Shown one piece after another: positions 1-64,000 of a stretch of 64,000 bases of DNA. This stretch comes from Zygnema cylindricum (lineage: Eukaryota; Streptophyta; Zygnematophyceae; Zygnematales; Zygnemataceae), in contig JBBHKE010003153.1 in assembly GCA_037447655.1 (NCBI GenBank), forward strand, positions 78,069 to 142,068, in the 5' to 3' direction. Under the pieces are notes generated by a model. The model did not search any database. It saw only the letters and a list, made by a program, of their open reading frames with translations, and was not told the origin of the DNA. Positions within the stretch are counted from its first letter, which is position 1. Each line of letters opens with the position of its first letter. A program made the translations under genes and the position numbers.

Positions 1-170
1 GAAATCCTATATTGGGTACAAATAACAACAAAGAGTGAAACGAATTTAATCATTTTTATTCAAAGAAGAGTGTCTGTACACACATACAAACAAAAAAACA
101 AAAAACAAGGGAAAAACAAACATACACACATGTCTGTGAGAAGAAACTTATTTTTACTAATTTAAGCAAA

Positions 171-540
171 GTGAGAAACAACAATAAACATGGGTTATAT
201 CCTAAAGAGCTTATAGATCCACCTATAACTAGCAACACAGTGGTTGGAAAGACCCTTGATCCTTCAATGCCTAGAAAGACCCTTGATCCTTCAGTTACAA
301 AAAGCACATGCGTTATTAAGACATTTGATCCTCTAGATGTTCCACCTATGGCTGGCAAAGCTCTTGAACCTCCAGTGGAAGATAATAGACTGATTGGTAA
401 AACGCTTGATCCTCCACTGGGTGGTAGCGCTGCAGGACCTCCAGTAAATGGCTGGTAGGACAGTAAGTGGCTGGTAGGACTGTTGATCATCTAGTAATTG
501 GCAACACAGTGGTAGGTAAAACGTGTGATTCACCGGTCCC
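171..540 (+). repeat. Degenerate tandem repeat (GKTLDPP-like units)
   Basis: An imperfect tandem array. On the + strand the units read as a short open frame with recurring GKTLDPS / RKTLDPS / GKTLDPP / GKALEPP motifs, at DNA level variants of 'ggtaaaacgcttgatcctcc' about 24-27 bases apart. The units also continue in another frame beyond the stop near 458 ('aacacagtggtaggtaaaacg' resembles the unit at 235-250). I see no start context, splice sites or recognisable domain, so I treat it as a minisatellite or a decayed repetitive coding fragment rather than a gene. Confidence 0.5.
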
Positions 541-846
541 TAACAATATTGTAGTTGGTAGGTGTTTTCAAGTAACTAATTGATGAATTTGAATCTCCTT
601 AGTTTACTATGCAAAGTTAATGAGAATTGTTATCTAATAACGAAAAAACAACAATATAAAAAGTTGCCATTCTCAAAAAGGAAAAACAAAACAAAATCTT
701 ACGAGGGCAAGAAACATAAGGTCTTACTCAGATAAATATGTTTTCAAATATTTGAAAAATTTAACTTAACTTAATAATATTGCAAAGATATATATATATT
801 TTTTAATCCTCACTTACCTTTTTCACAACCAATACATAGGACGAGA
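541..846. other. AT-rich sequence, nothing recognised
   Basis: AT-rich stretch without a convincing reading frame or repeat; the first 170 bases of the window are similar. Confidence 0.5.
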
Positions 847-869
847 CTAAAATGACTCCCGCACTCTCC

Positions 870-978
870 CCCTAAACCTCCCTACTTCCCTCCCTCCCTC
901 CCTCCCTCCATCTCTCCCTCCCTCCCTCCCTCCCTCTATCCATTCCTCCCTCCCTTCTTCCCTCTCCCCCTCACCATC
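870..978. repeat. (CCCT)n low-complexity tract
   Basis: Pyrimidine-only run of CCCT/CCTC units on the + strand, just outside the left end of copia element A. The minus-strand glycine/arginine-rich open frame over it is a by-product. Confidence 0.85.
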
Positions 979-1019
979 CCCCTCTTTGCCTTCTTTCACC
1001 TTAAACCCGATGACACTCT

Positions 1020-2021
1020 TGCAATTCTGTGTCCTCCATTGGACTACAAAATTCAAGAAGCCTCTAGGTAGATTTTAGCTAACCCACTTTCAATCACAAC
1101 CACGTTTTCCCAGGCAAACAAGTTTACAATCTGACTACACTCCAGTGTAGTTTGGACTTTGTTTAGTCTGTAGGAAAAATAATCACTGAAAGCGGCCAAC
1201 CATCCGATCAGTTATGAGGTGGCAAAAATGCCAATTTATACAAACTCTCAAGAAGAGAAGTGATTGTCTACCAGAAATTGCTAAGTTCTAATTCTCTCAT
1301 ACAACCCCTATCTACTACATTACGAACCAATCAGCTAATTGTACAGTACAAAAACTACTACGGCCAATGTACTTTCGGTACGGCCTGTGTATGACAAGGC
1401 CATTAAGTGGACGCGTGTCCACATTTTACTTGTCCTTATGTTCCTCATAATTCTCCCCACCAAATGTTTTCTCTCCATGTGGAGCTGGTCACGCCACGTC
1501 ATAAAACACCAAAGTGACCATTTCGGATCTTTGCGGTGATATGCGCCGTTAGATGAAACCGACATTTAATTATAGCAGTCAAAACAAATGTCCATTCCAT
1601 TTGTTTTGTGCAGGATCATGTTTCCATTGTAAATTAACTAGTTCTATGTTCTTTCATTCGTAATTCACTTAATCAGATTAAAGACCAAAACACAATTTGA
1701 GTATTTATCACACCCTATGTAATTTAATGAACTCTTACGATAGACCTGTTAGAGCTGACGGCTACACCTCGCTCTACCGGTCGGAGGTTCGAGTCTTGCC
1801 GGACTCAACCTTTTGTTTAGAGTGACTTATGTCACTTTAAAGGTCCTACCTAATGGAGCTGAGGCAGCCATGGCTCCACTACTCCCTCTCTCGTTCAATG
1901 ACTACAACAAGTATGGGGGATAGAGGAAAGATGTGGAAGCAAACAACCGTCGCTTATCCTTTCTTTTTCTACTCAACTATTCAGACCTAGAAAATACTTC
2001 ATAAATCTCGTGATTTCAACA
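1020..2021 (-). repeat. 3' LTR of copia element A
   Basis: Begins TGCAATTCTGTGTCC and ends ATTTCAACA on the + strand, so TGTTGAAAT...TTGCA on the element strand. It aligns end to end with 7720-8722, with many substitutions and small indels. Confidence 0.9.
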
Positions 2022-2040
2022 TATCTCTTATTTTCTAGTC

Positions 2041-2660
2041 TAATTTAACTTTTCTTTCAATCCACATTTTTCCCTACAATAATTTAATTTGGGAGAGGGC
2101 ACAAGTTCGGTCATCACATTAGCCACCATTTCTTCATCATACCTATACACAAGATTCACAATTTTGTTTTCAACTTTTTCTCTAACGTAGCTCAATCTAA
2201 TGTCCATATTTTTAGCTTTGTAATGATGTTTTGGATTTGCTTCAATTGCAATGGCAGCCTGATTATAACAAAAAACTTCATGCATTCCCTCCTTCATATA
2301 CCCTAGTTATTGCAACAAGGACTTGACCCGCAATCAATTCTTTCACAGTAGAACAAGAGGCCATATACTAAACCTCTATAGTAGACTGGGCAACCACCTT
2401 TTGTTGCTTGCTGCTCCAACATGAAGTGCCTTCTCCCACATAAAACACATACCCAGAAGTGCATCTTCTCATTTGTGCATCCAATAATTGGCATAACTCC
2501 AAGTCGTGATATCAGTGTACTTCCTTCCCAAATGCAACTATAACTCTCTAGTTCCCACCAAATATCTCATGACTCTCTTGGCTGCCTCCCTAACTCTCTT
2601 CCTAATATCATTAAGACTCCTACTGACTACTCCAACTGCTGCCACTATGTCTGGCCTTGT
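2041..2660 (-). pseudogene. Copia A RNase H region, broken
   Basis: Minus-strand translation gives the C-terminal part of a copia RNase H: the block EVFCYNQAAIAIEANPKHH, then KAKNMDIRLSYVREK, ending in a CREKCGLK tail just before the stop at 2041-2043. It corresponds to 18240-18595 of element C. The upstream part (2303-2660) is recognisable only across frames; for example AEYMAS-type sequence is broken by stops. The terminal KEKLN lies about 20 bases inside the LTR, as is usual in this family. Confidence 0.85.
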
Positions 2661-3480
2661 ATAATTCATAAAGTATACTAAATTTCCTATAACCTAATTG
2701 TAAGGGATATACTTCATAAGCTCTCTCTCTCTTTTGGATTAATTTGATCATCTAGGATTATCATTCCTCCTTGTACACCCCCATCACTTACTTTTTTTCA
2801 AATCCATGGGAGTAGTATAATTGTTTGCTTTTTCCATCTAGAATTTCTCAAACATATTATCTATTGTTTTTTTCTGAGTAATTCTACTAATCATTTTCCT
2901 CCTATCTCTTTCCATTTAGACTCCCAAAACATATCTTGCCTCCCCTAAATCCTTCTTGTCAAATTTCCTTCTAAGATCTTTCTTTAACTTATTGATCTTT
3001 TCAAAAGACTAAATTATCACCAGCAAATCATCCACATAAAATGAAATTAAAATAACACCATTCTCATCTTCAAACATATAGATAGAATGGTCAAAGTTGA
3101 TCCGGATATATCTTCGACTAGTGAGAAACTCCTTTAATTTCTTATTCCCCTCTCGGGGAGCCTGCTTCAGCCCATATAAGGAATTTATAACCTTGCAGAC
3201 TTTGATCTCTTCTCTTTCCTCCACGAACGCTTCTGGTTGCCGCGTGAAAATTTCTTCCTCTAACTTACCATTGAAGAAGGCGGTCTTAATATCCATCTGA
3301 TGTATCTTTATGTCTTCCGCTACTGCTAGACTGAGGAAAATCCTTACCTATCGGAACGGAACAACTAGAGCAAAAGTCTCCTCATAGTCAATCCCCTTCT
3401 TTTGGTCGAACCCCTTTGCTACGAAACAAGCCTTGTATCTTTCAATGGTATTATCTGGGTTCAGTTGAAGTTTAAATACC
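2661..3480 (-). pseudogene. Copia A reverse transcriptase (RVT_2), broken
   Basis: Best-preserved piece is 3009-3296, with MDIKTAFFNGKLEEEIF, the SLYGLKQAPR block and the catalytic YVDDLL motif (FYVDDLLVI). Upstream, around 3300-3480, are remnants of the KARLVAKGF-type segment in other frames. This is the RNA-dependent DNA polymerase of a copia polyprotein. Frameshifts on both sides of the preserved block prevent a functional product. Confidence 0.88.
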
Positions 3481-3494
3481 CATTTACAGCCAAT

Positions 3495-3998
3495 CTATTT
3501 TTTGTTTAGAGGACAATTTGCTAGTCCCAAGGTATTTAATTCCATGATGGAGGCTCTCTTGTCATTTATGGCTCTAACCCATTTGTCTTTCTCTAGAGTG
3601 TTCATTGCCTTCGAGTATGACTGAGGCTCATCAGGGTGAGATAGCTTAGTTAACTTATGATTGGCTTGTTTTTCTTGTATCCTTTTGCTACTCTTTATCC
3701 CTTCCTCAAACTCTGAAGTTGGAATAGAGGAAAGTCTTGGGTTTCTTCTTACTGTCTCATCGGCTTCCGTGTCCATAGAAACCAGTTCCGATTCCTCCTC
3801 TTCTATCTCCTCGAAGTCCTTAGGAATATGTGAGGTGTCCGGTAGATCTTTTATATCTTCGATCTCCCCTGAATCTACAAATATTCTTTCACTCATGTCA
3901 CTTTCGGGAGAAACAGAGTGATCCTCGCTTTCGGACTCAAAACTTATTCTTATCTTCTTGGTATATTTGAAGGGGTCAAATGACTTCCCTTCATCCAT
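3495..3998 (-). pseudogene. Copia A integrase-RT linker
   Basis: A 167-codon open stretch rich in Glu/Asp/Ser, with the conserved junction HPDEPQSYSKAM followed by KDKWVRAINDKRAS, the start of the RVT_2 domain. It is colinear with 16620-17130 of element C. Confidence 0.85.
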
Positions 3999-4019
3999 GA
4001 CAACTTAGTGTTTGACCAG

Positions 4020-6341
4020 AATGATATCTTGCTTTGCTAAGTCATAGACTCTGTATCCCTTGAAATCCTCATCATATCCTATAAAGTATCCACGTTTTCT
4101 CTTAGCGTCTAGTTTTCAGTTTTTTCTCTCCGTATCTAGACTGTAAATTTGGCTACCGAATACTTTAAGATGAGAGATATCTGGTTTCGTTCCAACTCAT
4201 TTTGTTGTTTTTGAAATGTTAGTTTCATGCGTACGCCACATTTTGTGCGCACGCGACGTTTTGTGCGTAGATTTTTACTGGAAGTAATGTGGTTGTACAA
4301 ATAGAGATTCGAATGGATTTGTGGATTGGGGGAGTAAATGTATGATTAAAATTAAAGGGACATGATGGAGTAATTGAGTGACGCGGAATGCGTTAAGAAA
4401 TGGACGGTGGATTGCGATGCGATCCAAGGTGAAGTATACAAAATGTACGTTGTCGGTACGGAGCATCTAATTTGGAAAAATATACTTTATTTGCGACTGG
4501 CGATGTTTATGATAAATGACGTGTACTTTATTTAGGACAGTCCGCATTTAATGCAAAGGACGCAATTGCGTTACGGAAATGATTTTGGTTGTACTATTTT
4601 TATATTGGCAAGTGGACGTGATTTCGCTTCTCGACTTCGTGGGATATTTGACAACTCCCGTGGATTTCGTTTGGAATTTTGTGACCACATGACGCGACAT
4701 CAAGGGTGCCGGATAAGAGCTACGGACGGCGGAAAAAGGCCGCCGTTGTTTTTCATTAGTGGGAAATAGAATCGCGTCAATCACACGATATCTATTTTTG
4801 GACGGCCCAGATTATTTGACGAGATTCGTGGAGTCTTATTGAGTTACATGCAATGACTCAGTATACAATTTTGTTGTCGATGTAAATATTTGGTTAGACA
4901 TTGTTTTGTCTTTTTGTGAATTAGTTCTTAGTGTACGTTTACTCATTTTGACATACCTTGAAGTATTCGGGTATTATTACATTAATTGAGGTAGCTGGTA
5001 GATAGCGTACGGCTGGTATGCCTCCGTACATTCATTAGTGAGCTCTAGTTTGTATTTGTAGGACTTAGTCATTTTAAGACATAGGAACTTTTCTGGACCA
5101 AAAAACTGTTTTATGGTTATTTTTGGTAATTATATCTGAGGATTACTCTCAGATCTGTTGGCAGAATTGTCCGAAATTCTGCATGTGTGTTCCCTTATAT
5201 ACTAGTAATATTTTCACTGATTTTCAGGCCTATTGTGTGCCTGGTATGTGTTTTACTTCATTGTGAAGTTAGTCTGTTTTATCAAAGTTCTGGCAGACTG
5301 TTTTTTCTGCAACTTTGACCAGATGATGTGATCACTTTGTTTATTATTTTTGTCTAAAACTTTGTGAGTTTATTTTTTAGCCTAGAAAATATCTGTGTTT
5401 GTAGTTTCAGATTGTTTTGATATTTCTGTAGAATTCTGTGTTTATTCAAAGTAGGCTGTTTTTGGGTAGTCTATGGTGCTTCCGAGGGTAAATCCATGGC
5501 TGAAAATGGCTATGGACAACACATTTCTCATAAGGTGTCATTCCTTAACGGATCAAGTAAGGACTCTATTCTTAATGTAGTTGGCACAGTTCATGGCTTC
5601 TACCCAAAATCTCTTTTCTATCATCTTTCCGCCAACATACTGCATACACTATCTCCTAACATTTGGTTCAACCTCTCAGCTACCCCATTTTGTTCTGAGT
5701 TGTAAGGTACAGTTTTCAGGTGCTGAACTCCCTTATCTCTCAAGTATTCCTCAAACTAGTTAGAGTTATACTCTCCCCCATTATCACTGTTTATTCTCTT
5801 ATGGTGGTTCCATGAAACTTCTCATTCCAAGCTTTATATTCTCTGAAGTAAGTTGGTGTTTTAGACTTAGTTTTTAGGAAGTAGACTCTAGAGTAACTAG
5901 ACTTATCAGCGGTTATTTTCAACATAAACCTCTTCCTTCCGACTGAAGGTACTTTTGCAGGTCTCCAGATATCTGTGTGGACCAAGTCTAATACTCTTTA
6001 CCCCCTATATGTGGGCCTTTGGGAAAAGGAAGTTTGAGAGCCTTACCTTAGGCACAACCACTACAATCATCCACCAATAAATTATCACCAAACTGAATGC
6101 CTTTTACTACACGTAGCTTCTTCATTTCCCTCAACGTATCAAAATGCACATGCCCTAACCGCTTATGCCAAATCATCAACTTCAGAACATCAACATAATA
6201 AGCATTTTTCATTTCATTACTCAGGATAAGCCTAAACATCCCTTGGATACCTTTATCTGCAGTGAGATAGACTTTATCCCCATACTTAGCTGTAAAGACT
6301 CCCTTTTTAGTGAAGGTATCAAACTCTTTGTCATCTAACAC
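4020..6341 (-). pseudogene. Copia A integrase, split by an insertion
   Basis: From high to low coordinates: GAG-pre-integrase zinc-binding region (6048-6341, HKRLGHVHFDTL then DDCSGCA); integrase core N-terminus (5791-5985, HTDIWRPA); about 5516-5700 carrying the KKIGKRFWAEA-equivalent segment; an unrelated insertion at 4195-5515; then the integrase C-terminal FGSQ-type and GYDED region at 4020-4194. The homologous sequence in element C (15714-16640) is continuous, which shows where the insertion lies. Several stops. Confidence 0.85.
4195..5515. mobile_element. Unidentified 1.3-kb insertion in element A integrase
   Basis: Element C reads straight through the position where element A has about 1.32 kb of unrelated sequence. 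The edges share CAACTCATT (left) and CAACACATT (right), an imperfect 9-base duplication, or CAAC if only four bases are counted. No clear terminal inverted repeat is visible. The insert has CpG-rich promoter-like sequence on the left and ends with ATGGCTGAAAATGGCTATGG, a possible start codon (M-A-E-N-G-Y-G) right at the right junction. It could be an LTR plus leader of another retroelement, or a captured promoter/5' end. Identity unknown. Confidence 0.6.
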
Positions 6342-6699
6342 AGACGTAGAGAGAAGATTTTTACTTAGCTGAGAATATAGAGTGCATCTAAGAAAGTGAG
6401 TATCAAAGTCTTACCCTCTACTAAGACTTTCAGATTTATCGATTCCACTAGAACGGTAGTAACCACTCTCCCAACCCTATACTCTATCTCTACAGTATGG
6501 ATCTTTCTTAGCTTAGCTAAGAGGTGCCTATCACGACACATATGTAGGTATCCACCTGATTCATTGATACAACCTTTTTTTGGAGCTTCTTGAATTGCTT
6601 CTAGAGCCCACTTCTCTCTCCAAGGGATCTCCTTCTCCTCAAGACTCTTGTGAAGGAGAAGCCCCCTATCCTCCTCCTTCGTGGACTCGTCCTCAGTCT

Positions 6700-7640
6700 C
6701 CCCTTTTACTTTTGTGACCGCATGTGCCTTCTTCTTCCCTCCAAAACAATCCCCTCTATGGTTCTTTTAGAGCCTTAGCTTTGACAGCTTGACCTTTTCT
6801 ACTATGAAGTGTCCAGGCTTTTTGCAAAAATGACAAGGACCCTTTAGGGGCCTCGGTCCACCAGACTGATCTCTCTCTCCTTTGTACGCTTTCTTTGGAT
6901 CCTTCTCTCACCAATTTGCTCCTGCAGCTAGAGCTTGGATGCACTTTCCTCATCTCTTTATCTCAATTGTGTTCTCCTGCATAAGTATCATTCAGACCTT
7001 TGTGTTCCACTTCCATGAACTGTCACTCATTTCCTATACTCAGTACACATTGTTTTCACACTTGTCGGGTAACTTCATGATGAGAGTGTTAACTTTCATC
7101 TTTATTGTACATGTCCACCCGACATTCTCTATCTCCATATACAAACAAAAGAGTTCATTACAGTAGTCTAACATTTTTCCCCCTTTGTAAGTATAATTTC
7201 CTAACTTTTCCTCTGCCAATTCGAGCTCCTGAAAAGTACAAGCTCTGTACAAGCTCTATAGATCTCCACCAAACTCACCCACAACTCCTCGGCCTTATAA
7301 ATGTGGAGGTGGGGGGGTGCCAAAGCGTGAGTGAGGTCTCTCAGAACGAATTTTTTGTCAACTATGTTGGTGTCTTCCCACGTTTGGGTATCATTCTCCA
7401 CGATCTTCATGGTCGCCGCTCTGGGTGTCGTGGCAACAGTGGCAATAGGAGTAAGAGGTGTCTCCTTCTCTTTCCTTTTTTCAGACACACTGCTGTCCCT
7501 ATCATCTGCCTATCATCTGCCTCCTCTAGTGTAGCAGATGCTGCTGCAGAAAACCTTATTCCACCAAACTTTAGTGGAATTCCCTAAGGTGGACGTTTCA
7601 CTTGTCCACTGACAATACTTTTGTATCGTTTTTCACACAA
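6700..7640 (-). pseudogene. Copia A gag, broken
   Basis: Minus strand: N-terminal gag with KRKEKETPLTPIATV, then a helical region with AEELWVSLVEIYRA and TYKGGKMLDYCNEL, then a CCHC zinc-knuckle segment near 6790-6870 preceded by GPRPP-type residues, all in different frames. It is equivalent to 14284-15315 of element C. Stops and frameshifts throughout. Confidence 0.82.
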
Positions 7641-7719
7641 AGCCCCTGTCATCATGGCTTCCCAATAGATGAACCCTGATCTATTAAAGATGGGCACCCT
7701 AGAGGGTGAGCTTTTAACC

Positions 7720-8722
7720 TGCAATTATGTGTCCTCTATTGGACTACAAAATTCAGGAAGCCTCTAGGTAGTTTTTAACTAACCCACTTTCAATCACAAC
7801 CACTGCTGCGCAAGCAAAAAAGTTCACAATCTGAATGCTCCCGTTTGTAGTTTAAACTTCGTTGAGTCCGTTGGAAAAGAATCACTGAAAATGGCCAACC
7901 AACCGATAAGTTATGAGGTGGCAAAGATGCCAATTTATAGAAACTCTCAAGGAGAGAGGTGATTGTCTACAATAAATTGCTAAGTTCTAATTCCTTCTCA
8001 CAACCCCTATCTACTACACTACAAACCAATCAGATAAGTGTAGAGTACAAAAATTACTACGGCCGATATACTTTATGTACGGCCTGTGTACGACAAGTCT
8101 ATTATGTAGACGCGTGACTTTATTTTACTTTTCTTTATGTTCCTCAAAATTCTCGCGACCAAATGTTATCTCTTCACGTGGCGCTAGGTCACGCCACTTC
8201 ATTCAACGCCAAAGTGACCATTCCGGGATCTCGGTGGTGATATGGGTCGTTAGATAAAAACTGACATTTAATTTTAGCAGTCGAAACAAATGTTTGATTC
8301 ATTTGTTTCACGCGGGATCATGTTCGCATTGTATATTAACTAGTGTTATGTCTTTTTATTCGTAATTCAATTAATCGGATTAAAGACCCAAACATTGTTT
8401 AAGTATTTATCACACCCTATGTAATCTAACGAACTCCTCTGACAGACCAGTTTGAGTAGACGGCTACGCTTCGCTCTACCGGTCGGAGGTTTGATTCTTG
8501 CTGGACTCAACCTTTTGTTGAGAGAAACTTAAGTCACTCTTTAGTCTTGCCTAATGGAGCTCAAACAGCCATCGCTCCACCACTCTCTCTCTCCTTCAGT
8601 GACTACAACAAGTATGGGGGATAGAGGAAGGAGGTGGAAGCAGACTGCCTTAGCTTTTCCTTTCATTTTCTACTCAGTTATTCAGACCTAATAAATACTT
8701 TATAAATCTAATGATTTCAACA
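7720..8722 (-). repeat. 5' LTR of copia element A
   Basis: TGCAATTATGTGTCC...ATTTCAACA on the + strand; partner of 1020-2021. It contains a B-box-like 'ggaggtttgattcttgc' that is part of the LTR, not a tRNA gene. Confidence 0.9.
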
Positions 8723-9965
8723 ACACTTACTCCCGCTCCACTGTTCGTATTCTTGTGAAACAACTATTGAGGAAATGGCACATTTGATCTTAATCAACCG
8801 CTCAAGCATTATGTAATTAGTCACAAAGTGTGTAGCGGTCGGCTTCAAAAGTTGAATCACTGATATTTCTCTGATAAAGTTACACGTAAAATGGTGGTTT
8901 TTCATGAATTTGACAATTTTGACACCAACATTGACTACCTCCTTCACCCACTCAATCTTTTGAATGCCCCCTCTCATGAGATCGATGGTAAGAGCACTAC
9001 AGTTTGTGAAAAACGAATTATTGTAACTTAGCAAGAGAATTTTGGAGGCATTTTTATTCATCGAGGCATAATCCATAACCACTTTTTTTGTTTTTCTTGC
9101 TTTTTCTGATTTAAAGAAAATGGCTTCCTCGTTATTTACAGCCATAACATTGTCAGCTGGCTTGCCTATAGTATCTGTCCACCCATCGCTAACGAGAGTA
9201 CAAGAACTTGCGTGGAAGCTCTTGATCACAACTTCGACCTTTTTTCAAAGAGCGTCTTTCTCATCTTGTAATAATTTCCACCCCACCTTTTATGGTGAAG
9301 GAACTTGAAATGTGTCAGCGTACATCTGATTAATTGCCCTACACATCGCTTTGAAGTATGGTGAATTAGCATTGTTATGAGGAATGGCATGGGCGTAAAA
9401 GAATCAACCCACCTCACTCTCCGCCTCCATTTGCAACCGTTTCAAATAATTAACTATACTTTTTACTCTTGGCCTCACTCCACTCCACTTAATCGTTCTT
9501 CCAAACTCAATGTCACTCTTATCGCTTTTATCTGTATTATCAAGCCTTTTATCGAAATTTTCGGGCCTTACATCTGGGTTTTCCTTCCCACGTCTATATT
9601 TGCAGTTTCAACACTATTATTATCGAGTACGTTATCATTCTCAGATAGGTAAACATTCTCTATAAACATTTTTTCTCCTCTTAATAAGTCTCCATCGTTG
9701 AATGTCCTTTCCACCATGTGTTTTTCCTCTCTCATTTTTGTTTGATGTTCAATTTACTTCTTTTCGAAACATATTAATTTATTTGAAAGAGAAGTCGGAA
9801 ATTGAGCACATGGACGTCATCGTTTAGAGCCTCCAATTAGATGATATGCGAGGACCTTTGCGCTCCCTACTATAGGAACTAAACAATGCTTACATTTGAA
9901 AGAATAATTTCCCCTTCTACAAAAAAACTTTGTTGCGTGATTCCACACCTCAGATTGAGGCCATC
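8723..9965 (-). pseudogene. hAT-type transposase remnant (BED + DUF659-like)
   Basis: Read on the minus strand. Around 9965-9790 is a BED-type zinc finger (EVWNHATKFF, KCKHC, then a LAYHLIGG His region) with a stop right after. Near 9410-9230 is an AHAIPHNNANSPYFKAM-type segment, and 9229-8723 gives LVSDGWTD, LTIDLMRGGI and LLKPTATHFVTN, the hallmark blocks of plant DUF659/hAT transposases. The frame is interrupted repeatedly, and the reading ends exactly at the LTR of element A, so the C-terminal hAT dimerisation part is missing. No terminal inverted repeats found. Confidence 0.75.
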
Positions 9966-10440
9966 CCATGTATTCGCGTAACTTAATTGCTATAAAAACA
10001 ATTACTGGGATTCCAGTATGAAAAGAAAAATCATAAACCTTACATCATCCAATGACAGCATTAAATATGGCCTCGTGGGATCAATTTTCAAAACTAGCAA
10101 AGATAGAAAACAAAAGAGAAAAGTAAAAAAAATAAGGGATGAATAATAAATAAATGGACATGGTAGGTTTTAAACATTAGTAAATTTTTTTGAAAGAGGT
10201 TGCTAAAAGCACAAAAAAATATTTTAAATTTGCATTAAAGTTTGTGAAACTATTTTTTTATTTTATTTTCATTTATTTTTAGAAGATACAAATCTTTTTA
10301 CGAATTTAAATCACCAATGTGTGCAAAATACCAGTTATAAATTGTAGCATACAAAGTTTAAACACATTTTGATGATGATACAAATTTTAGCGTGCTGGAC
10401 ATAATTTTTTAATAAAAAAATTAAACTCGAACACCAAAAA
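9966..10440. other. AT-rich intergenic sequence
   Basis: AT-rich with homopolymer runs; it may be the 5' non-coding end of the hAT remnant. No gene seen. Confidence 0.5.
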
Positions 10441-10649
10441 AGGAAATACTCCAAGTCAACGCAACCAAACCCAACAAAAACAAACAGAGTTGAGTTGAAC
10501 TGAACTAAAAGTGAACCAAACAATAACCTTATTGAAGCAAACCTAACATAACCGAACTAAAGTGCTCTGAACTGAACCGAACTAAATGAACTGAGCTGGA
10601 CTGAGCTAAGCTGACAAAACCAAACCAAACTTATTTGAATTGAATTAAA

Positions 10650-11298
10650 TGTTGGGATATTGTCGTTTCACTGTATTTCCGCGAAGCGTCATACCAACAT
10701 TTAATTGTTGACGTGAAGTACCACGTCATCTTACCAAACGTACGATGTAAGTTTCATGGTACTATTTTTGGGGCCTCCGCGAACGAAACATACTATTTCG
10801 TTTTGCGTGACTTTTGTCTTCATGTACAAGTGTTTCAATTTGCGTGTAGGTGTGTTTGTGAAGCGATACGTGTTAAGTCAACGTTTGGAGTTTTGTTGTT
10901 TCAAAGGAAGAAGCGTGTGCGCCTTCCTTCGTGGAATTTTCATTGAAGAGTGCACAGTCAGCTAGGGACAAACTTCTTCGCTACGCTAAGTTCTGCTTGT
11001 CTTATCTTGTTGTCTCTTAGTGTAGAGTAGCGAGTATATATAGGCAGCGTGTACATGTGCAGAGTATTAATTAATCAACCAATTAATCATAGAGGATTAA
11101 TATTGGAGTAGAGATTATTTAAATAGAAGAGTGAAGAGAGAGAAGAAGAGAAGAGTCATGATGTAAAGAGGCTTCGGCTAAGAACACTTATAAATATTTT
11201 TGGCTGAATATTCCTCTTGTCTTTATGAGCTTCCGCTGTGTAATGATTTATGTTTCATGAATTATTTTAAGTAAAACTCTTTTGCCTAAGATCCTACA
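10650..11298. mobile_element. Solo LTR, 649 bp, with TTAAA target duplication
   Basis: Begins TGTTGGGATATTG and ends GATCCTACA, i.e. TG...CA, and is flanked by TTAAA on both sides (10645-10649 and 11299-11303). It has a TATATATA box at 11034-11042 followed by a purine-rich tail, as expected of an LTR promoter/U3-R, and no internal coding sequence. It is unrelated in sequence to the LTRs of elements A, C and D. Interpreted as the product of LTR-LTR recombination that removed the rest of the element. Confidence 0.88.
11034..11042 (+). promoter_or_regulatory. TATA box of the solo LTR
   Basis: TATATATA motif inside the solo LTR, about 260 bases before its 3' end. Presumed LTR promoter; the downstream gene is gone. 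Confidence 0.5.
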
Positions 11299-11470
11299 TT
11301 AAACTAAATCAAACTTATTAGAAAATTAAACTAAATCAAACTTATTAGAATTGAAGTAAATTGAACTGACTGAAGTAATTAAACTTAACTTAGCTGACAA
11401 AATGAATTTTAACTTACTAGAACTGTAAGCAAGCTGAAGCGAACTCAATAATAAGAACAATTTAGTGCAA

Positions 11471-13311
11471 AAAAATACCATCCTGACTTCCAAACTAAAG
11501 GGGATTAAAAGACGTGGTACAAAGTGGAAAAGCGGAGGGAAACAAAAGGGAAAGTAAAAAAGTCGCAACTTAAGAATGCTTACACAGAACCTCAAGCCAC
11601 AGTGAATTTACAGTAAAACATTCCCCCAACCTCCTTGCTAAACTCCACCTCTAGCCATTCCCTCTCATCTTTGGTGAGAATTTGATAAGCATTGATACAA
11701 GTATTTACAAGGAATTGACTAATGGTAATACCAATTTGTCATTTTTTTTTGTTGTGAACTCAAACTTTTTTATTTTCTTATAAGAAAACACGGCCTGGTC
11801 TCGGCTTTTAGAAAACTAACTTCGCAAACTAAAGCAAGGAAGGAAAGAAAGGAAAGGAAAGGAATTTCCTAACAGACGTTGTGAATTTAACAGACACTAA
11901 GTATAATAAGACTTGCACAACAATCTCCAACAGTTTGAAAACCACAATAGGGTCAACAAAAAAATCAAAGCACGTCTTAGACTCAAATCATAACGGTGGT
12001 CAATAGATCCTACCACTTTGAAGTATATATTTCCTTTCCTTAATGTCTTTATTCTTGTTTTAAGAAGCACTACGCGCTATTCCAAAAGCTAATCATCTTA
12101 TTTGTCTATATGAGATAGCAAGAATAGCAATACCTGCCCTCCACTACCATATATGTTTATATCGGTTGATTCATGCAAAGTAAAAATAGTGAAAACCAAA
12201 GTATGAGTTTAACCCAAAAAAATGAGGTTAAAACAATACAGAAGTATCTCCAAATAAGATTTACCCACCAGGTCTGACACAACAGTCTACAGACGAGGAG
12301 ACCAATTCACCAAATAGCTCCCTGCATTTTTTTCAGAAAATTTTGTCATAATCAACTTTACATGCATCAATTGATAATCTCAAGCTTATAGACTCCTTAT
12401 AAACACTAACCTTACGAGAGAAAAACTTCTCTGGAGACTTTATCCTCCCATCTGACTAGCTCACACAAATAATTGACAATTCAAATAATAACCAACAGGA
12501 AGTTATATGTATCAACCTGTTGAATTCAAACAGGGACAATCTACAACCACCAAGCAAAAATGATAAGAAAATAATTAAGGAATTAATGCACAAAATATTT
12601 AACTTCCAAGAATACGTCAACTGTGAAGAGATGATTACCACGATAGAGAAGGCTTTTTTTGTGGAGACGCAAAAAAGCCTCCACAACAAATTCTGTACAA
12701 AAAGAAAGCCAATTCCACTATAAATATTTGGTTTTTGCATAAGATTTGTCACTCCTTGCAAAGCTACAAGCTTTCACTTCACAAACAATGTTTCTCAAAC
12801 TGTCTTACAAAATGGACGACATATGACCTGACTTTAAACTACTCCGTACGCTATGATTTGTCAAATCCACACTTTTTTTTGACATATATGGTTCTTTGGA
12901 GAAAAACAAGGAACTTGATGAGTATATAAAATGGATTACTGCCTACTACACCTGATCTAACCACATCCATAAAGTGATGAGAATGAGGCAATTATACATT
13001 TTTTTTATTTGAATTTTATTGAAATTAGTTGAATGTCAAATGAATTTGAAGTAAAATTGTACGTTTTAGCGCAATAGCGTGGTTCCAATAAATCACAAAA
13101 TAGAAGCCTTAAAATCATGCTTATAAATTTTCCGATGAAATCCACACTATTTACACTAACAATTCTCACACCAAAGACAAAAAAAAAATTGCAATTAGTC
13201 AAAATACAAAAAAAAAATAGAGAACACTTTCAGCTGAGCTTTTCATCTAATGTGAAACGTTCTAGAGATCAATCACAAGAGGCTCCCAAAGGTAGTATTT
13301 GGTTCCCAATA
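11471..13311. other. Intergenic, nothing recognised
   Basis: AT-rich sequence with a few short open frames lacking splice context or recognisable domains, directly left of copia element C. Confidence 0.5.
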
Positions 13312-13316
13312 GTTCT

Positions 13317-14267
13317 TGTTGAAATTAATAGATTTCTAGAGTATTTTCTAGGTTTAAATATGTTAGTATAAAAGGAAAAGAAAACGATAGACAGCCTTCC
13401 TCCACCTCCTCTCTCTAGCCCCCATACTTGTTCTAGTCACAGAAGGATAAAGAGGGTGATTGATCCATGGTTGCCTTTGTTCAACAGGCAGTTATTTTGA
13501 GTAAGTTACTAAAATTATACTTGACCGATCCAGGATTTGATCTCGGTACCTGCAGTCCGTTGAGTTGACCGGTAGCGATCAACTTCATCCTATTTGTCTA
13601 GGACCAATGTTAAATGCTATAGGGTTTGATAGATATTTATATACTTAGGAATAAACTAATTCATTCCGAAACCATAATAATGCATGGACAGAGTTTCGGC
13701 AAAGTGGAAAACGGTATGGTTTAAACGATATCGCGAAGTATATATAAGTAATTGCATTCGGGTCGATCACTTCTCACGAAACCCCATACGGTCTCCGGCA
13801 CGAAAGACCGCATGACCGGCCCACGGAAACAACATTCAACGCTGAATTAAGGGAACGTACCTACAAGTAAAAACACGCCCTCCAATGGCCTTGACGTAAA
13901 AAGGTCGTACAAAAAGTTTATCGGCAGTAGTACTTTTATATACTTTACACTGTTCTGATTGGAGCGTACTTTAGTAGATATGGTTTGTGAGAGAGAGATG
14001 TAGGACATACAATATTTAGACAGTCACCTCTCCCTTGGGAGTATTGTATAAATTAGCATCTTTGCCAGATTATAACTTATCGCCTAGTTGGGCGTTTTCA
14101 AAGATTCTTTTTCCAACGGACTCAAGGGAGTACAGGCGACTCAAGGTAGCAGTAAGATTGTTTCCTTGTCTGCTTAGGTAGCAGTGATTGCCATTGAAAT
14201 TGAGTTAGTTAATAACTATCTAGAGGCTTCCTGTACTCTGTAGTCCAATGGAGGACACAGAGTTTCA
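13317..14267 (+). repeat. 5' LTR of copia element C
   Basis: TGTTGAAATTAATAG...GAGTTTCA. A TATA motif (tatatataag) lies at 13739-13747. It is about 87 bases shorter than the 3' LTR, through a deletion around 13760-13830. Confidence 0.93.
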
Positions 14268-14283
14268 GGTTATTGGCCCACCC

Positions 14284-15315
14284 TCTAGGGTGCCTACCTT
14301 CAATGGATCTAGGTTCATCTATTGGGAAGCTATGATGATTGGAGCTTTGTGCGAAAAATGATATTAGGGTATTGTCAGTGGACAAGTGAAACGTCCACCT
14401 TTGGGAACTCCAATAGGATTTGGAGGAGTAAGGTTTCCTACAGCAACGGCTGCCTCAGCCGAGGAGGAAAATGATAGGGACAGCAGTGTGTCCAAAAAAA
14501 GGAAAGAGAAGGAGACACCCCTCACTCCCATTGCCACAATACCGGGAGCGGCGACCGTGAAGACTGCGGAGAACGATACTCAAATGTGGGAGGATGTGAA
14601 CATGGCGGCCAAGAACTTCATTCTGAGGCACCTCACTCAAGCTTTGGCCACCTCTCATCTTCACATTTACAAAGCCGAGGAAATATGGGTGGGTTTGGTG
14701 GAGATTTATAGAGCTAGAACAATTCAAGAGCTCTAGTTGGCTGAGCAAAAGCTAGTGAGTTACACTTACAAAGGAGGAAAGATGCTAGATTACTGTAATG
14801 ATCTTTCTTTTTTGTATATGGGGATGGAAAGTGTCGGGTAGACAGCTACAATGAAAATGAAAGTTAACACTTTTATCATGAAGTTACCAGATGAGTTCGA
14901 GTCCATAGTGCATCGAGTACAGGAAATGCTTGAAAGTTCATGGAAATTAAACACATTTGTCAAGATGAAACTTGTGCAGGAAAACACAATGGAAATTAGG
15001 AGACGAAGAAAGAGCATTTAAGCTCTAGCAACAGGAGGGGACGGATTGGGGAAGGACTCAAACAAACTGTACAAAGGGGAAAGAGATCATTATGGAGGAC
15101 CAAGGCCCCCAAAGGGTCTTTGCCATTTTTGCAAAAAGCCGGGACACTTCATCGCAGATTGTGTTAAGCTGCCGGAGCTGAGGCTCCAAGAGAACAGTGG
15201 AGAGGGTTCGTCCGGAGGGAAGAAAAAGGCACTTGTGGTTACAAAAGTGACACAAGAAAGCGAGGATGAGTCCTCTCAAGAGGATGGGGAGCTTGTTCTT
15301 GACGAGGGTCTGTAG
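14284..15315 (+). pseudogene. Copia C gag
   Basis: Capsid/nucleocapsid precursor. Recognisable from PTFNGSRFIYWEAM near 14297, through a KKRKEKETPLTPIA segment, AEEIWVGLVEIYRAR and YKGGKMLDYCND, to a CCHC zinc knuckle CHFCKKPGHFIADC at about 15121-15162, then an acidic tail. Stops at about 14734, 14838 and 15019 break it into four pieces in the same general frame, so it cannot give full-length gag without suppression. Confidence 0.88.
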
Positions 15316-15389
15316 GAGAAGGAGATCCCTCGGAGACAAAAGTGTGCCCTTGGAGCAATTCGAGAAGCTCCACAGGAAGGATGTATAAT

Positions 15390-16640
15390 CCATTGAGGTG
15401 CATCTATCCATATATGTTGTGATAAAGAACTCTTCACTAAGCTAAGAAAATTCCCTACGGTAGAGATTGAGTATGGGGATGAAGAGTGGTTACTACAAAT
15501 CTAGAGGGATCAGTAGATTTGAAAGTCTTAGTAGAGGGTAAGACTTCTATACTTACATTCTCAGATGTACTCTACATTCCTTAGCTGAGTAAAAATCTTC
15601 TCTCTACGTTTGTGTTAGATAGCAAGGAGTTTGATACCTTCACTAGAAAGGGCGTCTTAACAACTAAGTATGGAGATGAAGTTTACCTCATCCCAAATAA
15701 AGGTAGCCAATGAATGTTTAGGCTTACCATGAGTAATGAAAAAACGAATGCTTGCTATGCTAGTGTTCCTAAGTTGATGATTTGGCATAAGTGGTTAGGG
15801 CATGCGCATTTTGATAGGTTGAGGGAAATGAAAAAGCTTGGGGTAGAAGAAGGCATTCAGTTTGGGGATAATGAAATGGTGGATGATTGTAGTGGTTGTG
15901 CTCAAGGTAAGGCTCAAAGACTTCCCTTTCCTAAAACAGCCACATGTATAGGAGATTAAGTGTTATATTTGGTCCACACGGATATTTGGGGACCTGCAAA
16001 AGTACTTTCGGTTGGAGGAAAGAGGTTTATGATGATAATACCCGATGACTGGTTTAGATACTCTAGAGTCTACTTTCTGAAAACAAAGTGTGAAACATCA
16101 ACTTACTTCAAAAAATATAAAGCCTGGAGTGAGAAGTTGCATGAAACCCCCATTAAAAGGATAAGGAGTGATAATTGGGGGGAATATACCTCTAACTAGT
16201 TTGAGGAATATCTGAGAGATGACAGAGTGCAACACCAAAAAACTGTACCATATAACCCAGAACAAAATGGGGTAGCTGAGAGATTGAATCGAACACTAGG
16301 AGATATTGCATGTAGTATGTTGGCAGATAAGAAAATAGGAAAGAGATTTTGGGCAGAAGCAATGAACAGTGCCAACTACATTAAGAATAGAGTCCTTACC
16401 TCAACTATAAAGGGAGTGACACCTTATGAGAGATAATTTGGAAGGAAACCAGATATCTCACACCTTAAAGTATTCGGTAGCCAAGTTTACAGTCTAGACA
16501 CGGATAGGAAAAACTGGAAACTAGATGCTAAGGGAAAACCTAGATACTTTGTGGGGTATGATGAGGATGTTAAGGGATATAGAGTCGTTGACTTAGCAAA
16601 AAAATATATCATTCTGGTCAAACACTTAGTTGTCATGGAT
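15390..16640 (+). pseudogene. Copia C protease/integrase region
   Basis: After a poorly preserved protease segment (no DSGA-type motif seen; LYIPxLSKNLLS remains near 15570-15600), the GAG-pre-integrase domain is clear at 15714-15958 (HKWLGHAHFDRL and DDCSGCAQGKA give the HHCC zinc site). The core follows with the three acidic residues of the D,D,E triad: HTDIWGPA near 15975, RSDNWGEY near 16175 and NGVAERLNRT near 16265. In-frame stops lie at about 15711, 15958, 16198 and 16434, each a single-codon interruption. Confidence 0.9.
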
Positions 16641-16879
16641 GAAGGGATTTCATTTGACCCCTTCAAATATACAAAGAAAATAAGAATAAGATTTGAGTCT
16701 GAAAGAGAGGAGAACTTTGTCGTTCCCGAAAGGAACATGAGTGTAACCGTGATTGCAAATTCAAGGGAGATTCATGATACAGAGACACACTAGAAACCTC
16801 ACTTACTCCTATGGACTTCGAGGAGATAGAAGAGGCAGGACAAGAACCGGCTTCCATGGACAGAGGAGCCGATTAGATC

Positions 16880-17785
16880 GTGAGAAGAAATCCAAGACTT
16901 CCATCCATTCCAGCTTTGGAGTTTGAGAGAGGAAGGAGGAACAGCAAAAGGATACAAGAAAAAGAAGCTGCTAATAAGGTAACTAGGGTATCTCACCCAG
17001 ATGAGCCTCAGTCTTACTTAGAGGCAGTGAATTGTCCAGAGAAAGAAAGATGGATTAGAGTCATAAATGATGAGATGGCTTCTATCATGGAAGCAAATAC
17101 TTGGGAACTAGTAGATTGTCCTCCAGACAAAAAACCTATTGGGTGTAAAAGGGTGTTCTAACTAAAACTGAACCCAGATTATACAATTGAGAGATACAAG
17201 GCTCGATTGGTAGCGAAGGGGTTCACCCAAAAAGAGGGGATTGACTATGAGGAGACCTTTGCTCTAGTTGTTCCGTTCCCATCAGTAAGGATTCTCCTCA
17301 GTCTAGCAGCATCGGAAAACATGGAAATCCACCAGATGGACATTAAGACTGCTTTTCATAATGGTGAGTTAAAGGAAGAATTTTTCATGAGACAACTCAA
17401 GGGGTTCGTGGAAGAAGGAGAAGAGAGAAAAGTTTGTAGGCTAATAAAGTCTTTATATGGACTTAAGCAGGCTTCCTGACAGTGGAATAAGAAACTAGAT
17501 GAGTTTCTTATCGGTGTGGGATATATCCGTATCACCTTTGACCGTTCTATGTATATGTTTGAAGATGAGAATGGTGTCATTTTTATTGCAATATATGTGG
17601 ATGATCTGCTTGTGTTGAATAAATCTTTGGAAAATATCAATAAGTTAAAGAGAGATCTTAGAATCACATTTGATATGAAGGATCTAGGGGAAGCTAGTTA
17701 TACATTAAGGATTCAAATGGAGAGAGATAGGGGGAAGACGATTATCAAACTTACCCAAAAAGAAGCAATAGGTAATATGATTTAG
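16880..17785 (+). pseudogene. Copia C reverse transcriptase (RVT_2)
   Basis: RVT_2 domain: HPDEPQSYLEAV near 17000, KARLVAKGFTQKEGIDYEE near 17200, MDIKTAFHNGELKEEFFM near 17338, SLYGLKQAS at 17450-17476, a stop (tga) at 17477, then the catalytic IYVDDLLV near 17595 and MKDLGEASYTLRIQ near 17680. Stops at about 17160, 17477 and 17785. Confidence 0.9.
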
Positions 17786-17794
17786 AAATTCCAG

Positions 17795-18595
17795 ATGGAA
17801 AATGCTAACAGTTGTACCACTCCCATGGACTTAAAAAAAGTAAGTGATAGTAGTGTAGAAGGAGGAGTGATGATCTTAGAAGATCACATGAGTCAAGAGG
17901 AAAGAGAGTTTATGAAGTCTATTCCTTGTAGACAAGTCGAAAAAAGTTTAATCTATTTTATGAATTGTAACATGCGGGACATAGTGGTAGCAGTCGGAGT
18001 GCTCAGTAGGAGTCTTAATGATCCTAGTAAGAGAGACTGGGAGGCAACCAAGAGAGACATGAGATATCGGGTGGGAACTAGGGAGGTATGGTTGCATTTG
18101 GGAGGGGAGCACACTGACATCACTACTTGGAGTGATGCTAGTTATGGGAACGCACCTATGAGAAGATGCACTTCTAGGTATGTGTTGTATGTTGGGGAAG
18201 GTGCTTGTTGTTGGAGCTGTAAGCAACAAAAGGTGGTTGCTCAGTCTACTATGGAGGCTGAGTACATGGCCTCTTGTTCTTTTGTGAAAGAGTTGATGTG
18301 GGTCAAATCCTTACTAGAAGAACTAAGGTATATGAAGGAGGAAGTGCATGAAGTGTTTTGTGATAATCAAGCAGCCATTGCAATTGGAGCTAATCCAAAA
18401 CATCATTTTAAAGCTAAACATATGGATATAAGATTGAGTTTTGTGAGGGAAAAAGTTGAGAATAAGATTGTGAATCTTCTAAATAGATCTGATGAAGAAA
18501 TGGTAGCTGATATGATGACAAAACCAGTGCCCGCTCCTAAATTGAAATATTGTAGAGAAAAATGTGGACTAAAACTGAAGGTAAACTTAGACTAG
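17795..18595 (+). pseudogene. Copia C RT C-terminus and RNase H, open 266 codons
   Basis: Uninterrupted block: NSCTTPMDLKK, GVLSRSLNDPSKRDWEATK, the RNase H acidic motif TTWSDASYGNAP, STMEAEYMASC, VFCDNQAAIAIGAN, and a terminal CREKCGLK shared with element A. It is the only long intact segment of the element, and its start codon is an internal Met, not a real initiator. Confidence 0.92.
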
Positions 18596-18608
18596 AAAAC
18601 AAGGTGAG

Positions 18609-19646
18609 TGCTGAAATTAATAGACTTCTAGGGTATTTTCTAGGTTTAGATATGTTAGTATAAAAGGAAAAGAAAAGGACGGGCAGCCTACCTCCACCTC
18701 CTCTCTCTAGCCCCCATCCTTGTTGTAGTCACTGAAGGATAGAGAGGGTGGTTGATCCATGGCTGTCTTAGTTCAACAAGCATTTATTTTAAGTAAGTTA
18801 CTAAAAATATACTTGACGGACCCAGGATTTGATCTCGGTAGCTATCGTCCGTCGAGTGGGCCTCTAGCGGTCTGCTTTATCCTATTAGTCTAAGACGAAT
18901 GCTAAATGCTCTAGGGTTTGATAGATATTTATATATTTAGAAATGAACTAATTCATTTAACTGAAACTCTATGCGACATGCATAGATACAGTTTTTGTAA
19001 AGCATGGAGTACGGTACGCTTTTGAAAGGAATACCGCGCATTTTGTTTCAACAGCGAAACAAATATCGGGCAAGTATTTATAACGGTTGAGATTGCATTT
19101 CGAGTCAAATCCAACGGCGCACGCCATCGCCGAAATCGCGGAATGGTCACGTTGGCATTTAGTGACGTGGCATGACCTGGCGCCACGTGGAGAAATAACA
19201 TTCGGTCGCGGGAATTATGAGGAACGTACGGACAAGTGTAAAATGGACACGCGTCCGCTCAATGGCCTAGTCGTACAAAGGTCCTACAAAAAGTACATCG
19301 GCAATAGTACTTTTACGTACTTTACAATATTATGATTGGAGCGTACTTTAGTAGATATGGTTTGTGAGAGAGAGAGATGTAGGACTTAGAATATTTAGAC
19401 AGTCACCTCTCCCTTGGGAGTATTCTATAAATTAGCATCTTTGCCGGCTTATAACTTATCGCTTGGTTGGGCGTTTTCAGAGATTCTTTTTCCTACTGAA
19501 TTAGGGGAGTCCAGACTGCAAAAGGGTGCATTTAGATTGTATGCTTGTCTGCTTAGGTAGCAACGGTTGCCATTGAAAGTGGGTTAGTTAATAACTATCT
19601 AGAGGCTTCCTGTACTCTGTAGTCCAATAGAGGACACAAAGTTTCA
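18609..19646 (+). repeat. 3' LTR of copia element C
   Basis: TGCTGAAATTAATAG...AAGTTTCA. It keeps the ~87-bp segment lost from the 5' LTR and shares GACGTGGCATGACC / GCGCCACGTGGAG-type sequence with the element A LTRs, confirming one family. Confidence 0.93.
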
Positions 19647-19654
19647 GTTCTGTC

Positions 19655-19945
19655 GTACCTTTGAGCTGACATAACTGAACCAAACTGATTAGAACTGAAT
19701 GGACTGAATTGAATGGAAATAAACTGAAGTGAGTAGAGCTGACAAGTACCAAATCGAGCTTATTTGAACTGAACTAAATTGAGTTGAATTGAGATGAACT
19801 CAATAGAATTGAACTAGATTAAATCAAACCGAATGAACTTAAATTGAATTGAAATTGAACTGAACTGAATGATACTACACTGAGCAGAACAAAAAAAATT
19901 AGAAGGGAAACCTGAAGTAGCCCAACCGAGCTGAGTTCAAATCAT
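19655..19945. repeat. Degenerate CTGAACTGAAC-type repeat, second site
   Basis: Same kind of degenerate pentamer-decamer repeat as at 10441-11470 ('gaactgaactaaattgag'). Begins directly after element C, which appears to have inserted at its edge. Confidence 0.7.
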
Positions 19946-21422
19946 TATGATTTCCATTTCTTTTCTGAATGACTTTCAAACAGAGCCATAAAAATTTACA
20001 ATCCCTAGGTTGTGAATCAAAACAAGATACACAAGAATAGAGAGATTCTCAATTTTTTTGTTTGGATATGCGTGAGAAAGAAAAAAATTGGGATAAGTCA
20101 AAGCTCATTTATTCCCAAATACTAGACTCATTTTCCTTCAATTTCCCCACAAAATGCTCAAGGAAAAGCCTTGTGGTGTCTACAAAAAAGGATGTGGGGA
20201 ATAAGTAAAACCCAAAACAATTCAAAAATAATTTAAAAAAATGAAGAGTAGAGATAAAGACAAAAACAACTACTAAGGATTACAAAGGATTCTTGATCTC
20301 TTACATTCCAATTCCGTTTCACGTCACTCAAACTAGCTGTATAAACCATGGCTCTTTTTTATAATGAACCCAAACACTCGGGGGGAAGTAAACAAATTTA
20401 TGGAGAAGACGTGGAGGGCTGAAATGCTTGCGATGGAGTTAAAATGTGTGCGGTGGAGAGCGTTGAGAGTGCAATGAGAGAGAGTACGGAGAGGTCATAA
20501 TTTTTTTGGAAAGGGCGAAACTGCCAAAGAGTTTTTGCAGCCACCAACGAGTAGGTTTTGGTAATTTTTTTGGCATGGTGGATTATTTTATTTTTATCTT
20601 CCCATATTGTCCGGTTGGTCAATTTGCTTCCTTTGTTTAGTGTGGCCTTCAAAATTGTAGACATTAATCTGACAAATAGTCTTATCGTAAGTCGTGTTAT
20701 GGGATTTTCATGTGATCAACTTAGATCGCCTACTTTGATTTGCGGATGTCCGATCGTCCAAATCTGACGGTTTAAATAAAAAATAGCTCAAAACTCACAG
20801 AAAATATATTTTTTGTCCGAATGTTTCTCAAAATTTAGACATGACGATTAATTCTCTATCGATCGATGTGCAACTCAACCGTGTTACCCTTTTTTTCATT
20901 TTTGGACCAATACAATATGGGTCTTAAGAGCATGTTGTATGTTTTGCGTACAATAGGCATATTATATGGGCCTATTTTCACCTACTTTTGAACTATGCTT
21001 CGCACAAGGTGACCATAAATTCTTTGCCGAAAAGAAGTATGCATTCTTGCTAGAAATAGTACGATTTTTGCCTTCTTTCCAAAAGAAGTACGGTTTTTTC
21101 ACTCCTTCCAACTTTATAGTTTCGAGCGCTATTTATTGTCGTTAGTTTTGAAATACAAATTCAAATTGCGAAAGTACACGTACAAGTACACGTACATGAT
21201 ACGTGAGCACAAATTTTGAAACGAAATTGGTCAGTTTCAAAATCTTTGACGATTTTAAAGATTGGATCCTCAACTTACATGGAGCCACTCAAATTGAACC
21301 ACGTATATAAAAACTTATTTACACACGTTACGCGATGTAACCGAGACCTTTGTATTAAAGAAATATTGTTGTCCGTTCTATTATACAGACCTTCGATGTA
21401 ACCACGCCCTAATTTATACTTA
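19946..21422. other. Intergenic, nothing recognised
   Basis: AT-rich sequence with poly-A/T runs; short open frames only. Confidence 0.5.
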
Positions 21423-21448
21423 CTAGTAAATCAACGCCCGTTACACGG
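21423..21448 (-). mobile_element. Helitron-like 3' terminus (hairpin + CTAG)
   Basis: On the minus strand: a perfect short palindrome GCCCGTGTAACGGGC, a 9-base spacer, then CTAG followed by T. A GC-rich hairpin a few bases before a CTRR end, inserted between A and T, is the structural signature of Helitron 3' ends. The element would extend to higher coordinates. Its 5' end is not certain; the TTAGTATATAAGGGTGG sequence read on the minus strand at about 23927-23945 is a candidate. No Rep/helicase coding sequence seen, so it would be non-autonomous. Confidence 0.4.
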
Positions 21449-22149
21449 GCATGTACCCTGTTCAGTTTATCACGCTTGTTTTTCATGCCCTATTTTCATG
21501 CCAACTTTTCATGTTTGTTACAAAAACGAACACCCGTACCTTTTCCCTGGATGGATGGTCTTGTACCTTTTCTTGTAGTCGTTCATAGAGACAATTGACG
21601 GCAACGTAACATTTGCTAGATGCACACTTGAAACGGATGGTGAATGATATGAAGAAATATATGTCCTTTTTTATGTTTGGACGTGAATTGCTGGTGATGT
21701 TCTCTCACGTCAAAAAAAACGTCGCGATGTGATTCATGTTGCCGTACAAGTTGTCGCCGACGACTTAGAGTACAAATTATTCATTCGAGATACAACTTCG
21801 TGTTTTTTTAAAGTCGGAAATCTGCATTCCAAAAAGGCTTTCCGGAAAAGAAGATGAATGACTACAGTTGTCAAGTTTTGACGCATTCGACCGCAAGTTT
21901 TGTCCGTCGCTACGCTCCAAAAAGTATGTTTTGTGTGTTGCTACGCTCGAAAAAGGTTGACACCCGAGCGATCGAGCTGTTTGGCGCCTATGTATTTTGT
22001 TTTTTTGCGAAATGAACGGTACGCGAGCATTCATTTCTTCATCTCATACACCATCCGTTTCTAGAGTGAATCCAGTAATTGTGCCTGCGATACGGCATAT
22101 GTAATATCGACGCACAGCAACGTAACATTACGCCAACAGTTTGGCGGTA

Positions 22150-22345
22150 TATACTGTTGACGGGCGGCAGCTTAAAAAATTGCCTGCAGGCGGCAACGCA
22201 AAGAAATGCGACCTAGCGGTAGTGTGTAAATTTGCAAGGAGCGTAGGAAATTGCCAGCAGGCGAAAGCGTAGAAAATTGTCAGCCGCCGTTGCCAGCTGG
22301 CGAAAGCGTAGAAATTTGTCAGCGGGCGTTACCCTAGAAAATGGG
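22150..22345 (+). repeat. Tandem repeat, 'gcgtagaaaattg(c/t)cagc' units
   Basis: About five imperfect ~30-base copies of a GC-rich unit ('ggcgaaagcgtagaaaattgtcag'). Lies between the Helitron-like end and the long inverted repeat. Confidence 0.65.
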
Positions 22346-22429
22346 AATTGATCATGACAGTGAATATTTTGGTTGCGCACAATCACTTACATCATTTTGT
22401 CAAATAACGTACGTTTGAAGTACACATTG

Positions 22430-23593
22430 GTACAAATAAAGTACCGTTGAGTATAAATTTGACGGTCAATCGGTTGGACATCTTTGACTTTCATAATATT
22501 TTTTCAACCGCTAAAAGTTTTGCCGCGCTTGCGAACGTCAACCGTCATAATATAATTAGCAATTCACACGGCCGGCGAGCGTTTACAGTAACAAAACTGC
22601 GGCAACCACATGTAAATAAAATGGTTGCAGAGAGTAACTTTTTGTCGTTATGTGAGCTCCACAGTGAGAGCACAGCCGCAAAATTGAAATTGAATCGTCT
22701 AAGTGTTACATTGAACTTAGACGCAAAGTGAAATGAAACCTACTGAAACTGAAAGTACAATAAGTCTCCAACATAAATATTATAACACACGAAACGAAAT
22801 AAACTTTTATAATAAAACGAACCAGTGTAAAAATATCATTTGAAATTAAATGAAAAAAATGAGCGTCGTCACGCGCGACGAAATCGAGCCACGCTATTTA
22901 CTAATTAACATACTTACATTTTTGTGTCGGTTCGGTTTGGTGCAAGCGCCGACTGGTATTCATTTGTTCGAGTCGCACACTGGTCGATTGCGAGGAAATG
23001 TTGGTTCGCGAAGCATGACGCGATTTTTTCGTCCGCGAAAGTAATTTATGTGTACGACAAAGCGGCAAAACCTTTGTCCGGCCGATCCTGCTTCGATCTT
23101 GTCAATGTAAGTATGTTGATTCGTAAATAGCGTGGCTCGATTTTGTCGCACGTGACGACGCTCATATTTTTCATTTACTTTCAAATGATATTTTTACGCC
23201 GGTTCGTTTTATTATAAAAGTTTATTTTGTTTCGTGCGTTGTAATATTTTTGTACGAGACTTATAGTACTTTCAGTTTCAATAGGTTTCATTTCACTTTG
23301 CGTCTAAGTTCAATGTAACACTTAGATGATTCAATTTCAATTTTTCGGCTGTGCTCCCACCGTGGAGCTCACATAAAGACAAAAGTTACTGTCTGCAACC
23401 ATTTTATTTATATGTGGTCGCCGCAGTTTTGTTACCGTAAACGCTCGCCGGCCGTGTGAATTGCTAATTTTATTATGATGGTCGACGTTCGCAAGCGCGG
23501 CAAAATTTTAAGCGGTTGAAACAATATTATGAAAGTCAAAGATGTCTAACCGATTGACCGTCAAATTTATACTCAACGGTACTTTATTTGTAC
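22430..23593. repeat. Long inverted repeat (two ~490-bp arms, 183-bp loop)
   Basis: 22430-22920 is the reverse complement of 23104-23593 with only scattered mismatches and small indels. The spacer is 22921-23103. A transcript through it would fold into a ~490-bp duplex. No protein domain is visible in either arm. It could be a foldback-type transposable element or a hairpin small-RNA locus. Confidence 0.9.
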
Positions 23594-23938
23594 GCGGAAG
23601 GCACATGGCCCTTGCGACGTGTACGCACATACGCGCGCGCTCATCGTGGATTCTATATACCTTTTCCACGCGGCCTATTTTTACACGTTCTGTATTCGAG
23701 AATTGTCCTCACTGTGCACGATCTTAGAAAACTGTAGGTTGATGACGTGGCGTCACGGATAAAAAGTGTAATAAAAATCGGACGGTCCTAATTTACGCCT
23801 ACAACCTTGGACAATTTTGTGTAATGTTGTTTTCGTTGAAAAAAATAAGATTCTGTACGAACCTGTACGAAACGGTACGGCCCTCAGTAAAAAACCTCAC
23901 TTTTTCGCTGATGGAAGTCCACCCTTATATACTAATTA
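23594..23938 (-). repeat. Dispersed repeat, copy 1
   Basis: Reverse complement of 52446-52790 over about 345 bases, with high similarity. Shared landmarks include GTGGACTTCCAT, a 'cgtttcgtacaggttcgtac' segment and GGCCATGTGCCTT. The right edge of this copy (AGGGTGGACTTCC read on the minus strand) also resembles the sequence starting at 25475. Confidence 0.85.
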
Positions 23939-24652
23939 TTTGCTCGTTTGAATGGTGCGTAAAATACGATTTTGAACAACTATGAATGAAACTCTCACTG
24001 TGTGAAATACTATAAACGTACATTAAACGTATATTGTACACACAAATTGAAACCAAGTTAATCAATGCGTTTTATGCGCATAGGACATCTTTGGCGTTCG
24101 GATAAGGTGGACTCGAGTCCACCAAAATCCAACCGAAAATCCTTGGAGAAAGATATTCTGTAACGCTCTTTCGTCACGCTTGTTCTGCCACCTTTAAAAG
24201 TTTCCTAGTTCCCGCGGTTATATTTGTCGTTTTTATTTGTAAAGATATAACATTAAAATTAGTCGGTGTGAAAAATATATGGCGATTTTAAAATATACGA
24301 TCTTAACATACACGTAGGCGAAAGCTTGTTTACGGTGACTACCCAATGTCCTTTAGCCCAAATACTGTAGCAAGTAATGTTATCCGTACAATTACTAGGC
24401 ACAGTTTTGAAGTGAACAGGATGGTAACCTCTTCCTTCGTAGGTTGCAAACTTTTAACCCTTTTTGACATGGCACATCGCTTTGTATGAGGCCTCCGTTG
24501 ACTCAACTTGACTTTCGATTGAAGTAACTCTCAAAAAGCAAACGTACTCCTAAGTTCCAAGAAATCGATGCTCCAAAAATAAATGTACTCCACGTGACGT
24601 AAGCTGAACCGATGATTCGCACAATAAATTAATTAAATGACACTTAGGGTAG
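23939..24652. other. Intergenic, nothing recognised
   Basis: No reading frame, known repeat or regulatory element identified. Confidence 0.5.
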
Positions 24653-27160
24653 AATTCCATTATGCTGTCCTAGTAAATGTACGGAAAATTTTAGTGGAAG
24701 CGTTTACTTGAAGACTATTCCATTTTGTCCGACCAGTAACAAACATTCCTCAATTATGATTAGCGCCACATAGGTTAGAGTCCAAATTCAGAAAATCTTA
24801 AAAAAATCTACAAACGAAAAGTCAGAAAGAAATATTTGTACGACCAGAGGTAGTTAATGATTCGTGCGTAAAGTTTGCGGCGAGATTTTGATTTTGAAAA
24901 TAGAAATCAAAATTTCGAAACGGAATGGCAAAAAAGGGCGGCAAACTTTGAAGGTCGCGGCATAGTTTGAATGTCGATGGATGCCAGACGGAGCGTGCGA
25001 AGATATTTTTAGGTCACCTGCATCCAGCGTGGCAGGCGCCACATGGCCTGTACGACATAGGCACATGGCATGTAGGACGTGTAAGCCTGTGATCGCTTGT
25101 TCAAAGTGGATATTTTTTTGCTTTTTAATGTGTACCAATGGTACACGTATTGGTACACGACCAGTATCGTACAACTCTCCTCGCGAGGAGAGTTTCGCGA
25201 CACTGAACTATGTGTGCGATTGCTTCGCGGATCTTAAAAAGTGGAATATCCAACGGCCAGGAATTACGCCTACATCATTGGAGCTTCCCGACAGTTTTCC
25301 AGTAACGATGTTTTGGCTGACAATTTTTTTTTGGGTACGGCTTTGTATGGCTCTGTACGAAAACGTACGGCGTCCAGGTTAAGATTAGCCCTAATTATTT
25401 TCGTACACAAAAAAATTGTTTTCGTCGATTTGATTTACTCACGTGTGAGCTCCTTCCAGTACAGTAGTGGAAATTAGGGTGACGTACCATTAGGCAAAAA
25501 GTGGGATTCGTTACTGGACGCCGTACGTTTTTGTACAGTGCCGTACATAGTCGTACCATTCTTTTTTTTCTCAGTCGAAACATCGTTACTGGAAAGCTAA
25601 CGGGAAGCTCTAATGATGTAGGCGTAATTCCTGACCGTTGGATGTTTCACATTTTAAGATCCGCGAAGCATTCGAGCACATCATCCAGTGGGCCCCAACT
25701 CTCCTCGCCGAGGAGAGTTGGGGCCCACTAGATGATTGCCATTGGTACACGTGAAAAGTAAAAAAAATATCTACGTTGTACAAGCGATCACAAGCCTGAA
25801 CGTCGTACATGCCATGTGCCCTATGCCACGTTGAATGCAGGTCAGGTGAAAATATCTTCGCACGCGAAAATATCTTCGCACGCTCCGTCTGACATCCACC
25901 GACATTCAAAGTTTGTCGCGACTTTCAAGGTTTGTCGCGTTTTTTGCCAATCCGTTTTGAAATTTTGATTTCCATTTTCAAAATCAAAATCTAGCCAAAA
26001 ACTTTATGTACGAATCATTAATTACCTTTGGTGGTACAGAAGTTTCGTATAGATATTCCGTTTGTAATTTTTTTTCAAAGATTTTTAGAATCTGGACTCT
26101 AACCTATGTGGCGCCAATCATAATTGAGGAAGGTTTGTTAGGGTACGTCCCCATGTATTGAAGTACATACTTTTCTTTGTCTTTTTGCCCTAAAATTCAG
26201 GGACTTTGAAAAAAACTTTAGCCGTACGAGAAATTCATTTTTACCAAAGTAAAGTGAACGTCAATTCATACTTTGGATGTACGACCTGTTTTTTTCGTTA
26301 TGTGAATGCATTTTGGCGTTTTCCCCTTTTTCGACCCCCGGGCAAGAGAATCCAGCGCAAAAAAAAACTTCAGCCAAAATCACCTCGAGGGGGTGATTTT
26401 AGTTCAAGTACCTCCCAAACAGCGAATGAAAAGCGTACCACGCACGCGCCACACGATTTGTAAATTTTTTGGACGAGAGAGAGTCCTCGCTATTTTTCTC
26501 CGCGCAGCTCACGCGCTATGTACGGAAAAAAATTTGCAGGGGTCTCGGACTTCCACTTGCATTCATGGGTCCTTTGCATAATTTTTCGTTGTCGGCGCCT
26601 CTCCTCTCTCCCTCTCACACTATCGCTTGTATCTCACACTTTTTAGAATGAGACACGACAATATTGGTATAAAATGAAAGATCTTCAAATTTTTTTTTTT
26701 TTTAATTTTTAGGTTTTTATTTAATGGCAAATCGAGTGAGAAAAGTAGAAAAAGCGAAATCGGGAAACCATGGGGAAAGTTCTTGAATCCGTGACGTCGA
26801 AGTTGTCACAAGTGAGCGTGACGTCACAACGTCACCAAACCCTAAACATTTGCAATTTCATAAAAATGTAGACGTCTACCACTGTCGCTATTTTTGTCGG
26901 CGTCTTCAATCGTCACAAGTTGTACCTACGTCTACAACCGTCGCATGTCAAAGTTCCGATTTCATTTTCGCATATTGGGAAGCTCTTCAAAGTAGTACGG
27001 CGAATCTTCACTATAGTCCAAAATACTTTATCAAAGCACCGATTACATGGGGACGTACCCTTACTAGGCCGACACGATGGCAATGGAGCGGACTTCCAAT
27101 AAACGCTGCCAGTAGACATGTCCGTACATTTACTGGGACCGCGTACCGCGTAATGGAACG
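24653..27160. mobile_element. Foldback-like element with long inverted arms
   Basis: Left arm about 24653-25377; right arm about 25513-26140 plus 27061-27160 after removing the nested 920-bp element. Outer ends match as inverted repeats (for example 'tagtaaatgtacgg' at 24671 and 'ccgtacatttactggg' at 27122). Inner ends both carry GGACGCCGTACG-type sequence around a loop of about 135 bases. The right half starts with TAGGGTGACGTACCATTAGG, similar to the start of the dispersed repeat at 52446, so this looks like two head-to-head copies of one family. The 133-residue open frame in the left arm is probably incidental. Confidence 0.75.
26141..27060. mobile_element. Harbinger-like non-autonomous element, 920 bp
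   Basis: Perfect 17-bp terminal inverted repeats GGGTACGTCCCCATGTA at both ends, flanked by TTA on each side (26138-26140 and 27061-27063). A 3-bp TWA target duplication and GG-starting termini are typical of PIF/Harbinger elements. No transposase domain seen. Removing it restores the continuity of the right arm of the foldback structure, so it inserted later. Confidence 0.75.
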
Positions 27161-27413
27161 TCACCGTTACGTCACGGAGAGCATTTTGCGATTTTAAGTA
27201 CCGTCACCTTTAGAAGTCAACGCTTACTGCAGAAAATTCCGACGGGGGTTGGGAGTCAATAGATGGTAGGTTTCCTTTTTCCTTGTTAAACCCGTTGCAG
27301 TTATTGCTATCGGTATTGCCATTTGGCTGAGCAGCAGTGCGAGTTTCAGTACGGAATTTTGGTGCGAGTTTTTATTGCGATTTTTTAGAGGTTAGACTCA
27401 CTGATTTAGCTCC
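27161..27413 (+). promoter_or_regulatory. Presumed promoter/5' leader of the hevein-kinase gene
   Basis: Only about 250 bases separate the end of the foldback element from the proposed start codon. No clear TATA box seen. If transcription starts further upstream, the promoter would lie inside transposon sequence. Confidence 0.35.
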
Positions 27414-30400
27414 ATGGCGTTCGTCCACGTGGCATCAATGTTCCTGTGTTTTGGTGTTATCCAAGGTGCTGATTTTTCCTCTCAGGTGGATTTTTTTTTT
27501 TTTTCAATTTTTGTTTAATTTTTTGTTTCTTTTGTTTTTGATTTCAGTTTACTGCTGGCTCGATTTTTTGTTTTTTGTTTTTTGTTTTTTTTGTTTGTTG
27601 AAGACCCAGAGCTGAAAATGTAGTCCTGTAAATTTTTTAAATTATTTTTGCTATTTTAGTTGCTTTTATTCTATTTTGTCGGTTTTCTGATATCTGAGGC
27701 ATGAATCTATTTATTGAATTCTTAAATTACATTTATTTTCATTTGCACAGCTCCAAAAAAAAAAAAAACAATTTTGATTAATTTCCCTTCTTTTAGGAGG
27801 GAAGTATAGGGGAGCGTGGTTCTAGGAGAGGTTTTTGTCTATTTGCCAAGTTAAAGACTGTCAATTTTTTGGTAAAAAAGGTGAATTAAAATGCCATTTC
27901 ATCTACTTTTCTTTTACAAAAAAATTCCCTATCAGAATTTCAAGTATGGTGACCCAAGCTATATTTTGCATTTTTCTATTTCGTAGTTAGTATTTTTTTT
28001 GAGGTATTTTTTTTTTTTGGTATTTGATTTTACTTGTGGTATTTTATTTTATTTTGTTGTATTTTTTTTTTTTGGTATTTATTATATTTTACTTTTGGTA
28101 TCACCTTTTACCTTTCAATGTCTTCACATACTTTTTGCTATTTCGATAAAAGTCCTCCATTTCCTACCAAAAGTAACGTGGATAAATAATTTTGAGAAAA
28201 GGATTTCACATTTTTGTTGACCACAATAATTGACCGGAAAGGTTTTTGTGCAAAGTACTTTTCAAAGATTAGGGGCGTACAACCCACACAATTTTTAAGG
28301 TATGGGGTTTAATGTAAGCTTAATTATTACTCCACACTAATAACGCTATACTGACGCGAGTTTTGTTAACCACACATTTGATTTCTCATGTCCTTACATG
28401 AATTAATGCGGAAAACATAAATGTGTCTTAGCATGTGTAGTGATTTAAAAGATTTGATAATTTTCCTTTGGATGTATCGTATAGCGTATAACGGGGTATT
28501 TGTCTAATAGGATTCATTGTTTGTGCGGTTCGCCCGTTACTTCTCCGTGGACCTTCTAAGCTTTCCATCATTTGACGTCAAATCTGGGTTTAGAAAAGCA
28601 AGTGTTCTCATGTTTTACGGCAATGCACCTACCGATTTTTTTTTCCTTAGACACTACATTTTGTATTGCTATTAACGTTAATGTCATTTCTGGCCTTTAG
28701 AATCAATTCTCTGTGAACACATGTGAGGATATTAATCTGTTCACATGTGAGGATATTAATCGGGGGGTTGTACTGGGAAGCTAATATTATTACCTTCCAA
28801 ACAATGGATTGAACATTTAACTGACGGGTGTGCACGGAAAAAACCTGATTTAAGTAACAACAAAAAACATTATCGTTAATAGCATCAGATGGTGTAGTTA
28901 CTAACATAGTCGCCAACATTTGTAATTCGGGGTCGACGTGGCGTCCTGATTTGCTGCTGTAGAAAATGAATAATCAGGGGTTTGAACTTGAGGCCTACTG
29001 ATTTTTGGATATAGCTTATTACCAATAAGCACTCTTCAATATGGCTTCAATCACGGCTAAATCTCGTTTACAAATATTCAACAAAATTTTATGTCGAGAG
29101 CACGAAGAGAATTATGATTATAAGTGTGTGGCATCCCATTTTGGACTTTCAACGTATGGAAGGCATAATATGGATGTAAAAATAGCTTGGCCATTGGAAT
29201 CTAGTTTTGGCCATTGTTTTCCACACTATTTTTTGTGACATCAGCAGTCGGAACCTCAAATTAGAATAATCCAAAACCTGTTAGTATAATAATTGCATTA
29301 TCCTTACAATGTTTGGGGCAAGTCTATGTATGACAAGTCTATGTATGACTACATTCCAATATATATCGTTTTGTATTTCATTATATAGTGAAATACATTG
29401 TGTTTCATTGTATGTTGTGTTGTATTTATTGTATTGTACTGTATTGCATTGCATTGCATTGTATTTCGCTGGAAATTACATTGGATTGTATCGTATCACA
29501 GGACATTATGATTAATTTCTTTTTATAATAGTGTATTGTGTTCGATTGTAACGGGTTTCATTAAACATTTCCTTTTTATTTCTTTACTTTTGCAGCGAGC
29601 TTGGAGGATTTGCTGCCTCGCCGAAATTTACTAGCCGTTGGTAAGCTTAAGTTTCTCTTTTACTGAAACTATTTTCATGCAAACACATGCTTTTGAGTAA
29701 AAGATAGAGAGTAGCTTAGATCTATCATTGTTTTTAAAATCTTAGGACAAATAAAATGCTTTACAATAGTAAATCAACAAAAACTTATGACGTATTCAAT
29801 GGAGGACTATTGCTGTCCATCTGTTCGTAGGGGCCTCCGACAATATAGAAAAAATGTACCAACATTACTGTGAATAGTAACAAACACATATCTATGAATT
29901 TGTGGGAGAAGTTAGACTTTTTGTGGAACAGGCTGTTATTTCGCAATGTTTTTTGTTTTTTTGTAAATTCGTTCCCATCCAATTAAACAAGTCTTTCGCA
30001 TGTATCAGCTGGATCGTGGTCATGCTTATCGATGATGTCATTTAATTTTACAAAATAGAATTTTAGGTGTTCACAATGACTATGCGCTTTTACAAGTACA
30101 CCGTGAATCGCTATTAGCGTTATGAAATAATTAGGGTTAAAAAAGAATTAGCGTTATTAACGCTAATTGGGAATTTGGGGATTTTCACGGAAATCATTGA
30201 CTCTAATTGGGAATTTGGGGTTTTCCAAAATAAAATTAATAATTCTATTTGAGAATTTTGGTCAAAATTTGGGGGCGCCGAAATAGCTTGATGAACGCAA
30301 ATAGCGATTCACGGTGTACATTGTATGGGAATCAGAGAGATAATTTTGACGATTTCCGCGTGGACCAAACTTTGTATTTCTGGTGATTATTCATTTTGCA

Positions 30401-33400
30401 GGTTGCGGAGCAAGTTCGAATGGGGCAAAATGCCCTTCTGGCTATTGCTGTTCAGACAGTGACACGTGTGGAAAAGATTTGGACTCCTGTGGAGGTGGCT
30501 GCCAGCTCAACTATGGAATCTGTGGTAAGTTTGCCACATGGCATTGTCATTGTTGAGAATGCACTTCAATAGCGTTTTCTGTGGAAAGCATCTGCCCCTT
30601 GTCCTTTTGTCTCATCTGATTTATACTCTGTGAAAGCACCTGCGCACTGCGATTTTGTCTCATCTGATTCCAGGCTTTCTTCTTTTGGCAGGTTGTGGCG
30701 ACCAGTGGGATGGCAATGAATGCCCTTCTGGAACTTGTTGCTCAAAAGACGGATTTTGTGGATCGAATTCCTCGTATTGTGGGACAGGCTGTCAAATTAC
30801 CGGGGGACAGTGTGGTTAGTACACGAGCCACCATTATTAGCGCGAATAACAATCGCGAGTTTGTAACCGTATTACCACAGGACTCTACCCACTACTATTA
30901 GTGCAGTTTCTAGCAGGTTTTGCAACCATGTCATCATTCATTAACCACAGAACTGCTGATGCAATTATTACCGATTGTACGGTTTTGTACTCGTTTGCAG
31001 AACAGACATTGTTCATCATTATTGGTGTGGGTCTCATCAGCATTTTACTTGTTATTATTGCTAATCCACATAAGTAGTGTTACTTGATAGAGTATTCATG
31101 GATTACGTGTATTCTATCCCAAAGCATCGATTGTACAAGACAGATTTGTACAATTCACCCTGAAAACCATGTCTAAACACCATGAGAATTCAATGTAACT
31201 GAACACTAATTAAAAAAACATGGTGAGTAAAGCTTATATAGTGTTACGACGAGGAGAACGTGGGAGTTACTGGCCAGTTGTCGTTATTTTGCAGAAAAGT
31301 GAATAAATTTTTTGTATGATTACTTCGATGACTGGCAAGTACTGGCTGTACACAATTAACCTATGAAGCCATTTTTTCAGTGATTTTGCTCCCAAGGAAC
31401 TAACTATTTTGTTATGTAAAGATCTAATAGATATAGATCTATATGAACTTTCCCTGCAATGACTCATTTTCCGTGGATGCACGGTTATGACGGCAGATTA
31501 TGGTGATAAGCTGAAGTAAAGGAATGAAAGTTTGTCAGCACAATCTGGTGTCTCTGTGACGGCCATTCAGTTGAATATTCGATTTTTTGATTCCACCGTA
31601 GAATTGTGTAACTGATGCGTGAATCCTGCCGGTTTTTCCTTTGTCAGGTTGTGGACCGAAGTTTGGAGGTGCTGTATGCCCAGAGGATTCATGTTGTTCC
31701 AAAGACGGATTTTGTGGCGGAACTTCGTCCTATTGCGGAACAGGATGCCAGGTGGCATATGGAAAATGTGGTGAGTCATCATTTTGAAGATGTCTGCGTG
31801 TTATATCACTTCTGTTCCCACCCAACAACGTCGTTTCAATTGGGATTATATATATTGTTTCAGATGACAATGTTTTATTTCCTCTTTTCCATTTTATTAC
31901 AGGATGTGGAGCAAAGTTCAATGGCACAAAATGCCCTTCCGGATACTGCTGCGAGGATAATAGCATTTGTGGAAATGATTTGAACGCATGCGGAAGCGGT
32001 TGCCAGCTCAGCTACGGCATTTGTCGTAAGTTTTTCAACAATCTTCGGGCAACGTGTCCAAACGATTCAATTTTTTTTACTTAAGATATGCTGTTAGTTA
32101 AGCCAATTGGTTTCGTTCTGCGGTAAGCTTGGCACATGGCATTGTCATTATTGAGAATGTACTTCAGTAGCGTTTTTTGTGAAATACCTCTGCATTTGCC
32201 AACTTGTCTGCATTTGCCAACTTGTCTCATCTCATTCCAGTCTTTTCGTGGAAAACACCTGTCGCTTTCCTATTGTCTCATCTGATTCTGGCTTTGTGGA
32301 AGCACCTGCCTCTTGTTACTTGTCTTATCTGATTCCACGTTTGCTTCTTTTGGCAGGTTGTGGCGATGAGTGGAGTGGCAGTGAATGCCCTTCTGGAACT
32401 TGTTGTTCAAAAGACGGATTTTGTGGATCCAATTCCTCGTACTGTGGGACAGGCTGTCAAACTACCGGGGGACAGTGTGGTTAGTACACGAGCCACCACT
32501 ACTAGTGCGGTTTGTAGCAAGTTTTGCAACTGTGTCATCATTCATAAACCACATTAATGCCGATGCAATTATTATGAATGGCACGGTTTTGTACTTTTTT
32601 GCAGAACGAACATTCATCATTATTGATGTGGGCCTTATTAGCAATTTTACTTTGTTAACGTTGCTAATCCACATATTCGCGAATTAGGTGTATTCCATAC
32701 CAAAGCATGGATTGTACAAGACAGATTTGTACAATTCACCTTAAAAACTATTTGACTAGACGAGAATTCATTGTAAATCAACACCAAAAAAAAAAACATT
32801 ATGAGTAAATCGTACATAGTGTCATAAAGAGGAGAACACGAGAGTTACTGGCCAATAAGTTTTTTTGTGTGATTACTTAGATGACTGGCAAATACCGGCT
32901 TACACAATTTCCCTATGAAGCCATGTTTTCGGTGACTTTGCTCTCAAGGAAATAACTGTTTTGCTATGTGAAGATCCGATAGATATTGATTTTCCCTGCA
33001 ATGACTCATTTTCCGTGGATGCACGGTTATGACGGCAGATTATGGTGATAAGCTGAAGTAAAGGAATGAAAGTTTGTCAGCACAATCTGGTGTCTCTGTG
33101 ACGGCCATTCAGTTGAATATTCGATTTTTTGATTCCACCGTAGAATTGTGTAACTGATGCGTGAATCCTGCCGGTTTTTCCTTTGTCAGGTTGTGGACCG
33201 AAGTTTGGAGGTGCTGTATGCCCAGAGGATTCATGTTGTTCCAAAGACGGATTTTGTGGCGGAACTTCGTCCTATTGCGGAACAGGATGCCAGGTGGCAT
33301 ATGGAAAATGTGGTGAGTCATCATTTTGAAGATGTCTGCGTGTTATATCACTTCTGTTCCCACCCAACAACGTCGTTTCAATTGGGACGATGTATGTTCA

Positions 33401-36400
33401 CAGTACAATCTTGATGGTGTTAACTAAATTCATAGGTTTGGGATTATTTTTCAAGTAATGAACCAATGAAAACTGTTGTTCTGCAACAGCCGGTGCAGCT
33501 GCAGAGGTGGAAGCCTTTGCAAAACACTATGCAGAAGCACCCAAAAAAAAATCCTTTTAGAACAACAACTTTCAGACACTGCCAAACGCAGTGAATACCG
33601 CAAAACCTTTCACACTGCACCAATGTGCAATATTCAGCATATATAGTCGACTTACAAAGTTACATGCAATATGCTTCACCACAGCAAGAGATATAATCAG
33701 TCAAAGTTACTGGAAAACTACTTTGCTGGAATTTATGTCATTCCTGAGACCTACTGATAAGACATACTGAAAATTTACGAAGTCCTAAACTGAATACTCA
33801 GAGAGAGTATAACTAATTTCTAACCAATCAGCGTCTTCTACAGTACTGTACCTATGCACCTTAAAAGAAACCATATGGTATGTAACATACGGACAAACCC
33901 AATCAATCCCAAAAACATATAAATCGTAATCCCGCACTATTTAACTAATTAGGGAAGCGGACAAACTCTTGTTTTCTCAGGTTTGGCGACTGACACAAAA
34001 TTGTATACATGACAAATGTTCCTAGTCAATGTGGTCCCATTAGAAGTCAAAGGCGGTTATTGCTCGTCCGATCTTCAAATCCGGCGGTGAGTAATCAATT
34101 ACCGTACAAGACCATTTCGGTATTTCTGCGCCTCTGGTTACCGTTCGATGTTCCGTTCGTTCTGCGAATCTTGCCACGCGTCAGTGTGTAATGTATCCGA
34201 CCTTCCAATTGATTCGTACGACTCTACATTGACTATAGACGTATCCTGAACTCCTTTCTCTAAGAGTACAAGTCAGTCTCGCACTATTTGTTGAACCTAA
34301 TGTACCAACCTATCATAAAGTATTCTAAGTCCTAGAATTCCTCTTTCACAGTACTGCCTATTAGAGGCTAAGGCTTTCCAAAAATAATAAAAACTTGAGC
34401 TTAGGATTCCAGCCACAGTGTGTTAACAATTCATTAATCCATATATGCATTGCTGTTTGAACTCTAAAAAAAACAAAGAATAAATGCAGAACACAGGATC
34501 AGTTGATGTGAACATTTTGTTGGCTTCCTATTTGATACTGTTTTGTCCTTGATAACAAAAAAAACTTGCGCCTGTTCACCTCGATTCAGTATTAGCTCTA
34601 AAACCTAATCGCGTTTTAGAGATACCTCGATGCGCGATAATAATCCACCTATAGTGGAACTTGCTCCTGTTTTGATTATTCTTTTCGGATCTCTTACAAG
34701 GATCATGTCTTCGACTGAGAATTACCATACCGTACGGTAAGTACTTTAAACTCTGTACATATTATAACTTGTAAGAAGTCAAAACATAAATTGTGGCACA
34801 ATATAGTTTTCAGTTTTCTAATTGGTTGGATTAGGTTGCTGCGAAAACCGTTCCTCTAGCCGAAGCTGCAACCACATAGAAGACCGTAAATTTGTAACAT
34901 GGGGTAATGCCAGCGCAGAGCCGTTTTTTTTTGTATGACAGCCGATACGTACGTCATAACATCAAAAATTCATATAAAATACAAAGAGTAGTAGTCTTTT
35001 TATTCCATGAGAATTACTTGTTGGGCAATTTACCAATTTTAAGTAAAGAGAAAGGAAGTTAAACAGGCCCTATGTTTGCTCCTTATGTAAACTACACTGC
35101 CCATCGCTGTTAGAGTTAATAACACTACTTCGGTCGCGACTTTTTGTGGCCAAAAATCACAAAATAGTGTTAAGAACACTATCTAAGGACGTGGACTACA
35201 ATCTGCCACATCTCCTTTGCATTAAATTAGTCTTATTAATTCTAATTCGTGTTGACATTAATAAGTCCTTAACGCTTACAACAATGGGCGTTGTAACGTT
35301 CTGTTTCAGATGACAATGTTTTATTTCGTCTTTTCCATTTTATTTACAGGATGTGGAGCAAAGTTCAATGGCAAAAAATGCCCTTCCGGATACTGCTGTG
35401 AGGATAATAGCTTTTGTGGAAATGATTTGAACGCATGTGGAAGCGGTTGCCAGCTCAGCTACGGCATTTGTCGTAAGTTTTTCAACAATCTTCGGGCAAC
35501 ATGTCTAAGCGATTCAATTTTTTTTGCTTAAGGTATGCTGTAAGTTAAGCCAATTGGTGCCATTCTGCGGTAAGTTTGGCACATGGCATTGTCATTATTG
35601 AGAATGTACTTCAGTAGCGTTTTTTGTGAAATACATCTGCATTTGCCAACTTGTCTCATCTGATTCTGGCTTTGTGGAAGGACCTGCCTCTTGTTACTTG
35701 TCTTATCTGATTCCAGGCTTTCTTCTTTTATCAGGTTGTGGCAGCCAGTGGAGTGACAGTGAATGCCCTTCTGGAACTTGTTGCTCAAAAGACGGATTTT
35801 GTGGATCGAATTCCTCGTACTGTGGGACAGGCTGTCAATTGAACGGGGGACAGTGTGGTCAGTACACCAGCCACCACTATTATCGTTTATAACAATTGCA
35901 AGTTTGTAGACGTATCACTACAGGACATTACCCACCACTATTAGTGCGGTTACTAGCAAGTTTTGCAACCGTGTCAAAACACAGTTATGCCGAAGCAATA
36001 ATTAGGGTTGGTGCAGTGTTATACTTGTTTGCAAATCGAACTCCATTCATTATTATTGATGTGGGTCTCACTAACAATTTTAATTGTTATCATTGCTAAT
36101 CCGCATTATTAGTGTTGATAGTTTATTCGCAGATTAGGTGTATTCGATACCAAGCATGGATTGAACACGACAGATTTGTACAATTTACCCTGAAAACCAT
36201 TCGACTAGACGAGAATTCAATGTAACTGAAGACTAAGTAAAAAACATTACGAGTAACGCTTTTTTTCTCTAACTTTTTGTCTTTTGAATCTTTCAGACAG
36301 TTCACCACCACCACCACGACCACCACCACCACCGCCTCCTGGACCACCACTACCACCACTACCACCACTACCACCACCACCACTATCTACACCTTCTTCT

Positions 36401-39400
36401 AGCGGTAACTCCTTAACAGGAAGACTCTTTTACTTTTATAACATAACACAATACGCAACAATATTACCATTTGTATTTTCCGGGTCATTAGGGTGTTTTT
36501 AGGGTATTTTAAGGTTTTTTCAGGTTTTCAAGGTTTCTAAGTGATGAAGTGTTTGGTTTTTGTGGCGTTCTAAATGTTGTACGCGAAGATCTGGATTTTT
36601 TGTCATTTTCAAGATAGGGTTTGCAAATATCTTCTTGATTGTCATTTTATATCACTCTGTTATGCGATAGATGTCTTTCTTTTGACATGGAATAGCTTTC
36701 TTTTTCCGCTCTTACACTGACCCTTGGAATAGTGGTGGTGGATTTAGAGTTATTCAGGGTGTTTGAAGGGGGTTTTTTAGACATTTAAACCTTAGGTTAT
36801 TTTTAAATGACCAAATCTGAGCTGCCTTTTTGTGAACCTTCAATTGTTGTTTGAGTCAAGAACCCTAACACAGTCTTGTGTCTCGTTGACCCAAAGCTGT
36901 GAAATAGAATGCAACACCGCTAATCGTTATTAGTGGTAAAGTAGTTCTCGCCACTTTTCTTTGTGCACATTTGTCGGATTGTCAATCGGAGACCACCAAT
37001 AGGAAGGTTAGAATCTTGCCTTCCAATAGCAACCATCGGATTGACAATCTGACAAGTTTTCACGAAAAAAATATGTTTTAAGTAGCAAAAATAACTTTAA
37101 CACTAATAACGATTAGTGGTGTAGTTAAAAGAGTCGCGGCTAACCAGCTACACAATCCAACCCTAGGTTGACACCAAAACCGCATTTACACCACTAATCC
37201 ACTCCTATTTTATTTTCGCTATTCCATTCATTTCTAGTCAAAAAAGCCTAAATTTGTCTAGTTCTATTGGTAGCTCTACCAAGCTCTACATAGAGTATAG
37301 AGTTGGTTATGTGGCTGCTCAATACCACATGTTTGTGTCTACTTAGGCCGGACTTCCATTAGGCGGTCTTAATAATCTTGCCGAATCCTCCATTAGGTCA
37401 GTGATATCTTGTCGAATCCTCCATTAGGTCAGTGATATCTTGCCGAATCCTCCATTAGGTCTAGTCAGTAAACAACCTCTCACCTACGTGGTTCATTCGG
37501 GTTGTATCGGTTAGTAATTTGAGATACTTAATGTTACTAACTGATTTTAAACAACAAACTTAACAAATTTAACCAGCATGCGTGTGCAACATGTGGCAGG
37601 CAAAAATAAACCCCTTTTGATTGGAACCATCTCGGGGTCCACTGCGGTCGTCATTTCACTTTTAGCCTTGATTGGCTGTTGCTATTTTCATCGTTACCGA
37701 AGTGAGGATCAAACCCTAAAACCTGTGTTTTTCTTAGTTACCGGATACCATAATTATTCATTTGCTCTTCATTGTGGACTAGACGGACTTTATGTGAACA
37801 TAAATCTGTATCCATGTCACTGTTTACCAAGGTGATTCTAATGGGGACCCCTTAGAATCATGAACATGCATCACACGGAAGACCTATTGACCCTCCAATT
37901 CGAATATGCAAAGAAACATATTTATGCAAACAATATTTTCATCATTTGTGTTGTTTTAATTGTAATTATCTTTCTTTGGTGATTGAGCCCAAAGCACGCA
38001 CCAAAAATGCAAATTCAAAATATTTTCATATTGCTCCCTGAAGGTTCCACTTGGCCGTTTGTAATCGTCAACTCCTACATTTTTTTTTCTCATTTTCTCT
38101 GATGCTTACATCTATAATAAATGTGACTGGCCTTGAAAAAACATGGAATAGAGTGGGCTCAATCTTATATCCTTTCCGCCAACATCTTTCAAACTCCATG
38201 AAGTAGCTTCTTAAATTTTTTGAAATCTATAACATTTTGTGGAAGTAAACATGTAGGAGTGTTAGAATGTACAATAGTATCTTCATTAGACTTATCATTG
38301 CCTTATAGTGCAGTCAAGGTCCACATCTGATTGACAGTTTGGCAGTGTGTTCGAACCTGAATTTGCAAATTTCTAAAAACGTCAATACGAAGGAAAACGT
38401 ATGCTACCATATTAAAATATTTCAAGAACTATTCTTAGTCCGGTTGTTGTTTTGTTGTCAGTATGGTATATTTCTTGTTTATAGTAAACGAATGTTGCAT
38501 TGCACTTTTCTACCATATCAAGATTAATTTTTTCTACAAACATATTATATTTTTTTGAAACATTTGGAAAGTTCCTTCACAAGAAACATGTAAAAAGGAC
38601 TAAAGAATCGTCGGTCGCTTATTCGTAATTATGATGGTTGGACTCCAGGAAAAGAAGTACGTCGTGAAAGAAAGCACCTCGTGAAACGAATTTCCCTCTC
38701 AGATATTACGGCAGCTACAAATAACTTTAGTAAAGACAATATACTTGGACAAGGAGGCTATGGCACTGTATATGTAGGAGTGACAGAGGATGGAGAGAAG
38801 TGGGCGGCGAAGAGGGCAATTAACGCCTCCATTATGAGCTTACCAGCTTTTGAGCAGGAGGTAAGGAGATCCACAAGTACACCGTGAATCGTTATTAGCG
38901 TCAATGTTTTTTTCGCCACTTAAAACATCTTTTCTCCGTACACACTTGTCGGGTTGTGGATCTGACGGTTGCGATTGAAAGGTAAGATTCTCAGCTTCCG
39001 ATTGGCAGTCTCAAATTGAAATCCGACAAGTGTGTACGGAGAAAAGATGTTTTAATTGGCGAAAAAAACATTGACGCTAATAACGATTCACGGTGTAGTG
39101 AATGGAAGAACGTCTATTTGGATTGCCAAAGTGTTCTAGTTATGAGTTACATGAATACGTCAAGTTCAAAAACGCATGTGAGTGTCCATAAAAGTAAACC
39201 AGAATTGAAATAAACCGTTTCACGGTAACATCTGCAGTTTAAGGTCTCCTCCATTAACACCACTAGAGCTATGGCTGGAAGCTTAGGATGGCCTTAACAA
39301 TTTTCTGCCTTAAAGCCAATCATTTCTGATCATTCCTAATCATTTCCCTATCTGCTTGCACTTGAGGTTGAAGACGCCATCCACTGTTATCGGAAAGTTT

Positions 39401-42400
39401 AGGTTATCGTGTTTAAGGTTGTGGTCGTTGCCGAAGATGAAACAAGTATCATTGATACATAGTATAAGTGAAAGTAACTCTGAATTGAAGATGATTGTCT
39501 GTCTATGACATATTTTACAGGTGGACATTATCTCTCAAATGAGCCACACCAATATTGTTCAACTCCTGGGATATTGCGATGAAGGCTCCGAGCAGATTCT
39601 TGTGTACGAGTTCATGGAAAGGGGCAGTTTGAAAAAACTTCTGCATGATGAAGAAGGTTTACTGGGCACATGATAACCCTAGTTTCCCTTACACAAATTA
39701 AGCATCATTTCCTCAAATTGTTTCAACTTCTTCATATTGAAAATTTATAATCTAGCACAGTAAATCATCTTTGTGTATTATAAAAATAGACCACCCAACT
39801 TAGTATGTCTAAAGCAAGAACATCTGCTGAAATTATGCTAATTATAGTGGTGAAAGCCATTGTTAATGCCACACAAATGATGGCATATAACTTAGCAATA
39901 TGCCGAATTGGTGAGATAATATGCTTCAAATGTTAAAGCCTTCATACAGAAACATTTTTTGCGGATTTTTGGTCAGACTATACAGTCAATACGAAGACGT
40001 TATTTGACCAACTGTTGCATTATTTTCAAACGGTTTAGCTGCGCAAAGCCGGGAATGTTTGAAGAACTGTTTTCGATTAAAGATATTTGGTCAGAATCGG
40101 ATAAGAATTAGGCGATTCTTCCCGATTTTGACCAAAATATCGAGTAACATTCTGTAAACATCCCTTCAACATTAAAAAACATCCAGGAAATTCACTTACA
40201 TTAAAATCAATATTTTTTCTTATTTACTCAAGACTCATATTTTCGTTTACACCCTCCAATCTGATTATGTGATTCTACTCTTGTCCTTCTGGGTTTTATC
40301 AAGAATATCATATAGGCTCCTAAGAGCTAACTTGGAAGACTCTCCAAGTAACTTTTCATATATTAATGCAGTGGAGTTTCCCTAACATTCCAGTTGTTGT
40401 GTGGTTATTGGTGATGGTGTAGGGGAAAGCTTAACATTCCAACAAAGGGTGGCAATAGCAATTGATGTCGCAGAAGGCCTTCGTTATTTGCACCACTATG
40501 CGGGAGCCACCGCCATTCACCGAGATATTAAGTCCGACAATATTCTGGTCAACTCCAAATTCAAGGTGTTGCCTCAAATCATTATCCCCGCTTTCATTTC
40601 TTTTAATGAAAAGAAATTGAGGCAAATTAAATCGTTCTGGTAATGTCGCAATAATATTGTCTTGCTTCAAGTACTTAACTGTGTCTCTTCTTGTGTTTCT
40701 ATTACCAAAGCTAATTTATCGGGAAAGCTTTGTCTGGTCCTATCTATTCTGTTTTTGAGTGCACGGAATTTAGTGTGGCTAGTCAATCCTCTATGCATGT
40801 TTTTCTCCTCGATGTCATTTGAAAGGATCTCACACAAAAATCAGAGTGCAAGACTACAGCGGAAGCATGCATAAAAAAAACAATTCACACGAGAATGAAC
40901 TGTCCACAAAAGCCAATATATTTCATAGACATTTTCTCCCATAAAATATTAACTTCCTACTCCCTCTAAGCTGCAATATATAGTACATTTACTGGGACGT
41001 CACTACTTCAAACTACAAATCAACCCAAATCATATAGTGCGCACTAAGTGCGTACAAGTCAAATTGCGTCAACAACGAAACACAAAGAACTGCCGGTACA
41101 ACTCACACGTACAACCAAAACTAACTAAAGACAAAACGCACATACCAACCGTACACTCCAAACGAAACATAACCTGGACGTCGTCAAACAAAATCTCCGT
41201 GAGACCACAAAACTACAATCCGTACTACACGACTTAATAAAACCACCCTGGACCACTAACTCCACGTAAAGACAAATAAGCCCACTAACTTAACGTAACG
41301 ACAAATTAGCCAGCCGCGCGACAGGCGCGACGGCCGATTACAAACTTTGACTTAACAATCCCCCTCTCAAACTTGTAATCATCACATCAAACCTAATTTA
41401 GGTCTCCCCCTCAAAATTACATTATGAGCCGCGGCTTTTGTCAACATATCCACGGCTTCCTCCAACGTTGAAACATACAAAAACTCAACTTCCTTTGCTG
41501 TGACCAAATCGCGTACGAAGTGCCACTGAATCCTAATATGTTTTGTCCTTTTGTGAAAGACAGGATTCTTCACCAATGCCATCGAACTCATGCTGTCAGA
41601 AAATATTTTCTTACAACCAATTGAAATCCCTAATTCTCCAAGTAGTTCTTTAATCCAAATCGATGCCTTAGACGTATGACACGCAGCCATATATTCTGCT
41701 TCGGTTGAACTTAATGCGACAGTTGGCTGGAGTCGCGAACTCCAAGAAATTGCCGCGCCACCAAAGACAAAAGCATATCCAGACGTTGACTTTCCTGTAT
41801 CAAAATCTCCACCCCAATCTGCGTCACAATATCCCACGCACTCCAAAGATGTCCGTCCAGATCGGAACAATAAACCAATCTCGACCGTACCTGCAAGGTA
41901 ACGAAATATCCTCTTCACGGCCTCCCAATGAATCTTTTTAGGAGCCTGACAAAATCGGCTCACGACAGAAACTGCGGCTGAAATATCCAGTCGCGTGGCC
42001 ACACTTAAATACATTAAACTTCCAACGGCCTCACGATAGGGCACGTGGACAGTTTCCTCCTCCTCAAATTTGCCCCACTGGAGTTGCTAGTGAGTTTGGT
42101 ATTAGCATCCAAGGGGGTAGAGGCGGGTGTGGAGTTGCTAGTGAGTTCGGTATTAGCATCCAGGGGGGTAAAGGCGGGTGTGCAGTTAGACATAGAAAAC
42201 CTATCTAAAATTTCAACAATGAATTTGTTCTTTAGAGAGGTAGAGGGTTCTGGTTTGCTGTATCACGACTTACTAAGATCCTGAGGCAATACTCTAACTC
42301 TCCTAAGTTTGCAAAGAGAAATGAGAGTTGAGCATATGTTCGAGATGGTGATGATGATAAGGGTCTCATATTTACCTCGGATGAATATGCCGAAATCTGC

Positions 42401-45400
42401 AGACAATTTGAAGAATCCTTCGCTAAAGAGAGAGCAGGCTCTAAACGCGGGGAGCTTATTTTAGGCCGTATAAGGACTTCAGGAGGCGATAGACGCGAGG
42501 AGCTTGTTTTAGGCCGTATAGGGACTTTAGGAGGCGGCAGTCGAGGTGCTTTGTGCTAGGAGAAATGTGTCCTTCCGGTTGCCGAATGAAGATTTCCTCT
42601 TGAAGGTCACCGTAAAGGAAGGCAGTCTGGGCGTCCATCTGATGGACGTCCATCCCAGTCTTGGGAGACAGTAAGTGGGAGACGGCAAGTGAGAGTGGGA
42701 GACGGCAAGTGAGAGGAGGATGCAGAGAGAGGCAAATTTTGCGACCGGAGCATATGTCTCGGTAAAATCTAGGCCTTCTTTTTGGAGAAAACCCTTGGCG
42801 ACAAAGCGGGCCTTGAAGCGGTCAAAGGAGCCATCTGCCTTGGTTTTAATGCAAAAAACCCACTTTGAGTCTATGGCTTTGCGGCCAGGAAGGAGAGCAG
42901 TCAGGTGCAAGGTGCCATTTTGCTTTAAGGAGGCAAATTCGGCATCTGGAGGGAGAGTAGCCATTTTGCTTTAAGGAGGCAAATTCGGCATCTGGAGGGA
43001 GACGAGTCAGGTGCCACGTGCCATTTTTCTTTAAGGAGGCAAATTCGGCATCTGGAGGGAGGGTAGCCATTTTGCTTTAAGGAGGCAAATTCGGCATCTG
43101 GAGGGAGACCAGTCATGTGCCACGTGCCATTTTTCTTTAAGGAGGCAAATTCGGCATCTGTAGCGACCTTCTAGGCTACAGCATCGAGACCAACTAGCAC
43201 CCGAGAAGGATGAAGGAACATCGGAGGTGGCGATGTCGGCAACTCCATGGGAATTTGGAGTTGTCCGTGCTTCAATGCGAGCACTTTTGCAAACAGCGGG
43301 TGGCTGGTCTGGGGAAAGGATAGATGAAATGTTGTAGGGAGGAGCAGATGGTGAGATGGGAGAGAGGGAGTATGGGTCAGAGACTATTCTGGCAAGAGGA
43401 AGTGAACCAAAGAAGGGGGGTGGGACAAATATAGTCCGGTTAAGTAAGGGTAGAGTGGGTAAAAGAGGAGGTTGGGGAGAAAAAAGAGGAGAAAAGAGGG
43501 AATAGGCTGGAGTTGGAAAATGAGGGATGGGAAGATGAGACGATGGAGGAGGGCTAGCAGAGATTAGTTTGAGAACAAGGGGTTTTTCATCAAACGTGAC
43601 GTCACGACTTAAAATGATACGCCGTTTGTATGGAGTCAAATTTGGTAAGCTTTGGATTCGGTGGCATAGCCGACCAAATATCGAGAATTGGCACGATTGC
43701 TCAACTTGTGCTGAAGAGTGAGGTCTTTTGCCCAAGCAATGCTTCTGAATATTCGTAAGTGAGAAACGTCCGGTTTTTGGCCTATTCATGCCTCGTGTGG
43801 GGTGAGGATTGGAACAGCTTGGGTAGGACATAAATTCCGAAGGTAGTTCGTTGTAGTGACTGCTTCGCCCGAGAACATAGGTGAAAGGAGGGCGAAGTGT
43901 AACATGGATCGACCCATGTCGCGAGAACATAGGTGAAAGGAGGGCGAAGTGTAACATGGATCGACCCATGTTGACGACAATATGGTTATAATGTTGCGAG
44001 ACTCCGTTATGTTGGGGAGTAAGGGTGTCGTAGTTTGATGCACGATTCCATAAAGTGAGAGGAACGAGGAAAACTCTTTGGAGCAAAACTCCCCGCTGAT
44101 GTCAGTTCGGAGGATTTTGATGCGACAGTTGTGATGATTCTCAACTTTCGCTTTAAAAGTTTGGAATGTAGCAAAAGTATCAAATTTGCGACATACAAGG
44201 TGCAGGTGACTGTAACGAGTAGCGTCGTCAATGAAAATTACGAAATACATTGCTCCATTATGACTTGTGTTGGACATTGGTCTACATAAGTCAGAATGGA
44301 TTAAGGAAAGTGGGCTTTTGGATTGTGTGGTGCTTGAAAGAAATGACGATCGTGGAAATTTTCCTTCGATGCATCCAGTACAAAAAGGGATTTTTCTGTT
44401 CATAAGAGAATCCAATCCTGTGACAAGGCCTTTTGATAATTGGTGAAGGCTAGGACCGGAGAGAAGGCCGTAGCGTAGTTGCCATTTGGAGAGGGTGATA
44501 TGTGGTGAAGAGATGGCGACGTTGGCAGATCCAACGGAATAAAAAGAGGAGAGAATATAAACGTCTCCTTGTTTTACTCCTGTTCCAACTGTTTGGTTTG
44601 TGTGAGTTAAAAAGTTAACATGATTGGAGGAGAATACGGCCGTAGCTCCTTGATGTAATGCCGCGCCGACGAAAATAGATTCTTTCGTAGAGCAGGGACA
44701 AAAAAGACGTTGGTGAGTTTAATGATGGCATGATTTGGGGATCGACTGGGAGTGTTGGTTTGGCCAACGTGCGTCGTTGTAAGGGCGGCGTTATTGCCAA
44801 GGAGAATTGGCATTAGAGGGCTGAGTGGGGCGATGGAGACAAACCAATCGGAACGTGAAGATAGATGGTGGGAAGCACCGGAGTCAACTATCCAATTGTT
44901 GTCAAGTACAGTTGGTGATGGTACAGACTCAGTGGAGCTGAAAACTGTCGGCACGCGAATCCAAAATCGGATTGCGTTAGTGGAGCCGAAGGGTTTACAT
45001 CGACCGTTGGAGGAATGGGCGAAGATGGATGGCCAAGAGCGTAAAGTGGATATGATTGGGCGTATCCGGGATGATGTGAGATGGATTGATCTGACGGAGG
45101 AGGATTGGCGTAATGGTACGGTTGGGCGAGAGGGTTGGTTAGAGGAAATTGAACATCCGAAACTGTGGCTTCAGCGGAGGAGGCTTGACCTTGATATGGT
45201 CCACGACCTCCTAGGTGACCTCGCCCACCCGTACAGCCTGGTCCTCCTTGAAGATCATTTTTCCGTTTGAGAGCCGGACAGAAATCAATCGTGTGATCAA
45301 TCGCTCGGCAATAGCGACAAGTGGTAGAGGAGGATTTTGATGGCTTGGGATTGGTGGAAATCACTGCCAAAGCAACGATTGGCTTGTTTTGAAATGATTG

Positions 45401-48400
45401 CTTCATCTCCTCATGGACCAAGCGAGCCGTTAAAGTGGGAATGGTTAACGTAGTTGGAGAATTGTCAAGAGAGAAATTAAGGGACGAATAGGAGTCCGAC
45501 AAACCACCAAGGATTGTCGAGATAAGATCATCGTCGGAGATCTTCGCATTAATACTCTTGAGCTGTCCTGCCAAGGATTTCAGATGCTGAACATAGATCT
45601 GAATAGAATCGGTTGGTAGCTTTTTGTAAGAGTTGAGCTGTCGCTTGAGGAATAACTTATTAGACCAAGATTGATTTTCGTAAGCAGAGGTCAGAAGTGA
45701 CCATGCTTCGTGAGCCAAAGTGGCGTCGCGGATAATGTCAATCTTAGATGACTCAAGTGCGAGAACAAGCCGAGAGTGGGCTTCTTCGTTGCGAGCAAGC
45801 CATTTGGTTTTTTCGGCAGCATCTATAGGTTCAATCTCGCTGCCACAGGTGATTGACCAGAGTTATTCACAGCGCAACAAGTGCTCGATCTGATATTTCC
45901 ATCCGTAAAAGTATGAGTCGTTAAAATTTGCAACGGTATTGGCGTTGGACGGCCCATAACCTATTAGATTAGAAGTCATGGCAACAGAAATAGAGTGGAA
46001 GATAAATGGTAGCCTGAAGTATAAGTCTTTTTAATTGATTACAATAAGAAGACAAAACAGAGTTTAAGTAGGAAAGGGAAAATACTCTGAGAGTGACCTC
46101 TCTGAAGCTGGAGGAACTTTCCTAACCTGAAGGGTCACTTGACCCTTCACTCAAAAGAATCCGGTCAAGATTTATAAGCAGATCTTTGACCAGATTCTAT
46201 TCTGACTGTACTTGAGGTACGCAGGTAAAACAGATCTGACAGGATACAAAAACAGATCTGACAAGACAGACTAGCAGACAGAATTACTGTTATGATACTA
46301 GAACATGGTCGTCGTCAAACAAAATCTCCGCGAGACCACGAAACTACAATCCGTACTACACGACTTAATAAAACCACCCTGGACCACTAACTCCACGTAA
46401 AGACAAATTAGCCCACTAACTTAACGTAACGACAAATTAGCCAGCCGCGCGACAGATCGCGACGGCCGACTACAACTTTGACTGAAAAAGACAAACTAGC
46501 TGGCCGCTTGACAGACCGCGACGGCCGATTACAAACTTTGACTTTACAATTTTGTTACGTATTTGAGAGGTCTGAAGTTGCTTATATCCCGATTGGAATA
46601 TTCTATTGGTTGTACTTATGTATTGTCCCGGTAATGGCAACACTCGATGTTAAGCTGATTACTACACCGCTCATCGTCATTTGTGTTAAAGTTGTTTTCG
46701 CTATTTAAAACATCTTTCTCTGTGCACACTTCTTGGATTGTCAATCGGAGACGAAAAATAGGAAAGTGAGAATCTTGCCTTTCAATAGAAACCAGCGGAT
46801 TGACAATCTGACAGGTGTGCACGAAGAAAAGATGTTTGAAGTGGCGAAAAAAGCTTTAACACTAATGATGCTGAACGGTGTAGTTGTTTTTTGAGCTACT
46901 ATTCACGTAAATATTAAAATGTTTCGAGAATCTTGTTTTGTGACTAAGTGGAAGTTGTTTTGGGTTGGGATTCCTTTTACAGGGAAAACTTGCAGATTTT
47001 GGTCTGATGAAGGACAACCCAGCGGACAAGACTGAGGTTGCCAACAATGTCGAAAGTACGGAAGCTCCAGGGTACACGAAGTTAAATTCGAGCAAATATA
47101 ATGACGACTCTGGAAAAACCAGAATTGCCGGAACTCCAGGATACATTGATCCTGCTTATTTGAAAACATTCCAAGTCACTAGAAAAAGCGACGTGTACAG
47201 GTCAGCAAAACCCTGTCCTTGTCGTAGGAATTGTAGTAGTGATTTGAAATGGCGACAATAGATATTTTGAGGCATGTGTGGCATGTGCGACAAGTTTTTC
47301 CTGCAATAAATTGATATCATTTTTGTAGGGATGCTCACCAAGAAGTACGAGTGATTCTGTGTAGCTTTTGTTTGATGGGTAGAGTTATAAGAGATGGGAC
47401 TCTTTTCCTAAAATGGGCTCTTTTTCTAAAATGGACTCTTTTTCTAAAATGGACTATTTTCCTAAAATGGTCTCTTTTTCTAAAATGGACTCTTTTTGGT
47501 GTATGTACGAAATGAAGCTTTGGCGTGGTCCTCTTTGAGCTTATCACTGGAAGGAGAGCGCTTGTGAAGGACGACTCGGCTCCGGAAAATGATCCCACTT
47601 TGGATACTTTGGTGCACTGGGTGAGTAAAACCGGGAGGCAAATATAACCCTTTTTAGCAGGCAATTAAGTTGCTATGGTTGTTCCCAATGTGACTGTTCC
47701 TTTTTCCTTTTTTTTGCTGGCTCCTAAACCTCTATTGATGGAATGAATCTTTTTCATTTCTTTCTATCGTGAAACAGCAACACCTTAAATATGATCTCAC
47801 ATAGTCCCATGTCTAATCAGTTTCTTTGTAAGCGTTTATCGATATTCGAGTGAATTTGGGAAATCCTTTGTCATGCCGTAAACAGATTTTGTACATACTG
47901 TTCATGACTGCCCTGCTTTCGTTTAAAATCACTAAAGTTGAAGTTATGGACTAAAATTTCCGGTTAGCTGTCCAAATCCGTCCATTTCCTAAGACTCGTA
48001 ACTTTGTCGGCTGTATGGCAAAACTCTATTTTTTGACTATAACATATAGAGAAACAAATCCAGATACTTTGCCTTCTTTATGAGCTCCAAACCCTATTCT
48101 TCACATTGGAGGCAATTGTTTTGTTCTTTCTCCCGTCTCTCCATCACTTGTAAATATGAAAATTATCTCTTCAAAAATGCGGTGAATGCACAGATGTTTC
48201 ATGTTTTTCAATCATAGAAAAATTAAAAATTTTAACCCTAAGGTATGACTGCCAAATATGGGAACAAATGGAGGTCTTGCATTCGCCAGATATTCTTACC
48301 GGAATAATTCCCAAATGGTGTATATTCTTAAAATATGCGGTGACTATGCTTTCATGCAGAAGGATGCAAATAGTAAATTATAGTAACAGATGATAAATAA

Positions 48401-48777
48401 TAATAAATAGTGATAAATAACTAATGGAATTGGGGAAACTTGAATGCTTGGTACAGATTCAACCTCATCTGAAACAAATCGAATCGATTGTCGATCCCAA
48501 AATTGATGGAAAGTACCATCCAGAGGCTTTAAGGAAACTCACACGATTGGCTATTATCTGCACCGAGAAGGACCCAGAAAGCCGCCCGACTATGGAGGAA
48601 GTTGCCCAACTTTTGGCACAAATAAAGAACACATTGTTGGACAAACAAGCCATAGATTTGAATGATAACGATGAACGGGAGACTGCCGATACTTCCCCGA
48701 AACGGTTTCCCATCACTGTAGGGACGTCTGATTCCAATTTTATTGTGCCCATATCTCAAACCGTTGGGCCCCGGTAG
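27414..48777 (+). CDS. Receptor-like kinase with eight tandem hevein (ChtBD1) domains
   Basis: Proposed exons: 27414-27465, 29596-29640, 30402-30524, 30692-30814, 31648-31770, 31903-32025, 32357-32479, 33190-33312, 35350-35472, 35735-35857, 36297-36404, 37600-37701, 38598-38860, 39521-39656, 40423-40565, 46983-47200, 47518-47620, 48457-48777. All use GT-AG and are phase-compatible, giving 2475 nt, 824 residues. Residues 1-18 form a signal peptide (MAFVHVASMFLCFGVIQA), 33-360 eight Cys-rich domains, 361-396 a Pro-rich stalk, about 402-424 a membrane helix, and about 475-780 a protein kinase. Known: hevein domains bind chitin or related GlcNAc polymers, and RLK kinases signal from the plasma membrane. 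Inferred: a cell-surface receptor for a chitin-like ligand. Weakest calls are exons 1-2 and the acceptors at 38598 and 47518, which lack pyrimidine tracts. I do not recognise a named orthologue. Confidence 0.85.
28657..28894. mobile_element. TA-flanked MITE copy 1 (hevein-kinase intron 1)
   Basis: Inverted ends 'tattgctattaacgttaatg' and 'cattatcgttaatagcatca', with TA on both sides (28655-28656, 28895-28896). The most diverged member of the family. Confidence 0.6.
29395..29490 (+). repeat. (TTGTA/TTGCA)n microsatellite
   Basis: Pentanucleotide-like run of gtatt/gcatt units in intron 1; the 68-residue open frame over it is incidental. Confidence 0.7.
30099..30316. mobile_element. TA-flanked MITE copy 2 (intron 2)
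   Basis: Ends CACCGTGAATCGCTATTAGC and its near-perfect inverted partner (gcaaatagcgattcacggtg), flanked by TA at 30097-30098 and 30317-30318. The interior differs from copies 4-6. Confidence 0.85.
31449..31845 (+). repeat. Direct repeat copy 1 around the first C-type hevein exon
   Basis: 397 bases that appear identical to 32991-33387, offset 1542. It includes the C exon plus flanking intron. The surrounding A and B exons of the two cassettes differ at several sites. Confidence 0.88.
32991..33387 (+). repeat. Direct repeat copy 2 around the second C-type hevein exon
   Basis: Partner of 31449-31845. Similarity stops abruptly at 33388, where a 1.9-kb insertion begins. Confidence 0.88.
33388..35301. 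other. 1.9-kb insertion in the C2-A3 intron
   Basis: The equivalent intron after C1 is only 132 bases (31771-31902). Here the same intron is interrupted after 'caattggga' and resumes at 'tgtttcagatgac'. The inserted DNA contains one MITE copy (35095-35293) near its right end. The rest is unrecognised AT-rich sequence without a coding domain. Confidence 0.7.
35095..35293. mobile_element. TA-flanked MITE copy 3 (intron C2-A3)
   Basis: Ends CACTGCCCATCGCTGTTAGA and inverted 'ttaacgcttacaacaatggg...ttg'; TA at 35093-35094 and 35294-35295. Diverged copy. Confidence 0.6.
36915..37121. mobile_element. TA-flanked MITE copy 4 (stalk-TM intron)
   Basis: Ends CACCGCTAATCGTTATTAGTG and inverted partner CACTAATAACGATTAGTGGTG. 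TA follows at 37122-37123; the left TA is mutated to AA. The interior has the shared 'gcacatttgtcggattgtca' stem. Confidence 0.82.
37377..37461 (+). repeat. 31-bp tandem repeat, nearly three copies
   Basis: Unit 'cttgccgaatcctccattag' + 'gtcagtgatat'; copies start at 37377, 37408 and 37439 (partial). Lies in the intron before the transmembrane exon. Confidence 0.9.
38880..39095. mobile_element. TA-flanked MITE copy 5 (first kinase intron)
   Basis: Nearly complete hairpin: CACCGTGAATCGTTATTAGC at the left, its inverted partner at the right, and 'tccgtacacacttgtcgg' pairing with 'ccgacaagtgtgtacgga'. TA at 38878-38879 and 39096-39097. It begins only 19 bases after the donor site at 38861. Confidence 0.88.
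41175..41357 (-). repeat. 3' LTR of copia element D
   Basis: 183 bp. Aligns with 46306-46548 with few mismatches but lacks a ~60-bp internal duplication present in the 5' LTR. Confidence 0.82.
41382..42190 (-). pseudogene. Copia D RT C-terminus and RNase H
   Basis: Open over about 220 codons: PYREAVGSLMYLSVATRLDI, GYCDADWGGDFDTGKSTSGY (RNase H Asp), ALSSTEAEYMAACH, FHKRTKHIRIQWHFVRD, and a LTKAAAH tail. Just upstream (42060-42190) the TPLDANT(E/K)LTSNS linker occurs twice in tandem. Confidence 0.92.
42190..42455 (+). other. Foreign segment replacing the RT catalytic core of element D
   Basis: At this place a copia RT should encode the YVDD motif on the minus strand. Instead about 265 bases are unrelated, and the + strand has an open, protein-like reading with DDDKGLIFTSDEYAEIC and QFEESFAKERAGSKRG. 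Source unknown; possibly a captured host or other-element fragment. Confidence 0.45.
42456..42964 (-). pseudogene. Copia D reverse transcriptase N-terminal half
   Basis: RVT_2 start: AIDSKWVFCIKTKADGSF, KARFVAKGFLQKEGLDF, ETYAPVAKFASL, then in another frame MDVHQMDAQTAFLYGDLQEE and SLYGLKQAPRV. The RLLKSLYGLKQAPRV block is duplicated in tandem (42460-42545). Confidence 0.9.
42945..43165 (-). repeat. Tandem duplications of the PPDAEFASLK segment in element D
   Basis: The ~55-85 base unit 'aaggaggcaaattcggcatc' + 'tggagggag' recurs four to five times, encoding repeated PPDAEFASLK(Q/E)NG(T/Y) at the linker-RT boundary. Confidence 0.9.
43166..44440 (-). pseudogene. Copia D integrase and linker
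   Basis: Integrase: FCTGCIEGKFPRSSF (zinc-site Cys pair), SLIHSDLCRPM (first Asp), IKILRTDISGEF (second Asp), and an NGVSQ-type segment in place of the usual NG.AER with Glu. A Pro/Ser-rich linker follows (43200-43700). A ~53-base tandem duplication at about 43870-43975 ('gagaacataggtgaaaggag' unit) disrupts the core. Confidence 0.85.
44607..44960 (-). pseudogene. Copia D aspartic protease
   Basis: Contains NNWIVDSGASHHLSS, the DSGA active-site motif of copia proteases, followed by a glycine/hydrophobic stretch and the VFFVPALRKNLFS junction before integrase. In frame with gag upstream. Confidence 0.88.
44961..45979 (-). pseudogene. Copia D gag
   Basis: Starts with ATG at 45977-45979 (MTSNLIGYGPSN), contains NDSYFYGWKYQIEHLL, one stop at about 45866, then AHEAWSLLTSAYENQS, the UBN2-like helical capsid region, and a CCHC knuckle CRYCRAIDHTIDFC near 45290-45330. 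Apart from the single stop, gag and protease form one frame. Confidence 0.9.
46306..46548 (-). repeat. 5' LTR of copia element D
   Basis: 243 bp, with two copies of a ~60-bp block 'cagccgcgcgacag(at)cgcg' / 'tggccgcttgacagaccgcg' where the 3' LTR has one. Confidence 0.82.
46675..46880. mobile_element. TA-flanked MITE copy 6 (HRD-DFG intron)
   Basis: Ends CACCGCTCATCGTCATTTGTG and inverted 'cactaatgatgctgaacggtg', TA at 46673-46674 and 46881-46882. The interior stem 'tgcacacttcttggattgtc' is shared with copies 4 and 5. Ends about 100 bases before the DFG exon. Confidence 0.82.
47396..47497 (+). repeat. 18-bp tandem repeat beside a kinase exon
   Basis: Six copies of 'ggactctttttctaaaat' ending 20 bases before the acceptor of the exon at 47518. 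It supplies most of the pyrimidine-rich sequence ahead of an otherwise weak acceptor. Confidence 0.9.
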
Positions 48778-49379
48778 AATTTTTAATGCCCTTTTATAAT
48801 TATGTTTTCAGCAATATGGTTTGAAGACTTCCAAAGCGGGTTATAAACTTCTTTTATTGCCTCAATTTTTAATATTGTGGATTATTTAACCTTCATGAAA
48901 GAGTGACAAGTTCCTTATCTTACCTCTACCGCATATTCTTTCCCTCGCCTCTTCTCCCTCACTTCTCACCTCTTCTCCCTTGCCTCCTCTTTTCCCCCCA
49001 CAACTCAAATTCGCCCCTCCTGCTTCCTCTCCCTCCCCATTCTTTGCTAACTTATCAGTTCTCTGTGCCTTTTCCCTTTCTCCTTTCCTCTTAATAACCC
49101 TGAAAAACCCTACAAACCCTAACAAACCTGAATCTTTCCGCGGATTCTCTTCTTTTGTTGACAAAGCTGTGAAGTGGAAAATTTTCGTTGGAAAAGGGTC
49201 GGCTTCTCAATGGATAGAAATAAAAAGGTTAGAGGAAAATTTAATATAACTTATTTACAAACAATTTAATGGATTACAACTTGTTGACGAGTGATAACAA
49301 GGCATGGAATCTGCCATTAAGGGTTTTAAGGGTTTTTTAGGGTATTTAAGGGTTTTTTAGGGTTGAGGAACATTAGAAA
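48778..49379. other. Intergenic region downstream of the hevein kinase
   Basis: Presumed 3' UTR, then a CT-rich stretch (about 48930-49080) and a degenerate telomere-like run at 49318-49364 ('gggttttttagggtatttaa'). No gene recognised. Confidence 0.5.
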
Positions 49380-49935
49380 GAGGTTAGCAGTTGTACTATT
49401 TTTCAAGAGCTGGAAGATATCATAAAAAAGGTGACTGATAATATTGTTTGTAAAAAAGCAAAAAAAATTGCAAGGAGAAATAAATAGCCTTGGCAATTTG
49501 CTTGCGTGGAGAATATTTCATACCTTTGTTTGTCTCATGTACCATTATCCACTTTTGGTAAAAAAAATGTTAAATGAAATGTCTAAGATTCTTGGAATTG
49601 AAGACTTAGTTTCGTGCGCACTCATAGGTTTCAATGCAACGAAAGAAAGGCAACATATCTGTCATTAACTAACATTAAGGGACATAAGAAAAAAAAAATG
49701 GTTAAACATGGAGAATAAGTTAGCATATTTTTTCCTTTTCAAGAGCATGAAGATATTCTAAAACAATGCGACTGATGATATTGTGAAAAAAAAAAAAAAT
49801 TGTGAAAGGAGAAAATTAGATAGCCTGGGTAATTTGCCAGTATCGGAGAATGTTTGAACCTGTTTCATACTCTTGCTTAGACCATGTAACAAAATCCACT
49901 TTTGGTAAAATAATTTGGTAAATGAAATGTGTAAA
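49380..49935 (+). repeat. Diverged tandem duplication, ~330-bp period
   Basis: 49380-49590 and 49715-49935 align ('caagagc(t/a)(g)gaagatat', 'ccacttttggtaaaa', 'ttaaatgaaatgt'). No domain in the 74-residue open frame of the first copy. Confidence 0.65.
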
Positions 49936-49939
49936 AACT

Positions 49940-50515
49940 ACGCGGCGAAGGAGAGGGAGAGGGAGAGCGAAGGAGAGGGAGAGGGAGAGGCAGGAAGAGG
50001 GAGAGGGAGAGGGAAGGAGAGGGAGGAGGGAGAGGGAGAGGGAAGGAGAGGGAGAGGGAGGGGGAGGGTGAGGGAGGAAAAGGGAAGGGGAGAGAGGGAG
50101 AGGGAGAGGGAGAGGGAGAGGGAGAGGGAGAGGGGGGGAGAGGGAGAGGGAGAGGGAGAGGGAGAGGGAGAGGGAGAGGGAGAGGGAGAGGGAGAGGGAG
50201 AGGGAGAGGGAGAGGGAGAGGGAGAGGGAGAGGGAGGGAGAGGGAGGGAGAGGGAGAGGGAGGGAGAGGGGGAGAGGGTGAGGAAAGGAGAGGGAGGGGA
50301 GGGAGAGGGGGAGGGAGAGGGAGAGGGAGAGGGAGAGAGGGAGAGAAAGGAAGGGGGGGAGAGGGAGGGGAAGGAGAGAGGAGGGAGAGGGAGGGGGAGA
50401 GGGAGAGAGACGGAGGGAGAAGGTGAGAGGGGGGGAGGGGGGGAGGGATGGAGAGGGAGAGAGAAGGGGAGACGGAAATGCAGGAAGGGGGGGGGGGAGG
50501 GAGGGACAGAGGGAA
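49940..50515 (+). repeat. (GGGAGA)n polypurine tract, ~575 bp
   Basis: Almost pure purine run of GGGAGA/GAGGGA units on the + strand. The 220-residue Glu/Gly/Arg open frame over it is an artefact of composition. Confidence 0.95.
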
Positions 50516-50639
50516 GTACCGTAAACCGTACTACTCTAAACTGTATCTATGTACTAGGAATCTATTCGCGCCGTTAAATGAATTTGTCTAGCGTACATGT
50601 TTATATAATCATGAAACCATATGTCCTAGCACTAGTCCT

Positions 50640-50900
50640 AGACTAAACGGACAAAGCTAACGACTACATTGACGGACGGCAGGTACCAGGATCAATTCTT
50701 GGGGCCGTCAATAATTTTGTTAAACCCGTCTATTTTTTGCTACCTGTCTGCTAGAAAGCTTTAGGCAGCCATGGTTCTATCACCCTACCCAGCCGTATTG
50801 ACTACAACAAGTGTGGGGGCTTGGAGAAGGGAGTTAGAGGTAGACCGCCTCTACCTTTTTCCTATTATAATACAGACCTAGGAAATACTCAAAATTTAAG
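50640..50900 (-). mobile_element. Copia A/C-family LTR fragment
   Basis: Resembles 1750-2010 of the element A LTR: 'gcagccatggttctatcacc', 'gactacaacaagtgtggggg', 'acagacctaggaaatactc'. Only the end of one LTR remains; no internal sequence or target duplication seen. Confidence 0.75.
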
Positions 50901-52445
50901 AGGGGAGAGGGGAAGAGGGAGGGAGAGGGAAGGAGTGAAGGAGAGGGAGAAAGAGAGGAAAAATCCTGGGTAAATAAAAAATTAGTCGAAAGTCGTAACT
51001 TGATTAGGTACACTCTTTGCAATATTTTCTTCCGGTAATCCATCCACACTATTTATTAACCAGTGAGTTAAGGTGGTGGGATTATGTGACCTTGTCTCAC
51101 AAACGACAAGAGGGTGGAATTTTTGTTCCGAAATTTAAAGCCAGAAACTTGTTGATTGGTTCCACACTATTTATGGTAAGGTTTATATTATTGAGAAAAC
51201 CAGTCTAAGGATCAGAATAGATATATATTAAAAAAAAAATTATTATAATAGTAATAAACAAATAAAATAAATACATAAATCAATAAGTAAATATACATAA
51301 GTAAATATATGTATATCTATTTCTTTCAGTGAATGCATCAGATTTCAACCGACATTTTTCAAAAAACTCTATGAACAGACAAAAAAATATTACATATATA
51401 ATAAAAAAAAAAGTAGAAAAAAATAAACATTCCAGTTTAATGGAGTCAAGGGAGCAGTGCTTAAAAAAAATAAAAACAAGTGAACAATCAACAAAAACAA
51501 ATATCATTTATAATAATTTGAAGTCTAAAACCTAAACCAAAGCTATTTTGTAGAAAATATTTATGTTCAAAATTCTGGATGAGAGAGGGAGGGACTTTTT
51601 TTTTCTTTTTTCCAAATACATGAAAATAATAAAAACAAAGACACCGACTTTTTTTTTTTTTTTTTGGCTATTGACGTAGATCTCGGAGAAACAAAAACAG
51701 ACCCAAAAAAAAGTATGAAAAATTTTGGAAAAAAACGATAATATACATATTTACAAAGAAAATATATAAATGAACATTCTCACCGAGGAAAATGGATACT
51801 TTTACCTGAAAAAACTGTATATTTTCACCCAACAAAAAAATCAGTGACAAGTAACAAAATCGTCCCTATATCCTGGTTTAAAAAAAGTATAAAAAAAAAA
51901 ACCACATTGTCCATAATTTTTACACAAATTGGGAGAATCTCGGGCCAAAGGAGAGGGAGAGGGAGAGGGAGAGGGAGAGGGCTATCAACTATCTACCCTT
52001 GAAATTAAAATGTTTTTACTCTATTAATCCTATTTTCTGACCGTTACTTCGAGGAATGTCAATTGGCGCCTTTGATTTTAAAAGGTTGAAAATCCAAAAG
52101 GAAGCGGTTCAAATTTGAAATCTCGTCGTCGTCAATTTATAAATTAGTGCTAATTATTTATTTTTTCATTTCTCCCTTTTTGAAATTTGAATTTTGACGG
52201 ATGGATTGGCTTTTCCGTTTTTGGCATTGCCGCCAAAATTTCAAAATTTCTGGTGAACCGTGAACAGTACGAAAAGCATGAAAAGTACGAAAAAGCGAAA
52301 AGTACGAAAAAAATTGAAAAGTACGACAAAAAATGAAAAGTACGGAAAAATGAAAAGTACGAAAAAAACGAAAAGTAGGAAGAAAAGCTCGGACGGTTGG
52401 ACGGCATTAGTTCACGTGTCATTTGTACATTCGTACCAGGCTTAG
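50901..52445. other. AT-rich intergenic sequence
   Basis: Homopolymer-rich. A short (GGGAGA) run lies at about 51945-51980, and 'gaaaagtacgaaaaa' repeats at about 52265-52380. The latter may be the start of a foldback-type element related to 24653-27160. Confidence 0.5.
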
Positions 52446-53025
52446 GGTGGACTTCCATTAGCGAAAAAGTGGGGTTTTTTACTGAAGGCCGTACCGTTTC
52501 GTACAGGTTCGTACAGAAATATATTTTTTTCAACGAAAACAACATTACAGAAAATTGTCCAAGGTTGTAGGCGTAAATTAGGACCGTCGGATTTTAATTA
52601 CACTTTATATCCGTGATGCCGCGTCACTAACCTACAGTTTTCTAAGACTGTGCACAGTGAGGACAATTTTCGAATACAGAACGTGTAAAAATAGGCCGCG
52701 TGGAAAAGGTAAAAAGAATCCACGATGAGCGCGCGTGTATGTGCGTACACGTCGCAAGGGCCATGTGCCTTTCGCCAGGGTGGCTGCGAATCAGCCGAAA
52801 TTATTCCGTCACGCTCCCACCATCAAAGTTTGCTGCCGCCTTTTTGTCGTTGCGTTTTGAAATTTTGGGTAGTACATTTAATGCCCTCTGTACGAGTCAT
52901 TAATTACCTCCGCTGGTACAGATATTATCTCCGCTGGTACAGATATTACCTCCGCTCGTACAGATATTGCGTTCTGACATTGCATTCGAAGATTCTTTCC
53001 AGATTTTAAGCATCGAATATTAAAC
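52446..53025 (+). repeat. Dispersed repeat, copy 2, truncated by assembly gap
   Basis: 52446-52790 is the reverse complement of 23594-23938. The following part ('cgttgcgttttgaaattttg', 'cattaattacctccgctggtac') resembles the right arm of the foldback element (25935-26035), which links the two families. 'tccgctggtacagatatta' is repeated three times at about 52910-52965. Confidence 0.8.
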
Positions 53026-53035
53026 NNNNNNNNNN
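53026..53035. other. Assembly gap (10 N)
   Basis: Ten undetermined bases; true size unknown. Confidence 0.99.
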
Positions 53036-55350
53036 AAGTTGGATGTAATACGTCTTTAGGTATTACTATAATGTTGCCGTGTAGAGGAAGAGATCACCTA
53101 GTTGTTAGATAGCAAAATGGACATAAAAAGAATAATACAGTAAAACAATACTACACCCATGAACAACTTACCAACAAAGATACGTAAATACCTCTGTCGC
53201 AATCCTAACACGTACATTTTGGAATTACTCTTGACATCGTAAACATCATCCACGATCGAAAAAAGAAACAACCATGCAAAGAATTGTCTTGCTTGTATGA
53301 AATCATGAAGTCCATTGTTTATTGTATGGATGGACAAAAGCATGCAAGTAGTCGAATGTTTAAGGGTGGTCAACCAAAGAACTAAACTATTGTGAACTCA
53401 AAATTTTAGTTGCTATTCACAAGATAAGAAGTTTGTTCTCATTAAGGTTTTACATGCACAATCCTAACGCTGTCTCCATAAATGCATAGAAACAACCATT
53501 CAACAAGTACCCACATCATAACAAAATGACATAATAAGAAAAATACAGGTAAAACGATAGATTGTTGATCCACTAGAGAAGGAGATGTGCCGTTGTAATA
53601 TCATTATGGATTTCTGCATAATGTAGGTTGAAACCATAGTCACCGCTATTCAACATTTTCGGAAAAAATCAAAAAAATCATACATATTCCGATTCTTTCG
53701 TATACTCCGCCCGCGCGCCAAATATTCGGCAATATTTTAGGATTTGGTCCGTACGAGCTTAACTTCGTGTTCATGTACGGAGGCTTTTGCAGAACTCGCC
53801 GTTGGATGAAACTTCATCCAGGCAATATTTATTGCACAAGTGACTAAAAATGTTGCGTGGAACTTTTTAGTTTATAGTTTACCGTACTGCTGACCTGTAC
53901 TTATCTCGGTTCACCTTCGCCGTTTCTGCGCTCTTCTCTCAATTATCAACATCCTACTTCACTTTTTTTCACTTCCTGTTGTTTTCACCTACGAGATCGA
54001 TAATTCTCTGGCCTCGTATTATTGAGAAGACTATGTTGTAGAAGGATATACAAACTAAGACATGCTGTAATGAACTCATAATGCACGAAGGCAAAATGTT
54101 TTGTTGCATAAGTAACGAACTACCGCTTAGACACTTGAAAACCTTTTACTTTTTTGTGCATTTGGCAATCATTATGAAATAAATGATTTAAGTTCATGAC
54201 ATGCATCGAAATAGACATCCAATACCTTCTTGTGATTTCCATCCTTCATTTACATAAATGTTGTTAGTTACATTTCAACCTAAAAAATATGATATTACTG
54301 CCGGGTATAAAAGACAAATGGGAGGTTTTGACTTTGCTGAATATTCTTGTCCAAATACCCTACCAGAATATTCCTCTACCAATGATTCTTCAGACATTGA
54401 GGTGACTATGGTTGAAACATATGGCCCAGAGTAAATCATTTAAGCACAAAATTTAAGCTTCAAAACCTCATCGGTTGACAGAGATTTTAGAATGTATCGC
54501 CATCTAATACTATATCTTGTCCGCGCTAATTACTGTAAAAATTGTTGCCGATATTATTGAGAACCGAGATAAATACGCGAAGGACATACATAAGTTTTGG
54601 GCAAATAAAAGCAAAAAAATGATACAAAGTACAACCTCACCGCAACACATCAACAAGTAATGATAAAATCTCCTGGAGATGAGCCCTTTGAGATTTTTTT
54701 TTTTTTCCTTGTTAGGAAGTTTAGTTAACGTGGGAACTTTGTTGGGTTTACATCTATTTTGTTCCATAGCTTTATTAAGTTTTGTGAGTTTTAAACTAGT
54801 TTAGTCACACCATTTTAATCCAGTTTCTTGCCAATCATTGTTTATCTCTTGCTATATTCTCGATATATTGTTGATTCAATCCCATATTAAATATTTGGTT
54901 ATTTACTTTTAATTTGTCTTTCATTTTGTCTTTTATAAGATGGTTAACCTTTGTGGTTTTTCAATCCTTAAATGAACGATTATCAAAACCATATTTTTGG
55001 AACAACAAAATATATCTAAAATGACAAAATACAAAAGCAATAACAATATACAAAAGACATTAAAACAAAAGCCCAAAACTTTCCTAAAAACATCTACTTG
55101 TCTGAAAGAAACATGTAACTTTGGCCCTATTTCCCGCAAGAAATTTTTGCCCTACCACTCTTACAAACTAAAGCTTAAAACAAAAATTACTATAATAAGT
55201 GTATCTTATACAAACTACCTTCTAGTAACCACACTATTTCAAGAGCATTGTGTTCCACAACTCAAAGAAATTTTGACTTTCCGTAAAATAAAACCTTACT
55301 ACATAACTTTTATCTCCTAGTTTCAAACTTCTCCGGTCCTATTTATCCAC
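53036..55350. other. Intergenic, nothing recognised
   Basis: No coding or mobile feature identified; a more GC-rich stretch at about 53690-54000 has no matching gene start. Confidence 0.5.
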
Positions 55351-55352
55351 CT

Positions 55353-55441
55353 AAAGACAAAAAGACAAAAAGACAAAAAGACAAAAAGACAAAAAGACAA
55401 AAAGACAAAAAGACAAAAAGACAAAAAGACAAAAAGACAAG
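55353..55441 (+). repeat. (AAAAAGAC)n, 8-bp unit, ~11 copies
   Basis: Perfect short tandem repeat. Confidence 0.95.
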
Positions 55442-55664
55442 GAAAATTTTGCTTTTCGCTACAACCCCATCGAAAAAACTGAAAAAAAAACGTAAAACTA
55501 AATTATGTACAAGCAAGTTTTGCTTTACATATTTTAAACAACTCTTTCAAAAACAAACAAAACAAACAAACAAAAACAAAAAATAAAGGGACATTCCTGT
55601 ATCGAGCTTCGTTGGACCTCCCTCCTTTATCAAAACTTGAGAAGTCTTTGAGTACCACCAAAAC

Positions 55665-55880
55665 TCTCCCTTTCCCTGTCCTTCTCCTCTCCTTCTCCCT
55701 CTCCCTCTCCCTCTCCCTCTCCCCTCCCTCTCACTCTCCCTCGTCATTTCCTTCTCCCTCTTCCTCTCTCCTCTTCCTCTCCTTCTCCCCATTCCTCTTC
55801 CTTTCCCACTCCCTCTCTCTCCATCTCCCTCTCCGTCTTTCGAGCTCTCACTCGAGCTCTCCCTCTTCCTCTTCCTCTCT
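55665..55880. repeat. CT-rich (CTCCCT)n tract
   Basis: Polypyrimidine run on the + strand. Similar shorter ones lie at 56100-56140 and 56365-56430. Between 55930 and 56240 are long A and T homopolymers. Confidence 0.9.
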
Positions 55881-56554
55881 CCTCAAACCATCATCTCACT
55901 GGTTGGCCGCATTTAACAATAGAGTTCAAAAGACAAAAAAAAAAAAAAAAAAAAAAAAACCCGCTCTTCACTACTGGAAAAACATGGCTGCCTTTTCCTT
56001 TCTATGTATAAGGAAAAAAAAAAACGCTTTTTTTTTTTTTCTTGTTACAAAAATGTGCCTAGAAAAAGGCTCCCATAGCACATAACAGGCCTTATTTATG
56101 CCTCTCCCTCTCCCTCTCTCACTCCCTTCTCTCTTTTTAATATTCATTATTTATGCACCCTTTTTTATAAGGTTTCAAAAACTGAACATTTTGTCAATTA
56201 TTTTTTGAATAGGCTTTTAACATAGAAAAAAAAAAAAACTTATTCTCTTTTCTATTTTTTTTTCGGAGGTTCTTACCTTTGTACATTTGTTGAAAACCTC
56301 TTTCCCTTTAGTGGTACTTTCCTGAATTCATCGATTACTGAAACGTTATCGATTTTTGAAAAATTCTCTTCCTCTCCCTCTCTCTCTCTTCTCTCTCACT
56401 TTCTCTCGCTCTCTCTCTCATCGATTTTTCAAACATTATCGCAAATAACCATTTCCAAACTTTTTTTACGACTTTCTGGGAACTTTCGATAAGATGCTCC
56501 GGACCCCACTCGTGGTCTGTATGGGCTCTGTGTCCCATAGTTATACGGAAAAAA

Positions 56555-56700
56555 AGGAGAGGGAGAGAGAGAAAGCGAGAGGGAGAAGAAGGGAAGGGGG
56601 AGGGAGGGGGAGAGAGAGGGGGAGGGGGAGGGAGAGGGGGAGGGAGAGGGAGAGGGGACAGGGAAAGGGAGAAGGAAAGGGAGAGGGAGAGAGGTTAGAG
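56555..56700 (+). repeat. (GGGAGA)n polypurine tract
   Basis: Purine-only run of gggagag/ggggag units. Confidence 0.92.
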
Positions 56701-57927
56701 CTTATTGCCGGAAACTAAATTTTTCATTGATAATAGCGTAAAAAGTCATTGATACTAAATGCGAAACCATTCCTGACACTTTTTTTTTTTCTGACAGTTC
56801 TTTTTTTTTGTTTTTCCCTTTCCAGACCATTTTCTGTTTCCTGGCAGTTTGTTTTCTTTATTTTGTAATATAGTTGTTTGTTTCATTTTTTTTATATTTT
56901 TTCGAACGGAAGAAATACTTGTTTTCGGATCCATACAAATTTATAAGCATTAACAAAAACAAGGAACAAAAGAAGACGAAAACTAGAAAAGCTAAAAAAA
57001 TCGAAAACTAAAACCGAAAACAAAATTGAAAACTAAGAAAAACTAAAAACTAAAAAAACCAAAAATCAAAAACTGAAAACTATTATTAAGAAAACTAGTC
57101 GAGGCAAGGTCCAGAAAACACTCAATATGAGAAATTTAATTTATTTTAAATAAATAAACAATATGCTTAATCAATTTATTTATATCTTTATTTAACATTT
57201 GATTTTATCTATTTATCTTTATATTTAAAAAAAAAAAAAAAGTAATCTTTTTAAGCATTGTTAATTTTTACATTACTGCTCAGCCTTTTTTCCCTTCATT
57301 TTTAAAAAATCTTGGTTAAATTATTTCAGTTGTTTTGCCTTAAAAGTGGTTTCTTAAAAAGATTTGAAGTGTTTTTTTTTTTACTTTTAATTTCGTCGGA
57401 ATCAGATGGGCCACATGCAGGTCTATACTTTTCACTTTAACTTTACTTCGTGAAAATAATTCAGTTTTGCGTGTTAAAACACAAAAGAAAAGTGGGAAAA
57501 AAAGCAAAGTGTCAGAAAAAAAAGAGCTTAAAAGGCAAAAAAAAAAAGAGGTGTAATCATAGAAGAAAAAGAAAGTGCTAGAAAAGGAAAAGAAAAGAGA
57601 CATACTGAAAAAAAAAAAAAAAAAAACTCAGTCTCAGGAATGAAAGAAAAAGATAACAAAAAGATGTACCGAAGAAAAAAAGTTAACAAAGCGACAGAAG
57701 ACTAAATGTCAAGATTGAAGAAAAGAAAGAAAAGAAAGAAACAGAAAAAAAAATTACTCAAAAAGAAAAGAAAAAGAAAAAAAATACCTTACTCCAGAAG
57801 ACACGAAAAATAAAAAAGCCTCAACTCGAAGAAAAGAAAGGGAAAAAGAAAAAGTCTTACCCAAAGAAAAGAAAAAGAAAAAGTCTTACCCAAAGAAAAG
57901 AAAAAGAAAAAGAAAAAGAAAAAAGAC
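56701..57927. other. AT/A-rich sequence downstream of TIC236
   Basis: Long poly-A and AAAAG runs; presumably the 3' UTR and intergenic sequence of the minus-strand gene. No other feature. Confidence 0.5.
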
Positions 57928-58570
57928 TTACTCGAAGAAAAGTCGATAGGGAGAAAACACTGGGGACGAAGGAGTAGAGAACTCGGAGCTTATTGTTGAG
58001 CTGGTAGAGGAGAGTCCACTGAGTCGCCATCTCACTATCCTTCAACTGACGGACCACCGAGGCCTGGGAGACAAAGGAAAGGGTAGAAGGATAAGGGAAA
58101 AGGGAAAGGGGAAAGGGAAAGGGAAAGGGAGAAGGAAAAGGGAGAAGGGAAAGGGAAAGGAAAGGGAAAAAGAAAGGGAAAAGAGAGAAGGGAGAAGGGA
58201 AAGGGAAAGGGAGAAGGGAAAAGGAGAAGGGAAAGGGAGAAGGGAAAGGGAAAGGGAGAAGGGAAAGGGAAAGGGAGAAGGGAAAGAGAAAGGGAGAAGG
58301 GAGAAGGGAAAGGGAGAAGGGAAAGGAAAGGGAGAAGGGGAAGGGAAAAGGGAAAGGGAGAAGGAAAGGGGAAAGGGAGACGGGAAAGGGAAAAGGAAAA
58401 GGGAAAAGGAAAAGGAAAAGGGAAAGGAAAGAGAAAGAGAAGGGAAAGAAAAGGGAAAGAGAAAGAAGAGAGAAAGAGAAAGAAAAGAGAAAGAAAAAAG
58501 AAAGAAAAGGACAAAAAAAGAAAATGAAAAGAAAACGAAAAGAGAGAGAAAGAGAAAAATAAAGAGAAAT

Positions 58571-58603
<33 letters not shown>

Positions 58604-58771
58604 GAAAGAGAGGGGAAAGAAAGGAAAAATAAAACGAGAAAAAAAAGTGAAAGAGAAACAAAAGAGAAAGGAAAAAGAAAGGAAAACGGGAGAGAGAAAA
58701 AAGGAAAGGAGAAAGAGAAGTAAGAAAAAAGAGAAAGAAAAAGAAAAAAAAAAAAAAAAAGAGGAAAAAAG

Positions 58772-58803
<32 letters not shown>

Positions 58804-61800
58804 AAAAAGCAAAAAAAACACGGGGGGGGGTGAGAGATGGTGTAAGGTTTAAAAAAACGAGAATGTATTGCATTTATGCTATCAGTAAGCAAAGGAAGCC
58901 ATTGGAGTGTTAGAGAGGGGAAGAGAGAAGAGAAATAAAAGATCAATGTATTAACAAGGAGAACTGCTGGTGACATAGTTAATTTCCTGCTCTTAGAATA
59001 AACCCCATCTTTACCTTCCTAGTAGATGTCGCGTTTCTTTCGAGGTTTTTCCTCTCCCCTCCCTCCCTCCCCCTCCCCCTTCCCTCTCCCCTCCCTCTCC
59101 CTCTCTCCCTTCCCTCTCCCTCTCCCCCTCCCCTCCCTCACCTGCACTTTCTTCCCGAACTGTATCTCCACCTCCGTCCCTAAACTCAGATTCGCCAAAC
59201 TCTTGAACGGATCCGTCGTGGGATCCAGCGACAGCAAATTGGGAATCTGCGGTGCGCTCACGAGGCGCCACCTGGCCTGTCCGAATTCGCCCTGGGTCTC
59301 GATTTTCGGCATTAGGGTTTCCACGGTGGCGGCCGCTAGCTTCCGAAACGCCAGCTGGCCGTCGGCTTCGAGGACAGATTCTTTCAGTTTCGCTTCGAAT
59401 TTCTCGGCAGCCTGGAGGGAGGGGAGGAGGAGAGGGAGAGGGAGGGAGGGGGGGAGGGGAGGGGGAGGAGGAGGGGAGGGGGAGGAGGAGGGGAGGGAGG
59501 GAGGGAGGGGGAAGGGGAGGGGGAGGGGGAGGGGAGGGAGGGAGGGAGGGGGAGGGGAGGGGAGACCAAATTAGCGTTATCAACACTAATTGGAATAGGC
59601 AGTGTAGTGTTAAGGTGAATCAGTTTTTTCTGTTTAGAAAAAACGCACGGGTAGTGAAAGGAACTCTGTCTACAAAAGAGTGCACCAAAATCAGTGTGGA
59701 TTACAAAACAAGGACCAGAATTAAGGTGGACGTACCGAAAATAATGTATACCAAAGTTATTGTGGGTTTACAGAAAAAGTTGCAGCAAAATTAGTGTGGA
59801 TTGATACAGGTACCAAAAGCATTATAATCACATTATAATAATGCTATTTTAGTCATATTTAAAAAAAAAAAACCACATTCAGGTTTGACAAAAACACAAG
59901 AAACTGCCAAAAACCCTGAATATAATAAAACCCCACAAAGAATCTATCTGCATAAGGCCTTTATAAAAAGACAAAAAGGAATGGGGGCAAAAAGTGGACT
60001 TTGTGGTTAAATGGGTAAATAGGTGAATGGATAAATGGGTAAATAGGTGAATGGATAAAGATAAATGGGTAAATAGGTGAATGGATAAAGATAAATGGGT
60101 AAATAGGTGAATGGATAAATGGGTGAATAGGTGAATGAATAAAATAGGTGAATGGATAAATAGGTAAATATATGAATGGATGAATGGGTGAATAGGTGAA
60201 TGAATAAAATAGGTGAATGGATAAATAGGTAAATAGGTGAATGAATAAAATAGGTGAGTGGATAAACAGGTAAATAGGTGAATGGATAAATGGGTATACC
60301 TCATGGCTTGAAAGTGACTCTTCTTTTCCAGTACCCGTAATCACCACATTGTCCTGTAGCAAAACTCCAAAAAAAGAGGGTAAATCTAGTGTTGTATACA
60401 AGGAGAAAAACCTTAATATTCGATTTTAACCCTCGATATTTGATATCGTAGAAACTTAAATCCTTGGTATATCACAAAATGTAACACAACTCATAGAAAA
60501 AAAAGAAAAGAAAAAAAAAACTAGCACACTAGAGGCATGTAAGGTTATATGTTGCACATTTTAAATGAAACAAAACATAGAACATGTAATACGGGCTTTA
60601 TTTTACACACAAAAACAAAAAAAAAGAGGAAAGCAAAAGGACAAACTGCTCCATGTCAATGTTTGTTCCACAGAACTAGATTTGCTTAGCTGCACCAACA
60701 ACTAAAGGGGATTAACTAAATGGTAAGATATAAAAACGGATCAAAAAAACATAGAGTGCCCTAAGAGTGTAATTTCGCTAAAAAAAACGAAATTACAATT
60801 TTCCCAAATTGGGTAAGGAAAACTCACCTGCCACTTAGTTGCCCTCCCTTGGATGCGAAGTTGAAAGTCGTTTCCGACTAGCTTTAAGTCAAGAGTCGGA
60901 TCAAGCCCCTATTTTACCAAAAAAAAATTGTTGTTGGTATTGTTAACGCTAATGCTTATGCTGAAGTTATTGTTATTGTTACTGTTATCGTTATTGTTAT
61001 TGTTATCGTCGTTATTGTTATCATTATCGTTATCGTTATTGTTTTTGTATTGCTATTGTATTGCGTTTACCACGGGAGCATACAAAGGGAGTACATTCAA
61101 AATTTACTACATCTTCCCTGTTGTGTCCACATGCTTTTTTGATGTTGATTTCTTTCGACTGGAAAAGGAATTAAATGAAAGTAAAGTAATTGCGAACAAA
61201 GAAATTAGGGTATTGACTACAACTGACTAATTGCTTACATTTATGAAAAACAATGCTTTTAAGAGCCAGTTTCAATTCCAAAATATGGAATTAATGATGT
61301 ATAATTTCAAATTTGTATCTTCAGGCTTCAGTTTTGAATTTTTAATTTCTAGTTTTCAATCCCCAATGTTCAGTTTTCTTTGTGTAAATCAGTTAAAAAA
61401 TTAAGCCAGTAAAACTAATTCAAACCAATTAATCTAGTTTCCCATCATCAAGGAGAAACTGACCTGCTCTGGTTCAAACTTGACTCTATTTGGGTGATCC
61501 CTGTTCAGGCGAACCTGCACAAAAAAAAGTTCAAATACTTCAAATTTTGTAAGGAATAAGGCAAATACTCATTATTAAAGTGATCAATCAATTAACACAA
61601 ACTGAAAAAAGAAAAAGAAAAAGGGAAATAGGATGAACAGTAAGGGAGAACTTGTAGAACTAACCAAAAACGTGAAGGTTACCAGAAAAATTAACTATTT
61701 GTAAGTTATTTGGGCCACGACTATTGTGCTCAATGGTGTACTAATAACAAAAAGACACCTTGACGATACAAATATGATTCAAAAAAAATAGCCCTCACTA

Positions 61801-64000
61801 TACACATCTTAAACTGTACATTTCAGTGTTGCTTTCATCGACCTTTTCAATACAAAACCCTGTTACGATCGTGGACGTTTCTAATTTTTATTTTGACAAT
61901 CCTGCAATGACTCATAAGGAACATTTTTAACATTTTCTTCTCCGGATTGGAAAGGTCCATGTCTTTACGCGATCAAATTCGCTTCTATTCACTTCATTTC
62001 CCTCCCAAAAATGGTGTTTAAAAAACCAATCGGATGAACCAAGCTAAACCAAACAACATTAACCTCGTTAAAAGAACCAAAATATCACTTTCTTGTTCTC
62101 ATCTGAAAGTGACGCGTGTCACTTACCTGTGTAGCTACCAAATTGACATCTCCACTTTCGAAAGCGAGAGTTCCTCGAGGTCGAACTTGACGAGGATCGG
62201 CACATCCATTAAGTTCAAGCTCTCCACTAGTCGCGAAATTGAGTATAAGAGGGTAAACAATTCGCAATTCAGGACCCAAATGGAGTTTCAAACCTCGAAG
62301 TCTTACAGCCACGGGAACTTGGGAAGGACCGTCCTCGACAACTTCGAGCTCTCCTGTCTCCTCGATTTCTTCAGCTGGAGGAAGGGAAGGGAAAGAAAAG
62401 AAAACAATGTGGAGTCAGATATGGGTTTAACTTTGTACGCATGTGACAATGGGTTACTTAAGTTTTTCTTTTCTCTTCCTTCTGTAAATGTCAAAAGGAC
62501 AATCATTTCAGAAGATTCCCAAATTAGGCGTCCATCTCTCCCTTTCTCCTTTCTTGCTCCCCAACCACGACCTTTGTTTGACAAAAATTTACTACCATTT
62601 CAGATTCACTTCCGTATGATATTGTATGAGAAACTCCTCCATATAAGTAGTTACCTCAACAGAAAGAGGAAAAGAGCCAAATGAACAGTTAATAATTTAA
62701 AGAGCCGTTAATTCTTTTTCTTTTTTCCCTTGGGCAAGTAACTCACCTTGACTTCCCTGAGATGTGTTCCATCTATCGCTCCCGATTGAAGTCACAGAGG
62801 CCTCAGTGGTAGGGGCTTTTTCCTGTGAGAGGTAAACATTTCCTCGGGACAAACTGATGAGTCCAGTCACTTCAGGCTCTTTGAGTGAGCCTAGGACCAC
62901 AATTTGACTGTCTACCTGTCCACTGCACATAAAAAATTGACAAATTTAATAAGTCTTCACCAAACCAAAACTAAAAAAAAAAAAAACTCACAAGAACTGC
63001 ACAGAGAGGGAATATAAATGCAGGAACTGCTCACACTAATGTGAGTAAACGTAATATTCACTCAGAGATATGTTCAAAATTGGACATTCTTTTGTTCAAA
63101 ATTGGACATTGTTTTATTTGTACTTATCTTTTGTACAATTTTTACAATTACTCATAGTGACTGCGAGTAATTTTGCATATACATTTCCCTATCAATGTTG
63201 TATGTGATAATTAATGTCAAAAAGCCAAATCCTCACCCTTTTTTATCAGTTCTGTCTCTTGCAACTTGGCGTTTATAATTTTGTATCTGACTTTCTAAAG
63301 CAATTTAGTTCCCTTTTCTCCATGTCCAAACCTAATAACCATATTTTAGCAGTCTTTGTTATTTGCAGGAGCGACAGGCTACGTTCAACAATCAATATTT
63401 GATATACAGACAATTTTAAGATCAATACTGAATTCTAACTCTTCCTGCCTGATAATACAATATTATAATGAGAATTCTACATTTTAAAATGCATCCCTTA
63501 TGTTCAACATCAACCTCTATTGCCATTTTCCAATGCGAATCACATTATAGATACTATTTATTTTTCAAGACTATTGTAACACCTTATTGCCTACAAAACT
63601 CAAACCAGGCTTATGAGATGACTATATATTAAAAGTGAGAATGTAAATATAAAACATTTCCTGCAACTCAAAGTTTGCCCAAAGCCACCTATTGGAAGTT
63701 TCCTTTAGCTTGCCATGTATACATGTACAAAAAGTATACACTGATATAAGCATATATGTTATAAAAGCACAAAGAAAAAATAAAATAAAAACCACTCCCC
63801 ACAACTGCATGCTAATCCAAAGATCTAGAATCAAAATCTCAAAAAATAAAATTGCAGAACTTTTTTTTTACCTGAAAACATTTCGAGCCCGGACTTCCAT
63901 AGCATCCGCTTTAATTGTGATACCGTCTCCCATACTGAAATCTTCCCTCGGTTTGAGAGGTAGTTGACCCCTCACAACTAAAACTCCTCTTCTTCCAAGT
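57928..64000 (-). CDS. TIC236: TIC236, C-terminal exons (TamB/DUF490 domain), partial
   Basis: Minus-strand exons: 64000-63872 (continues past the window), 62922-62747, 62374-62127, 61514-61464, 60908-60828, 60353-60300, 59411-59142, 58063-57928. All junctions are GT-AG and phases match. The joined translation (about 380 residues) has motifs of plant TIC236 / EMB2410: DFSMGDGITIKADAMEVRAR, YPLILNFATSGELELNG, GTLAFESGDVNLVATQ, VRLNRDHPNRVKFEPEQ, GLDPTLDLKLVGNDFQLR, GEFGQARWRLVSAPQIP, ASVVRQLKDSEMATQWTLLY. Known: TIC236 is an inner-envelope protein spanning to the outer-envelope Toc75, needed for protein import, homologous to bacterial TamB, with this C-terminal domain facing the outer membrane. 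The very end is uncertain: the family's (R)LLFE-like ending appears one frame off (RLFFE then TAA at 57928-57930), while the direct frame runs on to 57857 through low-complexity sequence. Confidence 0.93.
58085..58805 (+). repeat. (GGGAAA/GGGAGAA)n polypurine tract in last TIC236 intron
   Basis: About 720 bases of nearly pure purine (+ strand), i.e. polypyrimidine in the TIC236 pre-mRNA, ending 22 bases before the last exon. It fills most of the intron between 59142 and 58063. The 250-340 residue Phe/Ser open frames here are compositional. Confidence 0.93.
59041..59140. repeat. CCCTCT-rich tract at a TIC236 donor site
   Basis: Starts directly at the donor side of the 59142-59411 exon; on the gene strand it is GGGAGG-rich, opposite in strand bias to the rest of the intron. 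Confidence 0.85.
59412..59567 (+). repeat. G-rich (GGGGAGG)n tract at a TIC236 acceptor
   Basis: Runs of G4-5 on the + strand abut the acceptor of the 59411-59142 exon, giving a CCCTCC-only polypyrimidine tract on the gene strand. Strong G-quadruplex potential on the + strand. Confidence 0.9.
60005..60297 (+). repeat. Minisatellite (aaataggtgaatggataaatgggt)n in TIC236 intron
   Basis: About a dozen imperfect units made of 'aggtgaatggataaa' plus 'tgggtaaat', ending right at the donor of the 60353-60300 exon. The antisense IHSPIYPF open frames are compositional. Confidence 0.92.
60930..61066 (+). repeat. (GTTATT/GTTATC)n microsatellite in TIC236 intron
   Basis: Hexamer-like run of ttgttatt/gttatcgtt. 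Confidence 0.88.

Follow-up and report, generated by a model that had tools for sequence, protein, structure and literature searches.

Gene model and predicted protein

The window, that is, the whole 64,000-nucleotide stretch of DNA analyzed here, contains an 18-exon gene on the + strand at 27,414–48,777, ending in TAG. A preliminary description had proposed that these exons form a single phase-consistent frame. We rebuilt the model independently from the sequence with the same outcome: all 17 introns have GT-AG borders, the phases agree, and no stop precedes the final TAG. The length of 824 residues given in that description can be reproduced from its own model, which implies an exon 13 acceptor at 38,598, but the paralogues described below move this acceptor and give 807 residues. 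Namely, an AG stands at the position equivalent to 38,649 in all six aligned kinase paralogues, and four of these paralogues (C1655 plus three copies on C1883) have in-frame stops in the stretch upstream of it; we therefore prefer the acceptor at 38,649. The only run of N in the window (53,026–53,035) lies beyond the gene.

Exon 1 (27,414–27,465) has the start codon and the core of the signal peptide (MAFVHVASMFLCFGVIQ) and is shared with the hevein paralogues (at L015 450 and L018 722), and exon 2 (29,596–29,640; SLEDLLPRRNLLAV), of phase 1-1, has a match at L015 2763. Exons 3 to 10 each encode one hevein domain in 123 nt of phase 1-1 with eight cysteines, and all eight fit the pattern C-x8-C-x4-CC-x5-C-x6-C-x3-C-x6-C. 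At the sugar-contact sites of hevein, which we take to be Ser19 and the aromatics at 21, 23, and 30, the residues are S,S,T,S in H1 (type B; exon 3, 30,402–30,524), S,D,F,Y in H2 (type A; exon 4, 30,692–30,814), S,D,F,Y in H3 (type A'; exon 5, 31,648–31,770), E,N,I,A in H4 (type B; exon 6, 31,903–32,025), S,D,F,Y in H5 (type A; exon 7, 32,357–32,479), S,D,F,Y in H6 (type A', identical to H3; exon 8, 33,190–33,312), E,N,F,A in H7 (type B; exon 9, 35,350–35,472), and S,D,F,Y in H8 (type A; exon 10, 35,735–35,857). Exon 11 (36,297–36,404; phase 1-1) encodes a Pro-rich stalk and is the first exon of what we call the kinase cassette. It is followed by the transmembrane helix in exon 12 (37,600–37,701), the juxtamembrane region, glycine loop, and catalytic Lys in exon 13 (38,649–38,860, with the acceptor taken from the paralogues), the N-lobe and hinge of the kinase in exon 14 (39,521–39,656), the HRDIKSDN motif in exon 15 (40,423–40,565), the DFG motif and a long activation loop in exon 16 (46,983–47,200), the C-lobe in exon 17 (47,518–47,620), and the kinase C terminus, tail, and stop in exon 18 (48,457–48,777). 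The intron between exons 15 and 16 holds a Copia-type LTR retrotransposon of at least 5.3 kb on the − strand (41,171–46,455, outer ends approximate), whose direct repeats of 154 nt (41,171–41,324 and 46,302–46,455) are 97% identical. The intron sequence flanking the element matches C2055 at window positions 40,688–40,818 and 46,549–46,658.

The signal peptide, eight hevein domains, Pro-rich stalk, single membrane helix, and RD-type kinase named in the preliminary description were all recovered, the signal peptide and the helix (at about residues 402–421, the Kyte-Doolittle maximum) being assigned by hydropathy only. In Pfam, Chitin_bind_1 (PF00187) scores 169.7 bits (E of 1.4e-50), with five stretches passing individually, and Pkinase scores 149.3 bits. 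LysM was absent among Pfam matches at an E of ≤0.001, Pfam gave no legume-lectin domain in the protein, and a search of NCBIfam returned generic kinase matches only, all under the cut-off. The features of an RLK/Pelle receptor kinase are present: judged by motifs, a Pelle-type kinase with the glycine loop, Lys, Glu, HRD, and DFG kept, and judged by hydropathy, a signal peptide and one helix. The glutamate of the APE motif is replaced by Ala (IDPAYL), as it is in the paralogue on C1655. The best PDB sequence matches for the kinase include those of SymRK, BRI1, FERONIA, and CERK1.

Parental gene families and the junction

We searched the window's own assembly (353 Mb in 2,689 contigs), in which the window lies on contig C2364. 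Hevein matches numbered 31 on 14 contigs, and kinase matches numbered at least 139 on 59 contigs when 112 of 712 kinase candidates were scored; at that depth, C2364 is the only contig common to both lists. Twenty-six genomic stretches were taken for comparison with the window.

Two genes, one on C270 with 10 hevein exons and one on C2586 with 7, are homologous to the hevein half of the window gene in exons and introns alike. These 17 exons have the same length, phase, and AG/GT sites as those of the window, and both genes share the signal exon and the B-A-A' order; the second exon was matched in C270. Both genes continue into papain-family protease exons, four found in C270 and three in C2586, and the joined protease exons of C270 score 129.4 bits for Peptidase_C1. 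We had considered that these sister genes might themselves be receptors, a reading rejected for the fetched stretches, since both run into C1A protease exons. No credible kinase match was found in the fetched stretches of C270 and C2586, where the one match, at an E of 8.2, is noise. Similarly, ten more hevein contigs (C739, C1216, C1712, C2172, C2236, C170, C272, C1713, C41, and C2580), compared by match lists, are absent from the 59 kinase-match contigs (112 of 712 candidates scored), and C513 has no kinase match in the 16 kb read out of 52 kb.

For the kinase half, the homologous genes lie on C1883, C1655, C1214, and C2055 and have upstream an exon for a legume-type lectin, of which the loci examined yielded six. 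From stalk to stop, the cassette of stalk, helix, kinase, and tail shares exon order, phases, and intron homology with this lectin-kinase family. The copy on C1655 is intact over the L-lectin, stalk, helix, and kinase (683 amino acids, first exon not found; Lectin_legB, 109.7 bits), and its lectin exon ends in phase 1, like the hevein exons of the window. With the acceptor at 38,649, its helix exon and five of its six kinase exons equal those of the window in length; the first kinase exon measures 212 nt in the window versus 209 nt in C1655, and the stalk measures 108 versus 81 nt. C1655 is the only lectin-kinase copy shown to be intact: one stop interrupts the lectin exon in each of C2055 and C1214, and kinase exons of C1883 copies have suffered frameshifts, a stop, or loss of a site.

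Base-by-base alignment separates the two halves. All 1,081 exon bases of the hevein half align to C270 (87.7% identity) and C2586 (86.2%), and the 1,343 exon bases of the kinase half align to C1655 (1,313 bases; 88.6%), C1214 (1,322 bases), and C2055 (1,021 bases, aligned without its last exon). In the cross-control, 0 of 1,081 hevein-half bases matched lectin-kinase loci and 0 of 1,343 kinase-half bases matched hevein loci. Homology extends outside the exons, with 6,224 and 5,954 of 7,980 non-exon bases aligned in the hevein half (75 to 78%) and 4,346, 4,678, and 3,136 of 11,167 in the kinase half, Copia element included (28 to 42%). The aligned non-exon sequence is 82 to 85% identical; wrong-parent matches amount to 336 and 450 bases, as expected of dispersed repeats. 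With the best match taken per base, which flatters the figures, the distance to the parents is similar for the two halves (exons 11 to 14%, other sequence 15 to 18%), so the pattern fits one event.

In pairwise alignments, homology to the hevein genes runs to about 36,261, and homology to the lectin-kinase genes begins at 36,263–36,267, in a phase-1 intron and 30 to 36 bp upstream of the stalk exon. A genome-wide search with a 471-bp query across this junction gave 24 matches (20 of 20 candidates scored), and only the window spans the query from end to end. Matches on the hevein side end at query positions 246, 307, 312, 312, and 325, the last being C270:380352-380654 (71%), which reaches a few bases beyond the proposed break. 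All other matches begin at position 314 or later, the lectin-kinase genes at 314 or 318 and other Pro-rich stretches after 337. These ends and starts place the break, where hevein-protease homology stops and lectin-kinase homology starts, at about 36,261–36,267. As judged from the sequence, the gene is almost certainly a chimera of two gene families with its junction still readable.

Relationships of the kinase and its other ectodomains

To place the kinase, two trees were built, one of 35 rows and a second, by maximum likelihood, of 41 kinases, with rows hand-picked from search matches and partly swapped between the two. In the 41-kinase tree, the window's kinase and that of C1655 pair at 100/100 inside a clade of 11 supported at 100/97. 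The other members are the LRR receptors P0187, P0229, P0204, P0247, and Closterium P0245, together with Closterium P0243, P0201, the LysM receptor P0249, and the L-lectin receptor P0241. A clearly Pro-rich stretch precedes the helix in six of these nine (P0187, P0229, P0241, P0243, P0245, and P0249), with P0201, P0204, and P0247 lacking a clear one; thus, the stalk is common in the clade, not universal. The members of the clade that carry a species name all come from Closterium, so the window probably derives from a zygnematophyte or an alga close to that group. The land-plant L-LecRKs, the Marchantia hevein kinase, and Closterium P0242 fall outside the clade, and five named land-plant L-LecRK kinases form a separate group with P0251 at 100/99. 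The hevein kinase P0002 is sister of the window's clade with weaker support (85/89). The 35-row tree gives the same window clade, leaves P0002 unresolved and not near the window's kinase, and places P0231, named L-LecRK IX.2-like and left out of the second tree, beside FERONIA.

Two origins of the kinase were considered and rejected. A land-plant L-LecRK, suggested by the legume lectins of the paralogues, is rejected by the 41-kinase tree, and the pairing of lectin and kinase in this family looks, from the sequences compared, independent. A CERK1/LysM kinase with a swapped ectodomain had been suggested by the tail, by eye; the PDB matches are to RLKs generically, and the trees, which were built without CERK1 itself and leave room for such an origin at depth, give a clade of LRR receptors, L-lectin receptors, and one LysM receptor.

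Other ectodomains stand before the same kinase within the genome. In C2379 (two copies), C440, and C2176, PAN-like exons replace the lectin upstream; they share the strand of the kinase and precede the same helix exon. These four copies were read at the level of single exons, and the reading covered loci other than C238, C863, C1266, and C624. Two of three PAN-like units of C2379 score 26.7 and 26.2 bits for PAN_2 (cut-off, 21.1), and the third scores 13.7. In C440, the second PAN-like unit shifts the frame and the last kinase exon has a stop. The putative cassette in this genome is therefore one that stands behind L-lectin, PAN-like, and hevein exons. Read in this way, the ectodomains are LRR, LysM, and L-lectin across the clade and L-lectin, PAN-like, and hevein within the genome.

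Integrity, ligand, and place among known receptors

Readings of the locus other than a single working gene must be weighed. The halves derive from different gene families, and read-through of the exon 10 donor meets a stop at 35,890 after 11 extra residues, which could yield a hevein-only protein; both points suit two neighboring genes that are never spliced together, a hevein gene minus its protease end and a kinase gene minus its lectin exon. Yet the phase-1 GT donor of H8 is conserved in paralogous hevein exons, and the stalk exon, with an acceptor and a fitting phase, lies just 440 bp beyond H8. Moreover, neither a start nor a signal peptide that could serve a separate kinase gene was found in the model, tblastn returned no remnant of a lectin or C1A protease in the window, and both halves are intact. 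Two separate genes are improbable, and it is very likely that one transcript joins the hevein and kinase exons. We regard a misjoin of two loci at 36.26 kb as highly improbable, even in a draft genome of 2,689 contigs and a window with one 10-N gap (at 53 kb): no N lies close to the join, splicing and phase are preserved across it, and beside it each side matches its own parents only, so that no shared repeat that could mislead the assembler is seen. The divergence of 11 to 18% from C270, C2586, C2055, C1655, and C1214 also means that the halves are not copies of those five contigs.

A fused gene could also be decaying, as the stops or frameshifts of several kinase-family paralogues and the Copia element within one of its introns would allow. 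However, its 18 exons have no stops or broken splice sites: none of the 807 codons is a stop, versus 5.8 expected in a neutral simulation at 0.05 substitutions per site, in which 1% of runs gave zero, and the neutral expectation rises to 14 over the range of 0.05 to 0.13 substitutions per site. The kinase branch of the window is not lengthened relative to those of its paralogues (0.023 versus 0.042 to 0.085 in the first tree; 0.056 versus 0.054 in the second). The dN/dS of the hevein exons is 0.33 against C270 and 0.38 against C2586, as sums of four exon pairs each; single exon pairs against the parents give 0.22 to 0.52, and the H2-H8 pair within the array gives 2.42 on very few changes. For the kinase, dN/dS is 0.34 to 0.52 against six copies, in a run that used the old acceptor and so compared the first few codons of exon 13 out of frame. 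Since pairwise values mix the window's branch with those of its parents, the case for constraint after the fusion comes mainly from the intactness of the gene. A full-length protein search returned no near-identical protein that would attest expression. Overall, a pseudogene is quite improbable.

The intact 18-exon model, the domains, and the paralogues together uphold the earlier proposal that hevein array and receptor kinase are coupled in one gene, here as a prediction. We consider it likely that the locus is one working gene, that its product is a membrane receptor kinase whose ectodomain is a multivalent hevein (GlcNAc-lectin) array, and that it was born by recombination in phase-1 introns of two unrelated genes. 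Such recombination would have taken the upstream region, signal peptide, and hevein array from a hevein-array/C1A-protease gene; an L-type-lectin receptor-kinase gene would have supplied the rest, from the Pro-rich stalk through the helix and kinase to the tail. The protein would sit in the plasma membrane, with the stalk extending the array into the wall, and would bind a GlcNAc polymer of the chitin type mostly through H2, H3, H5, H6, and H8. A multivalent ligand may then cluster the receptors, leading to trans-phosphorylation by the RD kinase and to the pathway of the lectin-kinase parent.

The ligand is less certain, and we put the chance that it is a chitin-type GlcNAc polymer at about even. 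Five of the eight domains (H2, H3, H5, H6, and H8) retain Ser19, Phe23, and Tyr30, with Asp at site 21; none of the eight has an aromatic there, and in H1, H4, and H7 at most one of the contact residues is left, most of the site being lost. These features, together with the joining of the sister hevein arrays to proteases and not chitinases, lend some weight to a real receptor for another ligand, whether a protein or a different GlcNAc-bearing glycan (of peptidoglycan, a glycoprotein, or the wall), which we hold to be a serious possibility somewhat short of an even chance. Against this, Ser19, Phe23, and Tyr30 are retained in most domains, and 18 of 268 other hevein motifs also have Asp at 21, as does one aligned domain of the Arundo donax lectin, which is among the nearest solved structures by sequence along with lectin-C and wheat germ lectin. 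In the same 268 motifs (48 of 240 proteins), sites 21, 23, and 30 are aromatic in 53%, 93%, and 69%, respectively, and 4 motifs have no aromatic at all. We infer that five sites may still be serviceable, if weak, and that three are largely gone, a loss for which a multivalent array could compensate.

The preliminary description was aware of no such plant receptor. That view has to be qualified, since the combination of hevein and kinase as such appears in a 2019 survey and in two proteins. The survey, in its available part, reports from ferns, Chlorophyta, or Marchantiaceae that more than two hevein domains can accompany kinase or GH domains, and mentions C1A protease together with LysM (PMC6362431). 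Hevein and kinase domains occur together in two of the best 120 of 337 protein matches. Marchantia polymorpha MpRLK-Pelle_SD-2b6 (P0007) is likewise a single protein with a kinase and multiple hevein domains, but its hevein motifs number four, and both trees place its kinase with SD-2/LRK10L, well away from that of the window. EukProt P0002 resembles the window protein in its five hevein motifs, Pro-rich stretches, and kinase; it differs in having Pro-rich spacers between the domains and aromatics at 21, 23, and 30 in all five motifs, and it is 35% identical over the best local alignment. The relatives within the genome differ in other ways: the L-type-lectin kinases of C1655, C1214, C2055, and C1883 have a legume-lectin exon where the window has the hevein array, and in the fetched stretches of C270 and C2586 protease exons follow the array instead of a kinase. 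GH18-kinases such as tobacco CHRK1 also place a chitin-related ectodomain on a plant kinase (PMC5485988), but that ectodomain belongs to the GH18 chitinase family and is not a lectin array; the word hevein is absent from the available portion of that article, as it is from that of PMC10834447, and the hevein rows of a table in the accessible part of PMC5485960 show no kinase. Titles and abstracts of open-licence literature gave no hevein array fused to this kinase and no such junction. Hevein kinases as such are not new, then.

Ectodomain acquisition by receptor kinases is usually inferred from trees of old proteins. Here, exon shuffling has most probably built the predicted receptor, and both donor families persist; with the donors, the intronic break, and the product in one genome, the route by which an ectodomain is gained becomes directly testable. 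PMC10834447, in its available part, infers ectodomain swaps from trees and describes LysM- and L-lectin-RLKs as exclusive to embryophytes. If the genome is algal, as the clade of its kinase suggests, the intact L-lectin kinase frame and the 83 legume-lectin matches in the genome would contradict that restriction for L-lectin RLKs.

LysM receptors such as CERK1/LYK combine a wall-facing sensor of GlcNAc polymers with a cytoplasmic RLK kinase. The same job would apply to the window protein, which has no LysM domain, and chitin sensing as an alternative to LysM receptors is plausible. It is possible, at slightly under even odds, that an algal lineage beside the land plants runs a receptor cassette system, in which a phase-1 stalk/helix/kinase unit gains sugar- or protein-binding ectodomains by recombination; the window gene would then be a recent swap to hevein, yielding a chitin-type sensor by a path separate from LysM. 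Binding of chitin by the protein would make it a hevein-based alternative to LysM sensing.

A repeated block in the hevein array

Within the window, positions 31449-31845 and 32991-33387, which span the third and sixth hevein exons (H3 and H6), respectively, are identical over 397 bp. Similarity stops abruptly at both edges of this block, and the flanking sequences are unlike. This pattern points to recent gene conversion within the hevein array, or else to a local assembly copy.

Mobile and low-complexity sequence

A kinase intron of the gene carries a Copia-type element on the minus strand (41171-46455), with matches to gag (104.9 bits) and integrase (37.2 bits). Its terminal stretches, of 154 nt, are 97% identical to each other; the insertion is fairly young, and it has left the exons intact. 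Short stretches at 36954-37126 and 38875-39099 also match other contigs, the latter in both orientations, and are probably a dispersed MITE-like repeat. An ORF on the minus strand (8717-9241) matches DUF659 (54 bits), a domain common in hAT-type transposases. Long purine-rich low-complexity arrays occupy 49950-50504, 58073-58818, and 59414-59561, and the long open frames found within them on both strands are probably spurious.

Related architectures in the genome and beyond

Hevein-array/papain-protease genes occur on contigs C270 (stretches L015 and L016), with 10 hevein exons, and C2586 (L018, L019, and L021), with 7; such a domain combination is itself unusual. The legume-lectin family is large in this genome (83 matches, e.g., C2586:766128-790479), and some of its matches on C2586 lie about 95 kb away from the hevein-protease gene of that contig. 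PAN-like exons are present upstream of kinases of the window gene's family on C2379 (L023 and L024), C440 (L025), and C2176 (L026). In the kinase tree, the kinase of P0249, a LysM receptor kinase, is placed in one clade with that of the window gene, and P0249 is possibly another ectodomain swap.
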